Shown here one piece after another: positions 1 through 64,000 of a stretch of 64,000 nucleotides of DNA. The position numbers were made by a program, and so were the translations under genes. Each line of letters opens with the position of its first letter. Within the stretch, counting starts at the first letter, position 1. The stretch is from a virus: positions 42,658 through 106,657 of IMG/VR virus record IMGVR_UViG_3300022594_000235; one strand, 5' to 3'. The notes under the pieces were generated by a model. That model was not told where the DNA came from. It saw nothing but the letters and a program-made list of their open reading frames with translations, and did no database searches.

Positions 1-548
1 GGCATGCCCAAACCCGGTCTAAGATCGTAGGCATCACTAGCATACGGACCGTTACGATCAACCCAATGTAGAGTCATGATCAAACAACTGGTGCCCTCAA
101 AGGGTTCACGCCAATGTTCTACTTCTCCGCCCTTGTAGGTGTAAGCATCACCGGGTGCTAGTGTAACTGCTTGGCCCGCCATATAGATGGGCCACGCTGT
201 GGGTTCACAGTGGATCATGACTGTTGCAGAGTATTCACAGCTAGGTCTATCACGATGCGGTTTAAGTTCAGCACCAGACCAGTGATAACGAGCGTAGCTG
301 TAACTAGGCACTAGATCACAGGCCCATACTGTACTAAAACGTGGAGTCAGTAGTGCCAACATGGCTTCTGTTATGTGATTACCATATGAGTCCCAACAGT
401 TGTTGACCATAGTGGGATCAGGCGAGTAATGATTGTGATCACTAGGATCAACTCCGTCTCTGGTGTACTGCGACAAGCGAGCTAGATCTAGGGTAACACG
501 TATAAGATCTAGTGTACGGAGGTCTAATAATGATGGAATTAAGTGCAT
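1..548 (-). CDS. 2OG-Fe(II) oxygenase-like protein, partial (3' end outside window)
   Basis: At least 182 codons read leftwards without a stop from the ATG at 546-548 and run off the window. A jelly-roll oxygenase signature is visible: HxD at about H98/D100 (KPHRDR), then a distal His near residue 145 (GGEVEHWRE). This is the usual Fe(II) triad order. The substrate is unknown. It is one of seven oxygenase-like genes in the window. No Shine-Dalgarno sequence or TAAATA box is evident at this start. The family call rests on the triad and the beta-rich pattern. Confidence 0.6.
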   Translation of the reverse strand, partial: MHLIPSLLDLRTLDLIRVTLDLARLSQYTRDGVDPSDHNHYSPDPTMVNNCWDSYGNHITEAMLALLTPRFSTVWACDLVPSYSYARYHWSGAELKPHRDRPSCEYSATVMIHCEPTAWPIYMAGQAVTLAPGDAYTYKGGEVEHWREPFEGTSCLIMTLHWVDRNGPYASDAYDLRPGLGM

Positions 549-623
549 AGATTTTTACCAAATTTGTGGGCGCATTCTTACAAGGATCTCGCGAAGCGTC
601 GGCTAAAAATTTTTTCGGGAGAC

Positions 624-631
624 TTAAATAC
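624..631 (+). promoter_or_regulatory. T4-type late promoter box TTAAATAC
   Basis: TTAAATAC lies 8 nt before the ATG at 639. If its last A is at -6, as in T4 late promoters, transcription starts about 3 nt before the start codon. Confidence 0.5.
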
Positions 632-638
632 CTATACT

Positions 639-863
639 ATGCCAAAACCTACAGATAACCTATGGCCCAGAGTAGTCGAGCTAGCCAACTTGATACCTAA
701 ACGTTACCAGGATCCTCACCAGCAGGCCCACTACGAAAAGGGTTACTTAATAGCGGTCCTCAACAGTCTCTATACAGAGTGTTATGATGTACGCACTCTA
801 GTCAAGCATAAGATCACCACTATGAAGGATCCCCATCCTGAAAACTCTAGGGACTCTTGGTAA
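639..863 (+). CDS. small protein of unknown function (74 aa)
   Basis: The reading frame is open from 543, but the ATG at 639 is preferred. It follows the TTAAATAC box at the spacing seen for other late genes here, and the protein-like sequence begins at this point (MPKPTDNLWPRVVELANLIP). The protein is soluble with mixed charge and several Tyr and His residues. Its last 17 nt overlap the tail of the convergent DUF2061 gene. No family is recognised. Confidence 0.55.
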   Translation: MPKPTDNLWPRVVELANLIPKRYQDPHQQAHYEKGYLIAVLNSLYTECYDVRTLVKHKITTMKDPHPENSRDSW

Positions 864-1032
864 AGCCCCAACGCACTCGCAACCAAACTCGTTCAAACAG
901 ATAGTGTACTAGAGTTAGAATAACGTGTATAACCACAGCTGATGATAATCCAGTCCAAATGGCTGTGATCAATAGAGCTGTAATTCTATAGCTGATGGTA
1001 CGGGCAAGTGTACGAGCATGTGTTTCTGTCAT
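847..1032 (-). CDS. DUF2061-like membrane protein, copy 1 (61 aa)
   Basis: Two hydrophobic stretches are framed by an N-terminal R-x-(I/V)-S-(Y/W)-R motif (RTISYRITALL) and a C-terminal HYLFERVWLRVRWG. These match the SWRxTGTxDT and HERVWNxIxWG ends of DUF2061, a short inner-membrane family often found beside APS kinase in bacteria. A better-conserved second copy lies at 22384 directly after an APS kinase. The ATG at 1032 is chosen because an upstream extension would run into the neighbouring gene. Its role is unknown. Confidence 0.65.
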   Translation of the reverse strand: MTETHARTLARTISYRITALLITAIWTGLSSAVVIHVILTLVHYLFERVWLRVRWGFTKSP

Positions 1033-1039
1033 AGTACAC

Positions 1040-1300
1040 TTAATTAGCCCAGCGTAATAGAAATAGTGTACAATCTTGAGCTCGAGTAAAAGCCACACAT
1101 GCTTGACAATAGGCCTGCTCTTCTAGACTGGCATAAACCCAATGACTGTAGTGATCGCCCACATACTGCTTAAGCCAAGACTCTAATAGATCTACACTTA
1201 GTATCCAATCCTGCTGATGCTGTCGAACATCAATTGGCCAGGGCACTACTGCACGATATGGAAAGTAGGGATCTACGGGATGGTCGATTAAACAACGCAT
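1040..1300 (-). CDS. unknown protein (86 aa), apparently leaderless late gene
   Basis: An 86-residue soluble protein, aromatic-rich (DWILSVDLLESWLKQY), with a CxxC near the C-terminus (YCQAC). A TTAAATAC box ends so that exactly five bases separate its final A from the ATG, and no Shine-Dalgarno sequence is present. It sits just upstream of the DUF2061 gene, probably in one transcript. No family is recognised. Confidence 0.6.
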   Translation of the reverse strand: MRCLIDHPVDPYFPYRAVVPWPIDVRQHQQDWILSVDLLESWLKQYVGDHYSHWVYASLEEQAYCQACVAFTRAQDCTLFLLRWAN

Positions 1301-1304
1301 GTGA

Positions 1305-1312
1305 GTATTTAA
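1305..1312 (-). promoter_or_regulatory. T4-type late promoter box TTAAATAC
   Basis: The minus strand reads TTAAATA-CTCAC-ATG. The predicted +1 coincides with the A of the start codon at 1300. Confidence 0.55.
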
Positions 1313-1522
1313 TTACTCGCCCTTAACTCGCTCGCAAATGCCCTTGATTAAGCGATGACGCTCACTAGACTCTACACGACTAGTACTAATGCGTTCTATA
1401 TCCTTAATGGCTATTTCTAATGTGTCTATACGATCTAGTGCAGTATAATAGCGTTCGCGTAGAGTGGTAGCTTGTAGCAAGCTGAGTAACTTGAATATGA
1501 CTACAGTGATCCAATTATACAC
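1313..1522 (-). CDS. unknown small protein with hydrophobic N-terminus (69 aa)
   Basis: A GTG start overlaps the stop of the upstream gene by 8 nt (AGTGTATAA), a common coupled arrangement. The first about 18 residues are hydrophobic (NWITVVIFKLLSLLQ), followed by a charged helical segment, as in a single-pass inner-membrane protein with a cytoplasmic helix. Function is unknown. Confidence 0.5.
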   Translation of the reverse strand: MYNWITVVIFKLLSLLQATTLRERYYTALDRIDTLEIAIKDIERISTSRVESSERHRLIKGICERVKGE

Positions 1523-1733
1523 TAGGTAATCCTGTAGCTAGATCTAGCCCGGGATCTACTAGCGGGCAACAGTGACTGAAGCGTAGTAGAAACTCTGTAT
1601 ATAGTGGGCTAGTGGGGTCAATCCAAAAGCGTGTGCGATTTAGATGCAGTTCGCACAGGATCTGATTATCCTGTATAAAGGCAAATACAGCGGCTAGGTT
1701 AGGATCCTGTGTGAGTATATAGTGTTGATGCAT
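1515..1733 (-). CDS. unknown small protein (72 aa)
   Basis: It begins MHQHYILTQDPNLAAVFAF. A TATAAT-like hexamer lies about 10 nt upstream of the ATG, and a GTAAATAC late box lies 155 nt upstream (1888-1895). It is translationally coupled to the following gene at 1522. No domain is recognised. Confidence 0.5.
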   Translation of the reverse strand: MHQHYILTQDPNLAAVFAFIQDNQILCELHLNRTRFWIDPTSPLYTEFLLRFSHCCPLVDPGLDLATGLPSV

Positions 1734-1887
1734 ACTAGTAATTATACTGAGACCGGCTACGAGCCAGTAAAAAATTTACTGCGCAAATTTTTTTGGTGCC
1801 CGATTTCGTTTAGTGCCCGTAAAAAAATTGGGTGCAAAAAACTAAGGTCCTGGAGAACCTAACCCCTGGTGATCTAGTCTAACTGGT

Positions 1888-1895
1888 GGTATTTA
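1888..1895 (-). promoter_or_regulatory. possible late promoter box GTAAATAC
   Basis: The minus strand carries GTAAATAC, 155 nt upstream of the start at 1733. It would give a long untranslated leader, unlike most late boxes here. Confidence 0.3.
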
Positions 1896-1929
1896 CGGCA
1901 TGCGCAAAAGTTGCGCAACTGTTGTGATG

Positions 1930-1959
1930 CAAGAAGACACCTGGGTACCCCCTGGTGCC
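1930..1959 (-). terminator. stem-loop, likely terminator of the early transcript
   Basis: The minus strand forms GGCACC...GGTGTC with a nested GGGTACCC, then TTCTTG. It lies 15-45 nt past the stop of the gene ending at 1975. The U-tract is short. Confidence 0.45.
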
Positions 1960-1974
1960 TCCCCACCTCCTCCA

Positions 1975-2301
1975 CTATGCCAACTCTTCGTCCACCGGCT
2001 TCAGATCAAAGTCAAAGCCTTCTGCTTCTAGCTCTGCAATAGCTTCGTTGAACAAGCTCTCGATCATGCGTACATTGTTGGCCGTGCGTATGTCCTTCTT
2101 ACGCTTACGCAATGCGCTACCCTTTACGTACATAAGCGCATGATGCTCTGCACAGTACAGCGTACCTTCTACTAGAGTCTTGCAAGCACAGTAGGGAGGA
2201 GCTCCCCTAACTGTGCGTGGATCATATGCAGGCCCTAGGTATGTACAGCCGTAGGGCTTAAGGGTCACATAGTCTTGATCGTTACGTGCTGTGGTGCTCA
2301 T
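1975..2301 (-). CDS. small zinc-binding-like protein (108 aa)
   Basis: A Cys/His-rich segment sits in the middle: YGCTYLG, then PYCACK, then LYCAEHHALMY. The YCAEH spacing recalls the C-terminal motif of GcrA-type regulators and of other short phage Zn proteins, but that is only resemblance. A basic patch (KGSALRKRKKD) and an acidic C-terminus follow. The start at 2301 lies 2 nt past the stop of the AAA ATPase gene, so the two are co-transcribed. Confidence 0.6.
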   Translation of the reverse strand: MSTTARNDQDYVTLKPYGCTYLGPAYDPRTVRGAPPYCACKTLVEGTLYCAEHHALMYVKGSALRKRKKDIRTANNVRMIESLFNEAIAELEAEGFDFDLKPVDEELA

Positions 2302-2303
2302 GC

Positions 2304-3179
2304 TTAGACCCTCCGCATACATGTAGTCTTAGCCATAGCTGTCCAGCTGGTAGGAAAGCTCTTGCGCAGGTCTGCTAGCTTGAGTACCATACGCAAGCTC
2401 AGCTCACGTAGCTTGTCTGCATTGCTGACTACGAACGAGACGATCTCATCCTTAGCCACTTCGGGCTCGTTGAAATCATATGCATCCAACATGCCATCGT
2501 TAACGATCTGCTTGATGCGCAGGATCTTCTCACGTGTGGTATCCATCTGCAGATCAATGTAGTGGCAACGGCTTTCCAATGCATCCAAGTGATCACGCAG
2601 ACGTTTACTCTTAACGTGTTCAAACTTGATGTTGGTAATAAAGATAGCGGCACCCTTGAACTCAAACTTATCGGGGATGCCTTCTGAACGCAAGAGTCTG
2701 CTATCAGTATTCCAAGCAATGGTACGCTTCTTAGAACTGTCCAATGCACCCTTTAGGATGTTCAAACTCAAGTCTTCCATAAGGATTGAGTCACAGTCGT
2801 CAAACACTAGAACGTTCTTAGCATCAGCAAACTCGTAGAGTTTAGCATACAGGCCCAATGCTGACATTGCACCCTTAACGATCTCATACTTGGGCTTACG
2901 CTCGCCTAAGACATTAAACAGATCGTCCTTAGACAGTACTTCTTCTACACCAAAGCTCTTACCTACGCCTGGGGGACCTGATACGATCATAGCACGTACA
3001 TCACCTGTCTTAACAGCCTTGGTCATCTCAGTGAGGATCTCAAAGCGTTCACGGAGTCGCTCTACAATCTGCTCGTCCGTTTCCTGTGCTACTTCCTGCT
3101 CACGTGCCTTGATAGCATCCGTATCGAACTCAAGTACTGTGGTACCGGGCATTGCCTTTTTTGCTTTTGCTGTAGCCAT
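2304..3179 (-). CDS. AAA-family ATPase (291 aa)
   Basis: Walker A (SGPPGVGKS, about residues 67-75) and Walker B (VLVFDDCD, about 123-130) are clear. Sensor-like and arginine-rich segments follow, so this is a single AAA module of normal length. Such ATPases are common in T4-like aquatic phages, and their target is usually unknown. It is the first gene after a consensus sigma70 promoter and is an early gene. Overlapping reading frames in this segment are shadows. Confidence 0.85.
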   Translation of the reverse strand: MATAKAKKAMPGTTVLEFDTDAIKAREQEVAQETDEQIVERLRERFEILTEMTKAVKTGDVRAMIVSGPPGVGKSFGVEEVLSKDDLFNVLGERKPKYEIVKGAMSALGLYAKLYEFADAKNVLVFDDCDSILMEDLSLNILKGALDSSKKRTIAWNTDSRLLRSEGIPDKFEFKGAAIFITNIKFEHVKSKRLRDHLDALESRCHYIDLQMDTTREKILRIKQIVNDGMLDAYDFNEPEVAKDEIVSFVVSNADKLRELSLRMVLKLADLRKSFPTSWTAMAKTTCMRRV

Positions 3180-3207
3180 TGTGTGTGCCTTTCTAAGTTA
3201 AAAATGT

Positions 3208-3236
3208 ATTATACGATCAAAGACGGAATTTGTCAA
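3208..3236 (-). promoter_or_regulatory. sigma70 promoter for the AAA ATPase
   Basis: TTGACA (3236-3231), 17 bp, TATAAT (3213-3208): a perfect consensus. It lies in the 3' end of the upstream gene. The spacer lacks the GGTAAAACC dyad. Confidence 0.85.
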
Positions 3237-3441
3237 GTAATACTTGAGCTTCTTGTGTGGACTCTACTTCGTCACAAACGGCCAAGATCATCATCTCTAC
3301 TACCGTTTGGGCTTCCTGTCTCATTGTAGGGTGTAGGGCTTTGATGAACGCTTCTACTTCGGGTTTAGAGTTCATCATCCACATGACATCAGCCAGCGCC
3401 CTTTGACGCTGATTGAGCCCTTCTATCTGTACCTTGCTCAT
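3217..3441 (-). CDS. conserved small phage protein (74 aa)
   Basis: A helical, Met-rich acidic protein (MSKVQIEGLNQRQRALADVM). I recall similar short proteins from T4-like cyanophages, without known function. ATGA overlap with the gene at 3438 indicates coupled translation. The promoter of the next gene is embedded in its 3' end. Confidence 0.65.
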   Translation of the reverse strand: MSKVQIEGLNQRQRALADVMWMMNSKPEVEAFIKALHPTMRQEAQTVVEMMILAVCDEVESTQEAQVLLDKFRL

Positions 3442-4136
3442 GCTACCGCCTTCAAACGGATTACGAATCCGCTATAGTCTTTCTTAGCACGACCCTTAGC
3501 CTTCAAGCCAAGCATCACACCTTTTGGATCTAAGAAGCGCAAGTCTGTTTCGTCTGCACTAGGAACGCCTTCTGGGATCTCATCGTATACTGCAACCACG
3601 CTCATGCCTTGCTTGAGTGCTTCTGCCACATCTGCATCGTTGCCATCAGCCTTACTGAATGTCAAGTGGTAGTTCTTGTACTTGGCTACCTTACGGCCTA
3701 AGACCTTAGTGTAGTCGTAGAACTGAACGTCTGGAAACAATTCAAAGATGTTCTTGTCGTTGATAGTGTACTTCTCCCAGCTCAAGTCTGATGTGCCGTT
3801 CAAACGAAACACTGGAGTCAAACCCTGTTTAGCCGCGAACTTGATGGCCTTTTGAATGTCTGCGTACAGATCGTTCATGAAGTAGTCGCGAGCTTCAAAG
3901 AAGTACTTGGTCTTGCGGATACGTGCCTTTTGGATCATGTTCGTATTCTCACCCTTCTTGAACATGCCACCACGACCGGCAGTATTAAGGCAAGCGGCAG
4001 TACAACCAGCGGTGCGCTTTGGGCAAGTCTCTTTGCCTGACAAATCAGCAGGAGCAAGGTGCAGGATAAAGCTCAAGTAGCCGAGCTTCGTGCCCTTTTG
4101 GATTTTAGGATTTGCTGTAGAAAGTAGTTTGAACAT
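3438..4136 (-). CDS. conserved phage protein with Cys cluster (232 aa), function unknown
   Basis: The N-terminus is LSTANPKIQKGTKLGYLS, followed by a cysteine cluster at about residues 38-49 (CPKRTAGCTAACLNTAG, CX5CX3C). Motifs RLNGTSDLSWE and FYDYTK come next. The same arrangement occurs in a widespread family of uncharacterised phage proteins. The Cys cluster could bind metal or an Fe-S centre, but this is not shown. It is transcribed from the promoter at 4167-4195. Confidence 0.7.
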   Translation of the reverse strand: MFKLLSTANPKIQKGTKLGYLSFILHLAPADLSGKETCPKRTAGCTAACLNTAGRGGMFKKGENTNMIQKARIRKTKYFFEARDYFMNDLYADIQKAIKFAAKQGLTPVFRLNGTSDLSWEKYTINDKNIFELFPDVQFYDYTKVLGRKVAKYKNYHLTFSKADGNDADVAEALKQGMSVVAVYDEIPEGVPSADETDLRFLDPKGVMLGLKAKGRAKKDYSGFVIRLKAVA

Positions 4137-4166
4137 GTTCGCTCCGTTTGTTTAGTGTATGTGTGT

Positions 4167-4195
4167 ATTATACAAGGTTTTACTAACCTTGTCAA
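4167..4195 (-). promoter_or_regulatory. sigma70 promoter with dyad in spacer
   Basis: TTGACA-17-TATAAT. The spacer contains AAGGTT-AGTAA-AACCTT, an inverted repeat. It serves the gene starting at 4136. Confidence 0.85.
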
Positions 4196-4551
4196 GCCCC
4201 AAAGTAGAAATTTTCTGGTTCTACTTCTTCTAGTGGCAATAAAACAACGGCTGGGTAGGCAATACGCCCATCCCACTCTAACTGACTCTTTTCGTAGGCA
4301 GTCATGAAGTCATCAGCCACTACACCGTAGCCCACTAGGTAGTTACGGCTACCAACATCATCCCACTCGATGCGCTTACGAAGAACCTCCACCAACTCAT
4401 CGATGTGCTCATCGTTAGGGCGCTCGTTGCCCAGCTGATAGAAGTAGTCCTCGCCGCCCTTCATCTTCCAGTACTGTGGGCACTCACCCTCACCATTCCA
4501 ATCGTGAGCACCGTAGTTTTCCATGTATTGTGTAGTGATATGCAATTTCAT
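4192..4551 (-). CDS. unknown protein (119 aa)
   Basis: It starts MKLHITTQYMENYGAHDWNGEGECPQYW and is rich in Tyr, Trp and acidic residues. The ATG at 4551 has an AGGAG-type site (TTAGGAGCTCAA) and its own promoter at 4583-4611. A longer in-frame GTG start at 4665 would run through that promoter and is rejected. No family is assigned. Confidence 0.7.
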   Translation of the reverse strand: MKLHITTQYMENYGAHDWNGEGECPQYWKMKGGEDYFYQLGNERPNDEHIDELVEVLRKRIEWDDVGSRNYLVGYGVVADDFMTAYEKSQLEWDGRIAYPAVVLLPLEEVEPENFYFGA

Positions 4552-4582
4552 TTGAGCTCCTAATGTTTCAGTGTATGTGTAC

Positions 4583-4611
4583 ATTATACCTTCAGAAGTT
4601 GGTTTTGTCAA
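4583..4611 (-). promoter_or_regulatory. sigma70 promoter
   Basis: TTGACA-17-TATAAT, followed by the ACACATACACT leader type and AGGAGC. It serves the gene at 4551. Confidence 0.85.
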
Positions 4612-4715
4612 CCGGTTTACGAACAAAATCCCAGTCGGTGAAAGAGTGTTGTTTTTATGCCACACCAGCTAGATATGGTGGCCGGGTCCGTCCATCCCGT
4701 TGCCTTCGAAGTTTT

Positions 4716-4744
4716 ATTATACAGTTGGTTTTACCATTTGTCAA
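4716..4744 (-). promoter_or_regulatory. sigma70 promoter without an obvious gene
   Basis: TTGACA-17-TATAAT with GGTAAAACC in the spacer. Downstream, from about 4709 to the next promoter at 4611, only an 8-codon reading frame is present, so it may drive a small RNA or give extra transcription of the gene at 4551. Confidence 0.75.
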
Positions 4745-4764
4745 CCCCTAATTTAGAATAAGGT

Positions 4765-4796
4765 GAACCTAGCGTATCTCCCGATAGGCTAGGTTC
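4765..4796 (-). repeat. strong stem-loop GAACCTAGC/GCTAGGTTC
   Basis: A 9-bp perfect stem, one mismatch, then TATC/GATA closing a TCCC tetraloop. It lies after the stop of the gene ending at 4859. No U-tract follows on either strand. It could be an RNA-stabilising or processing element, or a factor-dependent terminator. Confidence 0.55.
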
Positions 4797-4858
4797 TGGG
4801 TGCCGGGACACTACCCCCGGACTTGGAGCGAATGTCGCTTGTGCGACTCGGTCTGAGT

Positions 4859-5128
4859 TTAGAGCGTGATGCCCATTGCGCGAGCTTTATAACCTAAGGC
4901 TACGATCTCACGGCTTGGCTTGCCCAACTCATATTCTGTAACTTCAACACCGTTGGCAGACTTGCGTGTGTTTGCATACACGGCATAACCTGCTTGACGT
5001 AGGCGGCTTGCTTCTGCGGCCAAGTTACCGATACCGGCCTTCTTAGCTTGTGATGCTGTCAACTTCTTACCAGCTTGTAATTGTTGAAATACCTTACCTG
5101 TTTTAGTTTCTAAATTAATACGTTTCAT
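4859..5128 (-). CDS. helix-turn-helix domain protein (89 aa)
   Basis: The core reads LTASQAKKAGIGNLAAEASRLR followed by QAGYAVYANTR. It fits the winged HTH family of small phage proteins (HTH_39-like): a recognition helix near residues 23-40, then a beta-hairpin. It is probably a DNA-binding regulator and a candidate to act on the repeated early promoters. The ATG at 5128 is chosen for its AGGAAA site; an upstream in-frame ATG lacks one. Confidence 0.7.
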   Translation of the reverse strand: MKRINLETKTGKVFQQLQAGKKLTASQAKKAGIGNLAAEASRLRQAGYAVYANTRKSANGVEVTEYELGKPSREIVALGYKARAMGITL

Positions 5129-5173
5129 TATTGTTTCCTCTATAGTTGTGATGTGTTCGCACATCGTAATAAT

Positions 5174-5202
5174 ATTGTAACACCTACGCCAGACCCTGTC
5201 TA
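5174..5202 (-). promoter_or_regulatory. sigma70 promoter, weaker match
   Basis: TAGACA-17-TACAAT within the 3' end of the upstream gene. It would serve the HTH gene at 5128. Confidence 0.6.
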
Positions 5203-5615
5203 GCCTTTTGGATCTTTTCCTGTATTGCGATCTCCCAAATGCGGTCTAGATTGGTATTACTGGTTTTGTCAATCATCCAATGATAGAAACTATCGAACAA
5301 GGGCATAGACATAGGTGCTTCTTCAGCATTCTCCCACCAATCGTAATTGATCGTAGGGCCTGTGTCCTTCTTGTTGGCCTGTCTAAGCCCTGTGTCCTTC
5401 AATCGGATCGTGTGCTTCCACTTGCGAAGGATAATGGCTTCAGCTTCTGTCCAGTGGTTGTGTGCCCAAGAGTCCGGCTTAGATCGTTTGATTGCTTCAC
5501 GAGCCGAGTCAAGCCTACGACCCAAGCACTCGAGTTCGTATGCCGCATTACCCCAGTCCTTGTAGAACTCAGGGGTAATGTACTCGGTCTTAGTCTTTCT
5601 TTTTAATCGAAACAT
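5184..5615 (-). CDS. unknown protein (143 aa)
   Basis: The N-terminus is basic (MFRLKRKTKTEY), followed by a helical segment (YELECLGRRLDSAREAIK) and a Trp-rich centre. The ATG at 5615 overlaps the end of the membrane protein gene by 26 nt. No motif is recognised. Confidence 0.6.
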   Translation of the reverse strand: MFRLKRKTKTEYITPEFYKDWGNAAYELECLGRRLDSAREAIKRSKPDSWAHNHWTEAEAIILRKWKHTIRLKDTGLRQANKKDTGPTINYDWWENAEEAPMSMPLFDSFYHWMIDKTSNTNLDRIWEIAIQEKIQKARQGLA

Positions 5616-5787
5616 TAGCACGGAAGAACGCTCCTAGAACGATAACTGCGAACCAATTGGAAAGGGTGTAGGGGATTGCCAGGGCTGGGAACAGGGTATT
5701 GAATGCCCAGATAGTCAACAAGGGACCGATCAGGATCAACACGATGGCAAACACTACGATGCCGACTACTGCGAGAATGGTTTTCAT
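5590..5787 (-). CDS. small membrane protein (65 aa)
   Basis: Two predicted transmembrane helices: residues about 3-24 (ILAVVGIVVFAIVLILIGPL) and about 40-56 (LSNWFAVIVLGAFF), with a lysine-rich C-terminus. It has an AAGGAAA ribosome site and a 4-nt overlap with the upstream SWIM-domain gene. Function is unknown. Confidence 0.65.
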   Translation of the reverse strand: MKTILAVVGIVVFAIVLILIGPLLTIWAFNTLFPALAIPYTLSNWFAVIVLGAFFRANVSIKKKD

Positions 5788-6116
5788 TTGATTTCCTTAA
5801 TGTGCTTACAGTCGCCACGGAATTGAAAGCCCGGGCAAGTGCAAGTCTTTTGTTCTACATCTACATAATACACTGAACCTTTGGATCCAGCAACCTCAAT
5901 CAACTCCGACTTCTTGGGTTCGACTTTGAACGGGTTGACCTTTAGCTTCTCAAATGTTCTACGGCGTGTATCAAATCCTTTGATTGGGTTCTTGAAATAG
6001 AACGGTACAGTCTCGCCCTGCTTGATGTAGGCTACGAGCTGTGTACCGTCCAGGAGGTACGTGTGATTAGAGCAATTAACATCACCCCAATCGGTAGTTT
6101 CACGTACCGCTTCCAT
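5784..6116 (-). CDS. SWIM zinc-finger protein (110 aa)
   Basis: The C-terminus carries CTCPGFQFRGDCKHIKEIK, the CxCx(n)CxH pattern of SWIM zinc fingers, which bind nucleic acid or protein. The first about 85 residues form a beta-rich region of unknown role. The start codon overlaps the stop of the upstream gene (TAATGG), so it is co-translated from the 6530-6558 promoter. Confidence 0.8.
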   Translation of the reverse strand: MEAVRETTDWGDVNCSNHTYLLDGTQLVAYIKQGETVPFYFKNPIKGFDTRRRTFEKLKVNPFKVEPKKSELIEVAGSKGSVYYVDVEQKTCTCPGFQFRGDCKHIKEIK

Positions 6117-6475
6117 TACATCAACGCTGGTTCTGCATCAGCGAGGATGGTGGCAGAGTCAACCACTGCCGGAGTCTTCGTTGCTTTCTTAGCAACAGGC
6201 TTAGAGACCTTAGCCTTAGGTGCAACGTCAACACCACGCTTATCAGCCGCGGCTTCCAATGCGGCCTGCACTTCTTTGTTGCCGTTAGCGAAATCGATGC
6301 TCATCAAATAAGCTACGATGTCTTCTTTGACCATCGGGTTCTTCAACTCGATGATATCAATGTCCTTGTGACCGTTCTTGGCAAGTACTTTGACGCGAAG
6401 GGCATCATTACAGAAACGAACCTTGAACTCACCGTTCAAACGTGAAACACCTGCATGTGAAAAAGATTTTGACAT
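6116..6475 (-). CDS. conserved T4-like phage protein (119 aa)
   Basis: It begins MSKSFSHAGVSRLNGEFKVR and carries an Ala/Lys/Pro-rich C-terminal tail (APKAKVSKPVAKKATKT). I recall closely similar small proteins in marine T4-like phages, with no established function. Its 5' leader contains a 7-bp inverted repeat (6505-6522). Confidence 0.75.
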   Translation of the reverse strand: MSKSFSHAGVSRLNGEFKVRFCNDALRVKVLAKNGHKDIDIIELKNPMVKEDIVAYLMSIDFANGNKEVQAALEAAADKRGVDVAPKAKVSKPVAKKATKTPAVVDSATILADAEPALM

Positions 6476-6504
6476 AATTAATAACTCCTGTGTGTGTAAA
6501 AAGC

Positions 6505-6522
6505 GTTAGAACTATTTCTAAC
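6505..6522 (-). promoter_or_regulatory. inverted repeat in the 5' leader
   Basis: GTTAGAA-CTAT-TTCTAAC lies between the -10 box and the ribosome site of the gene at 6475. It could be an operator or an mRNA hairpin. Confidence 0.45.
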
Positions 6523-6529
6523 TGTTAAT

Positions 6530-6558
6530 AGTATACTACCAAACTGCCCAAATGTCAA
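6530..6558 (-). promoter_or_regulatory. sigma70 promoter
   Basis: TTGACA-17-TATACT. The spacer lacks the GGTAAAACC dyad. It drives 6116-6475 and probably the genes down to 5590. Confidence 0.85.
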
Positions 6559-6561
6559 CCC

Positions 6562-6738
6562 CTAAGAGTTAACTGTTACGAATGGGCTGTAGGGTTCTTG
6601 TGGCTTTTGTGCCACAGTCATACGCACCCAACCATCTACGATTTTACCAAGCTCTGTAGGAACTTCGAACTCGATAGTGTCGTCCTCGCCCGTGTACTCG
6701 TAGTCCGGGTCTTCATATGTCTGTGCAAATTTACTCAT
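6562..6738 (-). CDS. small acidic protein (58 aa)
   Basis: A very short gene with ATG at 6738, preceded by AGGAG, and ATGA overlap with the upstream membrane protein. The sequence starts MSKFAQTYEDPDYEYTGEDD and is strongly acidic in its first half. It is the last gene of the run 7069-6562. No function is recognised. Confidence 0.65.
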   Translation of the reverse strand: MSKFAQTYEDPDYEYTGEDDTIEFEVPTELGKIVDGWVRMTVAQKPQEPYSPFVTVNS

Positions 6739-6863
6739 TTAGCCAACTCCTGTGATTGTGTTTTAACTGTGTCAACGCCCTTGTCCAGCATCTTGGCAAT
6801 GCCGCCGAATCCTACTGTGGCTAACACCAGTCCAAAGATTGTTCCTGCGATAAATGCTCTCAT
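6735..6863 (-). CDS. small single-pass membrane protein (42 aa)
   Basis: One hydrophobic helix (AFIAGTIFGLVLATVGFGGI) is followed by an amphipathic, lysine-containing tail. Both ends overlap neighbours by 4 nt, as expected for a genuine, translationally coupled phage gene. Function is unknown. Confidence 0.6.
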   Translation of the reverse strand: MRAFIAGTIFGLVLATVGFGGIAKMLDKGVDTVKTQSQELAK

Positions 6864-7072
6864 TTGTCAAACTCCTCTTCACCCATTTCAGTTACTTCTT
6901 CTTCCAACACCATTACATCAATGATGCGGGCCGTTTGATCTTCGTTGCTCACACCCTGGAACGCTGTGCGGAACGATTGGTACTCGCCCAGGAAGTCATA
7001 GACATCCTCTCGTTCCCAACCTTCAGGCACTTCAAGTTCTTGCCGCAAGATAGTGGTCAAATAGACTTTCAT
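6860..7072 (-). CDS. small acidic protein (70 aa)
   Basis: MKVYLTTILRQELEVPEGWE is followed by an acidic C-terminus (VLEEEVTEMGEEEFDK). It is coupled on both sides through ATGA overlaps. An upstream in-frame extension overlapping the 7069 gene is not credible. No domain is recognised. Confidence 0.65.
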   Translation of the reverse strand: MKVYLTTILRQELEVPEGWEREDVYDFLGEYQSFRTAFQGVSNEDQTARIIDVMVLEEEVTEMGEEEFDK

Positions 7073-7536
7073 TCTGTGTACTCCTCTTGAGTGGCTTTCG
7101 CCTCTGCCATTGTCATCCATACACCGTCTGTAGTATAGCAACGCACATACCATACGCCGTCTGTGCGCAGGATGTAGTCGTATTCTTCTTGCTGGCAAGT
7201 GTCAAAGTACTCGTCTGCGTTCTTGTAACTACGAGCTACACAACCGCTTTCGCCGCGATCACGTCCGTAGAACGTACACATATCTTCAGTCAGTGCCTTG
7301 TAGCCTGCTACTTCTTCAGCTCGCAGTTCAAACTGGCTAAAGGCGTGCTTCTCACCAATGTTAGGGCGCAGGCTTGACAAGTCGCCTAAGTCAATAAGCT
7401 CGCGCAGTTTAAATGGATCGGAGTAGTGTTCTGCAAGGATAGCGCCGTTGTGTGCCAAGTAACCGTCCCAGTGACAGTAGACCTGCCCAACTGTGCCGTC
7501 TGCGTACTCTAGTGCGATAGTGCTTCGTGTTCCCAT
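7069..7536 (-). CDS. conserved phage protein (155 aa), MGTRSTIALE family
   Basis: The N-terminus MGTRSTIALEYADGTVGQVY, then CHWDGYLAHNGAILAEHYSD, is typical of a family frequent in phages of many hosts. These have no known activity. The promoter at 7568-7596 and an AAGGAGC site precede it. It is the first gene of a four-gene coupled run. Confidence 0.75.
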   Translation of the reverse strand: MGTRSTIALEYADGTVGQVYCHWDGYLAHNGAILAEHYSDPFKLRELIDLGDLSSLRPNIGEKHAFSQFELRAEEVAGYKALTEDMCTFYGRDRGESGCVARSYKNADEYFDTCQQEEYDYILRTDGVWYVRCYTTDGVWMTMAEAKATQEEYTE

Positions 7537-7567
7537 TTCTCTGCTCCTTTAGTGTCTAAGTGCTGTT

Positions 7568-7596
7568 AGTATAACACCGGTTTTACCAGTTGTCAA
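7568..7596 (-). promoter_or_regulatory. sigma70 promoter with GGTAAAACC dyad
   Basis: TTGACA-17-TATACT. The spacer dyad ACtGGT-AAA-ACCgGT is extended to five pairs. Confidence 0.85.
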
Positions 7597-7601
7597 CCGT
7601 T

Positions 7602-7802
7602 TTATGCAAATATTTCTTTAGAAAGGATCTTTTCGTTGACGATCTTGTGGCAAGTGTTCATAACCATAAAGGCTATTTGGTAAGCCTGGGCACGTTCCTG
7701 CTTATTGCTCAAGCCTTCAATGCGGTTGAACATCTCTGTGAGGTTGTCTTCTGTAACGAACAAGTCGTTCTTGGGGATTGGGTTTTCTACAATGTTGTAC
7801 AT
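7602..7802 (-). CDS. unknown small protein (66 aa)
   Basis: A helical protein (LTEMFNRIEGLSNKQERAQAYQIAFMVM). The ATG at 7802 follows the standard early leader ending AAGGAGCGAACT. It stands alone between two promoters. Function is unknown. Confidence 0.65.
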   Translation of the reverse strand: MYNIVENPIPKNDLFVTEDNLTEMFNRIEGLSNKQERAQAYQIAFMVMNTCHKIVNEKILSKEIFA

Positions 7803-7830
7803 AGTTCGCTCCTTAAGTGTTTAAGTGTAT

Positions 7831-7859
7831 AGTATAGCACCGATTTTACCAGATGTCAA
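7831..7859 (-). promoter_or_regulatory. sigma70 promoter with GGTAAAA motif
   Basis: TTGACA-17-TATACT, followed by the leader ACACTTAAACACTTAAGGAGC that recurs behind the promoters at 9475, 10391 and 10851. Confidence 0.85.
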
Positions 7860-8083
7860 CCAAAGACTCGATATAACCCTACTAGCGTTATGGCTACTCC
7901 TACAACGTTAACGATCATCTGTTGTTTATTTGCCACACGGATTGACCATACCAAGAACAAGGCACCACCTAGGCATCCTGCCACCAACTGTACTGTGTGA
8001 AGTTCAGAGAAGAAGCTCATCACGGTATACATTGTCATGAAACAGGCAGTTCCTGCCCACTGTAGTACTTCGTTCAATTTCAT
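7856..8083 (-). CDS. small three-helix membrane protein (75 aa)
   Basis: Three hydrophobic segments at about residues 8-25, 32-50 and 56-73, short loops and a glycine-rich middle (LVAGCLGGALFLVWSI). This layout resembles small inner-membrane proteins of the SemiSWEET/PnuC-like size class, but no signature supports a transporter call. It begins 1 nt past the cell wall hydrolase gene. Confidence 0.6.
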   Translation of the reverse strand: MKLNEVLQWAGTACFMTMYTVMSFFSELHTVQLVAGCLGGALFLVWSIRVANKQQMIVNVVGVAITLVGLYRVFG

Positions 8084-8084
8084 C

Positions 8085-8609
8085 TTATGCTTTCTTGTAG
8101 AAAATGTGTTGACCTACTTGCGCAACCTTACGAACACTCTTTGCCCACAGCGGAGGATTAATGTACTCTGCGTGATACAGCGTTGATTCGGCTAAGCTAG
8201 GCACCCTGTAACCACGAACTAGTACGGATCTTGCTACCGCTTGGCTTTCTGCCCACAACTGTCCTTTTGGATGCTCTGCCTTTCGCTTCTTATACAAGGT
8301 CCAGCTGAACTGGCTCTTGGCGTATACAACCGAGCAAATGTCCTTGCCCCATTGTCCTGCACGTAGCCTGTTCAATGTAACCTGCGCCACAGCGTACTTG
8401 CCTTCGGTGGGTTCAATGCCAGCTTCGTGGTAGATGTTCTTGGCCAAGCACTCTTCTTCTGCTTTGGTAAAGGTCATGCGTTCGTTGGTCTTAACCACTA
8501 GTGCCTTGACTTCCTGTACTTCATCATGAACCACCTGGATCTCAGCCTGTTGGAAGGCAAGAACAGCCACTAGGGCCGTTCCTGTCGCAATGGTTACAAC
8601 CTTATTCAC
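8085..8609 (-). CDS. cell wall hydrolase, SleB-like (174 aa)
   Basis: A hydrophobic N-terminal anchor (VVTIATGTALVAVLAF) precedes a Hydrolase_2/SleB-type domain, recognisable from CLAKNIYHEAGIEPTEGKYAV and VTLNRL. The Glu in YHEAG is the likely catalytic residue. The enzyme would cleave peptidoglycan, at lysis or superinfection control. The GTG start at 8609 overlaps the upstream stop (AGTGAATAA); an upstream ATG at 8675 would overlap by 74 nt. A second homologue lies at 18496. Confidence 0.8.
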   Translation of the reverse strand: MNKVVTIATGTALVAVLAFQQAEIQVVHDEVQEVKALVVKTNERMTFTKAEEECLAKNIYHEAGIEPTEGKYAVAQVTLNRLRAGQWGKDICSVVYAKSQFSWTLYKKRKAEHPKGQLWAESQAVARSVLVRGYRVPSLAESTLYHAEYINPPLWAKSVRKVAQVGQHIFYKKA

Positions 8610-9183
8610 TGTCTTCCTCTGCGTTCTCTGCTTCCCACTCAGCGGCACTTTCGCTAATACCAAAAGCCTCATCAAGTTCCCAAGGCAACTCTTCTGCGAT
8701 CTGCTCGCTGTTCAAGCCACCATACTCATAGAAGTCGTCATCACCGTTGTCCCAGATGCCAGCAAACGCCATACCTGGTTCGTAATACATAGCACGGATC
8801 GAAAAGCCCATCTCAACCAACTTCTCATAAGCACCAATAGGTGGGCTCCAAGCACTATCAAAGGTCAACATCAAGCCACCGGGGATGTCGTCAGCTTCTA
8901 CGCCGTCCGCACCGATATCCCACTTAGTGCCCCATTCGTTTACACAGAAGTCATACCATGTAGCGTAACCAAACTTCTCTAGGTTAGCCTGCTCTGCGGC
9001 TTCTAGTGCGATCTGCTTAGGGTCATCCTTAGCACCAACGCAACCTGCTACGATCTGCAATTCAGGAGGCACTGGAATGAATTCGTTAAGCAGGGCACCA
9101 TCGTTGAATGCCTTGCGAGCACGCTCAATCATTGCAGGATCTTCGTGGTAGAGTTCTACCGTGTTGTTGCACCAATTAGGCAT
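8602..9183 (-). CDS. YubB-like (DUF1281) protein (193 aa)
   Basis: The opening MPNWCNNTVELYHEDPAMIE is the hallmark of the YubB/DUF1281 family of plasmids and phages, which carries a ferredoxin-like fold. AWSPPIGAYEKLVEMG also fits. The C-terminus is very acidic (AEWEAENAEEDSE). The ATG at 9183 has AAGGAG upstream. The role of the family is unknown. Confidence 0.8.
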   Translation of the reverse strand: MPNWCNNTVELYHEDPAMIERARKAFNDGALLNEFIPVPPELQIVAGCVGAKDDPKQIALEAAEQANLEKFGYATWYDFCVNEWGTKWDIGADGVEADDIPGGLMLTFDSAWSPPIGAYEKLVEMGFSIRAMYYEPGMAFAGIWDNGDDDFYEYGGLNSEQIAEELPWELDEAFGISESAAEWEAENAEEDSE

Positions 9184-9184
9184 A

Positions 9185-9448
9185 TCAAACTCCTTCGTAG
9201 AATGTAACGGTTGGGTCAATGCTCTGCAACTCACGAGCGGCACGGGTCAGCAACTGATACTTGGTTTGGACTGCTGAACGGCTCAACTCACCATCGCATG
9301 TCAAGTTCTCAGGGCTAAGGTCTGCGTCAATGGAATCAGCAATACGCTGACGATCTTCTGTATTCAACAGGCTCAACTCGCGTGTGCCAAAGATACGAGC
9401 AAAAGCGTTCTTGCTCTCTACATAGCGTTCTAAGTTTGAAATGTTCAT
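9185..9448 (-). CDS. unknown protein (87 aa)
   Basis: A helical, charged protein (MNISNLERYVESKNAFARIF), first in a run with the YubB-like and hydrolase genes from the 9475-9503 promoter. Its stop lies 1 nt before the next ATG. No domain is recognised. Confidence 0.65.
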   Translation of the reverse strand: MNISNLERYVESKNAFARIFGTRELSLLNTEDRQRIADSIDADLSPENLTCDGELSRSAVQTKYQLLTRAARELQSIDPTVTFYEGV

Positions 9449-9474
9449 ATCGCTCCTTAAGTGTTTAAGTGTAT

Positions 9475-9503
9475 AGTATAACAGGTTTTACCAACTCTGT
9501 CAA
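9475..9503 (-). promoter_or_regulatory. sigma70 promoter with GGTAAAACC dyad
   Basis: TTGACA-17-TATACT. The dyad starts 5 nt into the spacer. It has the standard leader with AAGGAGC. Confidence 0.85.
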
Positions 9504-9504
9504 C

Positions 9505-9711
9505 CTAAGATTGAATAAAAACTTCTACCCGTTGTATAAAAGCCACAAACTCATCATACTTGATTAGGCTGTATGGGCTGTGATTGTAGAACTCGTAGGG
9601 CATCTTAACCTGCTTGCCGTCCTTCCAGCACTCGTGGAATGTCTTAATATTGTCTTCTTCTACATCATCCCAAGTCCTGTATTCAAAGCCTAGGTATTCG
9701 TAGTGTTTCAT
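9505..9711 (-). CDS. unknown small protein (68 aa)
   Basis: MKHYEYLGFEYRTWDDVEED: rich in Tyr, Phe, Trp and acidic residues. The ATG at 9711 follows TTAGGAGCAGAA and its own promoter. A longer in-frame start would overlap that promoter. No family is recognised. Confidence 0.65.
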   Translation of the reverse strand: MKHYEYLGFEYRTWDDVEEDNIKTFHECWKDGKQVKMPYEFYNHSPYSLIKYDEFVAFIQRVEVFIQS

Positions 9712-9740
9712 TTCTGCTCCTAATCTATCAGTGTCTGTGT

Positions 9741-9769
9741 AGTATAACATCAATCTATCTGGATGTCAA
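9741..9769 (-). promoter_or_regulatory. sigma70 promoter
   Basis: TTGACA-17-TATACT, overlapping the last codons of the gene at 9750. The spacer lacks the dyad. Confidence 0.8.
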
Positions 9770-9935
9770 CTACTCGTCCGTCCCTAAAGATGTAGTACTC
9801 GTTGATATGGCCGTAATATGCCCAAATGCATTCATTACCGCGGGTTAGGGTGTAGTGGGTAACGCCCTTCTTCTCTAGCAGGTCTGCAACCACTAGCACT
9901 TCAAATTCGTTTAGGGTGGGGTCAATCTTAATCAT
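9750..9935 (-). CDS. unknown small protein (61 aa)
   Basis: MIKIDPTLNEFEVLVVADLL, then a beta-rich C-terminus ending DGRVVDIQID. It starts about 10 nt past the U-tract of a strong terminator-like hairpin (9946-9985), so expression probably depends on read-through of that hairpin. Upstream in-frame sequence is GC-rich hairpin and not coding. Confidence 0.55.
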   Translation of the reverse strand: MIKIDPTLNEFEVLVVADLLEKKGVTHYTLTRGNECIWAYYGHINEYYIFRDGRVVDIQID

Positions 9936-9945
9936 ACTGTACTTC

Positions 9946-9985
9946 AAAAAAATGCCGGGGCTTACGGACACTACCCCTGCCCGGC
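9946..9985 (-). terminator. rho-independent terminator
   Basis: The minus strand forms GCCGGG...CCCGGC with a GC-rich arm, then ATTTTTTTG. It lies after the gene at 10018 and may act as an attenuator before the gene starting at 9935. The arm contains GGGGTAGTGTCC, also found at 4806-4817. Confidence 0.75.
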
Positions 9986-10017
9986 TAAAGGGCCCCATTG
10001 CAGGGCCCGGAGCAACC

Positions 10018-10362
10018 TTAATCCATACGCGAGCTAGCGTAGATTCTAGCTTCTGGAAAATACTGGCGGAAGAAGTCTGCGAACGCCTGCGCACCTGCTT
10101 CCTTAACACTGATGCTCTGGGTAGGCAAGCCTGCTGGATCCCACAGGTCCAAACACTTGGCCTTGTAGCTCTTACGGAAGCCTGCTTCAATCAACGCCTT
10201 TGCTTCCTTGCTGTTGGTACGATCCACATAGATCTCAACCCAACCAAAACCACATGCATCACGCTCGCCCACTTGGGCATACATCTTCTTAGCGGCTTCT
10301 ACAGCCTCAACCTTAGCGCCAGCAACCACGCTCAAAATCTGCTCTTTGCTAAAACCTTTCAT
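10018..10362 (-). CDS. unknown protein (114 aa)
   Basis: MKGFSKEQILSVVAGAKVEA, then a conserved-looking GFGWVEIYVDRTNSKEAKAL segment. It has alternating helix/strand character and is soluble. It is preceded by the standard early promoter and leader and followed by a terminator, so it is probably a single-gene early transcript. No family name is assigned. Confidence 0.65.
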   Translation of the reverse strand: MKGFSKEQILSVVAGAKVEAVEAAKKMYAQVGERDACGFGWVEIYVDRTNSKEAKALIEAGFRKSYKAKCLDLWDPAGLPTQSISVKEAGAQAFADFFRQYFPEARIYASSRMD

Positions 10363-10390
10363 ATCTCGCTCCTTAAGTGTTTAAGTGTAT

Positions 10391-10419
10391 AGTATAGCAT
10401 CAATGGTTTTACCTGTCAA
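10391..10419 (-). promoter_or_regulatory. sigma70 promoter with GGTAAAACC dyad
   Basis: TTGACA-17-TATACT. The dyad directly abuts the -35 box here, a different position from the other copies. Confidence 0.85.
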
Positions 10420-10609
10420 CCATTTTTGGGGAACTCCAGTCTACTTGTCCTGTACCGTCTACAGGCCTAGTGCTTTCGTCATTATTGCCTACTTACCTGT
10501 CAGCTTCGCCCGAAGGTCTGCCTTCTTGTCCTGGATACTAGGCACCCGTCAGTGCTCTTCCACCTCTCCTAGGACCTAACAGCGTAGGTAACCCCTAATT
10601 CCTTACTAT
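10420..10609 (-). ncRNA. candidate non-coding RNA behind an early promoter
   Basis: A consensus promoter (10616-10644) predicts a transcript from about 10609 leftwards, yet there is no reading frame longer than a few codons before the next promoter. The segment is GC-richer than its surroundings and forms hairpins, for example CCTGTA-GACGG-TACAGG near 10450. The 3' end is uncertain, because no U-tract terminator is visible before 10419. Confidence 0.5.
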
Positions 10610-10615
10610 GTCTAT

Positions 10616-10644
10616 AGTATAACACCGGTTTTACCTAGTGTCAA
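10616..10644 (-). promoter_or_regulatory. sigma70 promoter with GGTAAAACC dyad, no gene behind it
   Basis: TTGACA-17-TATACT. The leader lacks the usual AAGGAGC ribosome site. Confidence 0.8.
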
Positions 10645-10655
10645 CCGATCTGTTG

Positions 10656-10823
10656 TTAATATGTAACAGGAGCAAACATCTTTCTGCCCAACTGCATGAA
10701 ATTACGGAACTGGGCCTGTATCTGCTCGTCGAACTCGTCCAAGTTCTCATCCATGTACTCTAACCCAACTAGCAAGTCACCGCCACCAGCTTCTTTAGCT
10801 ACTTCAACAAGTCTATCAAACAT
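10656..10823 (-). CDS. small acidic protein (55 aa)
   Basis: ATG at 10823 with the standard AAGGAGC leader. The sequence starts MFDRLVEVAKEAGGGDLLVG, then a helical acidic stretch (DENLDEFDEQIQAQ) and a short basic end. It is a single-gene unit with its own promoter. Function is unknown. Confidence 0.65.
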   Translation of the reverse strand: MFDRLVEVAKEAGGGDLLVGLEYMDENLDEFDEQIQAQFRNFMQLGRKMFAPVTY

Positions 10824-10850
10824 ATCTGCTCCTTAAGTGTTTAAGTGTAT

Positions 10851-10879
10851 AGTATAACACAGGTTTTACCAAATGTCAA
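10851..10879 (-). promoter_or_regulatory. sigma70 promoter with GGTAAAACC dyad
   Basis: TTGACA-17-TATACT plus the recurrent leader. Its -35 box overlaps the stop of the upstream gene. Confidence 0.85.
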
Positions 10880-11115
10880 CCGATCGTTGCAATAACCCTA
10901 TCCTCTGCAGGGTTATAGCTCAGGAACACTTTAGTACTATCGCGCTCTTTAGCATCGATCTTATAGACAACAAAGTAGCAGAACTGCCCTGCATTGGTCA
11001 GACCTAGGAACTTAGCACCTGTGAGCTCGTAGTCCTTGCCCGCCTTGCCTAAGGCCTGCTGTAGGCCATGATGCGTAAATGAGATCAAGGTCTGTAGTCG
11101 TTCTGCTGTGATCAT
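10876..11115 (-). CDS. unknown protein (79 aa)
   Basis: MITAERLQTLISFTHHGLQQ, followed by a beta-rich half (FLGLTNAGQFCYFVVYKIDA). It is coupled by ATGA overlap to the upstream gene. No motif is recognised. Confidence 0.65.
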   Translation of the reverse strand: MITAERLQTLISFTHHGLQQALGKAGKDYELTGAKFLGLTNAGQFCYFVVYKIDAKERDSTKVFLSYNPAEDRVIATIG

Positions 11116-11426
11116 TCTGCTACTTCCTCCAAACTATCGAAACAGTCCTCAACACGGTCTGCGCCATTGTAGATAACATAGTCGCCGATTGTGGTGCGAC
11201 CTTCGCCCTCTTTGATGTATTCGAAGCCGCCGTAATAGTCCAAGCTACGGCTACCGTTTGCAACAATGACACGCTCGTTGCGATCAATATACACACGACC
11301 ACAGCGGATGTCTAGGCCTAGCTTGTCGGCACTTACCCGCTCCATGCCGGCCACATAACGCTCAATGCCGTATGTGATCTCGTCCATCACGTCCAGTATG
11401 CTACCACAGTCTTCGAACAAATTCAT
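11112..11426 (-). CDS. unknown protein (104 aa)
   Basis: MNLFEDCGSILDVMDEITYG, with a central beta-rich segment (CGRVYIDRNERVIVANG) and an acidic C-terminus. It is first in a two-gene early operon from 11453-11481. No family is recognised. Confidence 0.65.
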   Translation of the reverse strand: MNLFEDCGSILDVMDEITYGIERYVAGMERVSADKLGLDIRCGRVYIDRNERVIVANGSRSLDYYGGFEYIKEGEGRTTIGDYVIYNGADRVEDCFDSLEEVAE

Positions 11427-11452
11427 ATCAGCTCCTTAGTGTCTATGTAAAC

Positions 11453-11481
11453 ATTGTAACACAGGTTTTACCACTTGTCAA
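11453..11481 (-). promoter_or_regulatory. sigma70 promoter with GGTAAAACC dyad
   Basis: TTGACA-17-TACAAT, with leader ACATAGACACTAAGGAGC. Confidence 0.8.
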
Positions 11482-11514
11482 CCCCAGGGGACAAAGCCCC
11501 TAAGGACTGCAGGG

Positions 11515-11844
11515 TTATTCCATGCTCGCTATGCCGTTGTCTTGCATACCCTGCTCTGTAAACGACACCTCGTAGCCCAGCAACCGGCTAATGGCACTCT
11601 CAAAGCCCGTGTCTGTGTACATACGCCAGCTGTCTTCAACTTCAGTGCCGTCTACGCCGTCTACGTCGTAGTATACATTAATGCTATTAAAGCCGTCAAA
11701 CTCAGTAACTACAATGTCTGTAACTGTTACTTCTGTAAGTGTACAGTCCCAAATGCTGTCACCTGCTAGTACTACACTCTCGTTGCAGGTATAGTGTGTA
11801 GTAGTGCTGTCGTCATCGCTAGTAATGTCTTTTTGTGTTAGCAT
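11515..11844 (-). CDS. unknown acidic protein (109 aa)
   Basis: MLTQKDITSDDDSTTTHYTC; Thr/Val/Asp-rich and probably all-beta (LTEVTVTDIVVTEFDG). The ATG at 11844 follows AAGGAGC; longer in-frame starts would cover the promoter. It is a single-gene unit. Function is unknown. Confidence 0.65.
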   Translation of the reverse strand: MLTQKDITSDDDSTTTHYTCNESVVLAGDSIWDCTLTEVTVTDIVVTEFDGFNSINVYYDVDGVDGTEVEDSWRMYTDTGFESAISRLLGYEVSFTEQGMQDNGIASME

Positions 11845-11871
11845 AAGTGCTCCTTTAGTGTTTAAGTGTGT

Positions 11872-11900
11872 AGTATAGCACAGTTTTACCAAAATGTCAA
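11872..11900 (-). promoter_or_regulatory. sigma70 promoter with GGTAAAAC motif
   Basis: TTGACA-17-TATACT, with leader ACACTTAAACACTAAAGGAGC. Confidence 0.85.
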
Positions 11901-11925
11901 CTGTGCTATACAATAACCCTGCAAC

Positions 11926-12189
11926 TTAGTCAACTAATTGTATGTTGCTAGTGTTTAGCGTTTTGCTAGCTATGTGCAGGGCTTGTAGTACTTCCTCTGC
12001 TTGTAAGTCTCCGCTAACATAAGCGCATTTTGCTTGCACAGGAAATGCGTGTACTAGCTCGTTTTTATTATTAAGTTTTTTGTGTACATTAAAAGCAACT
12101 ACTACTTTTACAGTACCTAATTTTTTATTGTAAACTAACTTAGCTTTTGCAGGCGTATTAACTGCGCTAACTGTAAATGTGTGTAACAT
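11926..12189 (-). CDS. unknown basic protein (87 aa)
   Basis: MLHTFTVSAVNTPAKAKLVY; lysine- and valine-rich (LGTVKVVVAFNVHKKLNNKN) and probably beta-rich. It has the standard early promoter and an AAGGAGC site. Nothing identifies its activity. Confidence 0.65.
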   Translation of the reverse strand: MLHTFTVSAVNTPAKAKLVYNKKLGTVKVVVAFNVHKKLNNKNELVHAFPVQAKCAYVSGDLQAEEVLQALHIASKTLNTSNIQLVD

Positions 12190-12216
12190 ACAAGCTCCTT
12201 TTTAGTGTATGTGTGT

Positions 12217-12245
12217 ATAATAGCACACTTTTACCAAAGTGTCAA
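12217..12245 (-). promoter_or_regulatory. sigma70 promoter with GGTAAAA motif
   Basis: TTGACA-17-TATTAT. It is divergent from the plus-strand promoter at 12293. Confidence 0.8.
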
Positions 12246-12292
12246 CTACAATTTTAATAGTTGACTAGTGTGTAGGGTTTCTTAACTAGGGG

Positions 12293-12321
12293 TTGACAAC
12301 TGTGGTAAAACCTGTTATACT
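12293..12321 (+). promoter_or_regulatory. sigma70 promoter with GGTAAAACC dyad, plus strand
   Basis: TTGACA-17-TATACT, with leader ACACTAGACACTAAGGAGAGC. It is the only clearly plus-strand member of the early promoter family. Confidence 0.85.
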
Positions 12322-12346
12322 ACACACTAGACACTAAGGAGAGCAT

Positions 12347-12559
12347 ATGAAGACAGCAAAGGTTGACGGCAAGACCGTTACAATTGGTGATGTTGTTTGC
12401 TTTAAGAGCGACATCGAGCAGTCGGGTACTATTGTAGACATTAAGCAGAGCTACATGGGCACGGCGCTTACACTACAGAGCACATATGGCTTTGAAGGTG
12501 AGTACATAGGTGGGGAGGAGATAACGACCGAACTAGCCCGCGACTGCTGGGTAGAATAA
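12347..12559 (+). CDS. small beta-barrel-like protein (70 aa)
   Basis: MKTAKVDGKTVTIGDVVCFK, then SGTIVDIKQSYMGTALTL; alternating strands suggest a small SH3-like barrel. It has its own plus-strand early promoter and an AAGGAGAGC ribosome site. No specific family is recognised. Confidence 0.65.
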   Translation: MKTAKVDGKTVTIGDVVCFKSDIEQSGTIVDIKQSYMGTALTLQSTYGFEGEYIGGEEITTELARDCWVE

Positions 12560-12591
12560 CAGGGAGGGCGCAGGCCCTTTCCCACACTCAC

Positions 12592-12623
12592 AAAAAAACC
12601 CTACTATATTGCTATAGTGGGGT
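12592..12623 (-). terminator. rho-independent terminator for the leftward tRNA transcript
   Basis: The minus strand forms ACCCCACTATA-GCAA-TATAGTAGGGT (11-bp stem, one wobble), followed by TTTTTTTG. It would end leftward transcription from the 13.9-kb genes and the tRNA. Confidence 0.8.
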
Positions 12624-12875
12624 CTTCCCGCCTTGAGCTCAAGCATATATGGCTCAAGTCCGCTGGCCCTTCCACCTAGCCCCGTTACGGGTTGATCTAG
12701 CGTGTGTGCATCCGCTAACATCGGCAGGCCATTCTATACAGTAGGCACAGAACTTCACAGTTCCCATTGAGCTAGGCTCGTTAACCATTTAGTCCGGTCC
12801 GCTTCTTTCCCTGCTGTTAGCACTCGATTGACAACAGTCCGGTTTCGCTGTATAATACGGTTACTTCAAAAACTA
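12624..12875 (-). other. structured non-coding stretch between tRNA and terminator
   Basis: No convincing gene is seen. Minus-strand hairpins include CCCGT-A-ACGGG near 12683, and CTTGAGC...GCTCAAG with the palindrome CTTGAGCTCAAG near 12630. A tRNA-like D-arm word (TAGCTCAATGGGA) near 12775 lacks a matching T-arm. It lies in the tRNA transcript upstream of the terminator and could be a structured RNA. Confidence 0.4.
12828..12856 (+). promoter_or_regulatory. consensus sigma70 promoter facing into the tRNA
   Basis: TTGACA-17-TATAAT on the plus strand. Predicted transcription from about 12863 runs antisense through the tRNA and the gene at 12970. No plus-strand gene follows for almost 2 kb. 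Confidence 0.65.
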
Positions 12876-12952
12876 TGGTGGGCCCACCTGGACTCGAACC
12901 AGGGACCAAAGGATTATGAGTCCTCTGCTCTAACCAACTGAGCTATAGGCCC
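12876..12952 (-). tRNA. tRNA with CAU anticodon, probably Ile2 (AUA-reading)
   Basis: A full cloverleaf is visible: acceptor GGGCCTA/TGGGCCC, D-arm AGCTCAGTTGGTTAGAGC, anticodon loop CTCATAA, T-arm CCTGGTTCGAGTCCAGG and an encoded CCA. The anticodon arm and variable region (GACTCATAATC, then TTGGTC) look more like bacterial tRNA-Ile2 than elongator Met. Reading AUA would need the host lysidine synthase TilS. AUA codons are common in the phage genes here. Confidence 0.9.
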
Positions 12953-12969
12953 TAACCTTAACTTATATT

Positions 12970-13977
12970 TTACTGTCTAAGTCCGAGTCCTGCAAGTAAT
13001 GATTGTGCCGAATTGATCTTCTTCTGCTCCTGCTGTCCTTGCTTAGTAGCACTCATAAAGCTAGTAGGCACACCGCCCTGTGTTTGGCCGAAAGGACTGT
13101 AGGTCTGTGCAGAACCTGCTCCTGGACTAGGCTTATTAGGGGCCTCTACAGCGGGGTTTCTTTGTGGCTGTGCCTGCTGTTGTTTGGCTACTGTCGCCGC
13201 TACATCAGCTAGGCTCTGCACTTGTACTCCGGGTGGTGCTTCTACGGGTATATAACCCCACGCCCCTAGCAGTACTGGATTACCATCTACACGGCGGTTC
13301 CACTTGCGCATAAAGTACTTGTCAGTCGCCTCACAGATCTTAAGCTGGTCAATCAAGTTGGCAAATACACTATCAATAAGCACAATAGTTTCCGCACCCT
13401 CAATAATCTTTAACCAGTCAAAGATACAGTCAGTTAGCTCAGTGATCTCTATACGCTCGACACCTGGTTCAATCCCACTAAGATCGATCTCATATTGCAC
13501 ATCACTAGCCTTACCCTGATATACCATGTAGCGGGGTTTTGTTACTACACGATCATAGAGTGCTTGCTCACGCACGGGGTCACGAGTAATACACTTGTCT
13601 AGTTCCCACTTCTTGGCAAATGCCACACCCGCGGCCGCATACTTGTACTGATCGAACTTCATCATGGCAAACAGGTCTGGGTCCGTACGTTCTGGCACAC
13701 TAGACAGATACTGATACAAGTATATGACGTCATCTTCCTCTGTGATGCCTACACTGGCCAACCTCTCTAGCGGGGTATTTAAAAAGAACTCACCTGTAGC
13801 ATCTACAGGAACCGCCATCCAATTAACCCAAGGTGCTACATCCTTAAAATGGCTAACAAAGTCCTCACAGATGGGCCAATAGATCTCATTGCCTTGATCC
13901 GCATAATGTTTCGCGATTGGTAAAGCGATAACAATATCACCAATACCTCTCGACTGTATAATACCTAACTTACTCAT
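12970..13977 (-). CDS. GT-B/GT9-like glycosyltransferase-type protein (335 aa)
   Basis: The N-terminus LGIIQSRGIGDIVIALPIAK is the first beta-alpha unit of GT9 (heptosyltransferase-like) enzymes, and the middle matches such a Rossmann half (GAETIVLIDSVFANLIDQL). The last about 80 residues are Gln/Pro/Gly-rich and disordered, unusual for a transferase. It may glycosylate a cell-surface or phage component. The start has AAGGGAT upstream. The specificity is unknown. Confidence 0.65.
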   Translation of the reverse strand: MSKLGIIQSRGIGDIVIALPIAKHYADQGNEIYWPICEDFVSHFKDVAPWVNWMAVPVDATGEFFLNTPLERLASVGITEEDDVIYLYQYLSSVPERTDPDLFAMMKFDQYKYAAAGVAFAKKWELDKCITRDPVREQALYDRVVTKPRYMVYQGKASDVQYEIDLSGIEPGVERIEITELTDCIFDWLKIIEGAETIVLIDSVFANLIDQLKICEATDKYFMRKWNRRVDGNPVLLGAWGYIPVEAPPGVQVQSLADVAATVAKQQQAQPQRNPAVEAPNKPSPGAGSAQTYSPFGQTQGGVPTSFMSATKQGQQEQKKINSAQSLLAGLGLRQ

Positions 13978-13989
13978 ATAATCCCTTTA

Positions 13990-14175
13990 TTAACTAAGCA
14001 GGGTAACTCCATAACAATGACCATACAGTTGTTCAGCAATAGCTCTAGCTTGTAGACTATCTCGAGCTTGAATAACCAAATGTGTATCACGATTGTCTAT
14101 GACCACCCATATGTCATAATTATGCACGGGCTCATCTCCTACTATAAAGGTTTGATTAATTTTACGATCTGACAT
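13990..14175 (-). CDS. unknown small protein (61 aa)
   Basis: MSDRKINQTFIVGDEPVHNY, then an alpha/beta stretch (LVIQARDSLQARAIAEQLYG). It starts 4 nt after the lipoprotein stop and shares its promoter. An in-frame extension into the lipoprotein gene is rejected. Function is unknown. Confidence 0.6.
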   Translation of the reverse strand: MSDRKINQTFIVGDEPVHNYDIWVVIDNRDTHLVIQARDSLQARAIAEQLYGHCYGVTLLS

Positions 14176-14179
14176 TATA

Positions 14180-14356
14180 CTAGCAATTCTCAGGACTACG
14201 ACTACAGTCACGACCACCTTGACCCCATGGAGTCGTGATCCACTGTACAGGTTCACTACCCGGAGTTCTTACAGTATACACACTAGAGCAACCTGAGCAG
14301 AGTAAGCACAAGAGCACAGTTAATACTATATAGGCAATCACAAAGTATCTCATCAT
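14180..14356 (-). CDS. small lipoprotein (58 aa)
   Basis: A hydrophobic signal (MMRYFVIAYIVLTVLLCLL) ends in a lipobox-like CSGC, with the lipidated Cys at about residue 24. A 35-residue mature part is rich in Ser, Pro and Gly. Size and layout would fit an outer-membrane spanin subunit, but no inner-membrane partner is evident beside it. The -10 box lies 6 nt before the first ATG, so the message may be leaderless. Confidence 0.6.
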   Translation of the reverse strand: MMRYFVIAYIVLTVLLCLLCSGCSSVYTVRTPGSEPVQWITTPWGQGGRDCSRSPENC

Positions 14357-14362
14357 GTAACT

Positions 14363-14391
14363 ATTATACAGCTTCCGTGTGGTTTTGTCAA
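14363..14391 (-). promoter_or_regulatory. sigma70 promoter abutting the start codon
   Basis: TTGACA-17-TATAAT. A start site 7 nt past the -10 falls on the ATG at 14356. Confidence 0.8.
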
Positions 14392-14398
14392 GAGTCAA

Positions 14399-14781
14399 TA
14401 GTTAGAACGGTGGGAAAATATGTGGCATTTTGACACAAAACACTCCCCAGAATAGGCCATTTTTGACACCTTTTGGGACAGTTTTGGCAAAAATATAGGT
14501 AAAAATATTTGGCGGGTGGTCTGGGTGACAGGCTATGCTAGAAATACTTTTTCTACTCTGCCTCCTCCACGCTGGCCCTTAAGCGTACTGCCTACGGAAT
14601 ACCAAAGTAAATTTCAACTGAATAACAAAGTAAATTTATATACCCAAATCACTTGTTCACAACTCCCTGACTGTAGTATTATTGTGTATACGTAGCAAGT
14701 GAGTAGCGAATCAAAAGCACTTATACACTGGCTACCAAATAGTTCTCATCGTGCCACGAGCAGGTGTTAAATATGTCTACT
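14399..14781. other. divergent non-coding region with repeated words
   Basis: About 380 bases without a gene, between divergent transcripts. It holds two copies of TTTTGACAC about 32 nt apart (14430-14475), two copies of (A/C)CAAAGTAAATTT 20 nt apart (14602-14640), A/T-rich tracts and a TTAAATAT late box at 14767. It could hold regulatory or replication-linked sites; no canonical origin is recognisable. Confidence 0.45.
14767..14774 (+). promoter_or_regulatory. T4-type late promoter box TTAAATAT
   Basis: TTAAATA followed by 8 nt and the ATG at 14782. It overlaps the alternative ATG at 14773. Confidence 0.45.
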
Positions 14782-16116
14782 ATGCGCAAAACAACACTAG
14801 ACACTATACCCAAGTTCAACAACACTGAGCACTTAAACCTTAAGCATCACTCTAGTACTCCGGATTACCCATTTCCAGAGTTTAGACATGACATATACGA
14901 TGATCATGTTACACGTAATATAGAGGGTAGTCATGTACCCAAAATGGAGAACATTCCTAAAGTACAGGCTGAATTCCATCCTATTAAGCAGTACAACTAT
15001 GCTTACCCAGAGTTGATTCCTACAGTAGGCACTAGTACGCTACACAAGCCTTGGAATCCTAACTATACTACACGTACAGCTGATGAAGTTATTGCACAAA
15101 TGAGCAAGAACTCTACCAAGTGGAGTATGCATACAGCTAACGAAGTATTTGGTAAGGGCGTTGGACCTATGTCATATACTATAGACATTAACAACACATT
15201 CTTCCTACGGGCCGCCAAACGAGTAGATGACGCTTGGGATGCTACCACTGTAACTAAGACTATTAAGAATAGTACTGCATTTCAGGGCAAGGCCAAACCC
15301 ATAGTTGATACACGCAAGTACATTACCAGCTATGGTACTAATAAACATACTACACAGGTTAACTTATCCGACATGATTGAATTTACACCTTCAACACCTA
15401 AAAAGCCATCACTAGATGCTGTACAAGAGCAAAAGTATGTAGTTAATACTCCTACTCCAGATTTAGGCGCTCGTCCAACTGATACAGGACGTCCTCCAAT
15501 GTTATTGCCCGCTTGTACTGCATGTGGGCATCAACACCCTAGTACTGTACAGTTAAAATGGATGAGCCGTGTATGGGCGGCATTAGATGGGTTCTTAACT
15601 CCAGCAGAGTGTGATAGTCTACAGGCCCTAGCTAGTGATATTGCACCCGCTAAAATCAGTACTCAAATAGAGGGATTTGTTGATCCTAATCTACGCACTA
15701 GCGACATAGGTTGGATTAACGGTAATGCCGATAGTGGTTGGTTATTCCGCAGATTATGGGAAGCTATTGGTGAAGCTAATAACCAAATGTTCCACTATGA
15801 TATACAGTTTCTAGAACCCTTGCAGTATACGATCTATCGTGCTGAGCAACAGGGTTTTTACGATAAGCACTATGATTGGGGAGCAGGTGATAGCGGTATG
15901 CGTAAACTATCCTTTAGCATACAGTTGTCGGATGACGTCGAGTACTCGGGCGGGGATGTTGTGCTTTATACTGGCGACAAGGGTGGCATCAGTATTCCTC
16001 GAACTAAAGGCACTATTACTGTATTCCCTAGCTGGATGATGCATGAAGTTACTCCGGTTACGCAGGGTGTTCGCAAGAGTCTAGTAGGATGGTTCCAGGG
16101 CCCTGTGCATTTTTAA
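14782..16116 (+). CDS. 2OG-Fe(II) prolyl-hydroxylase-like protein with long N-terminal region (444 aa)
   Basis: The C-terminal about 180 residues form a P4H-type domain: HYD (H363/D365), distal His421 (SWMMHEVTP) and Arg431 for 2-oxoglutarate. The N-terminal about 240 residues are unlike any enzyme I know, Thr/Asn/Lys/Tyr-rich with many PxF and PEL words, followed by a CxxC (ACTACGHQH). The fusion suggests a structural or targeting part attached to the hydroxylase. In-frame starts at 14764 (GTG) and 14773 (ATG) are alternatives; 14782 fits the late box spacing. Confidence 0.75.
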   Translation: MRKTTLDTIPKFNNTEHLNLKHHSSTPDYPFPEFRHDIYDDHVTRNIEGSHVPKMENIPKVQAEFHPIKQYNYAYPELIPTVGTSTLHKPWNPNYTTRTADEVIAQMSKNSTKWSMHTANEVFGKGVGPMSYTIDINNTFFLRAAKRVDDAWDATTVTKTIKNSTAFQGKAKPIVDTRKYITSYGTNKHTTQVNLSDMIEFTPSTPKKPSLDAVQEQKYVVNTPTPDLGARPTDTGRPPMLLPACTACGHQHPSTVQLKWMSRVWAALDGFLTPAECDSLQALASDIAPAKISTQIEGFVDPNLRTSDIGWINGNADSGWLFRRLWEAIGEANNQMFHYDIQFLEPLQYTIYRAEQQGFYDKHYDWGAGDSGMRKLSFSIQLSDDVEYSGGDVVLYTGDKGGISIPRTKGTITVFPSWMMHEVTPVTQGVRKSLVGWFQGPVHF

Positions 16117-16141
16117 ACTCTAACTTAGACTTAGTATAAAC

Positions 16142-16170
16142 AAGCCCGGTGTAATAGCTGGGCTTTCTCT
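16142..16170 (+). terminator. rho-independent terminator
   Basis: AAGCCC...GGGCTT followed by TCTCTT, 25 nt past the stop of the hydroxylase gene. Confidence 0.7.
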
Positions 16171-16214
16171 TATGAGCAAAAAATTTGCTAGCCGACGCTT
16201 CGCGTAAGTGAGTT

Positions 16215-16222
16215 GTAAATAC
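16215..16222 (+). promoter_or_regulatory. T4-type late promoter box GTAAATAC
   Basis: GTAAATA-CGGGT-ATG: five bases between box and start codon, giving a predicted +1 on the ATG at 16227. Confidence 0.6.
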
Positions 16223-16226
16223 GGGT

Positions 16227-16454
16227 ATGGAAAAACCATATTACTACACAGTTCACAAGTTTTCAGTAGACTTTAGGGCTCCCGTAGAGGAGATATGGGC
16301 AGAAGCACAAGCTCATGATGTGGGTATTAGTGTTGTGGGTGATCGCTATAGGTTTACTATAAGCGAAGAGCATTCAGGCTCGTATATAACGCTGTTTTTA
16401 CTACGTTGGGGTGACTATATAGTCAAACGTGAACAGGAACGGTGGATCAAGTAG
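16227..16454 (+). CDS. unknown protein (75 aa)
   Basis: MEKPYYYTVHKFSVDFRAPV; aromatic and charged, probably a compact alpha/beta domain. There is no Shine-Dalgarno sequence, and it starts 5 nt after a late box. Its tail overlaps the convergent oxygenase gene by 8 nt. No family is recognised. Confidence 0.6.
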   Translation: MEKPYYYTVHKFSVDFRAPVEEIWAEAQAHDVGISVVGDRYRFTISEEHSGSYITLFLLRWGDYIVKREQERWIK

Positions 16455-17037
16455 ACTGTATCAGTGAACTGTTTTGAAAGTACTGTAGAGTTAGTCGTTC
16501 GCCGGCCCATACAGGTGTTACTTGATGTAACAAGAAGCTGGGGAATATTATGAGTGTGTTAGACTTATTTTCCACTGTTTCCACTGCTGAGTGGGGCTCT
16601 GTAGGGCTTTCACTAAATTGAAATAGGCCACCCTCGTCCGCTGATTTGATCACTAGGTTATAGGTCAAGTATGGAGTACGATCTCTATGCCATTGATAGT
16701 AGTCGCCCTGTTCATACTTGGAATATAAGAAACTGCCCTCATCAATAGTAGCGTGTGCTTTGAACAAGTAATCGTTCATATCTAGTAGGGCCTTGCGTAT
16801 GGGCTGTCCCCAAGCCCTATCACGAAACTCAAGGGCTAGATCATTAGGAGCACCTAGCCATGCGTTTTTGTTCTTTTTGTGTGGGCTTACTAGGGTCCTA
16901 TTACTAGGGCTAACAACATCACCCTCACTGAGAGGCATACGGGCTAGCGTTGTAGCCCAACGAGCCAGCGTAGCCTCATCTAAGAAGTCGTGGACTTCTA
17001 TATACTTGATGGGATTAGAGTGTAGCTCTACCAACAT
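16447..17037 (-). CDS. 2OG-Fe(II) oxygenase (196 aa)
   Basis: A P4Hc-type jelly roll: HRD at H117/D119 (YYQWHRDRTPY), H171 (FLLHQVTPV) and Arg181. All cofactor residues are present. The distal HxVTPV motif resembles the hydroxylase at 14782. The start overlaps the upstream coiled-coil gene by 23 nt. It is probably in one transcript with 17015-18070. The substrate may be a protein or a sugar; it is undetermined. Confidence 0.8.
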   Translation of the reverse strand: MLVELHSNPIKYIEVHDFLDEATLARWATTLARMPLSEGDVVSPSNRTLVSPHKKNKNAWLGAPNDLALEFRDRAWGQPIRKALLDMNDYLFKAHATIDEGSFLYSKYEQGDYYQWHRDRTPYLTYNLVIKSADEGGLFQFSESPTEPHSAVETVENKSNTLIIFPSFLLHQVTPVWAGERLTLQYFQNSSLIQST

Positions 17038-17245
17038 CGGGTCTGATCTTTACAGCATTGTCAATACGGCTTTCCAGCATTTTGATCTGCTGTTCAATGC
17101 GGCCCTGTGCGTCTTTGTACAGAGCAATCTTGCTGTCATCGGGGGCTAGCTCGTTTGATTCACGTGCCAGCTCCTTGGTGATCTTTTCGTGTTTGTTCTT
17201 GAGTAGCAGAACGTGATGTTTGAGTTTTTGTAGTCCTGAGGCCAT
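17015..17245 (-). CDS. coiled-coil protein, DUF465-like (76 aa)
   Basis: Heptad-like helices (LKHHVLLLKNKHEKITKELA, then DAQGRIEQQIKMLESRI) match the short two-helix hairpin pattern of DUF465/YdcH proteins. A strong AAGGAGAGGGT ribosome site precedes the ATG at 17245. It lies between a glycosyltransferase-like and an oxygenase gene. Its role is unknown. Confidence 0.6.
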   Translation of the reverse strand: MASGLQKLKHHVLLLKNKHEKITKELARESNELAPDDSKIALYKDAQGRIEQQIKMLESRIDNAVKIRPDVGRATL

Positions 17246-17254
17246 ACCCTCTCC

Positions 17255-18070
17255 TTAAAATGCGGAATTGTTCATACGCTCGGCCATTAGCCAAGGATCA
17301 TTCCACGTGTCAACGTTTTCAATCTTTTGTACAGCATAAGGCTTGTTGCAGGCCTGGGCCACAGCAATACCCCACCCTGGTGTGCCGATTGTTTGTTGTG
17401 CGCCTGATACCCATGTAGCTAGGGTCCATACGCTGTCTGTAATAACTGTATCACAGGTAATACCTGATGCTTCGACGAAACTGTTATATTCCTCTTGGGT
17501 ACCTACGAACGTGGCGATCTTGTCGATGTTCTGTAGCTTCCACTGTGGGAACTGTGTGCTTTCTTGCCAATTGCCACCGCATAGTACGATGGCCTTACCC
17601 ATTGGACGTCCTACGTTAGCAGGAATGTCCAGCCAGCTTTTAAATCTACAGCTTTGCCACTGGGTCCAATGTATCTTCAGTACTTTACCAAAGCGGTCCA
17701 TTGGGTGCATGTTAAATGTGTTGTCTTTGTCACGGGTATAGTCAATCTTATCCAGGTCGTGTGTTACGATCTCGCCAGTCCATGGCTCGACGCTTTTAAT
17801 CCACTTTTGATTCTGGGTAAGTTCACGGATGATGTCTAGGTCCTGCTCATCTAAGCGGCCACGCCATTCATTGCGAACTCCTACTCCGTTATAGTACAGG
17901 CCCTTGGCATTAAGAAATCCAAGTCCTACTCGTAAATGGCCACCACCCATAGCACGTACCCAGGCCAAGCTCTGGATAACTTCTAAGGGGGTACCTGAAA
18001 TTTTAAATGTATTGGTATCTGAATAGATATCTCTAAAGTGCGGGTTGGTTGTGTATTTGAATTGTTCCAT
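17255..18070 (-). CDS. GT-B-like glycosyltransferase-type protein (271 aa)
   Basis: The C-terminal half fits the nucleotide-binding domain of GT9-like enzymes: VGTQEEYNSF, then WVSGAQQTIGTPGWGIAVAQACNKPY, where an enzyme of this kind shows GxDSGxxHLAxAxxKP. The N-terminal half (LAWVRAMGGGHLRVGLGFL) is divergent. It shares this fold, loosely, with the gene at 12970. The late box sits exactly 5 nt before the ATG. Confidence 0.6.
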   Translation of the reverse strand: MEQFKYTTNPHFRDIYSDTNTFKISGTPLEVIQSLAWVRAMGGGHLRVGLGFLNAKGLYYNGVGVRNEWRGRLDEQDLDIIRELTQNQKWIKSVEPWTGEIVTHDLDKIDYTRDKDNTFNMHPMDRFGKVLKIHWTQWQSCRFKSWLDIPANVGRPMGKAIVLCGGNWQESTQFPQWKLQNIDKIATFVGTQEEYNSFVEASGITCDTVITDSVWTLATWVSGAQQTIGTPGWGIAVAQACNKPYAVQKIENVDTWNDPWLMAERMNNSAF

Positions 18071-18074
18071 ATGG

Positions 18075-18082
18075 GTATTTAC
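18075..18082 (-). promoter_or_regulatory. T4-type late promoter box GTAAATAC
   Basis: The minus strand reads GTAAATA-CCCAT-ATG, with predicted +1 on the start codon at 18070. The same bases form the -35 of a possible plus-strand promoter. Confidence 0.6.
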
Positions 18083-18106
18083 GGCTCCGTCAGTTTGTGT
18101 TATACT
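18078..18106 (+). promoter_or_regulatory. possible sigma70 promoter
   Basis: TTTACG-17-TATACT upstream of the gene at 18150. Confidence 0.45.
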
Positions 18107-18149
18107 AGTCTTGAGTATAACATAATTACTATAAAGGAGTCAATAGACA

Positions 18150-18350
18150 ATGTTAAAACCAAATAAAACTTTCAAGCTCGCTAAACAAAGCAAACGATTC
18201 ATGGCAACATTTATCGATCCTGTACAGCGCAATGCTTACAAGAACGCCATGATCCAAGCGCAACTACAAAGCGAAATTGTACCAAAGCGTGAAGCTAAGA
18301 AACCACGTGGTAATTATCCAGATACTCAAACAGATAGCTCTGTAGAATAA
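18150..18350 (+). CDS. small basic protein (66 aa)
   Basis: MLKPNKTFKLAKQSKRFMAT; Lys/Arg-rich helix with a disordered polar tail (AKKPRGNYPDTQTDSSVE). AAGGAG lies 12 nt upstream of the ATG. A terminator follows, so it is a single-gene unit. It may bind nucleic acid, by charge only. Confidence 0.65.
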   Translation: MLKPNKTFKLAKQSKRFMATFIDPVQRNAYKNAMIQAQLQSEIVPKREAKKPRGNYPDTQTDSSVE

Positions 18351-18370
18351 AACCCTATATAATCAGCAAA

Positions 18371-18395
18371 ACGGGCCGTTTTAGGCCTGTTTTTG
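18371..18395 (+). terminator. rho-independent terminator
   Basis: ACGGGCC-GTTTTA-GGCCTGT followed by TTTTTG. Confidence 0.85.
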
Positions 18396-18495
18396 TTTCA
18401 TATGGATCATATGAGCTAACTAAAACTACGATCTTTACATTATTAAAGGATTAACACACAGACAGTAGTAATTAAACAATAAGGAGGACAGCGAT

Positions 18496-19203
18496 ATGTC
18501 TAAAATACACAGAGCATTAACTGTGCTATTAGCATTAGCGGCCCTGACTGTAATGGCACCCAGTCAAGCCGAGACCCCGACTAAAGAGGGTCAACAATAT
18601 GTATTAGCTTATAACATCTATGATGATGCTACTAGCAAAATACAATCAACAGTGGATACGATTATGTCACCAATCGTTAATCCCAAAGAACTAGCTTGTC
18701 TAGCCCGCAACATATTTTTTGAAGCAGGCAACGAATCCGAAGAAGGCAAGGTAGCTGTAGGGTTAGTAACTATCAACCGTACTCAGGATGGACGCTTTGC
18801 GAAAACCATCTGTGGTGTAGTTGAACAGAAGCTGACTCGCGATATTCCCAAGAATCAAATAGTCAAAGTTGAAAAGACCAATTGGATTGGGCAAAAGAGG
18901 GTAGAGACAGAACAACATACTGTCTGGAGCAAACTTAGTATCTGCCAGTTCAGCTGGCGTTGTATGTTTGTTAAGAACCCTAAGAGTACAGATGAACGCT
19001 GGGTAGAAAGCCAACGTATTGCACAGGAACTGTTAGCTAATGACATGACCTACAGTGATTGGCGTACCAAGTATTCTAGTGCTTTATACTTCCATGCCAC
19101 TGGCATTAGACCATCCTGGGCCAAACAAAAAGAATGGCTGGGTCGTGTAGGTGGACATTTCTTTTACGCAGATAAGGAAGATGCTCGTTACGCTAAATAC
19201 TAG
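18496..19203 (+). CDS. secreted cell wall hydrolase, SleB-like (235 aa)
   Basis: A Sec signal peptide (residues 1-26, ALTVLLALAALTVMAPSQA with cleavage after SQA) precedes a SleB/Hydrolase_2 domain: ARNIFFEAGNESEEGKVAVG with the catalytic Glu, VTINRT and, after an insertion of about 40 residues, CQFSW. It should act on peptidoglycan from the periplasm. A strong AAGGAGGACAG site precedes it. The signal-anchor paralogue at 8085 is under early control, so the two probably act at different stages. Confidence 0.85.
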   Translation: MSKIHRALTVLLALAALTVMAPSQAETPTKEGQQYVLAYNIYDDATSKIQSTVDTIMSPIVNPKELACLARNIFFEAGNESEEGKVAVGLVTINRTQDGRFAKTICGVVEQKLTRDIPKNQIVKVEKTNWIGQKRVETEQHTVWSKLSICQFSWRCMFVKNPKSTDERWVESQRIAQELLANDMTYSDWRTKYSSALYFHATGIRPSWAKQKEWLGRVGGHFFYADKEDARYAKY

Positions 19204-19204
19204 T

Positions 19205-19459
19205 ATGCGAGCAACAGAATTTATCACTGAAAAGAAACTCAAAGCCCCCACTCGTAGCCAATGCTCGGTGGGGCACTCACGTTTGAGTAATGTACGTTAC
19301 AGCCAATGTGTCAGCAGAGGTTACATTGCACACGATTCAGATCACACAGATGGATCTGGTACACAAGGTAAGAAAGGTAGTGGTAAGCCTTTACGTGGTA
19401 AGAAAGTTAAAACAGCTCCAAATGGCCCCGTTCGTAACTACGGCGGCGATCATAGTTAA
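19205..19459 (+). CDS. basic low-complexity protein (84 aa)
   Basis: MRATEFITEKKLKAPTRSQC, then Gly/Lys/Ser-rich sequence (GTQGKKGSGKPLRGKKVK). The ATG lies 1 nt past the hydrolase stop. The MRxxEFITE opening is common among short phage proteins of T4-like aquatic viruses, in my recollection. Tail overlap of 4 nt with the convergent IscA-like gene. Function is unknown. Confidence 0.55.
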   Translation: MRATEFITEKKLKAPTRSQCSVGHSRLSNVRYSQCVSRGYIAHDSDHTDGSGTQGKKGSGKPLRGKKVKTAPNGPVRNYGGDHS

Positions 19460-19782
19460 ACTCTAAAACTTTCCCCGCATCCACATCGATCACGCTCGTT
19501 AGGATTTTGAAATTCAAATCCTTCATTAAGTCCGTTGCGAACCCAATCTATAGTCATACCGTCCATATAGGCAAGACTCTTGGCATCTACTAGCACACAA
19601 AAGTCAGGCTGTGCAAAATTGGTAATACCGGCTTCTCCCTTGTACTCGTCTACATACTCTAGTGTATAAGCCAATCCAGAACATCCTGTAGTCTTGACAC
19701 CCAATTGGATACCTACACCTTTACCACGTTTGGTTAACAGGTTCTTTATTTTTTTGGTAGCTTGCTCTGTAATTGTAATCAT
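19456..19782 (-). CDS. A-type Fe-S carrier, IscA-like (108 aa)
   Basis: All three cluster-ligand cysteines are present: C34 (TTGCSGLAY) and C100/C102 (DRCGCGESF). The length is canonical. A-type carriers pass [2Fe-2S] or [4Fe-4S] clusters to client enzymes. Its presence near nine radical SAM genes and an IscU gene suggests a phage-supplied cluster delivery route. It is transcribed leftward from a late box placed 5 nt before the ATG. Confidence 0.9.
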   Translation of the reverse strand: MITITEQATKKIKNLLTKRGKGVGIQLGVKTTGCSGLAYTLEYVDEYKGEAGITNFAQPDFCVLVDAKSLAYMDGMTIDWVRNGLNEGFEFQNPNERDRCGCGESFRV

Positions 19783-19787
19783 GTTAT

Positions 19788-19795
19788 TATTTACG
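19788..19795 (-). promoter_or_regulatory. T4-type late promoter box CGTAAATA
   Basis: The minus strand reads CGTAAATA-ATAAC-ATG; predicted +1 on the ATG at 19782. It is back-to-back with a plus-strand box. Confidence 0.6.
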
Positions 19796-19796
19796 T

Positions 19797-19804
19797 GTAA
19801 ATAT
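19797..19804 (+). promoter_or_regulatory. T4-type late promoter box GTAAATAT
   Basis: 31 nt upstream of the ATG at 19835, which has a GGAG site in the leader. Confidence 0.5.
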
Positions 19805-19834
19805 GACTATTATTATAGCATCTGGAGAAGTACT

Positions 19835-20155
19835 ATGAAAAAACTTTTGGCAACATTTATTCTATGTGCTGGCATGGGTAGCTGTGCAGTAGCACACGCC
19901 GATGGCTGGCGTCACGGAGGCGGTCACTATGTTTATCGGCCTAACTATGGTTGGGTAGCTCCTATAGTAGTTGGCGGCATAATTGGGTATGAGATTAATC
20001 GAGCCCAACAGCAACCTAATGTCGTTGTTGTACAGCCTCAACCAGTATACCCTCCTCCATCACCTCCTTATTGGCCACAGCCAGCAGACTATCATTGGGA
20101 AGCTATCCTAGATGCTAACTGTAACTGCTATAGAACTGTATTGGTACACAACTAA
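19835..20155 (+). CDS. small exported protein (106 aa)
   Basis: Signal peptide MKKLLATFILCAGMGSCAVAHA, then Gly/His/Tyr-rich sequence, a glycine-rich hydrophobic stretch (VAPIVVGGIIGYEI), a Pro/Gln-rich linker and a cysteine pair (DANCNCYRT). It probably sits in the periplasm or envelope. Its stop overlaps the next start (AATGA). No function is known. Confidence 0.65.
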   Translation: MKKLLATFILCAGMGSCAVAHADGWRHGGGHYVYRPNYGWVAPIVVGGIIGYEINRAQQQPNVVVVQPQPVYPPPSPPYWPQPADYHWEAILDANCNCYRTVLVHN

Positions 20156-21201
20156 TGAAGATAAGCAAGATCCCCGGACTAGGTCGGTTTGGAGTGTTTA
20201 TTGATGATGTTGACTTTGCATCAATGACTCCTGACCTGTGGAATGAAATTGGCAATATACATTTAAACAGTCTAGTCACTATATTGCGAAATGTTAAACT
20301 TGATGTTCGTTCGTATGTCAAGTGGATGAAGCAGTGGGGTCATCCAAGTTCAAATAAGTTTTACGAAATACAACACAGATACAACATTGAGTATCCATTT
20401 CAAATTATAGGAAAGACTGAAGTTAACGGAGTACCAGTTGATCCTGTAGATGAAGAATGGGCACACGGCATATTTAGAATGTTAGCCCCAGACGAACACG
20501 GCATGCCAACATCGGCAATGATGGTAACTGGCAAACGTGATAAAGATGGAAACCCGTTAGGCATGTTTGCTGATGGTGAGCTATTATGGCATAGTAACGA
20601 ATCGGGACAGTTAGCATTTGCTCCTGGTGTTGCCCTGTTAGGTGAGTCAGGAGTTGTTGGAAGTTCTACAGGGTTTGTAACAACAACAGATTGGTACGAA
20701 AAACAAACAGAAAGTTTTCGCAGTGAACTAGATGAAATGATTATAGTTCACAAGTTTACTCCAGGAAGAATCAATCCAGGATTACCCGAGCATCAAGACA
20801 AAATTATGTTTCATAATATGTGTCCAACTCCTAACGAGTTGCCACTGGTTATTCAAAGTCCTGCTGGTATAAAAGGATTACATTATAGTATTAACACAAT
20901 TGATTCTATTAAAGGAATGACCAAAGAAGAATCACAACAAGTATTTGATGTTATAAACAAAGGCCTGTTCACAGATGAACATACCTACGATCACTGGTAT
21001 GCTCAAGATAATGATCTTTGTTTGTTTGACAACAGTATTACACTACACAGAAGATTAGGTGGCATTACTAATAGAATGTGTTACCGCATACAATATGCGT
21101 TTAGCAAACTTGCTCCTGATTATAATCCATACTTTCAAAAAATGTATGCAGACGAGTATGCTAATAGAATAACAGACATGGCTAAATTAGTCATAACATA
21201 A
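20155..21201 (+). CDS. TauD/TfdA-family oxygenase-like protein (348 aa)
   Basis: The TauD fold is indicated by LLWHSNESGQLAFAPGVALL (where TauD has WHTDxTF), SSTGFVTTTDWY, and the C-terminal FDNSITLHRR and RMCYRIQY. Metal ligands H146 and H298 are present, but the acidic ligand position is Asn148, with Glu149 next to it. Loss of this Asp is typical of halogenase-type relatives, so chemistry could differ from hydroxylation. It precedes the IscU gene by 12 nt. Confidence 0.75.
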   Translation: MKISKIPGLGRFGVFIDDVDFASMTPDLWNEIGNIHLNSLVTILRNVKLDVRSYVKWMKQWGHPSSNKFYEIQHRYNIEYPFQIIGKTEVNGVPVDPVDEEWAHGIFRMLAPDEHGMPTSAMMVTGKRDKDGNPLGMFADGELLWHSNESGQLAFAPGVALLGESGVVGSSTGFVTTTDWYEKQTESFRSELDEMIIVHKFTPGRINPGLPEHQDKIMFHNMCPTPNELPLVIQSPAGIKGLHYSINTIDSIKGMTKEESQQVFDVINKGLFTDEHTYDHWYAQDNDLCLFDNSITLHRRLGGITNRMCYRIQYAFSKLAPDYNPYFQKMYADEYANRITDMAKLVIT

Positions 21202-21213
21202 GGAACATACAAT

Positions 21214-21597
21214 ATGGCATACTCAGATAAAGTAATCGATCACTATGAAAACCCACGCAACGTGGGTAGTTTTGGCAAGGACGAAGCAGGTGTAGGCACT
21301 GGTATGGTAGGAGCACCGGCCTGCGGTGACGTAATGAAACTACAAATCAAAGTTAGCCCTGAAGGTATCATAGAAGACGCTAAGTTCAAGACGTATGGGT
21401 GTGGTTCAGCTATTGCCAGTTCAAGCCTAGTAACAGAGTGGGTCAAGGGTATGCATATTGACGAAGCCCAGAAACTCAAGAACTCAGACATTGCAACAGA
21501 ACTTGCGCTACCACCCGTAAAGATTCACTGTTCAATTCTTGCAGAAGATGCAATCAAAGCCGCAGTAGCGGACTATAAGGCAAAGCATGGCAACTAA
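21214..21597 (+). CDS. iscU: Fe-S cluster scaffold IscU (127 aa)
   Basis: A full-length IscU: cysteines C37 (ACGD), C63 (YGCGSA) and C106, plus the HscA recognition motif LPPVKIHCS. It assembles clusters with host IscS and chaperones. No IscS, HscA or ferredoxin is seen in the window, so it must use host partners. It overlaps the APS kinase fusion gene by 11 nt. Its position leads into the radical SAM block. Confidence 0.95.
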   Translation: MAYSDKVIDHYENPRNVGSFGKDEAGVGTGMVGAPACGDVMKLQIKVSPEGIIEDAKFKTYGCGSAIASSSLVTEWVKGMHIDEAQKLKNSDIATELALPPVKIHCSILAEDAIKAAVADYKAKHGN

Positions 21598-22375
21598 AAT
21601 ATTAATTATGGGTCTACCTGGTGCAGGTAAGACTACACTAGCAGAAGCGTTACGTGAACGCCTGTGGCAAGAAGGGCGCACAGTAAGTTGGTTTAATGCA
21701 GACGAAGTTCGTAAACAATATAACGATTGGGATTTCAGTCACGAAGGCCGTATCCGTCAAAGTAAGCGCATGGACGAATTAGCCACAGCCACAACTACTG
21801 ATTATGTTATTGCAGACTTTGTTGCTCCTTTAGTTGAAATGCGTAACAACTTTAAAGCAGACTGGACTATCTGGGTAGATACTATTCGTGAAGGTCGTTA
21901 TGCTGATACAAACAAGGCTTTTATTGAGCCTGAGATCTACGACTTCCGTGTTATAGAACAAGATGCAGAAAAGTGGGCAGACTTTATTGTTAACCATATT
22001 ATTGACGATCGCCGTCGTCCAACATTTGATTGGCGTAAAGAAACAGTACAGATGTTAGGACGTTGGCAACCTTGGCATGATGGTCATCGTGCCCTATTTG
22101 AGCGCCTGTTGGCCAAGACAGGACAAGTTGTTATTCAAGTACGTGATGTACAGGGCTGGCAAGATAGCAATCCATTTAACTTCTTTGATGTTGTTAAGTT
22201 TATTAAACGTGACTTAGATCCATTGTACCAAGGACAGTATGAGATACAGTTAGTTCCTAACATTGTACACATTGGCTGGGGTCGTGGTGTAGGATATACA
22301 GCAGGTGAGGAAACATTTGATGATAAAATCACTGATATTAGTGCTACAAAAATTCGCAAACAATTGGGTATCTGA
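21587..22375 (+). CDS. APS kinase-like/nucleotidyltransferase fusion (262 aa)
   Basis: Residues 1-140 are a CysC-type kinase: P-loop GLPGAGKTT (9-17) and SWFNADEVRK. Residues 150-262 are a cytidylyl/adenylyltransferase-type domain: LGRWQPWHDGHRALF with the HxGH motif (H164, H167) and ISATKIR near the end. The first half would phosphorylate adenylylsulfate to PAPS. The second resembles NadM-like enzymes and may transfer AMP or CMP. The neighbouring DUF2061 gene matches bacterial sulfate-activation operons. Confidence 0.8.
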   Translation: MATKILIMGLPGAGKTTLAEALRERLWQEGRTVSWFNADEVRKQYNDWDFSHEGRIRQSKRMDELATATTTDYVIADFVAPLVEMRNNFKADWTIWVDTIREGRYADTNKAFIEPEIYDFRVIEQDAEKWADFIVNHIIDDRRRPTFDWRKETVQMLGRWQPWHDGHRALFERLLAKTGQVVIQVRDVQGWQDSNPFNFFDVVKFIKRDLDPLYQGQYEIQLVPNIVHIGWGRGVGYTAGEETFDDKITDISATKIRKQLGI

Positions 22376-22383
22376 GTACGAAG

Positions 22384-22590
22384 ATGAGCGACTCAGCTGT
22401 AAGAAGTCTAGCCAAAGCAGTTAGTTGGCGAGTAACAGGAACTATAGATACCTTTATCATTAGCTGGTTGATTACGGGTCAAGCCTTACTAGCCAGCGGA
22501 ATTGCATTTACAGAAATTATGACAAAAATATTATTATTCTGGGCTCACGAAAGAGTATGGAATAAAATTAGTTGGGGGAAGGATGACTAA
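22384..22590 (+). CDS. DUF2061 membrane protein, copy 2 (68 aa)
   Basis: A canonical DUF2061: SLAKAVSWRVTGTIDTFIIS, LITGQ, then FTEIMTKILLFWAHERVWNK. It has two transmembrane helices. In bacteria this family sits beside cysC/cysN, where its role in sulfate activation is unproven. Here too it directly follows the APS kinase gene. It overlaps the B12-type radical SAM gene by 8 nt. A weaker copy lies at 847. Confidence 0.85.
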   Translation: MSDSAVRSLAKAVSWRVTGTIDTFIISWLITGQALLASGIAFTEIMTKILLFWAHERVWNKISWGKDD

Positions 22591-24283
22591 ACGTATTACT
22601 ACTCTTGCGTTTAGTATGGCTTTAACTACAGATTACAATTTCCCTTACGTACACATACTATTCAAACAGCATTACAAAGTCTTTGGAAAATACCCTGAAC
22701 AATACGAATGGGTAGATCCGGATTATCTTACGCAAGATATAGAACCTTCTATTGTTGCTGATTGGGTTGTTGATAATAAAATTGATATTGTGTTTGCAAG
22801 TATGTACTTGTGGAATCATCAATATACTCACATGATCCTTAAAGAAATTAAGGAACGTAATCCAAACATAACAATCATTGCAGGCGGCCCTCATGTCTTT
22901 GGCAATGATCCTGTGTACTTTGAAGAACACCCTTGGGTTGATATCGTTTCAGATGCTAAAGTATACGGCGAAGCATTCATTGTTGATTATCTTAACGGCA
23001 ATGAACTAGCTGACGTTACAGGAGCAATTTGGGCAACTGGCAAAAGTAATAAAAAATTTAACATACGAGATTTTGAATGGGCTCCTAGAGTCTATGCTGA
23101 CAATATTGACTATGTCAAGAAAGTCATTGCAATGGCTAAATCAGCTTCGATGCCAGCCGTAGTTGGATTTGCTATTGAAACTAGTAGAGGATGCCCATTT
23201 GCCTGTACCTTCTGTGAGTGGGGTGGCGGCATTGCTACCAAGATGAGTAAAAAAGATCTAGCCGATGTTAAAGCAGATGTTGCGGCGTTAATATCTGCTA
23301 AGGCAGAACGATTCCATATATGTGATAGCAACTTTGGTTTTTGGGACGAAGATGTAGCTCTGCTCAAACAAATTGCGGCATCTAATAGAATTGTAGGGTT
23401 TCCTAAAGTTGTTACTATCTATGGATGGAGTAAGAATAATAACAAGCGCCATTATGAAATGTGTAAGATAATGGCCAACTCAACTATCGAAGGCTTCTAT
23501 TATGCTCTAAGCATACAAGGGCTGAACGAGTTAACATTACAACAAATTAAACGATCTGATTCGCCACTAGAAGATAGATGGGCATTAGCTAGAAAGATAT
23601 CACAAGACTTCAAAACAAAAGTTCACGTTGAAATCCTAATGGGATTACCGGGTGACAAATTAGTTGACTATTATAAGATTTTAAACAAACGACATGAATT
23701 AGATGCGTTCTCTCATTATGTCTGGATGTTGTTACCAAACACCGAAGCCCATACAAAAGAGTACAGAGAAAAGTACAGTCTTAAAACAGCATGGGCGCAT
23801 AATGTACAACCTAGCTTCATAAAACACAAAGGTCAAAAGATTAACAAAGAACTAACGGCCGCTCATGCAAAAAACAGATACGAATATGTAGTTGGCAGTT
23901 ATTCTTTAGATCCAGAAGAGTGGCTAGAAGTATTCATGCTTGAACGGTTGTATAATACAGCAAAGAAGCATACAATAGTATGGCCAGTGTTAGAAGCAAA
24001 GCGTGTTCAACTAGGACTTCATCCAAGCGTGTTTTGGAAAAAGATCATGCGTAACTTTAATAAAATAGATAGTCCAGAGTGGAAGTCTATATGGGAAGAC
24101 ATGTGGCCAAAAATACATAAAATGGTTGAGCCATTACAACCTGGAGAAATCAGGTACATGGGATCAGCAGGTATTGAAGATGGACACTCTGTGCATCTAA
24201 GTGATGTTGCTATTATGTTTTTTGAAAAGTACACAGACAAGTTGTTAGCATTAGTTGAACAGGATCAGGAAGGATTACAATGA
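22583..24283 (+). CDS. B12-binding-type radical SAM protein (566 aa)
   Basis: Residues about 60-140 form a cobalamin-binding-like Rossmann domain (IDIVFASMYLWNHQYTHMIL, TIIAGGPHV); the classic DxHxxG is absent. The radical SAM core follows with CX3CX2C at C204/C208/C211 (SRGCPFACTFCEWGG). The C-terminal 250 residues are helical. Class B enzymes methylate or rearrange unactivated carbons. It opens the radical SAM block and overlaps the UGDH-like gene by 4 nt. Confidence 0.85.
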   Translation: MTKRITTLAFSMALTTDYNFPYVHILFKQHYKVFGKYPEQYEWVDPDYLTQDIEPSIVADWVVDNKIDIVFASMYLWNHQYTHMILKEIKERNPNITIIAGGPHVFGNDPVYFEEHPWVDIVSDAKVYGEAFIVDYLNGNELADVTGAIWATGKSNKKFNIRDFEWAPRVYADNIDYVKKVIAMAKSASMPAVVGFAIETSRGCPFACTFCEWGGGIATKMSKKDLADVKADVAALISAKAERFHICDSNFGFWDEDVALLKQIAASNRIVGFPKVVTIYGWSKNNNKRHYEMCKIMANSTIEGFYYALSIQGLNELTLQQIKRSDSPLEDRWALARKISQDFKTKVHVEILMGLPGDKLVDYYKILNKRHELDAFSHYVWMLLPNTEAHTKEYREKYSLKTAWAHNVQPSFIKHKGQKINKELTAAHAKNRYEYVVGSYSLDPEEWLEVFMLERLYNTAKKHTIVWPVLEAKRVQLGLHPSVFWKKIMRNFNKIDSPEWKSIWEDMWPKIHKMVEPLQPGEIRYMGSAGIEDGHSVHLSDVAIMFFEKYTDKLLALVEQDQEGLQ

Positions 24284-25014
24284 TAGGAATTATTGGGTAT
24301 GGTATGGTTGGTAAAGCAGTTGAGTATGGATTTAAAAATACTCAAGTGATTGTGTCTGACCCTGCGTATGGAATAACAGACATTGTTGATGTTGTCCAAG
24401 CTGATCCAGAAGTTATATTTGTATGTGTTCCTACTCCTACAGATGACGACAAATATAGTTTGTTACGTGGCGTCCTTAAGGATATAAAGCAAACAGGCTA
24501 TACAGGATTGATTGTTGTAAAGAGTACAGTATTACCGCAGTACATAGAAGATTTTGATGTATTATACAATCCTGAGTTTCTAAGCAGAGCAACAGCTAAC
24601 ACAGACTTTACTAATCCTCCTATGTTGATCATAGGTGGTGATCCAATCAAAGCAAAAGAGTTACTGTCAATATATAAAAAGTATTCAACTGTGGTAACAG
24701 ACAAAGTATTCATTACAGATATTAAAACTGCTAGCCTAGCCAAATATGCAATGAATAGTTTTTACGCTACCAAGGTTACATTTATGAATCAAATGTACGA
24801 AGTAGCAGAACAAGTTGGTGCAGACTGGAACAGCGTAACTAATATCTTAAAAGAACATCCTTGGATGGGAACACATCACTTTGCTGTGCCCGGACCAGAT
24901 GGTAGCAGAGGATTTGGTGGCCCTTGCTTGCCTAAAGACACAGAAGCATTAGTTAAAGAGTTTGATGTTGAGTTATTAAGAACTGTACTAGAAATAAACA
25001 AAAATTACAGATAA
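24280..25014 (+). CDS. UDP-glucose/GDP-mannose dehydrogenase-like, short form (244 aa)
   Basis: NAD-binding IGYGMVGKAVEYG (residues 4-16), VKSTVLP, NPEFLSRATANTDF and the catalytic cysteine in FGGPCLPKDTEAL are all present. The usual C-terminal UDP-binding domain is missing, since bacterial enzymes have about 400-450 residues. It would oxidise a nucleotide sugar to the uronic acid. The tail overlaps the convergent oxygenase gene by 10 nt. Confidence 0.85.
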   Translation: MIGIIGYGMVGKAVEYGFKNTQVIVSDPAYGITDIVDVVQADPEVIFVCVPTPTDDDKYSLLRGVLKDIKQTGYTGLIVVKSTVLPQYIEDFDVLYNPEFLSRATANTDFTNPPMLIIGGDPIKAKELLSIYKKYSTVVTDKVFITDIKTASLAKYAMNSFYATKVTFMNQMYEVAEQVGADWNSVTNILKEHPWMGTHHFAVPGPDGSRGFGGPCLPKDTEALVKEFDVELLRTVLEINKNYR

Positions 25015-25538
25015 GTTTTACTACGCTCTGCAATCAATTTTGCTTGTCGTCTGTAGTCGTCAAAGTCAAACCCTGTAGGTGTAATCTTTTCAACTGAAAC
25101 CATAATTCTTAATTTGTCAGGATCAATATTGAATACTGAATGTGGGCTCTTAACATCTATAGTATGCCACACACCTTTTGGTATAACATGATCCTCAATA
25201 ATCTCGCTATTGTTGTCAATGCTAGTGTGCCACGCAGTATGAGTTTCGCCACCTGTTTCAATTAAAAAACTTGTTACTGATTCTATTCCAGAATCGACGT
25301 GCGGCGGAAACACATTCTTAATTGTTCTAACGTGCAATTTATAAATTGGGCCCAGATCAAAGTATTGTTTGATCCATGTCTCTAATTGTTTTGGAGGATT
25401 GTATATGCAAAAATTATCAAATATGTCACCAAAGCCAGACACATTATCGTTACCAATTACAGTTTTAGCTAACTCTTGTAAGTGTACTGGTAATGCAGGT
25501 ATTTCCGGATGGTATGTAACGAATCGACTATTTTCCAT
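25005..25538 (-). CDS. 2OG-Fe(II)/cupin-type oxygenase-like protein (177 aa)
   Basis: PPHVDSG supplies HxD; the distal region GVWHTIDVKSPHSVFN and a later Arg (KLRIMVSVE) fit the aspartyl-hydroxylase-like jelly roll. The ATG at 25538 is preferred because AGGA lies 9 nt upstream; an ATG 9 nt earlier would have AGGA against it. It is the only leftward gene inside a long rightward block. The substrate is unknown. Confidence 0.7.
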   Translation of the reverse strand: MENSRFVTYHPEIPALPVHLQELAKTVIGNDNVSGFGDIFDNFCIYNPPKQLETWIKQYFDLGPIYKLHVRTIKNVFPPHVDSGIESVTSFLIETGGETHTAWHTSIDNNSEIIEDHVIPKGVWHTIDVKSPHSVFNIDPDKLRIMVSVEKITPTGFDFDDYRRQAKLIAERSKTYL

Positions 25539-25572
25539 TGACTTCATTCCTAATGTATGTTAATATTTAATC

Positions 25573-25580
25573 TATAAATA
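25573..25580 (+). promoter_or_regulatory. T4 consensus late promoter TATAAATA
   Basis: A perfect TATAAATA box, 27 nt upstream of the radical SAM gene at 25608. It may drive the long rightward block. Confidence 0.7.
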
Positions 25581-25607
25581 CCTTTATAACAACAAATATG
25601 GACAACT

Positions 25608-26714
25608 ATGGTAATTGATCTTAATGTAACCAGCACGTGCAACCTAGCATGTACCTACTGCTCCGAAGGATATGAGTGCGGATTATCCACCGCCTATGAA
25701 GAAAATACAGAAGTAACACTAGACGACATTGAAGAATTCATGTCAAAGATTGATGACCCAAAACGTGACATTTACTTTTGGGGTGGCGAGCCTTTTGTTA
25801 ACTGGGAATTCTGTCGCGGTGTTATGGAGAAGTATAAAGACAATCCAAACTACAGCTTCTTCTTTTATACCAACGGCGTATACCTAAAGAAATACCTAAA
25901 AGAACTTGTACGCTTTCATGAAGCAATGCCAGATCGTTTGAAGATACAGGTTTCATATGATGGCAAACCTGTTAATGATTTAACACGCTTTGACAAAGCA
26001 GGCAATCCCAGTTCTGCAATGGTTAAGAGCAACTACAAGGCCGCTAAAGAAGCAGGCCTTAATGTTAAAATGAAATCAGTGTTACCTGCAGAACACTTTG
26101 ATAAAATTTACGAAGCATTCTTAGATGTTATCTCAATGAACGATAACTACTTCCCAACACCAGACTTATACTCACAGTTAACAGAGGAAGAGTTTGCTCC
26201 TAGATTAGAAGTATTGAAACAAGGTCTAGCTAAGATCGCCAAGCACATCTATACACATAAGCTACCTCCTGAAAAGTTTGGTTGGTTTATGCAAAGTCGT
26301 GCTCTATGCTCCTCTGGTATTAATTATGTATCAGTAGACTTAAACGGAGACATCAGTCCATGTCACGGTTGCATGTACAAAGAGTCACATGCACACGTTA
26401 TGGGCAATATTTTAAAGACTCCAGACATTGATGCACTGATTAAAGAAAAGACAGAAATGTACAAAGGTGCTTTAGCCAATCAACCTTTAATGTGTCAATC
26501 ATGTGATAGCCAATTTTGTATGAAGTGCAATAGTGCTACTTACGAAAAAAGCGAAAAAGAAACATATCTTGAAAAATGGTCTGATCACACAAGTAATTGG
26601 CAAGTGTGCAAGGTATTCAAAACTAACGAAATTGTCCATCACGCATTGCGCACCGCTCTTAAGACTTACAAGAAACCTAAGTTTGAAATTAAAGCGGAAC
26701 AATGTAGCCTATGA
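25608..26714 (+). CDS. radical SAM-SPASM protein (368 aa)
   Basis: CX3CX2C at C11/C15/C18 (STCNLACTYCSE), GGEPF near residue 60, and a C-terminal Cys-rich region (DISPCHGCMYK, then CQSCDSQFCMKC) typical of SPASM domains that hold auxiliary Fe-S clusters. This is the architecture of anaerobic sulfatase maturases and RiPP-modifying enzymes. It overlaps the next radical SAM gene by 4 nt. Candidate client: the Cys-rich protein at 30397. Confidence 0.9.
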   Translation: MVIDLNVTSTCNLACTYCSEGYECGLSTAYEENTEVTLDDIEEFMSKIDDPKRDIYFWGGEPFVNWEFCRGVMEKYKDNPNYSFFFYTNGVYLKKYLKELVRFHEAMPDRLKIQVSYDGKPVNDLTRFDKAGNPSSAMVKSNYKAAKEAGLNVKMKSVLPAEHFDKIYEAFLDVISMNDNYFPTPDLYSQLTEEEFAPRLEVLKQGLAKIAKHIYTHKLPPEKFGWFMQSRALCSSGINYVSVDLNGDISPCHGCMYKESHAHVMGNILKTPDIDALIKEKTEMYKGALANQPLMCQSCDSQFCMKCNSATYEKSEKETYLEKWSDHTSNWQVCKVFKTNEIVHHALRTALKTYKKPKFEIKAEQCSL

Positions 26715-27625
26715 TGCAAACAGTTATTCCAAAGATTGTTAGTGCTGGATCAAAGGACTTTGAAGAAGTTTCCTTTGGTTGGTTGCTGACTGATTGGTGT
26801 AACTATGATTGCAGTTATTGTTCTAGCAAAGGTTGGCTAGTTGATAAGTTTGATAGAAGCAAATATCGCACAGCTTTAATTGTTCCATTTCGATTAAAAA
26901 ATATAGACGTAAACTTTACAATTGATCTAGCAGGTGGTGAGCCAACGGTTCATCCTTATCTTAATGAGATACTTAAAAGCCTAGCTGATATCAATGCTTG
27001 CAAACGCATTGTAGTTAATACAAACCTTTCTAGATCATTGCGTTACTTTAAGAATCTATACAAACATGATAAGATTATGATATCAGCTTCTTATCATGTT
27101 GAACACGATAATGAAGACTTTGTTAAGAAATGCCTAGAGCTTAAGAACGATAACTTTGTTGTTCATATTAATATTATTGATAATCCCATACACTGGCCTG
27201 CAATACTAAAACTAATTGAAACGTGTAGAGCAAATGATATCAATTATGCATTTAATTCGTTGCACTCTACTGAGTATAAAGAAATAAATTATACTCCAGA
27301 ATGTTTTGAAATGTTCAACGACCTTAATACAACTATTAAAGACCGTTACTACTACGCATATGAAGACGGTACTACAGAACATCTTAGCTCATTTGAAATT
27401 AAACAAAAAAGCCTACACAAGTTTTTAGGTTATAAGTGTACAACACTAAAATATCAAATACAATTTGATGGACGCATTGTTAGAGAATGTAACAGAGAAC
27501 CAGTTACAGCTATGTTTCCAAAACGCAAAGACTTTTTTAAAACAATAACATGTCCGCAAGCACAAGGGTGCGATTGCGATGTGATGCTAAATTATTACAA
27601 GGAATTACCCAATGTTTACGCTTGA
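26711..27625 (+). CDS. radical SAM protein (304 aa)
   Basis: The cluster motif sits at C30/C34/C37 (DWCNYDCSYCSS), then LAGGEPTVHPY and a partial barrel. The C-terminal cysteines (VRECNRE, then CPQAQGCDCDV) suggest an auxiliary metal site shorter than a standard SPASM. A CP...CNCD-type C-terminus is shared with the protein at 35010. It overlaps neighbours by 4 and 14 nt, so it is translated from the same message. Confidence 0.88.
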   Translation: MMQTVIPKIVSAGSKDFEEVSFGWLLTDWCNYDCSYCSSKGWLVDKFDRSKYRTALIVPFRLKNIDVNFTIDLAGGEPTVHPYLNEILKSLADINACKRIVVNTNLSRSLRYFKNLYKHDKIMISASYHVEHDNEDFVKKCLELKNDNFVVHINIIDNPIHWPAILKLIETCRANDINYAFNSLHSTEYKEINYTPECFEMFNDLNTTIKDRYYYAYEDGTTEHLSSFEIKQKSLHKFLGYKCTTLKYQIQFDGRIVRECNREPVTAMFPKRKDFFKTITCPQAQGCDCDVMLNYYKELPNVYA

Positions 27626-28736
27626 AATATCCGTAACTGAAAAATGTAACTTAGGTTGTCCCTACTGTTATGTTGCCAATCGCCCTACATGGATGACTCC
27701 AGAAGTTTTTGACAACGCTATGCCAGAGCTATACAATCTAATGTCTCGCAGTGGAGATAGAGACTATTATGTTAGTTTCTTTGGCGGAGAACCTCTGTTA
27801 AACTTTGATTTGATCAAATATGCTGTTCCTAAACTAAAAGCAGATCCAAGATGTAAAGGTATTAACATCATTACCAATCTAACTATGATCGATGATGAAA
27901 AATACAAGTTTATTAAAGAGAACAATGTAGGAGTTAGTTGGAGTTTTGATGGAATGAGTTCTAACACCACTCGTCCATTGTTGCCCTTGTTAGAAAACAC
28001 TAATCCAGAAACTGGCGAGTTGTTCAACGGCATCCTCGATATGTACAACTTTAAGAAGGATCTTATTATGGATCTAACTAACGGTTGTAAAGTTATGATA
28101 TGGCCAGGCAATACTAAAGACATGGCAGAGAACTTTGAGTTCTTGCTGGACTGGGGCATTGCACACCCTGACTTCAGTATTGTACGTGATGACGTTTGGA
28201 AGCGTGACGACATTCTAGAGTTTGGTGTTGAGTGTGAACGTCTAGCTACTGCATGGATCTCAAAGATTAAACAAGGCATACCATGTTCAGTTGGCTTCCT
28301 ACGCCTAGCTATATTAGATATCTTGTTTGGGCTTGTAAAAGGTAAACGAGCGTTTGGTTGCTTTGCAGGAACTAACGGTGGTGTGCTTATGAGCTCAGGA
28401 GAGTTTTATCCTTGTGCTCGCTTTGCAAGTAAAAAGATTATGAAAATGGATAGTGAATATGATTTCCAGTACTATCAAAAGATATTCAATCCACACAGCT
28501 ATGACAAATGCCAACCCTGCGATCTTAAGCAGGTATGTAACGCAGGATGTACTTACAGTCAAGTAACCAATGACAACAAGCCGTTAGACAGTATCTGTGA
28601 ATTGTTCCATATCTATTATCAACAGGCTATGCGTGTTGTAGAAGAGTGCAAAGATGAACCTTTGTTCCAAGATTTAATATTGCATTATCTTGATAACATT
28701 GGTGTAGAAAATGAAGGTGTAGAATGCAGGAACTAA
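27612..28736 (+). CDS. radical SAM-SPASM protein (374 aa)
   Basis: C12/C16/C19 (EKCNLGCPYCYV), FFGGEPLLNF, and a SPASM-like end (GGVLMSSGEFYPCARF, then CQPCDLKQVCNAGCTY). The pattern is close to sulfatase-maturase or quinohemoprotein-maturase enzymes, which act on peptide substrates. It overlaps the next small gene by 13 nt. Confidence 0.9.
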   Translation: MFTLEISVTEKCNLGCPYCYVANRPTWMTPEVFDNAMPELYNLMSRSGDRDYYVSFFGGEPLLNFDLIKYAVPKLKADPRCKGINIITNLTMIDDEKYKFIKENNVGVSWSFDGMSSNTTRPLLPLLENTNPETGELFNGILDMYNFKKDLIMDLTNGCKVMIWPGNTKDMAENFEFLLDWGIAHPDFSIVRDDVWKRDDILEFGVECERLATAWISKIKQGIPCSVGFLRLAILDILFGLVKGKRAFGCFAGTNGGVLMSSGEFYPCARFASKKIMKMDSEYDFQYYQKIFNPHSYDKCQPCDLKQVCNAGCTYSQVTNDNKPLDSICELFHIYYQQAMRVVEECKDEPLFQDLILHYLDNIGVENEGVECRN

Positions 28737-29065
28737 AACCTAAAAAGACTTATCGTAGTATTACCAGCATCCCTGTTAAGGTTGAAATGCAACCTGTTGA
28801 ACACAAGGCTGATCGCGTATTAACTACAGATGAACTACAAGAACAAATTGAAGAAGCACGTAAAGGTAAAGCCAAAGTAGACAGCAAGTACGTAGGTTTT
28901 GAGTTAGACGAACGCGGCCATCTGTTTGAATACAAATATGATTATGTTCGCTATCTAGATAATATGAGTCATATTATTAAAGAAGCTAAGGCACGTAAAA
29001 AGAGTAAAGCTGATGACCTTTATCAGAATACACATAAAATGCGTATAAGCAATTCACCAACATGA
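28724..29065 (+). CDS. unknown basic protein in radical SAM cluster (113 aa)
   Basis: MQELKPKKTYRSITSIPVKV; strongly charged, with a predicted long helix (LQEQIEEARKGKAKVDSK) and a basic C-terminus. It has no cysteines, so it is unlikely to carry clusters. Its place between two radical SAM genes, with overlaps on both sides, suggests a partner or adaptor, perhaps for peptide binding. No recognition domain is identified. Confidence 0.6.
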   Translation: MQELKPKKTYRSITSIPVKVEMQPVEHKADRVLTTDELQEQIEEARKGKAKVDSKYVGFELDERGHLFEYKYDYVRYLDNMSHIIKEAKARKKSKADDLYQNTHKMRISNSPT

Positions 29066-29952
29066 TACCTATTGTAATAGATAAACATCCTAACGCAGAT
29101 TTCTACGTTGGTGACCAAACAGATAAACCTACTCCAGAAGGATCTGGAGTCAATGTCTTGTACTTTACTAACAAGTGCAATCTAGCTTGTACATATTGCT
29201 ATGAAGATTTGCCAGGCCGTCCTCCGCAGATTATGACCAAGGATGAAATCAGAGAATCTATTGATGCTATCATTGCTAGAGAAAAGCCTGAGAATCAAAC
29301 GCTGATTGTATTGTTTGGCGGTGAAGCAACACTAGAGTGGGAAAACGTTTGCTATGCTATGGAATATGCTTACAGCAAGAAAACTAATCTACATTTTAAT
29401 CTTACTACTAATGGTATCAAATATCTAAGCCAAAAGTTTATTGATGAAACTATAGGTAACTATTTTTATAAGAAACGTATGTTGAGTATTGACATTAGCT
29501 TCGATGGCATAGGCAACGGTGATCGTATTTTTCATAACGGCAAAGACAGCACCGGATCTATGCTAGAGGTGTTGCGTAATTTGGTAAAAAACAATGTTAG
29601 ATATAGACTACGATATACTATTCAAAAGAATAACATAGATCACTGGTATGAAGATGCGCACCATATTATTAAAACATTTAAACCCTTGCGATTCATTACA
29701 TCAGTTGCTTGGTCTACGTTAGATCCTGATACCGACTTTGATAAACTTGACACCGCTAAGTTGAAGTTTAGAGCCGACTGGGTAGAAAAGAAGTTAAGTG
29801 TGCCCGTTTGCGAGCTGTTTTGCGACATGTGTAACGGATGCGGCGAACGAAAAGAACTAAAAACCTACTTTACCAATGAAGGTAATGTAACAACTTACGG
29901 GAATTATGAGAACTCTCCAAAGTTCCATGATTTCAAAGAAAAAATACAATAA
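29062..29952 (+). CDS. radical SAM protein (296 aa)
   Basis: C39/C43/C46 (NKCNLACTYCYEDL), LFGGEATLEW and LTTNGIK. A compact Cys group (CELFCDMCNGCGERK) near residue 255 could hold an auxiliary cluster. The last gene before the Cys-rich peptide region, it ends 24 nt before the start at 29977. A late-like AATAAATA box lies between them. Confidence 0.88.
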   Translation: MIPIVIDKHPNADFYVGDQTDKPTPEGSGVNVLYFTNKCNLACTYCYEDLPGRPPQIMTKDEIRESIDAIIAREKPENQTLIVLFGGEATLEWENVCYAMEYAYSKKTNLHFNLTTNGIKYLSQKFIDETIGNYFYKKRMLSIDISFDGIGNGDRIFHNGKDSTGSMLEVLRNLVKNNVRYRLRYTIQKNNIDHWYEDAHHIIKTFKPLRFITSVAWSTLDPDTDFDKLDTAKLKFRADWVEKKLSVPVCELFCDMCNGCGERKELKTYFTNEGNVTTYGNYENSPKFHDFKEKIQ

Positions 29953-29955
29953 ATA
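29948..29955 (+). promoter_or_regulatory. possible late promoter box AATAAATA
   Basis: 21 nt upstream of the ATG at 29977, which has GAGAGA in its leader. The first T of the T4 consensus is missing. Confidence 0.4.
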
Positions 29956-29976
29956 ACAAACTAAGAGAGATAAACT

Positions 29977-30384
29977 ATGACTAATAACGACACCCCAACT
30001 AACACCGTAATTATTGATAAGCTAAATCACATATTTGAGCTTATTTGTGAAATTTCAGCAGAAGATCAGGCGCTTGGCGTCCTTCTTAAAGAGTTTTATA
30101 CCCTATCGCTAAAAACAGCATCTGAGATTGCACAGCACGGTGGTGACAGAGATAAAATTGATATTAGTCAGCATATTAGCATCATCAGCAATATATTAGG
30201 TGCTGATGTTCGTGCAATGATGGAACAGGTATTATTAGATCTATCTGCACAACAGGTAGAATCAAATAAAGAAGCCGACTCTGCAACTTTAGAATTTATT
30301 ACTTCTGATTTAGATGATTATGAAAAGTTCATTGCTCAAAACAAAGCTAAAGAAAGTTTAGATTTTCTTTCAAAAGAAATTTAA
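29977..30384 (+). CDS. unknown helical acidic protein (135 aa)
   Basis: MTNNDTPTNTVIIDKLNHIF, then a mainly helical acidic protein ending DDYEKFIAQNKAKESL. It has a single Cys. It is the first of three small genes that surround the Cys-rich protein, and could bind the precursor or be a virion part. No family is recognised. Confidence 0.6.
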   Translation: MTNNDTPTNTVIIDKLNHIFELICEISAEDQALGVLLKEFYTLSLKTASEIAQHGGDRDKIDISQHISIISNILGADVRAMMEQVLLDLSAQQVESNKEADSATLEFITSDLDDYEKFIAQNKAKESLDFLSKEI

Positions 30385-30396
30385 GGATTTAAGCAT

Positions 30397-30915
30397 ATGG
30401 GAAGTCGTAATATATCATCGTTTGACGGAAGCAAGTACGGAGTATCGTATTCTATATCATCACCTAGTGCCGGAGCAACAATTCAGTCAACCGACTTTGA
30501 TACTCTAGTTGCAAGATACAATGATGAGTATGTAAGACGTAATCAAGGAAATCCCGGTATTGGCCATCCAACTGGTACTATTTCGTCAGATACAATCAAA
30601 GGGTGGGCTAATGGCCTAAATGGTTTAGGAGGTCAAGGTGCTACAGGTAATAGTTTAGGCGACCCTGGGCAAGACGTTAACTCAACAACCATTAGTCAAA
30701 TTAATCAAGGTGCGGCATTTTCTGGTGCAGGTGGCGGAGCTCCTGGAAACATATCTGGCGGTAATGTGTTTTATGCATCCGACTTTACAGGAGTAGCAAA
30801 CGCAGTTATTAATGCAGGTGCTCAATGTTTATGTAATTGCAACTACTGTACTTGTAATTGTAACTACTGTACCTGTAACTGCGATTACTCATGTACCTGT
30901 AACTGTAACTATTAA
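30397..30915 (+). CDS. Cys-rich repeat protein, candidate modified precursor (172 aa)
   Basis: Residues 1-140 contain no cysteine and are Gly/Ser/Asn/Ala-rich after a folded-looking start (TDFDTLVARYNDEYVRRNQG). Residues 144-172 are four tandem units CxCNC[ND]Y (one with an added Ser), giving 12 cysteines and 4 tyrosines in 29 residues at the very C-terminus. This leader-plus-repeated-core layout is typical of RiPP precursors for radical SAM enzymes. Alternatives: a metal-binding tip or disulfide-linked virion protein. Nine radical SAM genes surround it. Confidence 0.8.
   Translation: MGSRNISSFDGSKYGVSYSISSPSAGATIQSTDFDTLVARYNDEYVRRNQGNPGIGHPTGTISSDTIKGWANGLNGLGGQGATGNSLGDPGQDVNSTTISQINQGAAFSGAGGGAPGNISGGNVFYASDFTGVANAVINAGAQCLCNCNYCTCNCNYCTCNCDYSCTCNCNY
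30826..30912 (+). repeat. four tandem CxCNC[ND]Y-coding repeats
   Basis: 21-24-bp units (TGTacTTGTAATTGTAACTAC type) with synonymous differences between copies, so the peptide repeat is kept by selection rather than by very recent DNA duplication. Confidence 0.85.
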
Positions 30916-30928
30916 TTGAAAGGCAAAT

Positions 30929-31327
30929 ATGAAACATAAAGAATTAGAAGGAATTGATGCAAACACCTATGCCGGAAAGGCTGTGTGGGCAGTTAAAACT
31001 AAAGCCAGAGGCGTCTTTGGCGATGACCTTTTAACTTTTAAATTAATTGATATTGTTAGTTTGATGTTATTGAATAATAGATTTGCTAACAAAGGAATCT
31101 TTATTACAGATGATAATAAAGAAGAAGCATATATCAAAATTATTGAAACCGGCGATGAATCTCTAATTTCAGACTTAGAAAAATTTTTAACTTTAAAAGA
31201 TGAAGTTAAAAAGATTGAAGACAAAAAAGAAGAATACTTTTTAATAATCAAACAATTACAAGCATTATCTAATCCTGATGATTCTGATGCAGTAAACAAA
31301 ATAGTAGAAGAATATCTTCGGAGATAA
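30929..31327 (+). CDS. unknown protein (132 aa) next to the Cys-rich gene
   Basis: MKHKELEGIDANTYAGKAVW; basic N-terminal third, then a long charged helix (KFLTLKDEVKKIEDKKEEYF) likely to coil. It has no cysteines. An AAGG site precedes the ATG. Adjacent to the candidate precursor, it may be a chaperone-like or recognition factor; nothing in the sequence proves this. Confidence 0.6.
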   Translation: MKHKELEGIDANTYAGKAVWAVKTKARGVFGDDLLTFKLIDIVSLMLLNNRFANKGIFITDDNKEEAYIKIIETGDESLISDLEKFLTLKDEVKKIEDKKEEYFLIIKQLQALSNPDDSDAVNKIVEEYLRR

Positions 31328-31330
31328 TTG

Positions 31331-32341
31331 ATGTTAATAGTACTAAACGGTGTAGAAACAATTCATAGAAAATGGTTCGCTGAAGAAATTTACAAAACCA
31401 TGAATACATTTCGTGTGGATGATTATTTGGTTAAATTTGTAAGAGATACTTACGAAGTTACTAGCTTAACTTCTACTAGCACTTCTGCCACAGTTGTAAC
31501 ACACGTTGGTGACGAAATTCAGACATCGTTAGAAACAGTTGTAGTTGAAGCAGGCGAAGTAGTTTACAGCGATAGCATCAACAAACTATTACATCTACCT
31601 ACCGGCGGCGAAACTCTCAATAAAATTGAAGAACTGTTCAACACCACTGTTCGAACACATACAAGGCACTATGCTAATGTCTTTGTTGATTTAGAACACG
31701 ATCTAAACAATAGTACTTTTAAAGGCGAAACTGATCCTTCCTATTGTTATCCAACTGATTACACTACATTGATTAGCAATTATCGTAGTTCAGACATAGA
31801 AACATTTGTAATAAGTGGTGCCTTTTCTAGACATGTACTAGACAAACTTAAAGATGATCTTGGCGAAGATAATATTAAGATTATCAATATAATTCGACAT
31901 CCTAATGCATGTATGATTGCGCATTGGAAATCAGAAGAGCACTACACTGAGAATCCTAACTATACAAAAGAGTTTCATTCAGAACGACTAGCTAAATCAA
32001 TCATTAATGCGGCTAACCTAGTTCAGTATCCGGATGTTGAAACAATTCGATTTGAAGATATTATAAGCAATGGACAATTTACAGTGAATGGTGTTAACAT
32101 CTTAGCTCCTGAAAATCACGAAATGCACAATCAGTATATCACTAAGTTTGAAAAAGCACATGCTGATACTGAACTACCAAAATATACTTTAGAACAAAAT
32201 AATGAATACATAGCTGGGTATGATTTGTTTACATCTTCACTGCAAGATTTAGCAACAGTATCCGGCATCGAATGGGCACCGTCCAACATATTTGAACTGC
32301 TAGGTTACACTCCTGTAGATTTTACAACTGTTAGATTGTAA
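31331..32341 (+). CDS. unknown protein, faint sulfotransferase resemblance (336 aa)
   Basis: It opens MLIVLNGVETIHRKWFAEEI, where a P-loop would fit but no Walker A is present. Near residue 190 is IINIIRHPNACMIAHW, reminiscent of the 3'-phosphate-binding segment of sulfotransferases, and later ETIRFEDII. The function is uncertain. The ATG at 31331 is used; an in-frame TTG lies 3 nt before it. Confidence 0.5.
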   Translation: MLIVLNGVETIHRKWFAEEIYKTMNTFRVDDYLVKFVRDTYEVTSLTSTSTSATVVTHVGDEIQTSLETVVVEAGEVVYSDSINKLLHLPTGGETLNKIEELFNTTVRTHTRHYANVFVDLEHDLNNSTFKGETDPSYCYPTDYTTLISNYRSSDIETFVISGAFSRHVLDKLKDDLGEDNIKIINIIRHPNACMIAHWKSEEHYTENPNYTKEFHSERLAKSIINAANLVQYPDVETIRFEDIISNGQFTVNGVNILAPENHEMHNQYITKFEKAHADTELPKYTLEQNNEYIAGYDLFTSSLQDLATVSGIEWAPSNIFELLGYTPVDFTTVRL

Positions 32342-32347
32342 TGCGCT

Positions 32348-33277
32348 TTGAAGATATTAAACTTAAAACAATACGAATTAATATTCACCACCTCCTTTTT
32401 CTACACGCACGGAGTGTCTGGTCATCTTTATGAGATGATTGACTACTTTTACATTTGTAGTCAAAACAATATCAACTGTGCTATCCTACTAGCAGACGGC
32501 GTTAAAAAATCACAATTTGAACAATCAGTAAAAGACAAGTATAATTTTACTAAAGATGAACTTGATCATATGTTCGAACATACATATGAATGCCATCAAC
32601 CTAAAATTATCATGGCCAATAACATCTGTATAGTAGATGGTAGTTGGCGTGTACTAAGTTGTACAATTTACGCAGACAACATATTCTTGCTTCGTTGTTC
32701 AGAATCTGATTTTACCTATTTTGATAAAAGTAAAACAATCAACCGTAGTCATCTGCTACAAGACTTTAAACTATATCTAGAACGCTTTGAAGATTTGGAT
32801 ATCGCAGTAGTTGATTACACGAAGAAAATACTATGGAGTAAGTTCCATCAGCCCACTAGCACAACTCCAAATACAGCACTATTATACCTAACCACCAGCA
32901 CTAGAGCAGACGATATTGATAACATCAAAAGAATTATGAGCAAGAATATTTGCGATAATTACTTGATAGTAACCAATGATCCTAAGAGGTATTCTATTTT
33001 GGAAAGCAACAACGTTAAGATAAAAGAAGCTCCAGTGACAAACATACTTGAACAGTTTGACACATATATCTACACGCCCACAAAATGGAAAAATGATTGT
33101 AGTCCTAGGTTCGTTGTTGAATGTGCTGTATACAATAAACAAGTTGTATACGAAATAGATTATGAGTGTGCAGGACTAGCCCGCAGGTTAGACGATATTA
33201 AAAACAACCTTGCTGGCCTCGAATTAACTACAGATGACTTCTTTGTTTCTTACGTTAAGGAACATATCTATGCGTAA
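32348..33277 (+). CDS. GT-B-like protein (309 aa)
   Basis: It starts with TTG (MKILNLKQYELIFTTSFFYT). The last third, ending CSPRFVVECAVYNKQVVYEIDYECAGLA, resembles the acceptor/donor half of GT-B transferases in which an SPRxxxEA-type motif lies near the nucleotide. The N-terminal half is Rossmann-like (YICSQNNINCAILLADG). It overlaps the next radical SAM gene by 8 nt. Confidence 0.5.
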   Translation: MKILNLKQYELIFTTSFFYTHGVSGHLYEMIDYFYICSQNNINCAILLADGVKKSQFEQSVKDKYNFTKDELDHMFEHTYECHQPKIIMANNICIVDGSWRVLSCTIYADNIFLLRCSESDFTYFDKSKTINRSHLLQDFKLYLERFEDLDIAVVDYTKKILWSKFHQPTSTTPNTALLYLTTSTRADDIDNIKRIMSKNICDNYLIVTNDPKRYSILESNNVKIKEAPVTNILEQFDTYIYTPTKWKNDCSPRFVVECAVYNKQVVYEIDYECAGLARRLDDIKNNLAGLELTTDDFFVSYVKEHIYA

Positions 33278-34412
33278 GACTATCCCAATTGAAGTTAAGA
33301 AAATGTTTCAAGAGGAAGCAATGCATGCCTTGTCGGATGTTCGTGTATCTGCAATTAAAAAAGCAGAACCCAATGCGCTATCAGAATTAGGATGTTCTGG
33401 TTTAGAGTTAGACTTAACTACAACCCCTTGTGTACGTGCTAGATTGAACACTGGTACATTTTGTAATTACGATTGTGAATTTTGTTATTACAAAGACATG
33501 CTGGATGTTAAGACTCCTTGGGAAATTGTTAAAAAACGTATTGACTACCTGTACAAGTATGGAATCAAAGAAGTTGACCTAAGTGGCGGCGAAAGTGCTG
33601 TTAGTCCTGATTGGTTTAAAATTCTAGACTACTGCAATGACAAATTTAGAAGCATTAGTTGTCTAAGTCACGGCGGTAAGTTTGCTAACATGGATTTCTT
33701 AAAAGAAAGCAAGGACCGCGGACTTAAAGAAATATTGTTTAGTCTACATGGAGCCACAGCAGAAGTACACGATGAAATTACAGGACGCAAAGGATCGTTT
33801 AATCGAATCTTAAAAGGTATCAATAATGCCAAAGAGTTAGGAATGATTGTGCGTACTAACACAACTGTTTACTATCGTAACTATCATCAACTTGAAGATA
33901 CCCACTCTGCGTTAATTAACAGCATCATGCCAGTCGAGTCAAATTTTATTACTCTTAACTATTGGGGCGACTTTAACGTAATTGATTTTAAAAATGCATC
34001 CTATAAAGACATGACAGATGCTATTAAAAAATGCATAGATAAGCTCAACAATGGTATTGAAATTAACGTAAGGTATGCGCCATACTGTTACATGGAAGGG
34101 TATGAAAAGTATGTTGCAGGCACATACCAACATATCTACGATGTGCGAGATTGGAACAGAGAAATGTACACGTATACTTTAGATGTTGATCGTGAATATA
34201 CTCCAACTGAAAAAATTCAAAATGCTTACAATGCGTGTTCTACACACAGATCAAGATTCTATAAGAAAACATTAGACTGTGTAAAATGTAAACACTTTTA
34301 TATCTGCGACGGTGTTGAAAAAGAAATAGCAGACATTACTCCAGTTATACCTACGCCGGGTGAAAAGATAAAGCAAGTTAATTTTTATAGACACAACAGA
34401 GATGTGCGATGA
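33270..34412 (+). CDS. radical SAM protein with N-terminal extension (380 aa)
   Basis: C65/C69/C72 (TFCNYDCEFCYYKD), LSGGESAVSPDW and FSLHGATAEVHDEITG, as in MoaA/NirJ-like enzymes. A Cys pair near the end (DCVKCKHFYICDG) probably belongs to a small auxiliary site. The ATG at 33270 overlaps the previous stop; an in-frame start 36 nt earlier lies inside the upstream gene. Confidence 0.88.
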   Translation: MRKTIPIEVKKMFQEEAMHALSDVRVSAIKKAEPNALSELGCSGLELDLTTTPCVRARLNTGTFCNYDCEFCYYKDMLDVKTPWEIVKKRIDYLYKYGIKEVDLSGGESAVSPDWFKILDYCNDKFRSISCLSHGGKFANMDFLKESKDRGLKEILFSLHGATAEVHDEITGRKGSFNRILKGINNAKELGMIVRTNTTVYYRNYHQLEDTHSALINSIMPVESNFITLNYWGDFNVIDFKNASYKDMTDAIKKCIDKLNNGIEINVRYAPYCYMEGYEKYVAGTYQHIYDVRDWNREMYTYTLDVDREYTPTEKIQNAYNACSTHRSRFYKKTLDCVKCKHFYICDGVEKEIADITPVIPTPGEKIKQVNFYRHNRDVR

Positions 34413-35038
34413 AATTATCTATTCTTATCTTAACACACAACAGACCTCATCTTTTTAAACGTTGTTTAGAAAGCGTTCTTGCGCAAATAACACCAGCAGT
34501 TGAAGTGCTGGTTAATAATGATACACACGATATAACAGAAATAGAACATCCGCAGGTAAAATATTTTTATTATTCGTCTGGTAGCTTATGTGAAAAATAT
34601 AAATTCCTATTAGAAATAGCACAAGGCGAATATATCTATTACTTAGAAGACGATGACTATCTAACTAAAGATTTTTTAACTGTTGATTTAGACGCAGAGC
34701 TAATAGCAGGAAACTACTGCCCAACATACAACACAACAGATATGTTAACTTTTATGACGTTATATAAAGATGATAATCCTAATGCTGATCAGTTTCTCAA
34801 CAATCTAAACACTGAACATTTACAACTATCTCAACACATATATAAACGTAATACTATAATAGATTTTGATTTTCCTATGGACAGTAATATACACAACGAT
34901 GTGAAGCTAACTGTACATGCGGCCTTAAAAGCAAAGAGCATTAAAACAGTAAACAAAGTTTTCTTTTTTCAAACAGTGGACGGCGGAGATAATATCTCCT
35001 TTCTAAATCATGGACTACAGCAAACAGCATCATATTGA
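34409..35038 (+). CDS. family 2 glycosyltransferase (209 aa)
   Basis: GT-A start LSILILTHNRPHLFKRCLES, with YYLEDDDYLT (DxD metal motif) at about residue 85. It is short for GT2 but contains the nucleotide-sugar half and a brief acceptor part. It would transfer a sugar in the cytoplasm. Overlap of 29 nt with the next radical SAM gene. Confidence 0.8.
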   Translation: MKLSILILTHNRPHLFKRCLESVLAQITPAVEVLVNNDTHDITEIEHPQVKYFYYSSGSLCEKYKFLLEIAQGEYIYYLEDDDYLTKDFLTVDLDAELIAGNYCPTYNTTDMLTFMTLYKDDNPNADQFLNNLNTEHLQLSQHIYKRNTIIDFDFPMDSNIHNDVKLTVHAALKAKSIKTVNKVFFFQTVDGGDNISFLNHGLQQTASY

Positions 35039-35912
35039 TCAAGACCCTGATCACATCAATGTGCATTGGGATGTCCTAACGATCTGTCAACTTAATTGTT
35101 CCTACTGCTATGCTCGAAATGAATATGGAGAAAAGTGGGGCAAGCTAGGTAGTCGTGAAATTGCCGATACTGTTTTAGAAGCATTGAACAGAAGTAGTTT
35201 ACCATTTAACCTAGGATTGTTAGGCGGAGAGCCTACCCTAAGTCCACACTACTATTACATCTTAGATCGTATTAGTGCTATGGAAAAGTTTAATAAAGTT
35301 TATGTTGTAACTAATGGAGAAAAAGATTTTGCCAAACACCCAGACTATGAGAAGATTGCTTTCTTGTTTAGTTATCATCCTGCTGATTGTACAAATAGGG
35401 ATCGTTTTGTTTCTAATGTAAGGTTAATGAAGGATCGGGGCTACAAAGTCAAAGTGAATGTAATGTTGCATCACGGAAAACAGTATTGGCCGCTGATCAA
35501 AGAGATGTTTGAAATATGTGATGCAATGGGTGTTAAGGCACATCCGCATTTCATTTATGGTAAAAGTGTACATCAACTGTTTAACTATCGAAAACCTTTC
35601 TGGGACTATTTTAGTTTCTTAAAAGACAGAGATAGAGAATTAGTCTACGGCGATGAACTTAAGAATGATTACGAAATCTTTAGCGAACGATTAACAAACT
35701 TTGAAGGTTGGAGTTGTTACAATAACAACTATGAACTTGACGTATATGGACGAGTAATTAAGTTCTGTTTAGATAACGAAAGATTAGATTTAGCAAAGAA
35801 TCCAGACTTCTTTAAAAATATTACAAAGACTGTGCCTATGACCTGCCCTCACAAGGCATGTAACTGCGACGGACTACTCAAACAACTTAAGGTGAATCCA
35901 AATGCAAGTTGA
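35010..35912 (+). CDS. radical SAM protein (300 aa)
   Basis: C26/C30/C33 (TICQLNCSYCYARN) and LLGGEPTLSPHYYY. The end, MTCPHKACNCDGLLKQ, mirrors the C-terminus of the protein at 26711 (CPQAQGCDCD), so the two are paralogues. The neighbouring pair 35010/35902 looks like another radical SAM duo. Overlap of 11 nt with the next gene. Confidence 0.88.
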   Translation: MDYSKQHHIDQDPDHINVHWDVLTICQLNCSYCYARNEYGEKWGKLGSREIADTVLEALNRSSLPFNLGLLGGEPTLSPHYYYILDRISAMEKFNKVYVVTNGEKDFAKHPDYEKIAFLFSYHPADCTNRDRFVSNVRLMKDRGYKVKVNVMLHHGKQYWPLIKEMFEICDAMGVKAHPHFIYGKSVHQLFNYRKPFWDYFSFLKDRDRELVYGDELKNDYEIFSERLTNFEGWSCYNNNYELDVYGRVIKFCLDNERLDLAKNPDFFKNITKTVPMTCPHKACNCDGLLKQLKVNPNAS

Positions 35913-36651
35913 ATGGGAAGTCACAATGAAATGTAACTATAACTGTTACTATTGTTCTAACTTAGACAAGAGTATTCATCACATTACGGATCATAACATT
36001 CTGCGTAACTTTATTAAAATGCTAGGAGAAACATATCCAGGCGTAGAGATATTCTTGTTTGGCGGCGAGCCGTTTGTGCATCCAGAGATTGGATACATTA
36101 TCAAATGCTTTAACGAGTTTAAGATTCCTTTTGTAATACAAACTAACCTAAGCAAATACAGCATTGAAGTTATGAAGACTATTACAGAGCCTTACATACT
36201 ACAAGCTAGCATACATCCTACTGAAGTGAGTCAAGAGGACTTAACAGACATCCTCAAAGAGAATGTTACCTGTAGAGTAATTGATGTAATGTTTAGCGGT
36301 AAAGAAGCCCTATGGTATTACTTTAAAGTAAAAGAGAATACAACTGCTGGCAAAGTATATCTAACTCCTGTTACTGACTTTGGTGATGGCCGTAGCGATG
36401 TTGCTCTACAAGAGTATGTTAAATTAAAGAACAATCCTAGCTATAATAAGATTATTAAATTTGAAGAAGTAGAACGCCTAGGTAAACCTAGATCAGAAGT
36501 ATGGGCTACAATATCTTTTAGTCCTAAAGGTAAACCTTGCTTGTACAAGGACAAATACTTTTTGTATAGTCCGCAGTTGGAAATGTACAACTGTTGCTAC
36601 AGAATTAAAACGGATGGCATCTGCCCAAAAAGCAAATGCTTTTTAATGTAA
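35902..36651 (+). CDS. radical SAM protein, short form (249 aa)
   Basis: C11/C15/C18 (MKCNYNCYYCSNLD), LFGGEPFVHPEIGY and IQTNLSK. The C-terminus has cysteines (GKPCLYKD, YNCCYRI, CPKSKC) that may bind an extra cluster. At 249 residues it is close to a bare partial barrel. It is in the same transcript as the gene at 35010. Confidence 0.86.
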   Translation: MQVEWEVTMKCNYNCYYCSNLDKSIHHITDHNILRNFIKMLGETYPGVEIFLFGGEPFVHPEIGYIIKCFNEFKIPFVIQTNLSKYSIEVMKTITEPYILQASIHPTEVSQEDLTDILKENVTCRVIDVMFSGKEALWYYFKVKENTTAGKVYLTPVTDFGDGRSDVALQEYVKLKNNPSYNKIIKFEEVERLGKPRSEVWATISFSPKGKPCLYKDKYFLYSPQLEMYNCCYRIKTDGICPKSKCFLM

Positions 36652-36655
36652 CAAT

Positions 36656-37093
36656 ATGTTTTTTAATTTTTTTAACTCAAAAGCAAAAAGACAAATCGTT
36701 AATCAGTACAGGCATTCTACTGATAACAACGGTGATGATTGCTTGCAATTCTTATTGTCAAACTATAGACAGATTTGTAAACTCCATTCCTTTAACACAT
36801 TTAAAGAGTTCTCACTTAACTATAGAATACTATTTGATAGAAAGAACAAACGCAAAATTATAAACACTTATAAAAAATATGTATTAACAAAAACTAAGTT
36901 TCATAAGAGTAATTTGGCAATTAGTTACAATATGATCAACACTATAACGGTAGACAAAGAATTAGAACAAGAGATTATTGATTTTATGTACAAGCAATTG
37001 AACATTAAACCTTTTTCAACTACCTATTTTTTAAAGAAACATTACATTATGGATTATGTAAAAACTAACTTTTTAACTAAGACACCAAAATGA
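36656..37093 (+). CDS. unknown basic protein (145 aa)
   Basis: MFFNFFNSKAKRQIVNQYRH; rich in Lys, Asn, Tyr and Phe, mainly helical, very AT-rich coding. It begins 4 nt past the radical SAM stop and overlaps the U32-like gene by 4 nt. No domain is recognised. Confidence 0.55.
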   Translation: MFFNFFNSKAKRQIVNQYRHSTDNNGDDCLQFLLSNYRQICKLHSFNTFKEFSLNYRILFDRKNKRKIINTYKKYVLTKTKFHKSNLAISYNMINTITVDKELEQEIIDFMYKQLNIKPFSTTYFLKKHYIMDYVKTNFLTKTPK

Positions 37094-37902
37094 GATATCT
37101 ACTAGCCGGGGCATTCAGTAAATCGATTCCTTTGATTAAGTTCTTAGGAGAGCGCAAGGTTGACAGCACTAAACTAATAGTATATGACGGCATTAATAAA
37201 TGCAGATGGAATGGCGGCCGTATCAATCGCGAAGTGTTTTACAAAGACTCGTTGATCGACTACTATTACAGCAAAGGAGTAAGCATTGCCCTTACATTTA
37301 GCAACTATAAGATTGATGTAACAGATCCGCTAGGCAACGAATTATTGGCTAAATTTCACAAAGAAGGCAATGCTCTAATCATAGTTAACGATGACTTGCG
37401 CAAACATGTCCGTGCTAACTTTCCTAAGTACGATTTGATTTACAGTATCACTGGTATGGGCTTGCTTAATATTCCGCTACGGGATAGCGACATTGCCTTT
37501 TACAAAGACTTAGAAAGCAAGTACGATTGGATAGTTCCTCGCTTTGAACATATCTTTGATCCTAGAGCAAATGAACTTGATAAAACCAAATGGGAAGTTA
37601 TGCTGAACGACACTTGCGTTTACGGATGTAAGCATTGGGATGCACACTTCAAAGCGATTGCAGATGAAAATACTGCTGGCCGTCCTTATAGTAAGGAGGT
37701 AGAAGAGTGTTGGTTGCCTAAGTTTGATTTTAACAAAGACAGCAAGTACGAATGTATGGATATAAAACCAGATGCTATGCGTAAACTGTTAGATATGGGC
37801 GTACAAAGTTTTAAAATAACTGGTAGAGAAATGACCGACGATGAATACTATGGAGAACTAACTCAGTTTGTAGACCGTAGCTTGACAGCACTTAAACAAT
37901 AG
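37090..37902 (+). CDS. U32-like TIM-barrel protein, copy 1 (270 aa)
   Basis: Features shared with U32-family (PrtC/UbiU/UbiV-like) proteins: WNGGRINR, a strand ending YSITGMG, then EVMLNDTCVYGCKHWDAHF with a CxxxC-x-H cysteine group, and GVQSFKITGREM near the end. UbiU/UbiV use a [4Fe-4S] cluster for O2-independent hydroxylation. Whether this one holds a cluster is untested. A paralogue lies at 40836. Confidence 0.6.
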   Translation: MRYLLAGAFSKSIPLIKFLGERKVDSTKLIVYDGINKCRWNGGRINREVFYKDSLIDYYYSKGVSIALTFSNYKIDVTDPLGNELLAKFHKEGNALIIVNDDLRKHVRANFPKYDLIYSITGMGLLNIPLRDSDIAFYKDLESKYDWIVPRFEHIFDPRANELDKTKWEVMLNDTCVYGCKHWDAHFKAIADENTAGRPYSKEVEECWLPKFDFNKDSKYECMDIKPDAMRKLLDMGVQSFKITGREMTDDEYYGELTQFVDRSLTALKQ

Positions 37903-37911
37903 TGTTATAAT
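37882..37911 (+). promoter_or_regulatory. sigma70-type promoter inside the late block
   Basis: TTGACA-18-TATAAT. The -10 ends 5 nt before the ATG at 37917, so the message would start at or about the start codon. Confidence 0.6.
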
Positions 37912-37916
37912 GTATC

Positions 37917-38990
37917 ATGGCAGATTGGAAAAAACTAAAAGTCGTTAGACACAAAGAAGATATGCAGATTGGGCAGATTAAACCCCAACGGTCATACAAA
38001 GTGCTCACTGAATTAGATCAGGGAGGAATTGACTACGACTATATGGTTACATTCCGCATTACAGAAGCGTGTGATTTAAAATGTAATTACTGCCATTGGC
38101 ATAGTGGTAAACATTATACCTATGAGGATATTATTGCATCCATTGACAAACTGTTTGAGTTCTTTGTTAAGCAACAATTTAAGTCTGTGCTATTTTATTA
38201 TCACGGAGGCGAACCGACCCGCCATCCTAAATGTTTAGATATTCTAAAGTATATACACAAAAAGGGTGAGGAAACAGGTATCGATGCATACAATGAGATG
38301 CAGACTAATCTTACAATCAAAGAAGACAAGTTACGTGCAATGCTTCCTTATTGCGATCAATTCAATGCCAGCTTCCATTACCTAGAACTAAAACGATTAA
38401 ACAAACTTAAAGACTTTGATCATAACTGGGAAGTTCTTAAAGAGTTAGGCGTTCCTATTCACAACATGGACATTATGATGGAGAACGTTGAGCGTGGCGA
38501 CCGCTGGTATGCTGGCAAGACTGTTGAAGTTATTCCAGAAGAGTTCTATAGCAAAGTTGTAGGCTACTTAGAATACGATAAAATACAAAACTGTGAAATG
38601 ATCTACGGCTTCTGCCACTATGTATATCCTGAAGACGTAGCAGAAAAGCATATGGCTTTTTATAAACAACATAATAAAACAGAACAGCGTTATGAAATAG
38701 ATGATAAGATCTATACAACTAATGACTTGTTTAAGTTGGGCATCGATGCACGTGGCTGGAAGTGTGCGGCTGGGCAAGAGTCTATTACTATCAACGGTGA
38801 TGGTAATGTGTTCCATTGTGGCATACATATGACTAACTTCATACGTGATAGTCAGCCTGAAACTCCCTATACTAATCTAGTTCATGATAATCTTGCAGTA
38901 ACTAAACTATCTATCTTATACAAAACAGGAACAGTTTGTCGCTGGGATTATTGTGGTGGAGACTTTTACCTAAGTAGAAAACCAAAATGA
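37917..38990 (+). CDS. radical SAM protein (357 aa)
   Basis: C52/C56/C59 (EACDLKCNYCHWHSG), YYHGGEPTRHPK, MQTNLT. The C-terminus (RGWKCAAGQESITINGDGNV, then FHCGIH and CRWDYCGGDFY) is SPASM-like. It may have its own sigma70-type promoter, unlike the rest of the block. Overlap of 4 nt with the oxygenase downstream. Confidence 0.88.
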   Translation: MADWKKLKVVRHKEDMQIGQIKPQRSYKVLTELDQGGIDYDYMVTFRITEACDLKCNYCHWHSGKHYTYEDIIASIDKLFEFFVKQQFKSVLFYYHGGEPTRHPKCLDILKYIHKKGEETGIDAYNEMQTNLTIKEDKLRAMLPYCDQFNASFHYLELKRLNKLKDFDHNWEVLKELGVPIHNMDIMMENVERGDRWYAGKTVEVIPEEFYSKVVGYLEYDKIQNCEMIYGFCHYVYPEDVAEKHMAFYKQHNKTEQRYEIDDKIYTTNDLFKLGIDARGWKCAAGQESITINGDGNVFHCGIHMTNFIRDSQPETPYTNLVHDNLAVTKLSILYKTGTVCRWDYCGGDFYLSRKPK

Positions 38991-39580
38991 TTATTCCTTT
39001 ATTTCCTATTAACTTATATAAAACTACAATTGATGTAGATTGGAATCAAGTACAGGTTATGGAACGACTTGAAGAGTACTTTGATCAGCAATCAAAGGAC
39101 GGTATTGTTGTCCGTACACTCCACAAAGAAAAAGTATTCGAACCGTTGATTAAATTTATGGATTCCGTAGTAGCTGACTATTGGCAAGTGCTAGGCTACG
39201 ATTCTAGCTATCCGTTTGGCATCAGTCAAATGTGGGCAAACAAGTATGAGCGCAACGCTAAGTATCCGCACAATCTAGATAACGATAGTCCGTCTAATGT
39301 AACCTGTGTATTCTATGCAAGTAAGGAAAGTGCAGAGCAAGGTAACTTATTCTTTGCAGATCCTAATGAACTGGTAATTAGAACACAACCATTAGGCGAA
39401 GAAAGAAAGTTTAAAAATCGTTATCCAGAGTTCGACGGCCGCACCGGGGACCTTGTATGTTTTCCTAGCTGGTTACAGCACGGCATACATCCAAACAACA
39501 CAGACATTCCTAGATACTCCATTGCCTGTAACTATCAGCTAAGAGGTCTAGACATTCTTAAAAGGGCATTAAAATCATGA
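38987..39580 (+). CDS. 2OG-Fe(II) oxygenase-like protein (197 aa)
   Basis: The pattern PFGISQMWANKYERNAKYPH, then NVTCVFYAS, GNLFFADP and GDLVCFPSWLQHGIHPN follows the TIGR02466 oxygenases found in many T4-like cyanophages. The distal His and following Arg (IPRYSIAC) are present; the proximal motif is PHNLDND rather than a simple HxD. It is coupled to the genes on both sides. Confidence 0.7.
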   Translation: MIIPLFPINLYKTTIDVDWNQVQVMERLEEYFDQQSKDGIVVRTLHKEKVFEPLIKFMDSVVADYWQVLGYDSSYPFGISQMWANKYERNAKYPHNLDNDSPSNVTCVFYASKESAEQGNLFFADPNELVIRTQPLGEERKFKNRYPEFDGRTGDLVCFPSWLQHGIHPNNTDIPRYSIACNYQLRGLDILKRALKS

Positions 39581-40152
39581 AAGTAGCATTAACAGGTTGG
39601 AACGGATTCCTTGCAACAAAGCTCAGAGAATCTACAGCCGTTGAGTGGGTAGAGCATCCTGAAAAAGCCGACATGCTGTTGCATTTAGGAAGTCCTACAT
39701 TTACACAAGCTGAACTACACCAACACGATGCACAAGTAATGCATCAATACGTTCGCGAGTCTATTAAGATTATAGATCGATTTGACGGTCCTGTACTATT
39801 TGCTAGTACAACTGGCGTCGACGATATACAGTTAGATCATGCAGGGTCTACTTGCTATAATCTAGGTAAACTCTATTTAGAAAACTATGTTATCAACAAC
39901 TGCGATGACTGGGCAGTACTTAGAATAGGTACTATTGTATCTAAGGATCCTGACGATATTGCCGCAATGAAGCCTGACAGAATACAGCCTAGAATACAGC
40001 GCAAAGATTTGGCAAATATTGAATGGGAAGATTATTATTTGCTAGTTGATGATTTTGTAAATACAACACTAGCACTTATACAGGACTTTAAAACAGGGAT
40101 TGTAACATATCCTTTAACTAAGTTTACGCTAGCAGAATTATCTAAGATATGA
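39577..40152 (+). CDS. short NAD(P)-dependent sugar epimerase/reductase-like protein (191 aa)
   Basis: VALTGWNGFLATKL is a GxxGFxx-type Rossmann motif and CYNLGKLYLE supplies the YxxxK pair of extended SDR enzymes. It is shorter than typical RmlD/GalE proteins (about 290-330 residues). It would act on a nucleotide sugar. Related SDR genes lie at 46346 and 46905. Confidence 0.75.
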   Translation: MKVALTGWNGFLATKLRESTAVEWVEHPEKADMLLHLGSPTFTQAELHQHDAQVMHQYVRESIKIIDRFDGPVLFASTTGVDDIQLDHAGSTCYNLGKLYLENYVINNCDDWAVLRIGTIVSKDPDDIAAMKPDRIQPRIQRKDLANIEWEDYYLLVDDFVNTTLALIQDFKTGIVTYPLTKFTLAELSKI

Positions 40153-40823
40153 CCATACACTTTCATTCAGCTAACGCAACGTTTAGACCTATACGAAGAA
40201 ACGGAACTACTAGTTTTAAATTTTGGTCACGGGCTCATATTCCAGATGCTGAAATGGTGTTCAATAAGAATAGCGAAGGCGGGCTAGCACACTTAACTCC
40301 TGCTGAAATAGAAGCAAAGTGGACGAATCCTGGAACTACCTTTGGCTTTGTTAGGAATCCTTATAGTAGACTAGTCAGTGGGTTTCATTGGCTAGGGCAA
40401 CAGGCTAATAGACGAATTTTACAAAGACAACACAATAAAAATCCAGAAGACTATCCGTTTTCTTTAGACTTTGATTTGAAATTGTTTTGCTATTATAATA
40501 AGGGGTTTGATTGGTGGATAAAGAATCAAATTAATTTAGAGCAGTCAAATTTAAATCCATATGGTACTATTGCATTATTTGAAAACCCTAAACAGACGCA
40601 ACTATTTTGTTGGGACGACCAAGTTCCTGATATTGTTGTAAAGTTAGAAAACGTTAGTGAAGATTTTAAAAAGGTACAGGAATTACTTAATTGCAAGGCT
40701 CCTTTCTTTTTAATGAATGCTAGTGTGCATGATGATTACAGAACGTATTATACTAGTGAAACAGAACAACTGGTAAGAAAGTGGGTTGAAAAAGACTTAG
40801 ATACTTTTGGTTACACATTCTAA
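40149..40823 (+). CDS. sulfotransferase family protein, divergent PAPS loop (224 aa)
   Basis: GFVRNPYSRLVSGFHWLG is the 3'-phosphate-binding motif of Sulfotransfer_2-type enzymes. The 5' loop reads RRNGTTSFKFW where relatives have PKTGGTSF, so the usual Lys is replaced. Homologues at 47837 and 49146 have the standard loop. The substrate is likely a glycan or small sugar. Overlap of 4 nt with the SDR gene. Confidence 0.75.
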   Translation: MTIHFHSANATFRPIRRNGTTSFKFWSRAHIPDAEMVFNKNSEGGLAHLTPAEIEAKWTNPGTTFGFVRNPYSRLVSGFHWLGQQANRRILQRQHNKNPEDYPFSLDFDLKLFCYYNKGFDWWIKNQINLEQSNLNPYGTIALFENPKQTQLFCWDDQVPDIVVKLENVSEDFKKVQELLNCKAPFFLMNASVHDDYRTYYTSETEQLVRKWVEKDLDTFGYTF

Positions 40824-40835
40824 ATAAGAACTATT

Positions 40836-41717
40836 ATGATAAATGTTAAAATTGGCGGCGCAGTACAAAAGTACGAATTGATTCTAATGTGGAATTTAAA
40901 ACACAAAGATCTTCTTGCAGGTCTACAGGCCACGTATTATGATATGCCTAATAACTGTGCATGGAATGGTGGGCGTGTTAACCGCACAATTGACATGACT
41001 GAACGTATGGTTGCTACTTACAATAAATTTAAACACGGTATCTGTTTAGGATTTACTAACAATGTTATATTAGATGTAGGTGACGAAACAGGCAATCATT
41101 TACTTAGAATGATAACAGGTGAAAACAATCCGCATAAGTTACACGGCGTTGTATTGTGTAGCGAAACGCTACGCAGGTACTTACGTAAGAACTATCCAGA
41201 ACTTATCTTAACATACAGTATCACAGGACATCCAACTACTGATCAACTAAACTTTGAAGGCTACTATAAAGAGCTTGAAGCCAAGTACGATGTTATTGTT
41301 CCTAAGTACAGTCACCTGCCACAAGTAATTGAATTGTTAGAAGCAGGTAAACTAGATGGTAGTAAGTATGAAATCTTAGTCAACGATAACTGTAATGTTA
41401 CATGTCAGTTCTATTCAGAACACTTTGCACAGATATCGCATTTGAATAGTTCTATAAAACATCCTTGGGAAGAAGATAAAGAACGTTCTTATCAAATTGA
41501 AATTAAACCTAAGATCAAAGCAGGCCCAATTAAGAAAGAAGCTAACTGTGTACAGGACGACATTAAAGTACAAGAGTTGCAGAGATTCTATAACATGGGC
41601 GTGAGACACTTTAAGATTAGCGGGCGAGACCTAGAAGATATTGAGTTTGAATATCGATTACCAGAACATCTTAGAGAGATACAGCAAATTGAAACACGCG
41701 ATAGTCTTCTCAGTTGA
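40836..41717 (+). CDS. U32-like TIM-barrel protein, copy 2 (293 aa)
   Basis: A paralogue of the gene at 37090: WNGGRVNR, YSITGHP, EILVNDNCNVTCQFYSEHF and GVRHFKISGRDL align. Both keep the CxxxC-x(n)-H group. A Lys/Glu-rich insert of about 40 residues (PWEEDKERSYQIEIKPK) is unique to this copy. The last 29 nt overlap the next glycosyltransferase gene. Confidence 0.6.
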   Translation: MINVKIGGAVQKYELILMWNLKHKDLLAGLQATYYDMPNNCAWNGGRVNRTIDMTERMVATYNKFKHGICLGFTNNVILDVGDETGNHLLRMITGENNPHKLHGVVLCSETLRRYLRKNYPELILTYSITGHPTTDQLNFEGYYKELEAKYDVIVPKYSHLPQVIELLEAGKLDGSKYEILVNDNCNVTCQFYSEHFAQISHLNSSIKHPWEEDKERSYQIEIKPKIKAGPIKKEANCVQDDIKVQELQRFYNMGVRHFKISGRDLEDIEFEYRLPEHLREIQQIETRDSLLS

Positions 41718-42567
41718 AAATCAAATAGATCCTACAAGTCCGCACAGTGACGGAAGCTCAGCTTACGAAAAAATGGCTATTGGGCTAGCCTATAGCATAC
41801 GTGCCACAATGCCTAATGTAGATGTGTATTGCGGAAACTTTACATCCAACAAACTTAGTAACTTAGCTAAGGAACACTTTGCCAAGTTGAATATTACTGT
41901 TATAGAAGATCTAATATTTCCAGCAGTAAGTACAGCAAAGTTTGACGGTACTCCGGATAATCTACAGAATGATTATTATACTTTTAACGGCTTCCTCAGA
42001 AGCTATACTAAAAAGTACTTTGCTAACAAACTATTAGACGAATACGATTATCTAGTATACACAGACTGTGATGTTTTGTTTTTAAAGCCTATTGAGTTTG
42101 ATTTTGATCCAACTGGTCCCTATGTTTTAGTAGAACCTGCGGCTGATTGGATTAAGAATTTCCTTAATGCAAACACAGTACGACCATCTAATATTACAGG
42201 CAATCTATATCTCAATTGGATTGAAGTAATAAATTCTCACAACTCTTATCTATATGATCTAGACTATGCTAGTGACGATGTTTGTTACGAACACGCATCT
42301 GATGTATTGGTAAGTCGTAACATTGACAGTTCATCTTTAACTATAATTGATCAAGATATAGGTGCGTATCATTTCTTTAAACCAATTACAGAAAAAGTCT
42401 TTGCTATCCATTATGATAGTCTAGGAGTAGGCGGTTCATTACATTTTTTAAATAACCAATATCCTGCATTGTATAAAAAATACGTTATGCTGTTTGAAAA
42501 AGGACTTAATGTTCCTGTGACAAATGAAATAGGCTATTGGGAAGCAACGGCAGAAAGATACAAATGA
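41689..42567 (+). CDS. GT8-like nucleotide-sugar transferase, copy 1 (292 aa)
   Basis: The TTG start is chosen because the downstream paralogue begins MKYAIVFSAENK and this one LKHAIVFSVENQ. YDYLVYTDCDVLFLKP holds the DxD metal site of GT-A enzymes; MAIGLAYSIR and YCGNFTSNKLS are shared. It is probably a retaining GT8-type transferase. A tandem duplication with the next gene. Confidence 0.75.
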   Translation: MKHAIVFSVENQIDPTSPHSDGSSAYEKMAIGLAYSIRATMPNVDVYCGNFTSNKLSNLAKEHFAKLNITVIEDLIFPAVSTAKFDGTPDNLQNDYYTFNGFLRSYTKKYFANKLLDEYDYLVYTDCDVLFLKPIEFDFDPTGPYVLVEPAADWIKNFLNANTVRPSNITGNLYLNWIEVINSHNSYLYDLDYASDDVCYEHASDVLVSRNIDSSSLTIIDQDIGAYHFFKPITEKVFAIHYDSLGVGGSLHFLNNQYPALYKKYVMLFEKGLNVPVTNEIGYWEATAERYK

Positions 42568-43391
42568 AGTACGCAATAGTATTTTCTGCAGAAAACAAAG
42601 TTGTATTAGATCAGCTTGATTCTAATGCTAGCTCGCCTTATGAAAAGATGGCTATTGGTCTAGCCTATAGTATTAGGCAACATCACACTGATGTAGATGT
42701 GTATTGCGGAAACTTTACAAATAACAAACTAAGCAAGTATGCACAACAATGGTTTTCTAAATTAGACGTAAACTACGTTGAAGATATTGTGTTTAACAAT
42801 ATAGGATCGGATGACTCGTTTTGTTTCTTAAGAACATTTTGTAAAGATTACTTTGCAAAAACGCTACTAGATACATACGATTATCTAATATACTTAGACT
42901 TAGATGTTATACAGTTAAATCCAATTAAGTTTGACTTTGACCCAACACAGCCTATGGTTCTAAAAGAAACAATGCCGCAATGGACAGTTAACTATCACAA
43001 AGAGTTTTTAACTGGATTAGACGGCCCTTTATGCTATAATTGGGTAGAGATTATCAACAAGCATAACTGCCATTTGTTTAGCATGGATTGGAATAATCCA
43101 GAAATGTTGATTAAACACAACAGTGATGTTATACTGTCTAATAGAATACTGAAAACTAATTTACCAGTCATTGAACAGGATATAGGAGGATATCACTTCT
43201 TTAAACCTGTGAAACAAGATTCTATATTTTATCATTATGATAGCCTAGGGCCTGCAGGAAGTTTACCAAACATCAAACTTCTGTTTCCTAGTGCATATCA
43301 GAAGTATGTTTTCTTCTTTGAAAGGCTTTTAAATATCAAAGTTAACAATCAAGAAAACTATTGGGAAGACTTGGCAAAGGACAATACATGA
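42564..43391 (+). CDS. GT8-like nucleotide-sugar transferase, copy 2 (275 aa)
   Basis: A close paralogue of the preceding gene. YDYLIYLDLDVIQLNP has DLD in place of DCD. The shared end (EQDIGGYHFFKPV, HYDSLGPAGSLPN) shows whole-length homology. ATGA overlap with copy 1 and 4-nt overlap with the transketolase gene. The two probably add related sugars in sequence. Confidence 0.75.
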   Translation: MKYAIVFSAENKVVLDQLDSNASSPYEKMAIGLAYSIRQHHTDVDVYCGNFTNNKLSKYAQQWFSKLDVNYVEDIVFNNIGSDDSFCFLRTFCKDYFAKTLLDTYDYLIYLDLDVIQLNPIKFDFDPTQPMVLKETMPQWTVNYHKEFLTGLDGPLCYNWVEIINKHNCHLFSMDWNNPEMLIKHNSDVILSNRILKTNLPVIEQDIGGYHFFKPVKQDSIFYHYDSLGPAGSLPNIKLLFPSAYQKYVFFFERLLNIKVNNQENYWEDLAKDNT

Positions 43392-44083
43392 ACATTCGAG
43401 AAGAAATATTAAGGCACAGCTACAAAAACAAATTGACTCATATTGCGTCTGCACTAAGCCAAGCAGATTATATTGACGAACTGTTTACCAAAAAGCTAGT
43501 TGTACCCTACAGAGATAAAATTATCTTTGGCAAAGTATTTGGTTCTCAAGCATATTTGCTAGTTTGGAAAAAGTTAGGCTACATCGAAAATGCTGATGGC
43601 ATTGGCTTTATTAAACACACTGACATTCCGTTTGTAGACTTTGGAGAGCATACGTTAGGTAATGCGTTAGGAGTTGCGGCTGGTGTCGCAATAGCATGTC
43701 CTGATCAGTTAGTGTGGGTTAATATATCCGATGGTGCTTTACAAATGGGCAATACTTTAGAAGCTATACAGTTCATTGGGCATCATAAGATTAAAAATAT
43801 TATGCTTACTATTGACTACAATGGTGGACAAGTGACAGGTCGCACAGCAGACATTCTTAATACAGAACCTGTAATAGATTTCTTTAAAAATTACGGATGG
43901 AATGTATACGATACAGATCTTACTGAGTTTGGTATTACTGATCGTCCTAAAGTATTTGTGATGCGCAATCCAAAAGGTAAAGGTGTTAAATCAATAGAGG
44001 AAAATATTAGAAAATGGCACTACAAACAGATAGAGACATACGAAGAATTACAATCGTTGGTGGCGGAACTTCAGGATACCTAG
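43388..44083 (+). CDS. transketolase N-terminal (ThDP-binding) subunit (231 aa)
   Basis: Residues about 90-165 carry the thiamine-diphosphate site: GNALGVAAGVAIACPDQLVW, NISDGALQMGNTLEAIQF and TIDYNG. The length equals the N-terminal half of split transketolases. The C-terminal half is encoded at 45879, beyond the halogenase and oxygenase genes. It would move two-carbon ketol units in sugar synthesis. Its 3' end overlaps the halogenase gene by 70 nt. Confidence 0.85.
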   Translation: MNIREEILRHSYKNKLTHIASALSQADYIDELFTKKLVVPYRDKIIFGKVFGSQAYLLVWKKLGYIENADGIGFIKHTDIPFVDFGEHTLGNALGVAAGVAIACPDQLVWVNISDGALQMGNTLEAIQFIGHHKIKNIMLTIDYNGGQVTGRTADILNTEPVIDFFKNYGWNVYDTDLTEFGITDRPKVFVMRNPKGKGVKSIEENIRKWHYKQIETYEELQSLVAELQDT

Positions 44084-45285
44084 CCGCTTTCTATCTATCT
44101 AAAAACTATCCCGATAAAACAATTACTTGGATCTTCCCTAGCGAGAATGATCCTATCGGTGTGGGCGAAGCATTAGTTCCTAAGAGTAGTAACTTCCTGC
44201 AGTCTATTGGTATTAGCCATTTGGATATACTAAAATTTTGCAACGGTACATTAAAGTTAGGCATTGTCTTTGACGGGTTTGATATTCCGGGAGTGCGTTT
44301 TAGTTTTCCGTTTGGTATAGGTGTTGGTGAAACACACAATACTGCTAGCGTTAATAGAATTATAGACACAGAGCGTATTCCTGATAATATTTTAGATTAC
44401 CCAGACATTGCTACACATTTTCGTACTACTGAGCTAGCCGAGTACTTAGATACTCGTGTATCAGAGTTTCCTAATCTAACAGTTATTAGAGATACTGCAT
44501 CATTAGATAGCCTAGTAGGCACATATGATTTACTAATTGACAGCACAGGCTTTGGTAGACATGTTAGCAAGCTACCTGATAACTTTGAAGACTTCAGTCA
44601 TATCATTCCTAACAATCGTGCATTAACTACACGGGTCAAATATACTAACAGACCTAAACAATGTAAGCCTTATAGTTTGTTTAAAGCAATGGACTACGGA
44701 TGGTGCTGGCATATTCCGTTAGGCGATAGGCTTGCGTTTGGTTATGTACACAATAACAAATTTGATGTACGCAACGAATTTATTAATCACGTTGCTGACT
44801 ATATGGAAATAAACCCTGCAGACGTTGAAGTAAACACAGTTGACTTTTTAACAGGGCGCAATAAAATACATCTTAAGGATAATGTAGTTTCTATAGGACT
44901 AGCAAGTACCTTTATTGAACCGCTAGAATCTACTGGCATTTATCTGATAGTGTCTAGCATTGAACGTATTGCCCAATATATAAATGGCACTATTACTGAA
45001 GACGAATATAATCAACAAACTAACACAGGATTTGATGCAATCGTTAATTTTATTGCGGCACACTACAAGTACTCGGCTAGAAGCAATGACTATTGGGATA
45101 AGTTTAAAAATTTAACAATTGAAAAATATAAAGAAACTGACATATTTCCTCAAGAAGCGTGGCAGTATATTCTAAGTGGGTTTGGGCTTTCTCCTCGTCC
45201 GTATGAACCTATTGATCCTAAAGATTTGATTAGCATACACAGAGGGACTCCCTACAGCGAGTGGATTGAGAATGTACGTTATTAA
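44014..45285 (+). CDS. flavin-dependent (tryptophan-type) halogenase homologue (423 aa)
   Basis: FAD-binding VGGGTSGYLAA (15-25), GVGEALVP (49-56), the Lys equivalent to the catalytic lysine (GTLKLGIVF, K81), the halogenase signature WxWxIP (W230, W232, I234, P235) and FIEPLESTGIY. All marks of the family are intact; at 423 residues it is shorter than most (about 500-540). A related cyanophage halogenase (VirX1) is active in vitro. The substrate here is unknown. The long overlap with the upstream gene leaves no other start. Confidence 0.88.
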   Translation: MALQTDRDIRRITIVGGGTSGYLAAFYLSKNYPDKTITWIFPSENDPIGVGEALVPKSSNFLQSIGISHLDILKFCNGTLKLGIVFDGFDIPGVRFSFPFGIGVGETHNTASVNRIIDTERIPDNILDYPDIATHFRTTELAEYLDTRVSEFPNLTVIRDTASLDSLVGTYDLLIDSTGFGRHVSKLPDNFEDFSHIIPNNRALTTRVKYTNRPKQCKPYSLFKAMDYGWCWHIPLGDRLAFGYVHNNKFDVRNEFINHVADYMEINPADVEVNTVDFLTGRNKIHLKDNVVSIGLASTFIEPLESTGIYLIVSSIERIAQYINGTITEDEYNQQTNTGFDAIVNFIAAHYKYSARSNDYWDKFKNLTIEKYKETDIFPQEAWQYILSGFGLSPRPYEPIDPKDLISIHRGTPYSEWIENVRY

Positions 45286-45898
45286 AAGTCATTTGCCAGT
45301 TAACAATGTACCTTGGGATCTAATTCATAAGGACTGCGATAGTGCAACAGATGTACCTCCATTAATCTACGGAGAATTTATGGATGATTCTATTGCAACC
45401 ATTCAATTACATCAACGTAGAGATTTAGAAGATTGGACTTTGTCTTTTAGAGATGAAGTTTCTAAATTAATTAAACCTCTACTTTGGGCAGATGCTAACT
45501 ATAACGATGTAGCAGATGGATGTTGGTTTGCAAGATACAAGCAGGGCGGTTATGTCGATTGGCACAAACATGAGCCATATGTTGATTTAGTTGCTGTTTG
45601 GTATTTGCAAGGTACAGGTACCCTTGCAGTCCAGCATCAAGGTAAAATCTATAATATAGAAACGGCACCTGGCGACTTACTGGTATTTCCAGGAACCCTA
45701 TTGCATTCTACATTAGCTAATCAATCCGATGTTGATAGAATAATAATGTCAGTTGACTTATGTTTAACTAGACAAACGATGAAAAAACTAGTACAATTAA
45801 AGAGTTATAATCAGGATCAGGTTGATAAAATATACAAAGAACGACAAGAGCAACTGTTTATTAAAATAAAGGAACACAATGAGATTAACCCTGCATAA
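45272..45898 (+). CDS. 2OG-Fe(II) oxygenase-like protein (208 aa)
   Basis: GGYVDWHKHEPYVDLVAVWY gives an HxHE-type proximal motif, then APGDLLVFPGTLLHST and DRIIMSVDL supply the distal His and Arg. The order fits phage oxygenases of the P4H/TIGR02466 type. A TTG lies 6 nt upstream of the ATG at 45272. It is located between the halogenase and the transketolase C-half. Confidence 0.68.
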   Translation: MYVIKSHLPVNNVPWDLIHKDCDSATDVPPLIYGEFMDDSIATIQLHQRRDLEDWTLSFRDEVSKLIKPLLWADANYNDVADGCWFARYKQGGYVDWHKHEPYVDLVAVWYLQGTGTLAVQHQGKIYNIETAPGDLLVFPGTLLHSTLANQSDVDRIIMSVDLCLTRQTMKKLVQLKSYNQDQVDKIYKERQEQLFIKIKEHNEINPA

Positions 45899-46364
45899 GT
45901 TTTTAACTAGATTAAACAATCCCAATGTTTATCTGTTGCATGCCGATCTTTGGAAATGGAATGATACAAAGTATAACTGCATCAACTGTGGCATTGCAGA
46001 GCCTAACATGGTTAATATTGCGGCAGGGCTTGCTAGTCAAGGTAAGATTGTGTTTGTGTACGGTGCTGTCGGTTACGTTGTTTATAAAACATACGAACAA
46101 ACTAAAATGTGTGTGCGCGGTTGGGCAGACTTAAAGGGTAGCGTAGTGTTTGTTAATGCAGGTAAGAACGGTGGATACTCACACCAAGGCAAAGGCGGAG
46201 AGTTACCAGAAGACGGAGATATTATGGCGCTGTTGGGCGTTCCTGTGTTTACTCCCCAGGACCGTAGTACATTTGTGCGTAATGTTAAAGATTGCTTTAG
46301 ACAACCAGGCACACGATTTATTAGATTAGGATGGGATGGCGAAGTATGGAAAAAATCGCCGTAA
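45879..46364 (+). CDS. transketolase central (pyrimidine-binding) subunit, partial-length type (161 aa)
   Basis: NCGIAEPNMVNIAAGLASQG is the glutamate-bearing motif of the transketolase pyrimidine domain, followed by YEQTKMCV and FVNAGKNGGYSHQGKGGELPED. The C-terminal transketolase domain (about 120 residues) is absent. It pairs with the subunit at 43388. The overlap with the upstream oxygenase is 20 nt and with the SDR gene 19 nt. Confidence 0.78.
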   Translation: MRLTLHKFLTRLNNPNVYLLHADLWKWNDTKYNCINCGIAEPNMVNIAAGLASQGKIVFVYGAVGYVVYKTYEQTKMCVRGWADLKGSVVFVNAGKNGGYSHQGKGGELPEDGDIMALLGVPVFTPQDRSTFVRNVKDCFRQPGTRFIRLGWDGEVWKKSP

Positions 46365-46969
46365 CAGGACATACTGGATTTATAGGAACACAACTTGTTA
46401 ATGCCTTATTAAAAGCAGGACACGTTGTTCATCCTATTGGGCGAGATTTCAAACCCGTCGAGTGCGATAGAATATATCACCTTGCATGTCCAAGTACAAC
46501 TGCGGACATAAATGCAGACCCCACTGGCGTAATAGATACTATTGTAGATTTAACTCGTAAGGCAATGACTATTTGTCCAACTGCTAAGTTTATCAATGCC
46601 AGTAGTGTAGGCGCAGAGTGGATTGATATTGTTCAAGGTCCGCAAAATGCATACAATGTGGCAAAGCGTTGTATGGAAGTATACTTAGAACACAGCGGCA
46701 GAGATTGGATTAACTACAGGTTGCCTGCGGTTTATGGACCCGGTATGCACAATGATTTTTTTATTAAAAAATGCATTGACGGAAAAGCATACAAACCAAC
46801 GAACCCTCTGGTAGTATATCCAATTGCACATATTGATGATGTAATAGAGGCGTTAGTTAATCTAACGCCAGTCCCACAAGAAGAACTTTTATTAGGTAAC
46901 ATATATGAATTATTTAATTCTGGGCGGCGCGGGCTTTATAGGCCAACAGCTAACCAAAGCTCTATTTAA
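46346..46969 (+). CDS. NAD-dependent epimerase/dehydratase-like protein (207 aa)
   Basis: IAVTGHTGFIGTQLV (Rossmann GxxGFIG), ASSVGAEW and AYNVAKRCMEVYL (YxxxK), then YRLPAVYGPGMHND. An extended SDR of reduced length. The ATG at 46346 is used; an earlier in-frame start lies deep in the previous gene. The 3' end overlaps the next SDR gene by 65 nt. Confidence 0.8.
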   Translation: MEKIAVTGHTGFIGTQLVNALLKAGHVVHPIGRDFKPVECDRIYHLACPSTTADINADPTGVIDTIVDLTRKAMTICPTAKFINASSVGAEWIDIVQGPQNAYNVAKRCMEVYLEHSGRDWINYRLPAVYGPGMHNDFFIKKCIDGKAYKPTNPLVVYPIAHIDDVIEALVNLTPVPQEELLLGNIYELFNSGRRGLYRPTANQSSI

Positions 46970-47840
46970 TTTAAAAGAGCGTCATGTAGGCGTCACCGTT
47001 ATTGATAATCTCAAGACTTCTAACAGAGAAGGACTTGAGCAGTTTAAGCAATACAAAAATTTGTATCGCTTTATTGAAGCTGACTTAACTACAATGGATG
47101 ACGAAGAGTTTCTTAAGATTGCTCGCAAACATGATAAAATCTTTATGCTTGCAGGTAGTGTAGGAGTTGAACATGTAGACAAAGATCCTAGTGGTACGTT
47201 GTTCAACAACCTTGCACTAGCAAACAAGATGATTCCGTTGTTTCAAAAGTTGCGTAACAGACATGTGACATTTTCTAGCACAAGCGAAATCTATGGAGAA
47301 GGCCCATTCCATGAAGAAGCTAATGCTAGTATTGGTACTAGCAGTAAACTACGTTGGGGATACGCTAGTGCTAAACTTACAACAGAGTTTATGATTCGTG
47401 CTAGTAACTTTCCATTTACTATTGTGCGTTTCTTTAACGTAGTGGGTCCGGGACAACTAGGCGACTATGGTATGGTATTGCCTCGCATGATCAATGCCGC
47501 AAAGGCTAATGAGGATATTATTGTCTATGGCGACGGCAGTCAAGTTCGTAGCTTCTGCCATGTTGATGATGCAGTTGATGCGTTAATTAAACTATCTAAT
47601 ACTAACGGCGAACTGTTTAACATAGGCAATGACGAGCCAATTAGTATTAAAGATTTAGCATTAAGAGTATTAGCATTTACTGGATCACAGTCTAATATTA
47701 AAGTTGTTCCGTATGAGGAAGCGTTTAGTAAGCACCACGGAGATATCTATAGACGTATTCCGGATCTAACTAAAATTAAAAACGTAATTGATTATAATCC
47801 TAAGCATAACCTAGATGATATAATCAAAGATATGATATGA
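46905..47840 (+). CDS. NAD-dependent sugar epimerase, GalE/WcaG type (311 aa)
   Basis: Full-length extended SDR: LILGGAGFIGQQLT (residues 4-17), FSSTSEIYGEGPF, WGYASAKLTTEFM (YxxxK) and FFNVVGPGQLGDYGMVLPRM with DGSQVRSFCHVDD. It would epimerise or dehydrate a UDP-sugar. Together with the UGDH-like and transketolase genes it forms a nucleotide-sugar pathway. Overlap of 4 nt with the sulfotransferase. Confidence 0.88.
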   Translation: MNYLILGGAGFIGQQLTKALFNLKERHVGVTVIDNLKTSNREGLEQFKQYKNLYRFIEADLTTMDDEEFLKIARKHDKIFMLAGSVGVEHVDKDPSGTLFNNLALANKMIPLFQKLRNRHVTFSSTSEIYGEGPFHEEANASIGTSSKLRWGYASAKLTTEFMIRASNFPFTIVRFFNVVGPGQLGDYGMVLPRMINAAKANEDIIVYGDGSQVRSFCHVDDAVDALIKLSNTNGELFNIGNDEPISIKDLALRVLAFTGSQSNIKVVPYEEAFSKHHGDIYRRIPDLTKIKNVIDYNPKHNLDDIIKDMI

Positions 47841-48523
47841 TAGAAACCGCAAACGCAATTTACTTACACATACCAAAAACTGCAGGCACTTGGGTACGCA
47901 ATGTGTTGGAACCTGTTAAGGTAAAGTGGATAGAGCACGGTATATTGTTTGAGCCACAAACAAAGCCAGTGTTTGCGTTTGTACGTAATCCGTGGGACTG
48001 GCATGTTAGCTTTTATCATTTTTCACAACAAGGATCTGAGTACTTTCAACATATAAACAATAGGCCGCATCCTATTGCACAGACTTTGCCAAAAGGGCAT
48101 ACGTTTGCTGACTTCATTAATTTTGTATGTAACCCTACAGCAGAATACAAAAGAAAATTACTTTCTATACACAAGTTACGTTCTAAAATTTACAATAAGA
48201 ATGACGAAGAATCTGTTGCTGAAGGACACATATTTCAAACGTGGATTGATGCCGATGTTGGCCTGTACCAACATATTTGTAATACATATACTAAGTATGC
48301 GGATAAAATTGGCAAACACGAAACAGTTCGTGAAGACTTATTAGAGTTTACTCAGCAAGTAAGTGACTGTACAGATGTTATTGCAGATCGTATTTCTAGT
48401 ACGCCACCAATGAATATTACAGCAATTAACCAAGATCGCAATTCGTTTTATAATACAGAATTAGATGCACTAATATATAATTCGTGTTCTGATATAATTA
48501 CAACATATGGTTATACAAAATGA
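47837..48523 (+). CDS. sulfotransferase family protein (228 aa)
   Basis: Both PAPS-binding motifs are clear: YLHIPKTAGTWVRNVL (5' phosphosulfate loop) and FAFVRNPWDWHVSFYHF (3' phosphate loop). The length is typical for Sulfotransfer_2-like enzymes acting on sugars. PAPS could come from the APS kinase fusion at 21587. It is coupled to the SDR gene before and the deacetylase after. Confidence 0.82.
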   Translation: MIETANAIYLHIPKTAGTWVRNVLEPVKVKWIEHGILFEPQTKPVFAFVRNPWDWHVSFYHFSQQGSEYFQHINNRPHPIAQTLPKGHTFADFINFVCNPTAEYKRKLLSIHKLRSKIYNKNDEESVAEGHIFQTWIDADVGLYQHICNTYTKYADKIGKHETVREDLLEFTQQVSDCTDVIADRISSTPPMNITAINQDRNSFYNTELDALIYNSCSDIITTYGYTK

Positions 48524-49149
48524 AAATACTATTTTTAATAGCACACCCCGATGACGAGGCCTATGGTCCGTTTGGTACTATTGCTAAACTGGCAAAAGAC
48601 CATAATGTTACTGTATTCTGTTTGTGTAACGGAGAACGTCCTGGTAACGTAAAAGTATCGGCAGACAGAGTATTTGCATTCAAAGCAAATTGCGATCAGT
48701 TAGGGGTTGATTGGAAGATACAAAACAATGCTGATTGTAGTTTAGAGTATAGAAGTACACTAGCAAATGTTGAAGGCATTATAGATTATTTTAAGCCTGA
48801 CATCGTTTATACTCACAGCAATACAGATCTGCACAATGACCACAAACTAATAGCAGAAGCCGCACTAGTTGCTTGTCGCCCTAAACCAAATAGTACTGTG
48901 CAAGAATTATACTTTTTTGAGATACCACAATTTGCACAATCGCAAGGATCGTTTGTACCAAATGTATATACAGATATTACTGACTATATTGATATAAAGA
49001 AGCAAGCACTCAATCGTTACGCTACAGAAACTTATGAGTTCCCTGATGCTCGATCAGTTGAAGCTGTGGAAACTTTAGCCAAGTATAGGGGATATGCAGT
49101 TGGCGTAACACACGCCGAATCGTTCCATTTGATATTCAAACGAAACTAA
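48520..49149 (+). CDS. LmbE/PIG-L family N-deacetylase (209 aa)
   Basis: Zinc motif AHPDDE at residues 8-13, and HNDH near 108. The family removes acetyl groups from N-acetylglucosamine-type sugars, for example in mycothiol or GPI synthesis. It sits between two sulfotransferase genes. Tail overlap of 4 nt with the convergent sulfotransferase. Confidence 0.88.
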   Translation: MKILFLIAHPDDEAYGPFGTIAKLAKDHNVTVFCLCNGERPGNVKVSADRVFAFKANCDQLGVDWKIQNNADCSLEYRSTLANVEGIIDYFKPDIVYTHSNTDLHNDHKLIAEAALVACRPKPNSTVQELYFFEIPQFAQSQGSFVPNVYTDITDYIDIKKQALNRYATETYEFPDARSVEAVETLAKYRGYAVGVTHAESFHLIFKRN

Positions 49150-49796
49150 AATTTATATCTAAAAAGTTCTAAATCGTCTTTGAATTTATTATAAACTAAC
49201 TGTTGAGTTTCAGATGTATAGTAATCGCGATAGTGAGTGTGCTGAGTTGTGTTAATCCACGGTAATGGTTCCGTAGACTGACCGTTAGTTAATAAATCCG
49301 CTATCTTGTAAAACTCAGTATTCAATTCTTCAGTTTTAATAATAATGTTAGGTACTGTACCATTGTACCAGCTACTAACTAAAATTGTAGATGGATCTCC
49401 GTCATAGATAGAATATATCTCTTCGCTGTCTGCGCAAATACACTTTACCCAATAGTCAAATCCTTTTTTAGAAACAGCAATTAGTTTTAAATGATCTAGT
49501 AAAGATCCTGATATTGCCTTGCCTTCTTGATGTGCTTTAATTTGATTAGTTGCTTCGTTATACTGATACAGGTACATACTAACTAGCCTGCTATATGGGT
49601 TTCTTGCAAATGAAAAGATTGTACCTAAGTTGCCCCATTGTCTACGAGCACCGTCTATTGAACCATGTTCGTAATTGTTATTTGGTTGTTGATCGTAGTC
49701 TACTACATTACGACTAATCCAATCGTAAAAACTTGTACCTCCTGTCTTTGGTACATGGATAAAGGTAGCATCTGCTTTAGGAAAATGTACAGCCAT
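49146..49796 (-). CDS. sulfotransferase family protein (216 aa)
   Basis: TFIHVPKTGGTSFYDWIS and FSFARNPYSRLVSMYLYQY are canonical PAPS motifs. It is closer to the protein at 40149 than to that at 47837, as shown by the shared end (YYTSETEQLVxxxx, DLxxFxYxF). It is transcribed leftward with the NodB-like deacetylase, with start and stop overlapping (TAATGG). Confidence 0.85.
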   Translation of the reverse strand: MAVHFPKADATFIHVPKTGGTSFYDWISRNVVDYDQQPNNNYEHGSIDGARRQWGNLGTIFSFARNPYSRLVSMYLYQYNEATNQIKAHQEGKAISGSLLDHLKLIAVSKKGFDYWVKCICADSEEIYSIYDGDPSTILVSSWYNGTVPNIIIKTEELNTEFYKIADLLTNGQSTEPLPWINTTQHTHYRDYYTSETQQLVYNKFKDDLELFRYKF

Positions 49797-50329
49797 TACA
49801 AACTAACTCTTTCTTTTCCATAAAAGTCTGTAAAGCCGTAGTTCTTTAACATACCCAAATATAGACCATTCAAATCGTTATTGTAAGGAAAACAAAAGCT
49901 CGTTGGTTTACATCCTATATTGGTCTTAAACCATTTTAACATAAGTTCTGTATCCTCAATTACAAAACGAATACGGTCCGTAATCTTATCTACTTCATTT
50001 AGATTTTTATGACTGTGCCCGTGTGCTCCTATAGTAACATTAGGCTGGCTGGCAAGATACTTAATTTGATCAAGGGTCATGTAATCTTCGTAATTGCCTG
50101 CAAATGCTTTATCATGCGCAACAGTACATGTAGGAAACTCTAAAGATTGTTTACCGGTACAAATTATACCGCTAGATATAAAGTAAATCTTTTCAGTAGG
50201 AATTTTGGCAAACTTGTCAAAATGGTAAAATTGACTATAAAGCCCGTCATCAAACGTTAGAACATACTGTTCTAGATCTTGCTCGAATAGATTATCCGTA
50301 ATTTCGTGGATCATTAGCACGGGTTTCAT
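49796..50329 (-). CDS. polysaccharide deacetylase, NodB type (177 aa)
   Basis: VLTFDDGLYSQ (catalytic/metal Asp pair) and IGAHGHSHKNL (metal His pair) are the NodB motif 1 and 2; FCFPYNN fits motif 3. It would deacetylate an N-acetyl sugar polymer. The ATG at 50329 is chosen: a TTAAATAC box ends exactly 5 nt before it. Longer in-frame starts lie upstream of that box. Confidence 0.85.
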   Translation of the reverse strand: MKPVLMIHEITDNLFEQDLEQYVLTFDDGLYSQFYHFDKFAKIPTEKIYFISSGIICTGKQSLEFPTCTVAHDKAFAGNYEDYMTLDQIKYLASQPNVTIGAHGHSHKNLNEVDKITDRIRFVIEDTELMLKWFKTNIGCKPTSFCFPYNNDLNGLYLGMLKNYGFTDFYGKERVSL

Positions 50330-50333
50330 AGAT

Positions 50334-50341
50334 GTATTTAA
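50334..50341 (-). promoter_or_regulatory. T4-type late promoter box TTAAATAC
   Basis: The minus strand reads TTAAATA-CATCT-ATG; predicted +1 on the ATG at 50329. Confidence 0.6.
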
Positions 50342-50378
50342 GTTAGCCATAATAATTGCTCTACGCATTAGAGTATGC

Positions 50379-50386
50379 TATAAATA
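50379..50386 (+). promoter_or_regulatory. T4 consensus late promoter TATAAATA
   Basis: TATAAATA-TACAT-ATG: perfect box, five bases, start codon at 50392. It is divergent from the leftward box at 50334. Confidence 0.75.
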
Positions 50387-50391
50387 TACAT

Positions 50392-50721
50392 ATGGAACCA
50401 ATTATACTAACCGAACAAGCCGCAGTAAAGATCAAAGAACTTCTACTAGAGGAAAACGACCCAACACTTAACATTCGATGTTTTGTGCAGGGAGGCGGAT
50501 GCTCTGGATTCCAGTATGGATTTGATTTTGATGGCGATATTAACGAAGACGACTTTGTTACAGAACAACACGGTGCAAAGTTGCTTATTGACAGCATGAG
50601 CTATCAGTACCTATTAGGTGCAGAAATTGACTACAAAGAAGATATTCAAGGTAGCCAATTTGTTATCAAGAATCCAAATGCTTCAACTACCTGCGGTTGT
50701 GGCAGTAGCTTTTCAGTGTAA
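50392..50721 (+). CDS. A-type Fe-S carrier, ErpA/IscA-like (109 aa)
   Basis: C37 ([11 protein letters not shown]) and C101/C103 ([11 protein letters not shown]) are the three ligands; [10 protein letters not shown] is nearer to ErpA than to the copy at 19456. ErpA-type proteins hand [4Fe-4S] clusters to late targets, which include radical SAM enzymes in bacteria. The ATG at 50392 is set by the late box 5 nt upstream; an extension further upstream would cross it. Confidence 0.9.
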
Positions 50722-50969
50722 TGCTGTACAAACAGTTAAGCACGAAACATATCCAATTGGGTAGTCGTAGCGTCTTAGACTACGATTTTGGAGATGAAGC
50801 TATTATAATCCCTAGTCCCGATTCCAAAGTGTTTTTACATTGGTTAACGGACAAAGGCAACATTCGTTCAACATTTACAATGACTTACGCTACTAAAGTT
50901 ATTGGTAAAGTACGCTTAACCAACGCCAAAGATACCCAAGTGGATATACAAGTCTTGACAGACTGGTAA
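50721..50969 (+). CDS. unknown small protein (82 aa)
   Basis: [20 protein letters not shown]; predicted beta-rich. Start and stop overlap with the carrier gene (TAATG). Its last codons contain the -35 region of the ligase promoter. No family is recognised. Confidence 0.6.
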   Translation: MLYKQLSTKHIQLGSRSVLDYDFGDEAIIIPSPDSKVFLHWLTDKGNIRSTFTMTYATKVIGKVRLTNAKDTQVDIQVLTDW

Positions 50970-50983
50970 AAATCTGCTATAAT
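50955..50983 (+). promoter_or_regulatory. sigma70 promoter for the DNA ligase
   Basis: TTGACA-17-TATAAT with TGGTAAAAA in the spacer, as in the early promoter family. An AAGG site precedes the ATG at 51012. Confidence 0.85.
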
Positions 50984-51011
50984 ATTACTATGTTAAATTA
51001 GAAAGGTATCC

Positions 51012-52301
51012 ATGTTTCATATCATTCAAGAGCTTGAAGCAGATAATTCTCGCCTGGCCAAAGAAGCAATCATTGAGCGTGAAAAAGATAATGCAGAACT
51101 ACTAGAAGGGTTTCATATGGCCCTAAGCCCGTATATCACGTACGGTGTTAAGAAAGTTCCAAAGTTTACAGGACCCGATGGACAAGGCCTGCCTTGGGTA
51201 GCGTTTAAAGAACTGTGCAATATGTTAGCAACACGACAGCTAACTGGAGACGATGCACGTGACGCAATCGAACTAGCTCTAAGTGCTAGTACTGCCGCAC
51301 AATGGAACGACTGGTATCGTCGCATCCTTATCAAAGACTTACGTTGCGGAGTAAGTGAAAAAACAATCAACAAAGTAGTTAAAGGTGCCATTCCTGTATT
51401 TGAATGTATGCTTGCGCATGACGGAGCCAATCATGAAAAGAAAATTAAGGGTACTAAACTGCTCGAACCAAAGTTGGACGGAGTACGTTGTATCACAATC
51501 CTCAATTACGAAGCTCGTACCGTTGTTCAGTACACAAGGAATGGTAAAGTACTGGAGAACTTCAGTCACATTGCTGATGCTCTGCTGGCTAACATCGATG
51601 ACTTTGGTAGAAGCTTTGTCTTTGACGGCGAAGTAGTATCAAACTCGTTCCAAGAATTAATGAAGCAAGTTCATCGTAAAGATGATGTGCAAGCGGGAGA
51701 TGCCCGTTTGATGTTGTTTGATGTGCTACCACTTAGTGAGTTCCAAAAAGGTAAAAGCATTATGGGCCAAAAGCGCCGTAGTGCTCTGCTTAAGACATTT
51801 AAGCCCTTCTTTGACAAATGCGGCAACATTGATGTAATCGAGCAAACAGAAGTCGATTTAGACAGTTTTGTAGGCGAATTGCAGTTCAAACAGTTCAATA
51901 AAGACGCAATTGATGCCGGGTTTGAAGGCATTATGATCAAAGACCCAGATGCAGTATACGAGTGCAAACGTAGCACAAGTTGGCTAAAACAAAAGCCATT
52001 TATTGAAGTAAGCCTTACAGTTGTTGACGTAGAAGAAGGAACAGGTAAAAATGAAGGGAAACTTGGCGCACTTATATGTGAGGGCGTTGATGATGGAAAA
52101 ACAATTCATGTTAACGTGGGTTCTGGCTTCACAGACGATATCCGAGATGATATCTGGATTAACAAAGATACTGTGGTTGGACAAGTTGTCGAAGTCCGAG
52201 CGGATGCGGCGACTAGGAATCAAGACAGTGAAGACGTATATAGCCTTAGGTTTCCACGTTTCCTACGATTCCGCGGTTTTGCAAAAGGTGAAAAAATCTA
52301 A
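51012..52301 (+). CDS. ATP-dependent DNA ligase, T4 gp30-like (429 aa)
   Basis: Adenylylation motif EPKLDGVR with Lys154; FDGEVV (motif III), EGIMIKDP (motif IV) and SWLKQKP (motif V) in order, then an OB-fold domain. The helical N-terminal domain (about 1-140) matches the T4 type; T4 ligase has 487 residues. It seals nicks during phage DNA replication and repair. The sigma70 promoter suggests early or middle expression. Confidence 0.92.
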   Translation: MFHIIQELEADNSRLAKEAIIEREKDNAELLEGFHMALSPYITYGVKKVPKFTGPDGQGLPWVAFKELCNMLATRQLTGDDARDAIELALSASTAAQWNDWYRRILIKDLRCGVSEKTINKVVKGAIPVFECMLAHDGANHEKKIKGTKLLEPKLDGVRCITILNYEARTVVQYTRNGKVLENFSHIADALLANIDDFGRSFVFDGEVVSNSFQELMKQVHRKDDVQAGDARLMLFDVLPLSEFQKGKSIMGQKRRSALLKTFKPFFDKCGNIDVIEQTEVDLDSFVGELQFKQFNKDAIDAGFEGIMIKDPDAVYECKRSTSWLKQKPFIEVSLTVVDVEEGTGKNEGKLGALICEGVDDGKTIHVNVGSGFTDDIRDDIWINKDTVVGQVVEVRADAATRNQDSEDVYSLRFPRFLRFRGFAKGEKI

Positions 52302-52302
52302 G

Positions 52303-52545
52303 ATGGATCGCGGCTCAATAAAAGAATTCATGTACGGCGGCATCAACGAGCTGATGCACAACCGTAAGTATTATTACCATAGTGCTGTTGGCGCTGATTA
52401 CAGCCATTGGACTGAAGACGGCGAGGAAGCCCTAAAGGTGTTTATGAATATGATCGGACACAAAATGATGCAAGCTGAAGAAGCAGAGCTTAACCAGAAA
52501 GCTAAAGATCTGGTAATCAAAGGACTTAAAGGAGAGAAGATCTAA
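52303..52545 (+). CDS. unknown small protein (80 aa)
   Basis: [20 protein letters not shown], then [20 protein letters not shown]; helical and acidic. It starts 1 nt past the ligase stop and ends 1 nt before the IF-1 start, clearly one transcript. No family is recognised. Confidence 0.65.
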
Positions 52546-52546
52546 A

Positions 52547-52762
52547 GTGGCAAAAGAAGATGTTATACGACTGGAAGGTGTCGTTGACGAAGTACTACCA
52601 AACGCAATGTTCCGTATTACAACAACGGAAGGTTATCAACTGCTAGGACACATATCCGGCAGAATGCGCCAAAACAGAATTCAAATTCTGCTTGGCGACA
52701 AAGTTCAATTAGAAGTTAGCCCATACGACCTAACTAAAGGCCGTATAGTCTACCGGGGTTAG
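52547..52762 (+). CDS. infA: translation initiation factor IF-1 homologue (71 aa)
   Basis: [60 protein letters not shown] follows bacterial IF-1 almost residue by residue over its full length (IF-1 has about 71-72 residues). A GTG start is used. In bacteria IF-1 occupies the ribosomal A site during initiation. The phage copy could bias initiation towards phage messages, for example leaderless ones. Confidence 0.92.
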
Positions 52763-53274
52763 TAAGTAATGTAACCCGCCCAGCTAGGATGACGTAGATC
52801 AAACGGCATTCTCTTCCGCTTTTCAACTAGTTCCCAGTAAGTAGGCTTGTAGGGCTTAGTCTTTGGCTTCATTTTAGTGTCATGACCCTTATGGCTGTTA
52901 CACTTTGAGCAAGCCGTGGTAGCGTTTTCCCACACTGATTTACCACCCTTAGACACAGGATGCACGTGATCTAGTGTAGCCGTACGCTTGTTTACATCAG
53001 TACCGCAGTATTGACATTTAAACCCGTCACGAAGGAACACGTTCTGCTTAGAATAGCGGATGTGTGTCTTTTTCTTCATGTATTCTTTGAGAATAATTAC
53101 AGCTGGAACTTTTGTTTCCCAACGAGCTGATCTTACGACCCAATCGTCGTGCCATTCCAACACGGTTGCTTTATCAAGCACCATGTAACGGATGGCTTCT
53201 TGCCAATTAATTATACTCAACGGAAGTAGGCTCATTGGAGCGCCGTCGGTGTTTAAAATTAAAGTATCTGACAT
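52759..53274 (-). CDS. HNH endonuclease (171 aa)
   Basis: A zinc-stabilised HNH motif: [37 protein letters not shown]. The N-terminal 80 residues ([20 protein letters not shown]) are shared by many phage and bacterial HNH proteins. It may be a free-standing homing-type nuclease or a packaging/repair nuclease. Convergent with IF-1 by 4 nt. A late box lies 8 nt before its start. Confidence 0.9.
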
Positions 53275-53282
53275 AATATCAC

Positions 53283-53290
53283 TATTTATA
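53283..53290 (-). promoter_or_regulatory. T4 consensus late promoter TATAAATA
   Basis: The minus strand reads TATAAATA-GTGATATT-ATG; predicted +1 is 3 nt before the start at 53274. Confidence 0.7.
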
Positions 53291-53349
53291 GTGGGTTAAA
53301 ACATGCACAAGTATAACAGATCGCTTTGATAAAATCAAGAGCTCAAAGC

Positions 53350-53357
53350 AATAAATA
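53350..53357 (+). promoter_or_regulatory. T4-type late promoter box AATAAATA
   Basis: AATAAATA-CCTTGT-ATG; predicted +1 is 1 nt before the start at 53364. It opens the virion gene run. Confidence 0.6.
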
Positions 53358-53363
53358 CCTTGT

Positions 53364-53882
53364 ATGAATCGCCCAAAGACTAAACTAAACGAAGTTTCAA
53401 CTGACCCAAAAGCCATTAAGCAGGCTCGTTCTGTGCCCATTCCGCAAGAGCAAGTAGACCGTAGTATGCACTTTTTACGCAGTTTGGCATTAGATATTCC
53501 TATGCAAACTGGTGGTAAAATAGACACAGAAACCAAAAAGGTTGTTGAATCTAGAAGTATTGAAGACATGCTTGAAGCCCAATTGGAAGCAGAAGTTCGT
53601 AAGCTAGAAGCTCCAAAAGATCCGCAGGATCATATTAGTTTAGACGTTCCTTTGCTGATTAGACTTTTCGAGCTAATGCGTGAAGGTGTAAAGAGCGATG
53701 TAGAATTACATGACATTGTTGAGCGTATCCTATCCATGAAGAGTATGGGTGTACTAACAATGAGCAATTACGAAGATATAGCGGGCCCAAATAAGGAAGG
53801 ACAGCTTCCAGAGCCCAAAGAACACAAGCACAAAGGTGATGACAGTTTATCATCATTAAAAACATTGGCAGGAATAAAATAA
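53364..53882 (+). CDS. unknown protein at head of the structural operon (172 aa)
   Basis: MNRPKTKLNEVSTDPKAIKQ; helical middle (IEDMLEAQLEAEVRKLEAPK, then LLIRLFELMREGVKSDVELH) and a charged C-terminus. It directly precedes the fibre genes and follows a late box, which suggests a virion or assembly role. No named family is recognised. Confidence 0.6.
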   Translation: MNRPKTKLNEVSTDPKAIKQARSVPIPQEQVDRSMHFLRSLALDIPMQTGGKIDTETKKVVESRSIEDMLEAQLEAEVRKLEAPKDPQDHISLDVPLLIRLFELMREGVKSDVELHDIVERILSMKSMGVLTMSNYEDIAGPNKEGQLPEPKEHKHKGDDSLSSLKTLAGIK

Positions 53883-53883
53883 T

Positions 53884-55599
53884 ATGCTACTTTACATCAA
53901 TACAGGAACTTCTGCTAATCAAGGCAACGGTGATAACTTAAGAACAGCGTTTACTAAAGTAAACACCATGTTCCACGAAGTCTACACAACTTTGAATTTA
54001 GGTACAACTTCTGTACAGGATGCCGCGTCTACTATTTGGGATACCCCTTCTGACCATTACGGTGTACAATATTATTACAACACCAGCACACACAAGATGC
54101 ACTCTAGTTTATTGAGTGCTACTAACGTGACACTTGGCGGTGTTAAGATTGGTAGCGGTATTCTTGTAGACGGCAACGGAGTTATTTCAGTTCCTCCAAC
54201 ATATACATTACCAGTAGCAACAACAGCAACCTTAGGTGGTATCAAAGTTGGCACAGGTTTATCAATTGATCCTATCAGTTATAAGTTAAGTAACTCCGGT
54301 GTGTTGAGCTTTGATGGCCGCACTGGTGCTATTGTATTACAAAACTCAGATATAACAACTGCATTAGGATTTACACCATTTGATGTTTCATTACTTGGAC
54401 AGCCAAATGGTGCGGCATCATTAGATGGATTTGGAAAAGTTCCAGTTAGTCAATTACCAGAAGGTGCATTAGGTGGTCTTAACTATCGCGGCACATGGAA
54501 TGCACGTACTAACACACCACAAATATTAAGTGGTATTGGATCAAGAGGATATTATTATAAAGTAGCTATTGGCGGTACAACAAACGTTGACGGTGTAGCT
54601 ATTTGGAACGTTGGTGATATACTATTATACAATGGTGCAACATGGGATAAGATCGATGGTATCGCGGCAGAAGTTACAAGTGTGTCAGGACGCACAGGCG
54701 ATGTAACATTAAGCTATGCAGATATTACTGGAACATTACCAAGTTCAGCATTTACAAGTACAGCAACAAGTTCTGTATTGGGCTCAGTTAAAATTGGCGC
54801 AGGTATCTATGCGGCGGCTGATGGTACTATTAGTGTTGACCAACGATTAGTTGTTCCAGCTACAACATCAACACTTGGTGTTATTAAAGTTGGCGCAGGC
54901 TTGAACATTGATTCAAATGGTTTGCTAAGTGCAAACGTTACTGGTACAGGTAACGCAACATTTACAGCCAACTCAATTGTAACAACAGGCACTAACGATT
55001 TAATTCTTGCTCCAGGCAGTGGACTAGTAAAAGTCCTTTACACAATAGTAACTGAAGGCGGTAATAATTCAAGCGTGTTACGTACTAACCAATTCTTGAA
55101 TGCAGGCCTAGCCACAGACTCCGTTAACTTCAGTTTACGTCTTGTAGGTGATAGTAATAATGGTACAACATTATTTGACGCAGGTGTTTATAGTAGTCCT
55201 ACAGCATTAACAGGATGGTCCAGCAAGTTCTTAGTTACCAAGTCTGGTAACGTAACAATGCAAGGCAACCTAAACGTTAGGGGCGTAGGCGGTATTACTT
55301 TTGCTGATGGTTCACAACAGACAACAGCAGTATCACAAACAACAGCAACAACTACAAAGTTAGGTAGCGTTATAGTTGGTAATGGATTGTTAATTGATCC
55401 TACAGGTATATTAAGTGTTGCAACAGGAAGCACTGGTGGTAGAATTACCAGCAGAGGCCCTAGCACAGTAGCATCAAGTACAGACCCTGGCAATCCAGGC
55501 GAAGTTACATGGGACGGTAGTTATTTTTATCTAGCAGTAGATATTAATACGTGGGTTAGAATCCCTATAGCACCAACTGATGTTCCAGGTGCATGGTAA
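53884..55599 (+). CDS. tail-fibre-like structural protein (571 aa)
   Basis: N-terminal attachment-type motif MLLYINTGTSANQGNGDNLR plus TAFTKVNTMF, as in phage baseplate/fibre proteins. Then repeats of the form LGGVKIGxGxxxDxxGxxSV (at least five), and FDGRTGAIVLQNSDITTALG, a common tail-fibre shaft motif. A terminal segment (NPGEVTWDGSYFYLAVDINT) resembles short fibre-tip domains. Thr/Ser/Gly-rich and beta-helical; probably trimeric. Confidence 0.8.
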   Translation: MLLYINTGTSANQGNGDNLRTAFTKVNTMFHEVYTTLNLGTTSVQDAASTIWDTPSDHYGVQYYYNTSTHKMHSSLLSATNVTLGGVKIGSGILVDGNGVISVPPTYTLPVATTATLGGIKVGTGLSIDPISYKLSNSGVLSFDGRTGAIVLQNSDITTALGFTPFDVSLLGQPNGAASLDGFGKVPVSQLPEGALGGLNYRGTWNARTNTPQILSGIGSRGYYYKVAIGGTTNVDGVAIWNVGDILLYNGATWDKIDGIAAEVTSVSGRTGDVTLSYADITGTLPSSAFTSTATSSVLGSVKIGAGIYAAADGTISVDQRLVVPATTSTLGVIKVGAGLNIDSNGLLSANVTGTGNATFTANSIVTTGTNDLILAPGSGLVKVLYTIVTEGGNNSSVLRTNQFLNAGLATDSVNFSLRLVGDSNNGTTLFDAGVYSSPTALTGWSSKFLVTKSGNVTMQGNLNVRGVGGITFADGSQQTTAVSQTTATTTKLGSVIVGNGLLIDPTGILSVATGSTGGRITSRGPSTVASSTDPGNPGEVTWDGSYFYLAVDINTWVRIPIAPTDVPGAW

Positions 55600-55623
55600 G
55601 AATTAATTTATTAGGAAAATAAG

Positions 55624-58600
55624 ATGGGTGTTAAGATATCACAATTACCGTTACTGGCAACGAATAAAGTTACATCTGGTGACCTGTTACCAATTGTAAA
55701 CCAAACTGACCAGGGCACACATAGAATAAGCGTAGGTACCTTACGTTCAGTTATTGAAAACAATTTGGCAACAGTTGCCGTAAGCGGGTCTTATAACGAC
55801 TTATTAAACTTGCCTGCAATGTTCCAACTAGAGCCAGCTCAGTCTAACGTACTTGGCGGTATTAAAGTTGGTGCTAACTTATCTATTGCAGTCGATGGAA
55901 CATTAAGTGCAACTCCTGGTTTCCAACAGATTAACGTTGGTAACATTGCGCTAACACAAACAACAAGTGCGTTAACATTTGAAGGTTCTGGTGGTTTAAC
56001 AATTACAGCTGATCCTATTGCCAACACTATTACATTTAACGGAAGTGGTGCAGGTGGTGGCGGCGGCGGTGGTGGCTCTGGTAACGTTGGCAAAGGTTCA
56101 ACAGGAACACTAGCAGTTTACTTTAACACAACAACAGTCACTGGCACCAACATTACATTTGACGGCAACAATTTAGGTGTACAAGGTATTGTATCTGCGG
56201 CTAGTGTTGTTACCAGTAAGCTAACGGTAACTACAATTACCAACACTGGTGACGTGGCTATTGCTCCAGGCGGCAACGTTGACGTCACTAACAAACGTAT
56301 TCTTAACTTGGCTAATCCACAAGGATCAACTGATGCGGCTAACAAAGCCTATGTTGATTCACAAAAAGCATTTGGTAAAATTATTGTTGGCGGTGCAAGT
56401 CTAGTAACAGCTAACAGTAACACAGATGCTATTACATTCATCGGCGGTAACAACGTTCAGTTAACTACTAACCCTGCAACTCGTAGCGTTACTATTGCAG
56501 TTAACAACACGTTGTCATTTGCTCTACTACCAGCAAGTACAACAACAATTGGTGGTATCATTGTTGGCGCTGGATTGAACATTGATCAAAATGGTATATT
56601 AAGTAACACAGCAATCGCTTCAGTAAGTACAGCAACTACTACAACAGCAGGTACTGTTATTGTTGGTACCGGATTAGCAATTAGTGCGGCTGGTACATTA
56701 ACAGCATTAGCACAGGCATTAACAACTGCTACAGGTTCAACACTTGGTGGTGTTAAAATTGGTCCTGGTATTCTTATTACAGCAGATGGTACTATCCAAG
56801 TACCGCAACAAAACTTAACAACAGCAACATCATTCTTATTAGGTGGTGTTAAAATTGGCGCAGGTATAGCGGCCGCTGTTGACGGAACAATTAGCGTTAG
56901 TGTAGCAGGTATTCCTGTTGCAACAAGTAGCTCAACTGGTATTGTTAAACCTGGTTATGGTTTAAGTGTAGGCAGTGATGGCGCATTGAACTTAGGTGCT
57001 AATGGTAACTTTACTGTTACAGGTAGCCTAATAGTAAACGGAAGTATTACAGCAACAAGCATTACAACTACAGGTACTGGTTTAACTATTATTGGTAGTG
57101 CTAACGATCTACAACTACAGGCAACAGGACAAGTTACTTCAACTGCTCCTATTCAAATTACAACAAGTTCAGCAAGTACAAGTCCTATTACAGGTGCATT
57201 GATTGTTGGCCTATACGGCACTAACTCTGCAGGCGTTGGCGTTGCAGGATCAGTGTTCACGGGTGCTGATTCAAACTTTAACGGAGTTACTGTTGGCGCA
57301 GGTGGTGGCAGTCAAGCAAACAACGTAGCTGTTGGTGCTAATGCCCTTAAGACTAACGCCAGTGGTAGATACATTACAGCAGTTGGTGCAAATGCATTAC
57401 AATTTGTGCAGGCCAGCGACAACGTTGGCTTAGGTTACTCATCTGGTATTGGATTAACTAACGGCGGACAAAACACCTTACTAGGTAACTATGCCGGTAG
57501 CCAATTACAAACAGGTCAAAATAACGTAGCCGTTGGTTACCAAGCACAACTTGGTATATTAAACGGAAGTGGTAACGTAGTATTAGGTTCAACTATACTA
57601 GGCAATTCATCAGTTGCAGTAAACAATAACGTTATCATTGGTTACAACATTCAAAACACAGTTAGCCGTCCTGGCGCTAACACAATCGCTATCGGTGCAA
57701 CATCATTAGGTAATGCTACTGGTACTAACTTAATCATGTTAGGTTATGGTGCGGGTAGCGGATTAACTTCAGCAACCAACCAAGTTATTATTGGTGGATA
57801 CTCTGGTAACAACATTGCTACTGGTGCATTCAACGGATATGTAACTCTTGCGGACGGTGCTGGCACACTAAAAGCTCAGTGGGATGGTTCGGGCGCATTA
57901 ACACATCCTGGTAGTATTAATATTCAAAGCAACGCAGGTTCAACTAGCGTTTATACTGGTGCATTAGTAGTAACTGGTGGTGTTGGTATTCAAGGAACAT
58001 TAACAGCCGCAGTTCTTAATGCAACACAAATTTTACAAGCAGGCAGTCCTGTTGTAACACTTGCAACACTAGGTAGCCAAGTATCAAGTATATCTGGCGG
58101 AACTGATATTAGTGTAAGTTCGTCAACTGGTGCAGTTAGTATTAGTGATTCGAGCACATTACAGTCAGTAACTGGCAGAGGTTTTACAACTACTACTAAA
58201 ATTAATATTACCAACGTATCTGGATCAAGCGATTATACTTCTGGCGCACTAACAGTAGCCGGCGGTGTAGGTATTGGCGGAAATTTAAACGTCAACGGTA
58301 ACATTACAGCAACTAGTGTTTCAATTAACGGTGCTCCAGTTATTGCTGGATTAAATTGGACTGGCAATTACATTAGTGTGTCTACTTCAACGTACTTAGG
58401 CACATACATTGCTACATTAACAAACACTGGTGTAACAGATATTCAGTCAGGTTTAGCTAACGGTGTACAAGGTTTATCAATTACTGGTGGTTCAGCAGTT
58501 CAGTTTACAGATATTGCTGGTAGCTTTAAGATTGGTAAACAATATACTATTGTAACAACAGGTACTGTTGGTAATTACACAAACTTTACTGCAATTGGCT

Positions 58601-59715
58601 CTCCAACTAACAACGTCGGACAACAGTTCTTTGCAACTGGTGCAGGTAGTGGTAACGGTACTGCTTATTACTCATCAGGTAATACTGGTTCTATTACAAT
58701 CAGTAACGTAGACACTATTGACTCTGTAGCACAGCGTATGTATAACCAAGCAGGTTATGCACGTATTCAAAACATTCCACAGTTAACGATGACAAACATC
58801 TTAACTATCTTGAATACAGCTACATCAACAGGTTCTGTATACGGTGCGTTAACTGTAGCAGGTGGTGTTGGTATTGCAGGTAACTTGTATGTAGGTTCTG
58901 CGGCTACTCCAACAAGTGTGTTGATTAACGGATTCCCAATCTCAACATCAACTGTGTTCAACGGCGGTACCATTACTGGTAAGATGTATATTCAGAACGC
59001 AGGCGATAGTGCGGCAACTAAAACAAACAACGCTCTAGCTGTCGACGGTGCTGTGTATGCAAGTAACTTCTACCTAAACGGTACAGCACTATCAACAAGC
59101 ACAGTATGGAACGGTGGTACAGTTACTGGTGCAGTTAACATTACAAACGCAACAGCGTCAGTTGGTACAACAACTGGTGCGTTGATTGTTGCAGGTGGGG
59201 TTGGTGTACAAGGTCCAATTTATGCTACTGGCTTCTACGATCAAGGTCAACGTCCAATTGGTGTTGGTCCTACATTTAGTTCGATTAGTTCAAGTACACA
59301 AGCTATTGCTACTGGCGCATTTACCAAAGTTAACTTTAACTCAGTTAACTGGGATACCAACTCAGCATCTTACTCAACAGTTAACATGCAATGGAAACCT
59401 ACAGTTCCTGGATTCTATCACATATCAGCCGGTGTAAGAACTCCAACTACTGCGGCCGCCACTGGGTTCAGTCAGATCGCAATCTTTAAGAACGGTGCTG
59501 TTTATAGAACAGGTACTACAGTTCCTAACTCTACTACTAACCCGGGCGAATGTACAGTTACAGCGGTTATTGATATCTTAACTGCGGGTACTGACTTCAT
59601 TGAAATTTACTTGTACCAGAACAGCGGAGCAAGTATGACAATTCCAGGCGGCACTACGAGTACATACTTTACTGGATGTTATCTAAGACCATACACACTA
59701 AGCGCAGGTTTCTAA
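55624..59715 (+). CDS. long tail-fibre-like structural protein (1363 aa)
   Basis: It starts MGVKISQLPLLATNKVTSGD, a typical virion-fibre N-terminus. Six LGG(V/I)K(I/V)GxGxxxxxDGTxSV-type repeats lie in residues about 75-450, a glycine run (GAGGGGGGGGSGNVG) near 140, YadA-head-like repeats at about 555-730, and several GALxVxGGVGIxGxLxV repeats later. The C-terminal about 150 residues (WKPTVPGFYHISAG and on) form a C1q/TNF-like jelly roll, a likely receptor-binding tip. Confidence 0.82.
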   Translation: MGVKISQLPLLATNKVTSGDLLPIVNQTDQGTHRISVGTLRSVIENNLATVAVSGSYNDLLNLPAMFQLEPAQSNVLGGIKVGANLSIAVDGTLSATPGFQQINVGNIALTQTTSALTFEGSGGLTITADPIANTITFNGSGAGGGGGGGGSGNVGKGSTGTLAVYFNTTTVTGTNITFDGNNLGVQGIVSAASVVTSKLTVTTITNTGDVAIAPGGNVDVTNKRILNLANPQGSTDAANKAYVDSQKAFGKIIVGGASLVTANSNTDAITFIGGNNVQLTTNPATRSVTIAVNNTLSFALLPASTTTIGGIIVGAGLNIDQNGILSNTAIASVSTATTTTAGTVIVGTGLAISAAGTLTALAQALTTATGSTLGGVKIGPGILITADGTIQVPQQNLTTATSFLLGGVKIGAGIAAAVDGTISVSVAGIPVATSSSTGIVKPGYGLSVGSDGALNLGANGNFTVTGSLIVNGSITATSITTTGTGLTIIGSANDLQLQATGQVTSTAPIQITTSSASTSPITGALIVGLYGTNSAGVGVAGSVFTGADSNFNGVTVGAGGGSQANNVAVGANALKTNASGRYITAVGANALQFVQASDNVGLGYSSGIGLTNGGQNTLLGNYAGSQLQTGQNNVAVGYQAQLGILNGSGNVVLGSTILGNSSVAVNNNVIIGYNIQNTVSRPGANTIAIGATSLGNATGTNLIMLGYGAGSGLTSATNQVIIGGYSGNNIATGAFNGYVTLADGAGTLKAQWDGSGALTHPGSINIQSNAGSTSVYTGALVVTGGVGIQGTLTAAVLNATQILQAGSPVVTLATLGSQVSSISGGTDISVSSSTGAVSISDSSTLQSVTGRGFTTTTKINITNVSGSSDYTSGALTVAGGVGIGGNLNVNGNITATSVSINGAPVIAGLNWTGNYISVSTSTYLGTYIATLTNTGVTDIQSGLANGVQGLSITGGSAVQFTDIAGSFKIGKQYTIVTTGTVGNYTNFTAIGSPTNNVGQQFFATGAGSGNGTAYYSSGNTGSITISNVDTIDSVAQRMYNQAGYARIQNIPQLTMTNILTILNTATSTGSVYGALTVAGGVGIAGNLYVGSAATPTSVLINGFPISTSTVFNGGTITGKMYIQNAGDSAATKTNNALAVDGAVYASNFYLNGTALSTSTVWNGGTVTGAVNITNATASVGTTTGALIVAGGVGVQGPIYATGFYDQGQRPIGVGPTFSSISSSTQAIATGAFTKVNFNSVNWDTNSASYSTVNMQWKPTVPGFYHISAGVRTPTTAAATGFSQIAIFKNGAVYRTGTTVPNSTTNPGECTVTAVIDILTAGTDFIEIYLYQNSGASMTIPGGTTSTYFTGCYLRPYTLSAGF
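57280..57815 (+). repeat. YadA-head-like repeats within the fibre gene
   Basis: Codons for NxxAVGxxAL, NVGLGYSSG, NTLLGNYAG, NNVAVGYQA, NVVLGS and NTIAIGATS recur about every 14-24 residues. This is the left-handed beta-roll pattern of trimeric adhesin heads. Confidence 0.7.
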
Positions 59716-59716
59716 T

Positions 59717-61273
59717 ATGCATAGATACTACGTTGTTGTTAATGATCCTCAATATAAAGATGAGGTATTTGATCAATTGGTTAACAAAGAAGGTAACCAA
59801 TTCATTCCCAATCGCGAAGTTGATTGTGTCAATGACCACCCAGCAAGCGAATACAACGGAGAATTTGTATTAACGGACGAGGAAGCAGAACGCCTAAGAG
59901 ATGATCCTAGAATATGGGATGTACATCGCGATCCGTTAGAGTTAGGTGCTGTAATTAAACCGTTCGCAGTACTTCCTGGTTCTTATAGTAAAGATACTAC
60001 AGGTATTGTTGCTACTGAAAACAATTGGGGACTTGCTAGATGTATTGCTCGATCAGAACCTTTTGGATCTAATACTACATTAACAAACTTTACCTATACA
60101 CTTGATGGTGCTGGCGTAGATATTATTTTTCTAGATACTGGAATATTAAAGTACCATCCAGAGTTTGCTAAAAACCCAGATGGTACTGGTGGCAGTCGTG
60201 TTGTTGATATAGACTGGGCAAGATTTGGTATTATGACTAGTAACCCTGGAACAAGTTGGGTAGGCGACTTAGACGGACACGGAACTAATGTTGCTAGTAT
60301 TGCGGCAGGTATCACCAACGGTTGGGCAAAGAAAGCCAACATCTATGCTATTAATATTATAGATATTACAAACAATCCAAATACCTACACTGATGCGCTG
60401 TCTGCACTACAAACAGTCCGTGCATTCCATAACGCAAAAACTTCAAACAAATTTGGATGGAAGCAACCTACAGTTGTTAATAACAGTTGGGGATATTCGC
60501 AATCTTACATTGCAATGACTGGTACTAACTATCAAGGTACTATGCATCCGGCATCTGGGCCTAATCCAATATACGGCCAAGTTCCATCACAGGGCGATGT
60601 ACTTGCAAATGCTACTCACGGAATACGAGTTACAGCAATTGAGTCAGAAATACTATCTTGTCAAAACGCAGGAATTATATTTGTAGGTGCCGCCGGTAAC
60701 GACAGTATGAAAATTGACGTAACTACAGGAGCAGACTATAATAACTATTGGATAGATTCTACTCGCAATAAGTTTTACTATCACAGAGGTTCTACTCCGG
60801 GCGCAACTCCGGGTGTAATCTGTGTTGCCGCAATGAGTCAAGCAATACCAGAACATAAAATTGGTTTTAGTTCTACTGGTCCTAGAGTTGACGTTGTTGC
60901 ACCAGGCAACTATATTATGGGCGGATATATAAATTCGTCTTATATTTTCAACGCAGTAGCTGATCCACGCAGTAGTGTAAGTACTAGCTCTGCTACTACA
61001 TTTTATCTTAACAAAATCTCAGGAACAAGTCAAGCGACTCCACAAGTTGTTGGAGTTGTTGCATGTCTAATGCAGGCTCGCCCATTTTATAATCAAACTA
61101 TGGTTAATCAATGGGTACAACAAAATTCAACCGCAAATATTCTAAATGAAACTTATTATGGCCCTACGACCAGTACAGTATATCTCAATTATGCCAGCTT
61201 ACAAGGCGGTACAAACGCGGTTTTATATCAGCCCTTTAATGGATCAAATCCGACAACTATCTCGACTTCCTAA
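59717..61273 (+). CDS. subtilisin-family (S8) protease, virion-linked (518 aa)
   Basis: Catalytic triad D140 (DIIFLDTG), H188 (DGHGTNVAS) and S438 (SGTSQATP), with oxyanion Asn328 (AAGND). Residues 1-80 look like an inhibitor/propeptide-type domain (VVVNDPQYKDEVFDQLV). There is no signal peptide. It lies between fibre genes and starts 1 nt past one of them, so it is probably carried in the virion for fibre maturation or for digesting host surface protein. Confidence 0.88.
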   Translation: MHRYYVVVNDPQYKDEVFDQLVNKEGNQFIPNREVDCVNDHPASEYNGEFVLTDEEAERLRDDPRIWDVHRDPLELGAVIKPFAVLPGSYSKDTTGIVATENNWGLARCIARSEPFGSNTTLTNFTYTLDGAGVDIIFLDTGILKYHPEFAKNPDGTGGSRVVDIDWARFGIMTSNPGTSWVGDLDGHGTNVASIAAGITNGWAKKANIYAINIIDITNNPNTYTDALSALQTVRAFHNAKTSNKFGWKQPTVVNNSWGYSQSYIAMTGTNYQGTMHPASGPNPIYGQVPSQGDVLANATHGIRVTAIESEILSCQNAGIIFVGAAGNDSMKIDVTTGADYNNYWIDSTRNKFYYHRGSTPGATPGVICVAAMSQAIPEHKIGFSSTGPRVDVVAPGNYIMGGYINSSYIFNAVADPRSSVSTSSATTFYLNKISGTSQATPQVVGVVACLMQARPFYNQTMVNQWVQQNSTANILNETYYGPTTSTVYLNYASLQGGTNAVLYQPFNGSNPTTISTS

Positions 61274-61293
61274 GATTAGAAATCTTTTATTTC
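61272..61293 (+). terminator. possible terminator
   Basis: AAGATT-AGA-AATCTT then TTATTT, overlapping the protease stop codon. A short stem. Confidence 0.45.
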
Positions 61294-61295
61294 CG

Positions 61296-61303
61296 GTAAA
61301 TAC
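61296..61303 (+). promoter_or_regulatory. T4-type late promoter box GTAAATAC
   Basis: 23 nt upstream of the ATG at 61327, leaving room for an AGGAG site in the leader. Confidence 0.5.
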
Positions 61304-61326
61304 TGGGTCCTAGGAGCCTTTTTAGA

Positions 61327-64000
61327 ATGTCAACATCAAGTAATAGAATAAGTTTTCAATATGTAAAAGTTGGAACAAACACCTATTCTGGTAATGCAGA
61401 TACAGTTAACGTAGCATTTAATAAAATTAATTCTAATTTTACTGCTATTGCTAACAGTTTAAGCAATATACTAGTTCCCATAGCTAACTCAGTTACTACG
61501 GGCTCTGTAAGAATTGGACAAGGTATCAATGTAACACCGGACGGTACAATCTCCGTAGGACAAACGGTACATATTGGCGCACCTGGACATTTAACTGGCG
61601 ACATCGGTGATGCTGTTGGCACACTAGAAACTGATAATAATTTATTATATGTAAGCACAGGTAGTTTTAGTCCTAGCTTTGCTTTCAATCCGGTGTTTAA
61701 TCCATCAGCAGGTGGAACACAAGTTGGTACTGGTACCAACACAGCTACCGTAACAACAATTTCAACAGCATCGCTGATTACAACATCTAGCTATGTGTTT
61801 GGTGCGGCTACTCAAGCGGCGCAAGGATATGTATCTGGTACTTGGGTAGTTTACGATACTAGTTACAATGCATACCCAGTAACACAATTGACAGCACAGC
61901 AGGGAACAACTCCTGTTACTATATTAACGTTGAACACAACTACTTCTGTAAGTAGCTCAAGCGTGTTCTATGTATCTACACAAGATATTTGGCATAGACT
62001 TCCTTATATCAACCATGCAGGTAAACTACCAGTTAGCGTAATTCCTTATCAAGTAGGTAACATCACTTATAGTGTTACTACAGGTACAGATGTTATTACC
62101 ACAATTGGAACAACTGCTAACGATCTAGTAATACAGCCACAAGGCCGTACTGTTATCAACAGTTCACTATTAATCAATGGTGCATTAAACATTGGCGCTC
62201 CATTAAGTGTAAGCACAAGTACAGCCGTTGGTGACTATACCGTTAGCCCAGCAGGCAATATTTTCCTACAACGTCCTACTTATATTACGAGTAGCACACT
62301 AGTATCAGGACAGTTTGTTGCAACAGCTACCTTAACACACTATGTTGGTGGCATCAGCTTAGGACCTATGATTGGTGCTCCTGGTGAAGCTATCAGCACA
62401 AACATAAATCAACAAAACTTATACATTTTGCCATACGGTGATCTTTATATTGGAGATCCAGGTAAGGCAGTTTCTACTCACCAATACGGTGATATGGATA
62501 TTACTGGCAATGTATCAATTACTTCTGATTTAACAGTTGATAATAATATTAATGCTCCTGTATTCCGTATTCCTACAACCGTAAGTGGACAATATCACGA
62601 ACTATCAAATATCAACACGCAGGACCTAAGTGTTGCTGTTGAAGGAGATATGTTTGTTGGATTCAACTACGGTGATACCGTACACGTTGATGGACAAGTA
62701 CAAGCACTAAACTTTAAGGGTCCTAATGCAACTCCGGCATACTTTAGTCAGGGTACTGATGTTCGCAACGGATTGTTTATTGATCAGAAGCTAACATTTG
62801 CCAACAGTTCTTTAACTGTATCTAGCGGTAGCAACTTGGTTGTTACTGGCGGTGCTGGTTCAACAGATGGCATTACAATTAAAACTAACAATACATTTGG
62901 TACTGTAACATTAACAGCATCAAATGCATCAGCTGTACTAGGACAAGGTATTGTATTAAAAGGCAATACTAACAATTCGGAAGTTGATGTTACTGACAGC
63001 GTTTACTTAAAGTCAGGATCAAGTTCGTGGAAGTTTGATCAATATGGCCGCATAGTATTCCCAGACGGAACACTACAGATTACAGCGTTTACTGCTAATC
63101 CAACACTACAGGGACTAACAGTAACCAATGCAACAATTCTACATCATGTAACTGTTCAAACAACAGCAACAGTTAACGGACAGTTGTTGGTCAATAATAC
63201 TGCAACAATTAGCCAAGACTTAAACGTATTAGGTAGCACAATTATCAGTGGTAACCTAACAGTATTAGGTGCTAACACTATTGTTAACTCAACAAGCACA
63301 GCAGTAGCTGATCCAGTAATTGATATTGGTGGCGGCCCTAACGGCACAATGCTAACAGCCAATGACGGCTTAGACAAAGGTATTGTACTACACTACTTCT
63401 CAACACAGAACACACGTATGTTCTTAGGGCGTGATGCTACTACTGGTAGACTACACTTACGTGACAATATTGATCCTGGTGTTGGTCCAGCAGTTAACAG
63501 CGACTTTAGCACAGGCGGTGTATGGGGTGGTGCAAGTTTTGGTAGTCTAAAACTATTAGGTGGAGCCAACGCTACAGGTGCAAACAACGGCACAGGTGAC
63601 TTACAAATTTCAGGTGGTGCGGCAATTGCTGGCGACTTGTATGTAGGTGGCGCACTAAACCTAAGTGGTAACGAACTAACAATTGGTAGTGCGTCATTTA
63701 ATAACGGCCTAACAGTTAGTGGTAGTCAAACACCTGGCGTAGAATACTTTACAATTAACACAGGTGGATTAACTCCATCTACAACATTCCAAGTTGATAG
63801 CGCAACAGGTAATACACAATTAACTGGTACCTTGAATGTACAAGGTGCAGGTACTATTACAGGTCTAGCAAGTTTACAAAACAATTTAAACTTAGCCGGC
63901 GACTTTGCAATCAACGTAAACAAATTCACAGTAGCAAGTGTTACAGGTAATACAGCAGTAGCAGGAACATTAAACGTAACTGGTGCAACAACACTACAAA
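61327..64000 (+). CDS. tail-fibre-like structural protein, partial (at least 891 aa)
   Basis: Open to the end of the window. MSTSSNRISFQYVKVGTNTY plus NVAFNKINSNF repeats the attachment-type N-terminus of the gene at 53884. Then VRIGQGINVTPDGTISV, long Thr/Ser/Asn beta-rich segments, and TATVNGQLLVNNTATISQDL plus GNLTVLG repeats. It is a fibre or baseplate-appendage protein of the same family as its neighbours. The C-terminus lies outside. Confidence 0.8.
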   Translation, partial: MSTSSNRISFQYVKVGTNTYSGNADTVNVAFNKINSNFTAIANSLSNILVPIANSVTTGSVRIGQGINVTPDGTISVGQTVHIGAPGHLTGDIGDAVGTLETDNNLLYVSTGSFSPSFAFNPVFNPSAGGTQVGTGTNTATVTTISTASLITTSSYVFGAATQAAQGYVSGTWVVYDTSYNAYPVTQLTAQQGTTPVTILTLNTTTSVSSSSVFYVSTQDIWHRLPYINHAGKLPVSVIPYQVGNITYSVTTGTDVITTIGTTANDLVIQPQGRTVINSSLLINGALNIGAPLSVSTSTAVGDYTVSPAGNIFLQRPTYITSSTLVSGQFVATATLTHYVGGISLGPMIGAPGEAISTNINQQNLYILPYGDLYIGDPGKAVSTHQYGDMDITGNVSITSDLTVDNNINAPVFRIPTTVSGQYHELSNINTQDLSVAVEGDMFVGFNYGDTVHVDGQVQALNFKGPNATPAYFSQGTDVRNGLFIDQKLTFANSSLTVSSGSNLVVTGGAGSTDGITIKTNNTFGTVTLTASNASAVLGQGIVLKGNTNNSEVDVTDSVYLKSGSSSWKFDQYGRIVFPDGTLQITAFTANPTLQGLTVTNATILHHVTVQTTATVNGQLLVNNTATISQDLNVLGSTIISGNLTVLGANTIVNSTSTAVADPVIDIGGGPNGTMLTANDGLDKGIVLHYFSTQNTRMFLGRDATTGRLHLRDNIDPGVGPAVNSDFSTGGVWGGASFGSLKLLGGANATGANNGTGDLQISGGAAIAGDLYVGGALNLSGNELTIGSASFNNGLTVSGSQTPGVEYFTINTGGLTPSTTFQVDSATGNTQLTGTLNVQGAGTITGLASLQNNLNLAGDFAINVNKFTVASVTGNTAVAGTLNVTGATTLQ

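Follow-up and report, generated by a model that had tools for sequence, protein, structure and literature searches.

The tip of gp37, the long tail fibre protein of phage T4, carries HxH iron sites (the iron needle), and we know of no case in which gp37, or a fibre chaperoned by Peptidase_S74 (S74), is matured by radical SAM (rSAM) enzymes. In the ranthipeptide system of the maturase PapB, the PapA motif is Cys...Asp/Glu. For the Campylobacter phages CP220 and CPt10, 11–12 rSAM proteins and a 21-bp intragenic repeat were reported without being linked to each other, and a role of the enzymes in host metabolism was proposed (Timms 2010, PMC2853527). Enzyme activation and DNA modification were proposed for the rSAM proteins of phage vB_CcoM-IBB_35 (PMC3322345), and the receptors of Firehammervirus phages have been described as unidentified (PMC10877375). 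The original prediction, an earlier reading of the DNA studied here, knew of no described phage system of this kind. This statement stands, as no paper linking phage rSAM enzymes to a Cys-repeat protein was found in a literature coverage from which subscription papers and preprints were mostly absent.

The window, the whole stretch of 64,000 bases that was analysed, is part of a 106,657-base IMG/VR virus record. The phage is T4-like, and the repeat protein encoded in the window is fibre-like:

30397–30915, + strand: Cys-repeat protein of 172 aa, a putative modified substrate or fibre-tip protein, with homologues found
30397–30825, + strand: Cys-free N-terminal domain, with three confident helices in the AF2 model (residues 31–47, 64–76 and 127–142)
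30826–30912, + strand: C-terminal array, residues 144–172 (CLCNCNY CTCNCNY CTCNCDY S CTCNCNY), the putative modified core

We suggest, as a reasonably probable reading, that this gene and three rSAM genes (A, C and D) form a RiPP-like phage cassette, in which the enzymes cross-link the Cys-rich C-terminal array of a probable tail-fibre or baseplate-tip protein.

Translation confirmed that residues 1–143 are free of Cys and are followed by four C-x-C-N-C-[ND]-Y units with 12 Cys, the first Cys being residue 144. A Ser spacer ahead of unit 4, absent from the original prediction, is kept as S/A/G/T in most four-unit relatives. Coincidence was ruled out as the origin of the array by composition shuffles, none of which (0/20,000) reached even two units. 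The units within the window array differ mostly at synonymous codon positions, so that selection acts on the protein and the array is not the result of fresh DNA slippage; simple slippage of a DNA repeat was also ruled out by the synonymous excess between neighbouring units (538 synonymous versus 328 non-synonymous codon differences). AF2 left the array without a model (pLDDT < 50), and a Foldseek search with the AF2 model of the repeat protein gave no fold match in BFVD or PDB. The gene starts 12 bases after ORF 29977–30384 and ends 13 bases before ORF 30929–31327, and no terminator-like site was found on the + strand between 29952 and 31327.

The repeat family was gathered from viral contigs by a search with the window protein, by two degenerate tandem-unit DNA patterns and from other fetched loci. 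It comprises 59 distinct phage proteins with 443 units and the consensus C[T/P]C[N/D]CN[Y/F/H]. Position 2 of the unit is T in 309 and P in 50 units, position 4 is N (230), D (172) or Q (27), position 6 is N in 403, and position 7 is Y (362), F (55) or H (24). The C, N/D and Y/F/H residues are held across the 443 units while the remainder diverges, and in four-unit relatives almost all invariant columns fall within the array. The end of the array is the end of the protein in eleven members, the window protein being of this type, and an S74-like SDxRLK motif follows the array in thirty. A profile search of the PDB with the family gave no match. When the whole window protein was compared with cultured phages by tblastn, no match was obtained, but a CP220-type query did match. 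In the genomes of 84,980 species, the tandem repeat occurred in only three stretches. Two of them are MAG contigs, one of 3 kb and one, phage-like, of 161 kb. The third is a contig of Clostridium rectalis (146,102 bases, L215 / L093), which agrees in length and sequence with a record also classed as viral.

As the original prediction stated, four rSAM genes lie directly upstream of the repeat gene, starting at 25608, 26711, 27612 and 29062. Three of them are the core enzymes:

25608–26714, + strand: core rSAM enzyme A, 368 aa, SPASM; best PDB match 5wgg (E = 3.5e-24)
27612–28736, + strand: core rSAM enzyme C, 374 aa, PapB/CteB-like; rSAM_PapB E = 4.2e-36 (below cut-off), 5wgg E = 7.9e-34
29062–29952, + strand: core rSAM enzyme D, 296 aa, with a C-terminal CxxxCxxCxxC; 5wgg E = 4.4e-19

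Assignment to the rSAM superfamily (PF04055) is based on the presence of CxxxCxxC and a Pfam score above the cut-off, and the Cys residues of the radical and auxiliary clusters are conserved in the core enzymes. With profiles of A, C and D, the best match among solved structures was the thioether maturase CteB. Enzyme C, which begins at the rSAM domain, gave an AF2 model with a pLDDT of 88.5; the top Foldseek match of this model was 5why_B (CteB; E = 2.2e-15, TM 0.69), and 5wgg, ChlB and anSME were also matched. As predicted by this model, C has a CteB-like rSAM-SPASM fold. The best NCBIfam match of all three enzymes was the PapB ranthipeptide maturase family (NF047865), whose cut-off of 340 bits was not reached (C 124.8, A 73.3 and D 86.7 bits). 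The same was true of SCIFF/CteB (TIGR03974, cut-off 425 bits; C 76.3, D 62 and A 53.2 bits), and the window enzymes scored far below the CXXX-repeat maturase family (TIGR04115, cut-off 350 bits). Since A, C and D lie far below every curated NCBIfam cut-off, their reaction is not assignable by family. Their nearest relatives are peptide maturases, and the array is very likely the substrate of the rSAM enzymes. The linkage could be a thioether, for and against which we are evenly divided; what suggests it is the relatedness of the enzymes to CteB and PapB.

Other genes of the window island are as follows:

21214–21597, + strand: IscU/NifU-like Fe-S scaffold (Pfam NifU_N, E = 1.8e-53)
22583–24283, + strand: B12-binding-type rSAM enzyme, 566 aa
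26711–27625, + strand: accessory rSAM enzyme B, not in all loci
28724–29065, + strand: small ORF separating C from D, 113 aa; conserved in operons of the A-C-D type
29977–30384, + strand: small ORF located after D and ahead of the repeat gene, 135 aa; conserved in operons of the A-C-D type
30929–31327, + strand: conserved gene directly downstream of the repeat gene, 132 aa, phrog_25260; both types of operon and the Campylobacter phage CP220 contain homologues
33234–34412, + strand: accessory downstream rSAM enzyme E
35010–35912, + strand: accessory downstream rSAM enzyme F
35902–36651, + strand: accessory downstream rSAM enzyme G
37917–38990, + strand: accessory downstream rSAM enzyme H
50356–50721, + strand: IscA-like A-type Fe-S carrier (Pfam Fe-S_biosyn, E = 8.8e-17)

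The further rSAM genes that had been placed downstream of the repeat gene number four (33234, 35010, 35902 and 37917), and the position 33270 given earlier is best read as ORF 33234–34412. All nine PF04055 matches of the record are inside the window, where the rSAM genes and the repeat gene form one same-strand run. The IscU/NifU-like and IscA-like proteins may support the many Fe-S enzymes. The island is also rich in modification-type genes. It includes a Trp_halogenase gene (44014–45285, Pfam E = 1.8e-65) and ORFs that by eye resemble oxygenases or sulfotransferases (25005–25547, 38987–39580, 45266–45898, 40149–40823, 47837–48523 and 49146–49796); a second halogenase-like ORF, noted from a look at the sequence only, lies elsewhere in the record (G000:C1 5820–7220).

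The rSAM enzymes could instead make a small molecule or unusual sugars, for a surface glycan or for nucleotide or DNA modification, the repeat protein being an unrelated fibre that is present by chance. A UDP-sugar dehydrogenase and a glycosyltransferase-like ORF among the window neighbours agree with this, as do the roles published for Campylobacter phage enzymes (host metabolism, PMC2853527; enzyme activation and DNA modification, PMC3322345). It is at odds with the kinship of A, C and D to peptide maturases and with the feature that is conserved among loci, which is nearness to the repeat gene, while the downstream genes vary. For the locus as a whole we consider this explanation distinctly unlikely; for B and E–H it is plausible. 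Since the islands hold sugar-type, halogenase and oxygenase-like genes, some rSAM enzymes may serve other products, and B and E–H may be among these.

The association of the repeat with rSAM genes was assessed across the family. PF04055 matches were present in 42 of the 49 records searched, and since two of the 49 (G016 and G017) are without the repeat, this corresponds to 42/47 repeat-bearing records. Among repeat-bearing contigs of at least 40 kb, rSAM genes were found in 37 of 39, versus 3 of 20 relatives chosen by terminase similarity (Fisher, 6e-10), and their density was 7.2 per 100 kb versus 0.6 in the controls. Because the records are not all independent, distinct repeat families were counted separately, with rSAM genes in 27/30 families versus 4/34 controls (p = 2e-10). 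All rSAM genes that were detected up to about 10 kb from the repeat gene share its strand, and they are often located 4–15 bp upstream of it. The core trio occurs in two conserved orders, A-C-D-small-REPEAT and C-D-A-REPEAT, with identities to the window enzymes (by best-match class) down to 26–42%. The arrangement by which RiPP systems are recognised, a precursor gene adjoining maturase genes across lineages, is thus present, and there is little doubt in our view that the repeat and the trio are functionally associated.

The original prediction also implied that the repeats should not occur without rSAM genes. This holds apart from one remaining case, a 43.8-kb fragment (G024) with a 16-unit array and no rSAM gene. 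Four other apparent exceptions (G004, G005, G030 and G046) are explained by contig ends: their repeat stands at the edge of the contig, and the enzymes are present in relatives of greater length (L214, L228–L231).

In the reverse direction, a repeat gene was found no more than 9 kb from each orthologue of enzyme C that reached 36% identity, except in CPt10, L232, L237 and L220. The repeat gene of CPt10 lies elsewhere in the genome, and L232 and L237 are contig ends, L237 having C and A with tail genes and no repeat in 8.6 kb. In L220, the repeat ORF (L220:11665–11880) breaks off after 71 aa inside a complete rSAM operon, owing either to an assembly error or to true loss of the array. In a set of 50,697 phage records, only Campylobacter Firehammervirus entries yielded the repeat gene, full-length C and A, each in the same 15 records from 11 distinct phages (IBB_35 is in several contigs). 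A related portal was found in 2,493 phage records; the Campylobacter phages F355 and CC12667_12682_P3 have it and carry neither the repeat nor the C/A enzymes. The 21-bp intragenic repeat of CP220/CPt10 encodes an array of the CxC[ND]CNY type. The repeat gene of CP220 (gp140) has genes for the tail sheath, the tail tube and tail-fibre attachment as neighbours; A (gp136) follows 2.2 kb downstream, and C (gp023) lies at a distance of about 31 kb on the circular record. The A gene of CP21 (L103) is split into two ORFs. The co-occurrence of homologues with rSAM genes, which the original prediction had proposed as a check, was therefore borne out in the forward and reverse searches, in cultured phages and against terminase-matched relatives.

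It may be asked whether the array is instead a metal- or Fe-S-binding needle, comparable to the iron needle of gp37, that is not covalently modified, with the rSAM genes merely sharing the island. Three Cys per seven residues could coordinate metal in a trimer, with which S74-type trimeric fibres are compatible, and the IscU- and IscA-like genes of the window island as well as the array without rSAM genes in G024 are consistent with such a needle. However, it would leave unaccounted for why the same CteB-like trio is kept with the repeat across terminases of ~25–35% identity and in two gene orders, and why searches that start from the enzyme arrive at the repeat again. We therefore regard an unmodified needle as unlikely.

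The position of the protein in the phage is indicated by its relatives. The tail-fibre chaperone motif Peptidase_S74 often follows directly after the array, and S74 scored above the Pfam cut-off in all four tested CxC[ND]CNY proteins with a longer S74 region (L088, L026, L021 and L037). In L101 (11059–11960), L102, L090 and L092, S74 is split: the repeat ORF stops after SDxRLKxxI and the rest is in the next ORF. L213 likewise has S74 divided over two successive ORFs, the first being the repeat ORF. S74 is absent from the window protein, which ends where S74 would begin in relatives. Fibre or tail genes flank the repeat gene in several relatives, and the Clostridium element (L215 / L093) has, in a tail module of siphophage type, the order Dit-Tal-rSAM-REPEAT-fibre-like gene, the rSAM enzyme being a different one. 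The array-bearing protein likely sits in the virion tail.

A leader-like N-terminal domain and a Cys-rich C-terminal core beside rSAM maturases are also what ranthipeptide, SCIFF and CXXX-repeat systems present, and the locus might then be a classical RiPP, from which the array would be cleaved to give a free peptide with, for instance, an antimicrobial or signalling role. Against this, the fibre-chaperone S74 motif stands after the array, the context is one of tail genes, and the putative substrates contain from 2 to 28 units and are as long as 534 aa, with an array that lies inside the protein. In the genes examined by general domain scans, we saw neither a leader peptidase nor an exporter nor an RRE. 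A released peptide is very unlikely in our opinion. Based on the S74 motifs after the array and the flanking tail genes in several relatives, a virion protein with a putatively modified tip, the second option of the original prediction, fits better.

We propose the following pathway for the cross-linking cassette. The putative structural protein, a tail-fibre or baseplate tip, would fold through its helical N-terminal domain, and A, C and D would act on the C-terminal Cys/Asn/Asp/Tyr heptads. By analogy with CteB and PapB, Cys sulfurs would be joined to carbons of neighbouring residues, namely Asn/Asp at positions 4 and 6, Tyr at position 7 or Thr at position 2. The product would be a rigid, disulfide-independent tip with a possible use in adsorption or stability. 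In S74-bearing relatives, autoproteolysis at S74 would expose the modified array as the C-terminus, where the window protein ends already.

Enzyme C is 72–79% identical between phages whose terminases are about 28–35% identical, and from this comparison the cassette has probably moved as a unit between phage lineages. The closest relative of the window phage is G050, with 90% identity in the terminase and 93% in a neighbouring gene of 429 aa. At the corresponding site, it carries three different rSAM genes next to the gene of a protein of 89 aa (L307:10935–11204). The N-terminal motif of this protein is similar to that of the window protein, and its C-terminal end is CDCQCQCDCTRGTL, with CDCQCQCDC. 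In most of the loci inspected for more distant phage rSAM genes, the immediate neighbour encodes a Cys-rich protein of another repeat type, one of these proteins being Hoc-like. The enzymes of three such distant relatives (L264, L266 and L271) pass the TIGR04115 cut-off and adjoin other Cys-rich repeat proteins. It is conceivable, with our judgement in even balance, that phages chemically mature their own tail and fibre proteins by a swappable rSAM-SPASM cassette that knits a Cys-rich tip, CxC[ND]CNY being one of many types. If this is true, phages would widely use such tips for receptor binding or protection, a general strategy of which no description was found. Other Cys motif types seen beside phage rSAM genes were CNSDCxCN, CxSCQGVACQ, CETGCE, CTGTCSGGC, CSGCSGC, CSCNATCYGYV and others (L239, L241, L246, L248, L251–L253, L257, L258, L260, L264, L266, L267, L269–L271, L276, L277, L280, L283, L288 and L289).

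If the cassette acts as proposed, a function would be at hand for the unexplained rSAM clusters found in Campylobacter phages and in many phages from the environment. The substrates known for rSAM maturases would then include structural proteins of viruses, and new enzymes for peptide cross-linking could be drawn from a modular source. The repeat protein is also nominated as a candidate adhesin of Firehammervirus phages, and the hypothesis is directly testable in cultured phages.

Compared with known systems, the locus resembles CP220/CPt10 and vB_CcoM-IBB_35 in having rSAM proteins, an array-encoding repeat and orthologues of C and A, whereas the authors of those genomes did not connect enzymes and repeat and proposed metabolic or DNA-modification roles (PMC2853527, PMC3322345). 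The repeat family has in common with gp37, at the tip of the T4 long tail fibre, and with fibres chaperoned by S74 a short repeated motif at the fibre end and the S74 motif. In CXXX-repeat peptide systems (TIGR04115), Cys-repeat proteins likewise adjoin an rSAM maturase, but the phage repeat and enzymes differ and the A-C-D trio is not theirs. PapB (NF047865), although ranked first in NCBIfam for all three core enzymes, is distant from them (124.8 versus 340 bits for C), and the putative phage substrate has C-x-C-[ND]-C-N-Y heptads rather than PapA-like motifs. Finally, the SCIFF maturase CteB (5wgg/5why; TIGR03974) is similar in its rSAM-SPASM fold and Cys-rich substrate, whereas the phage enzymes are below the family cut-off (C 76.3 versus 425 bits), lack an N-terminal region before the rSAM domain, and stand three to a substrate in the context of a phage tail.
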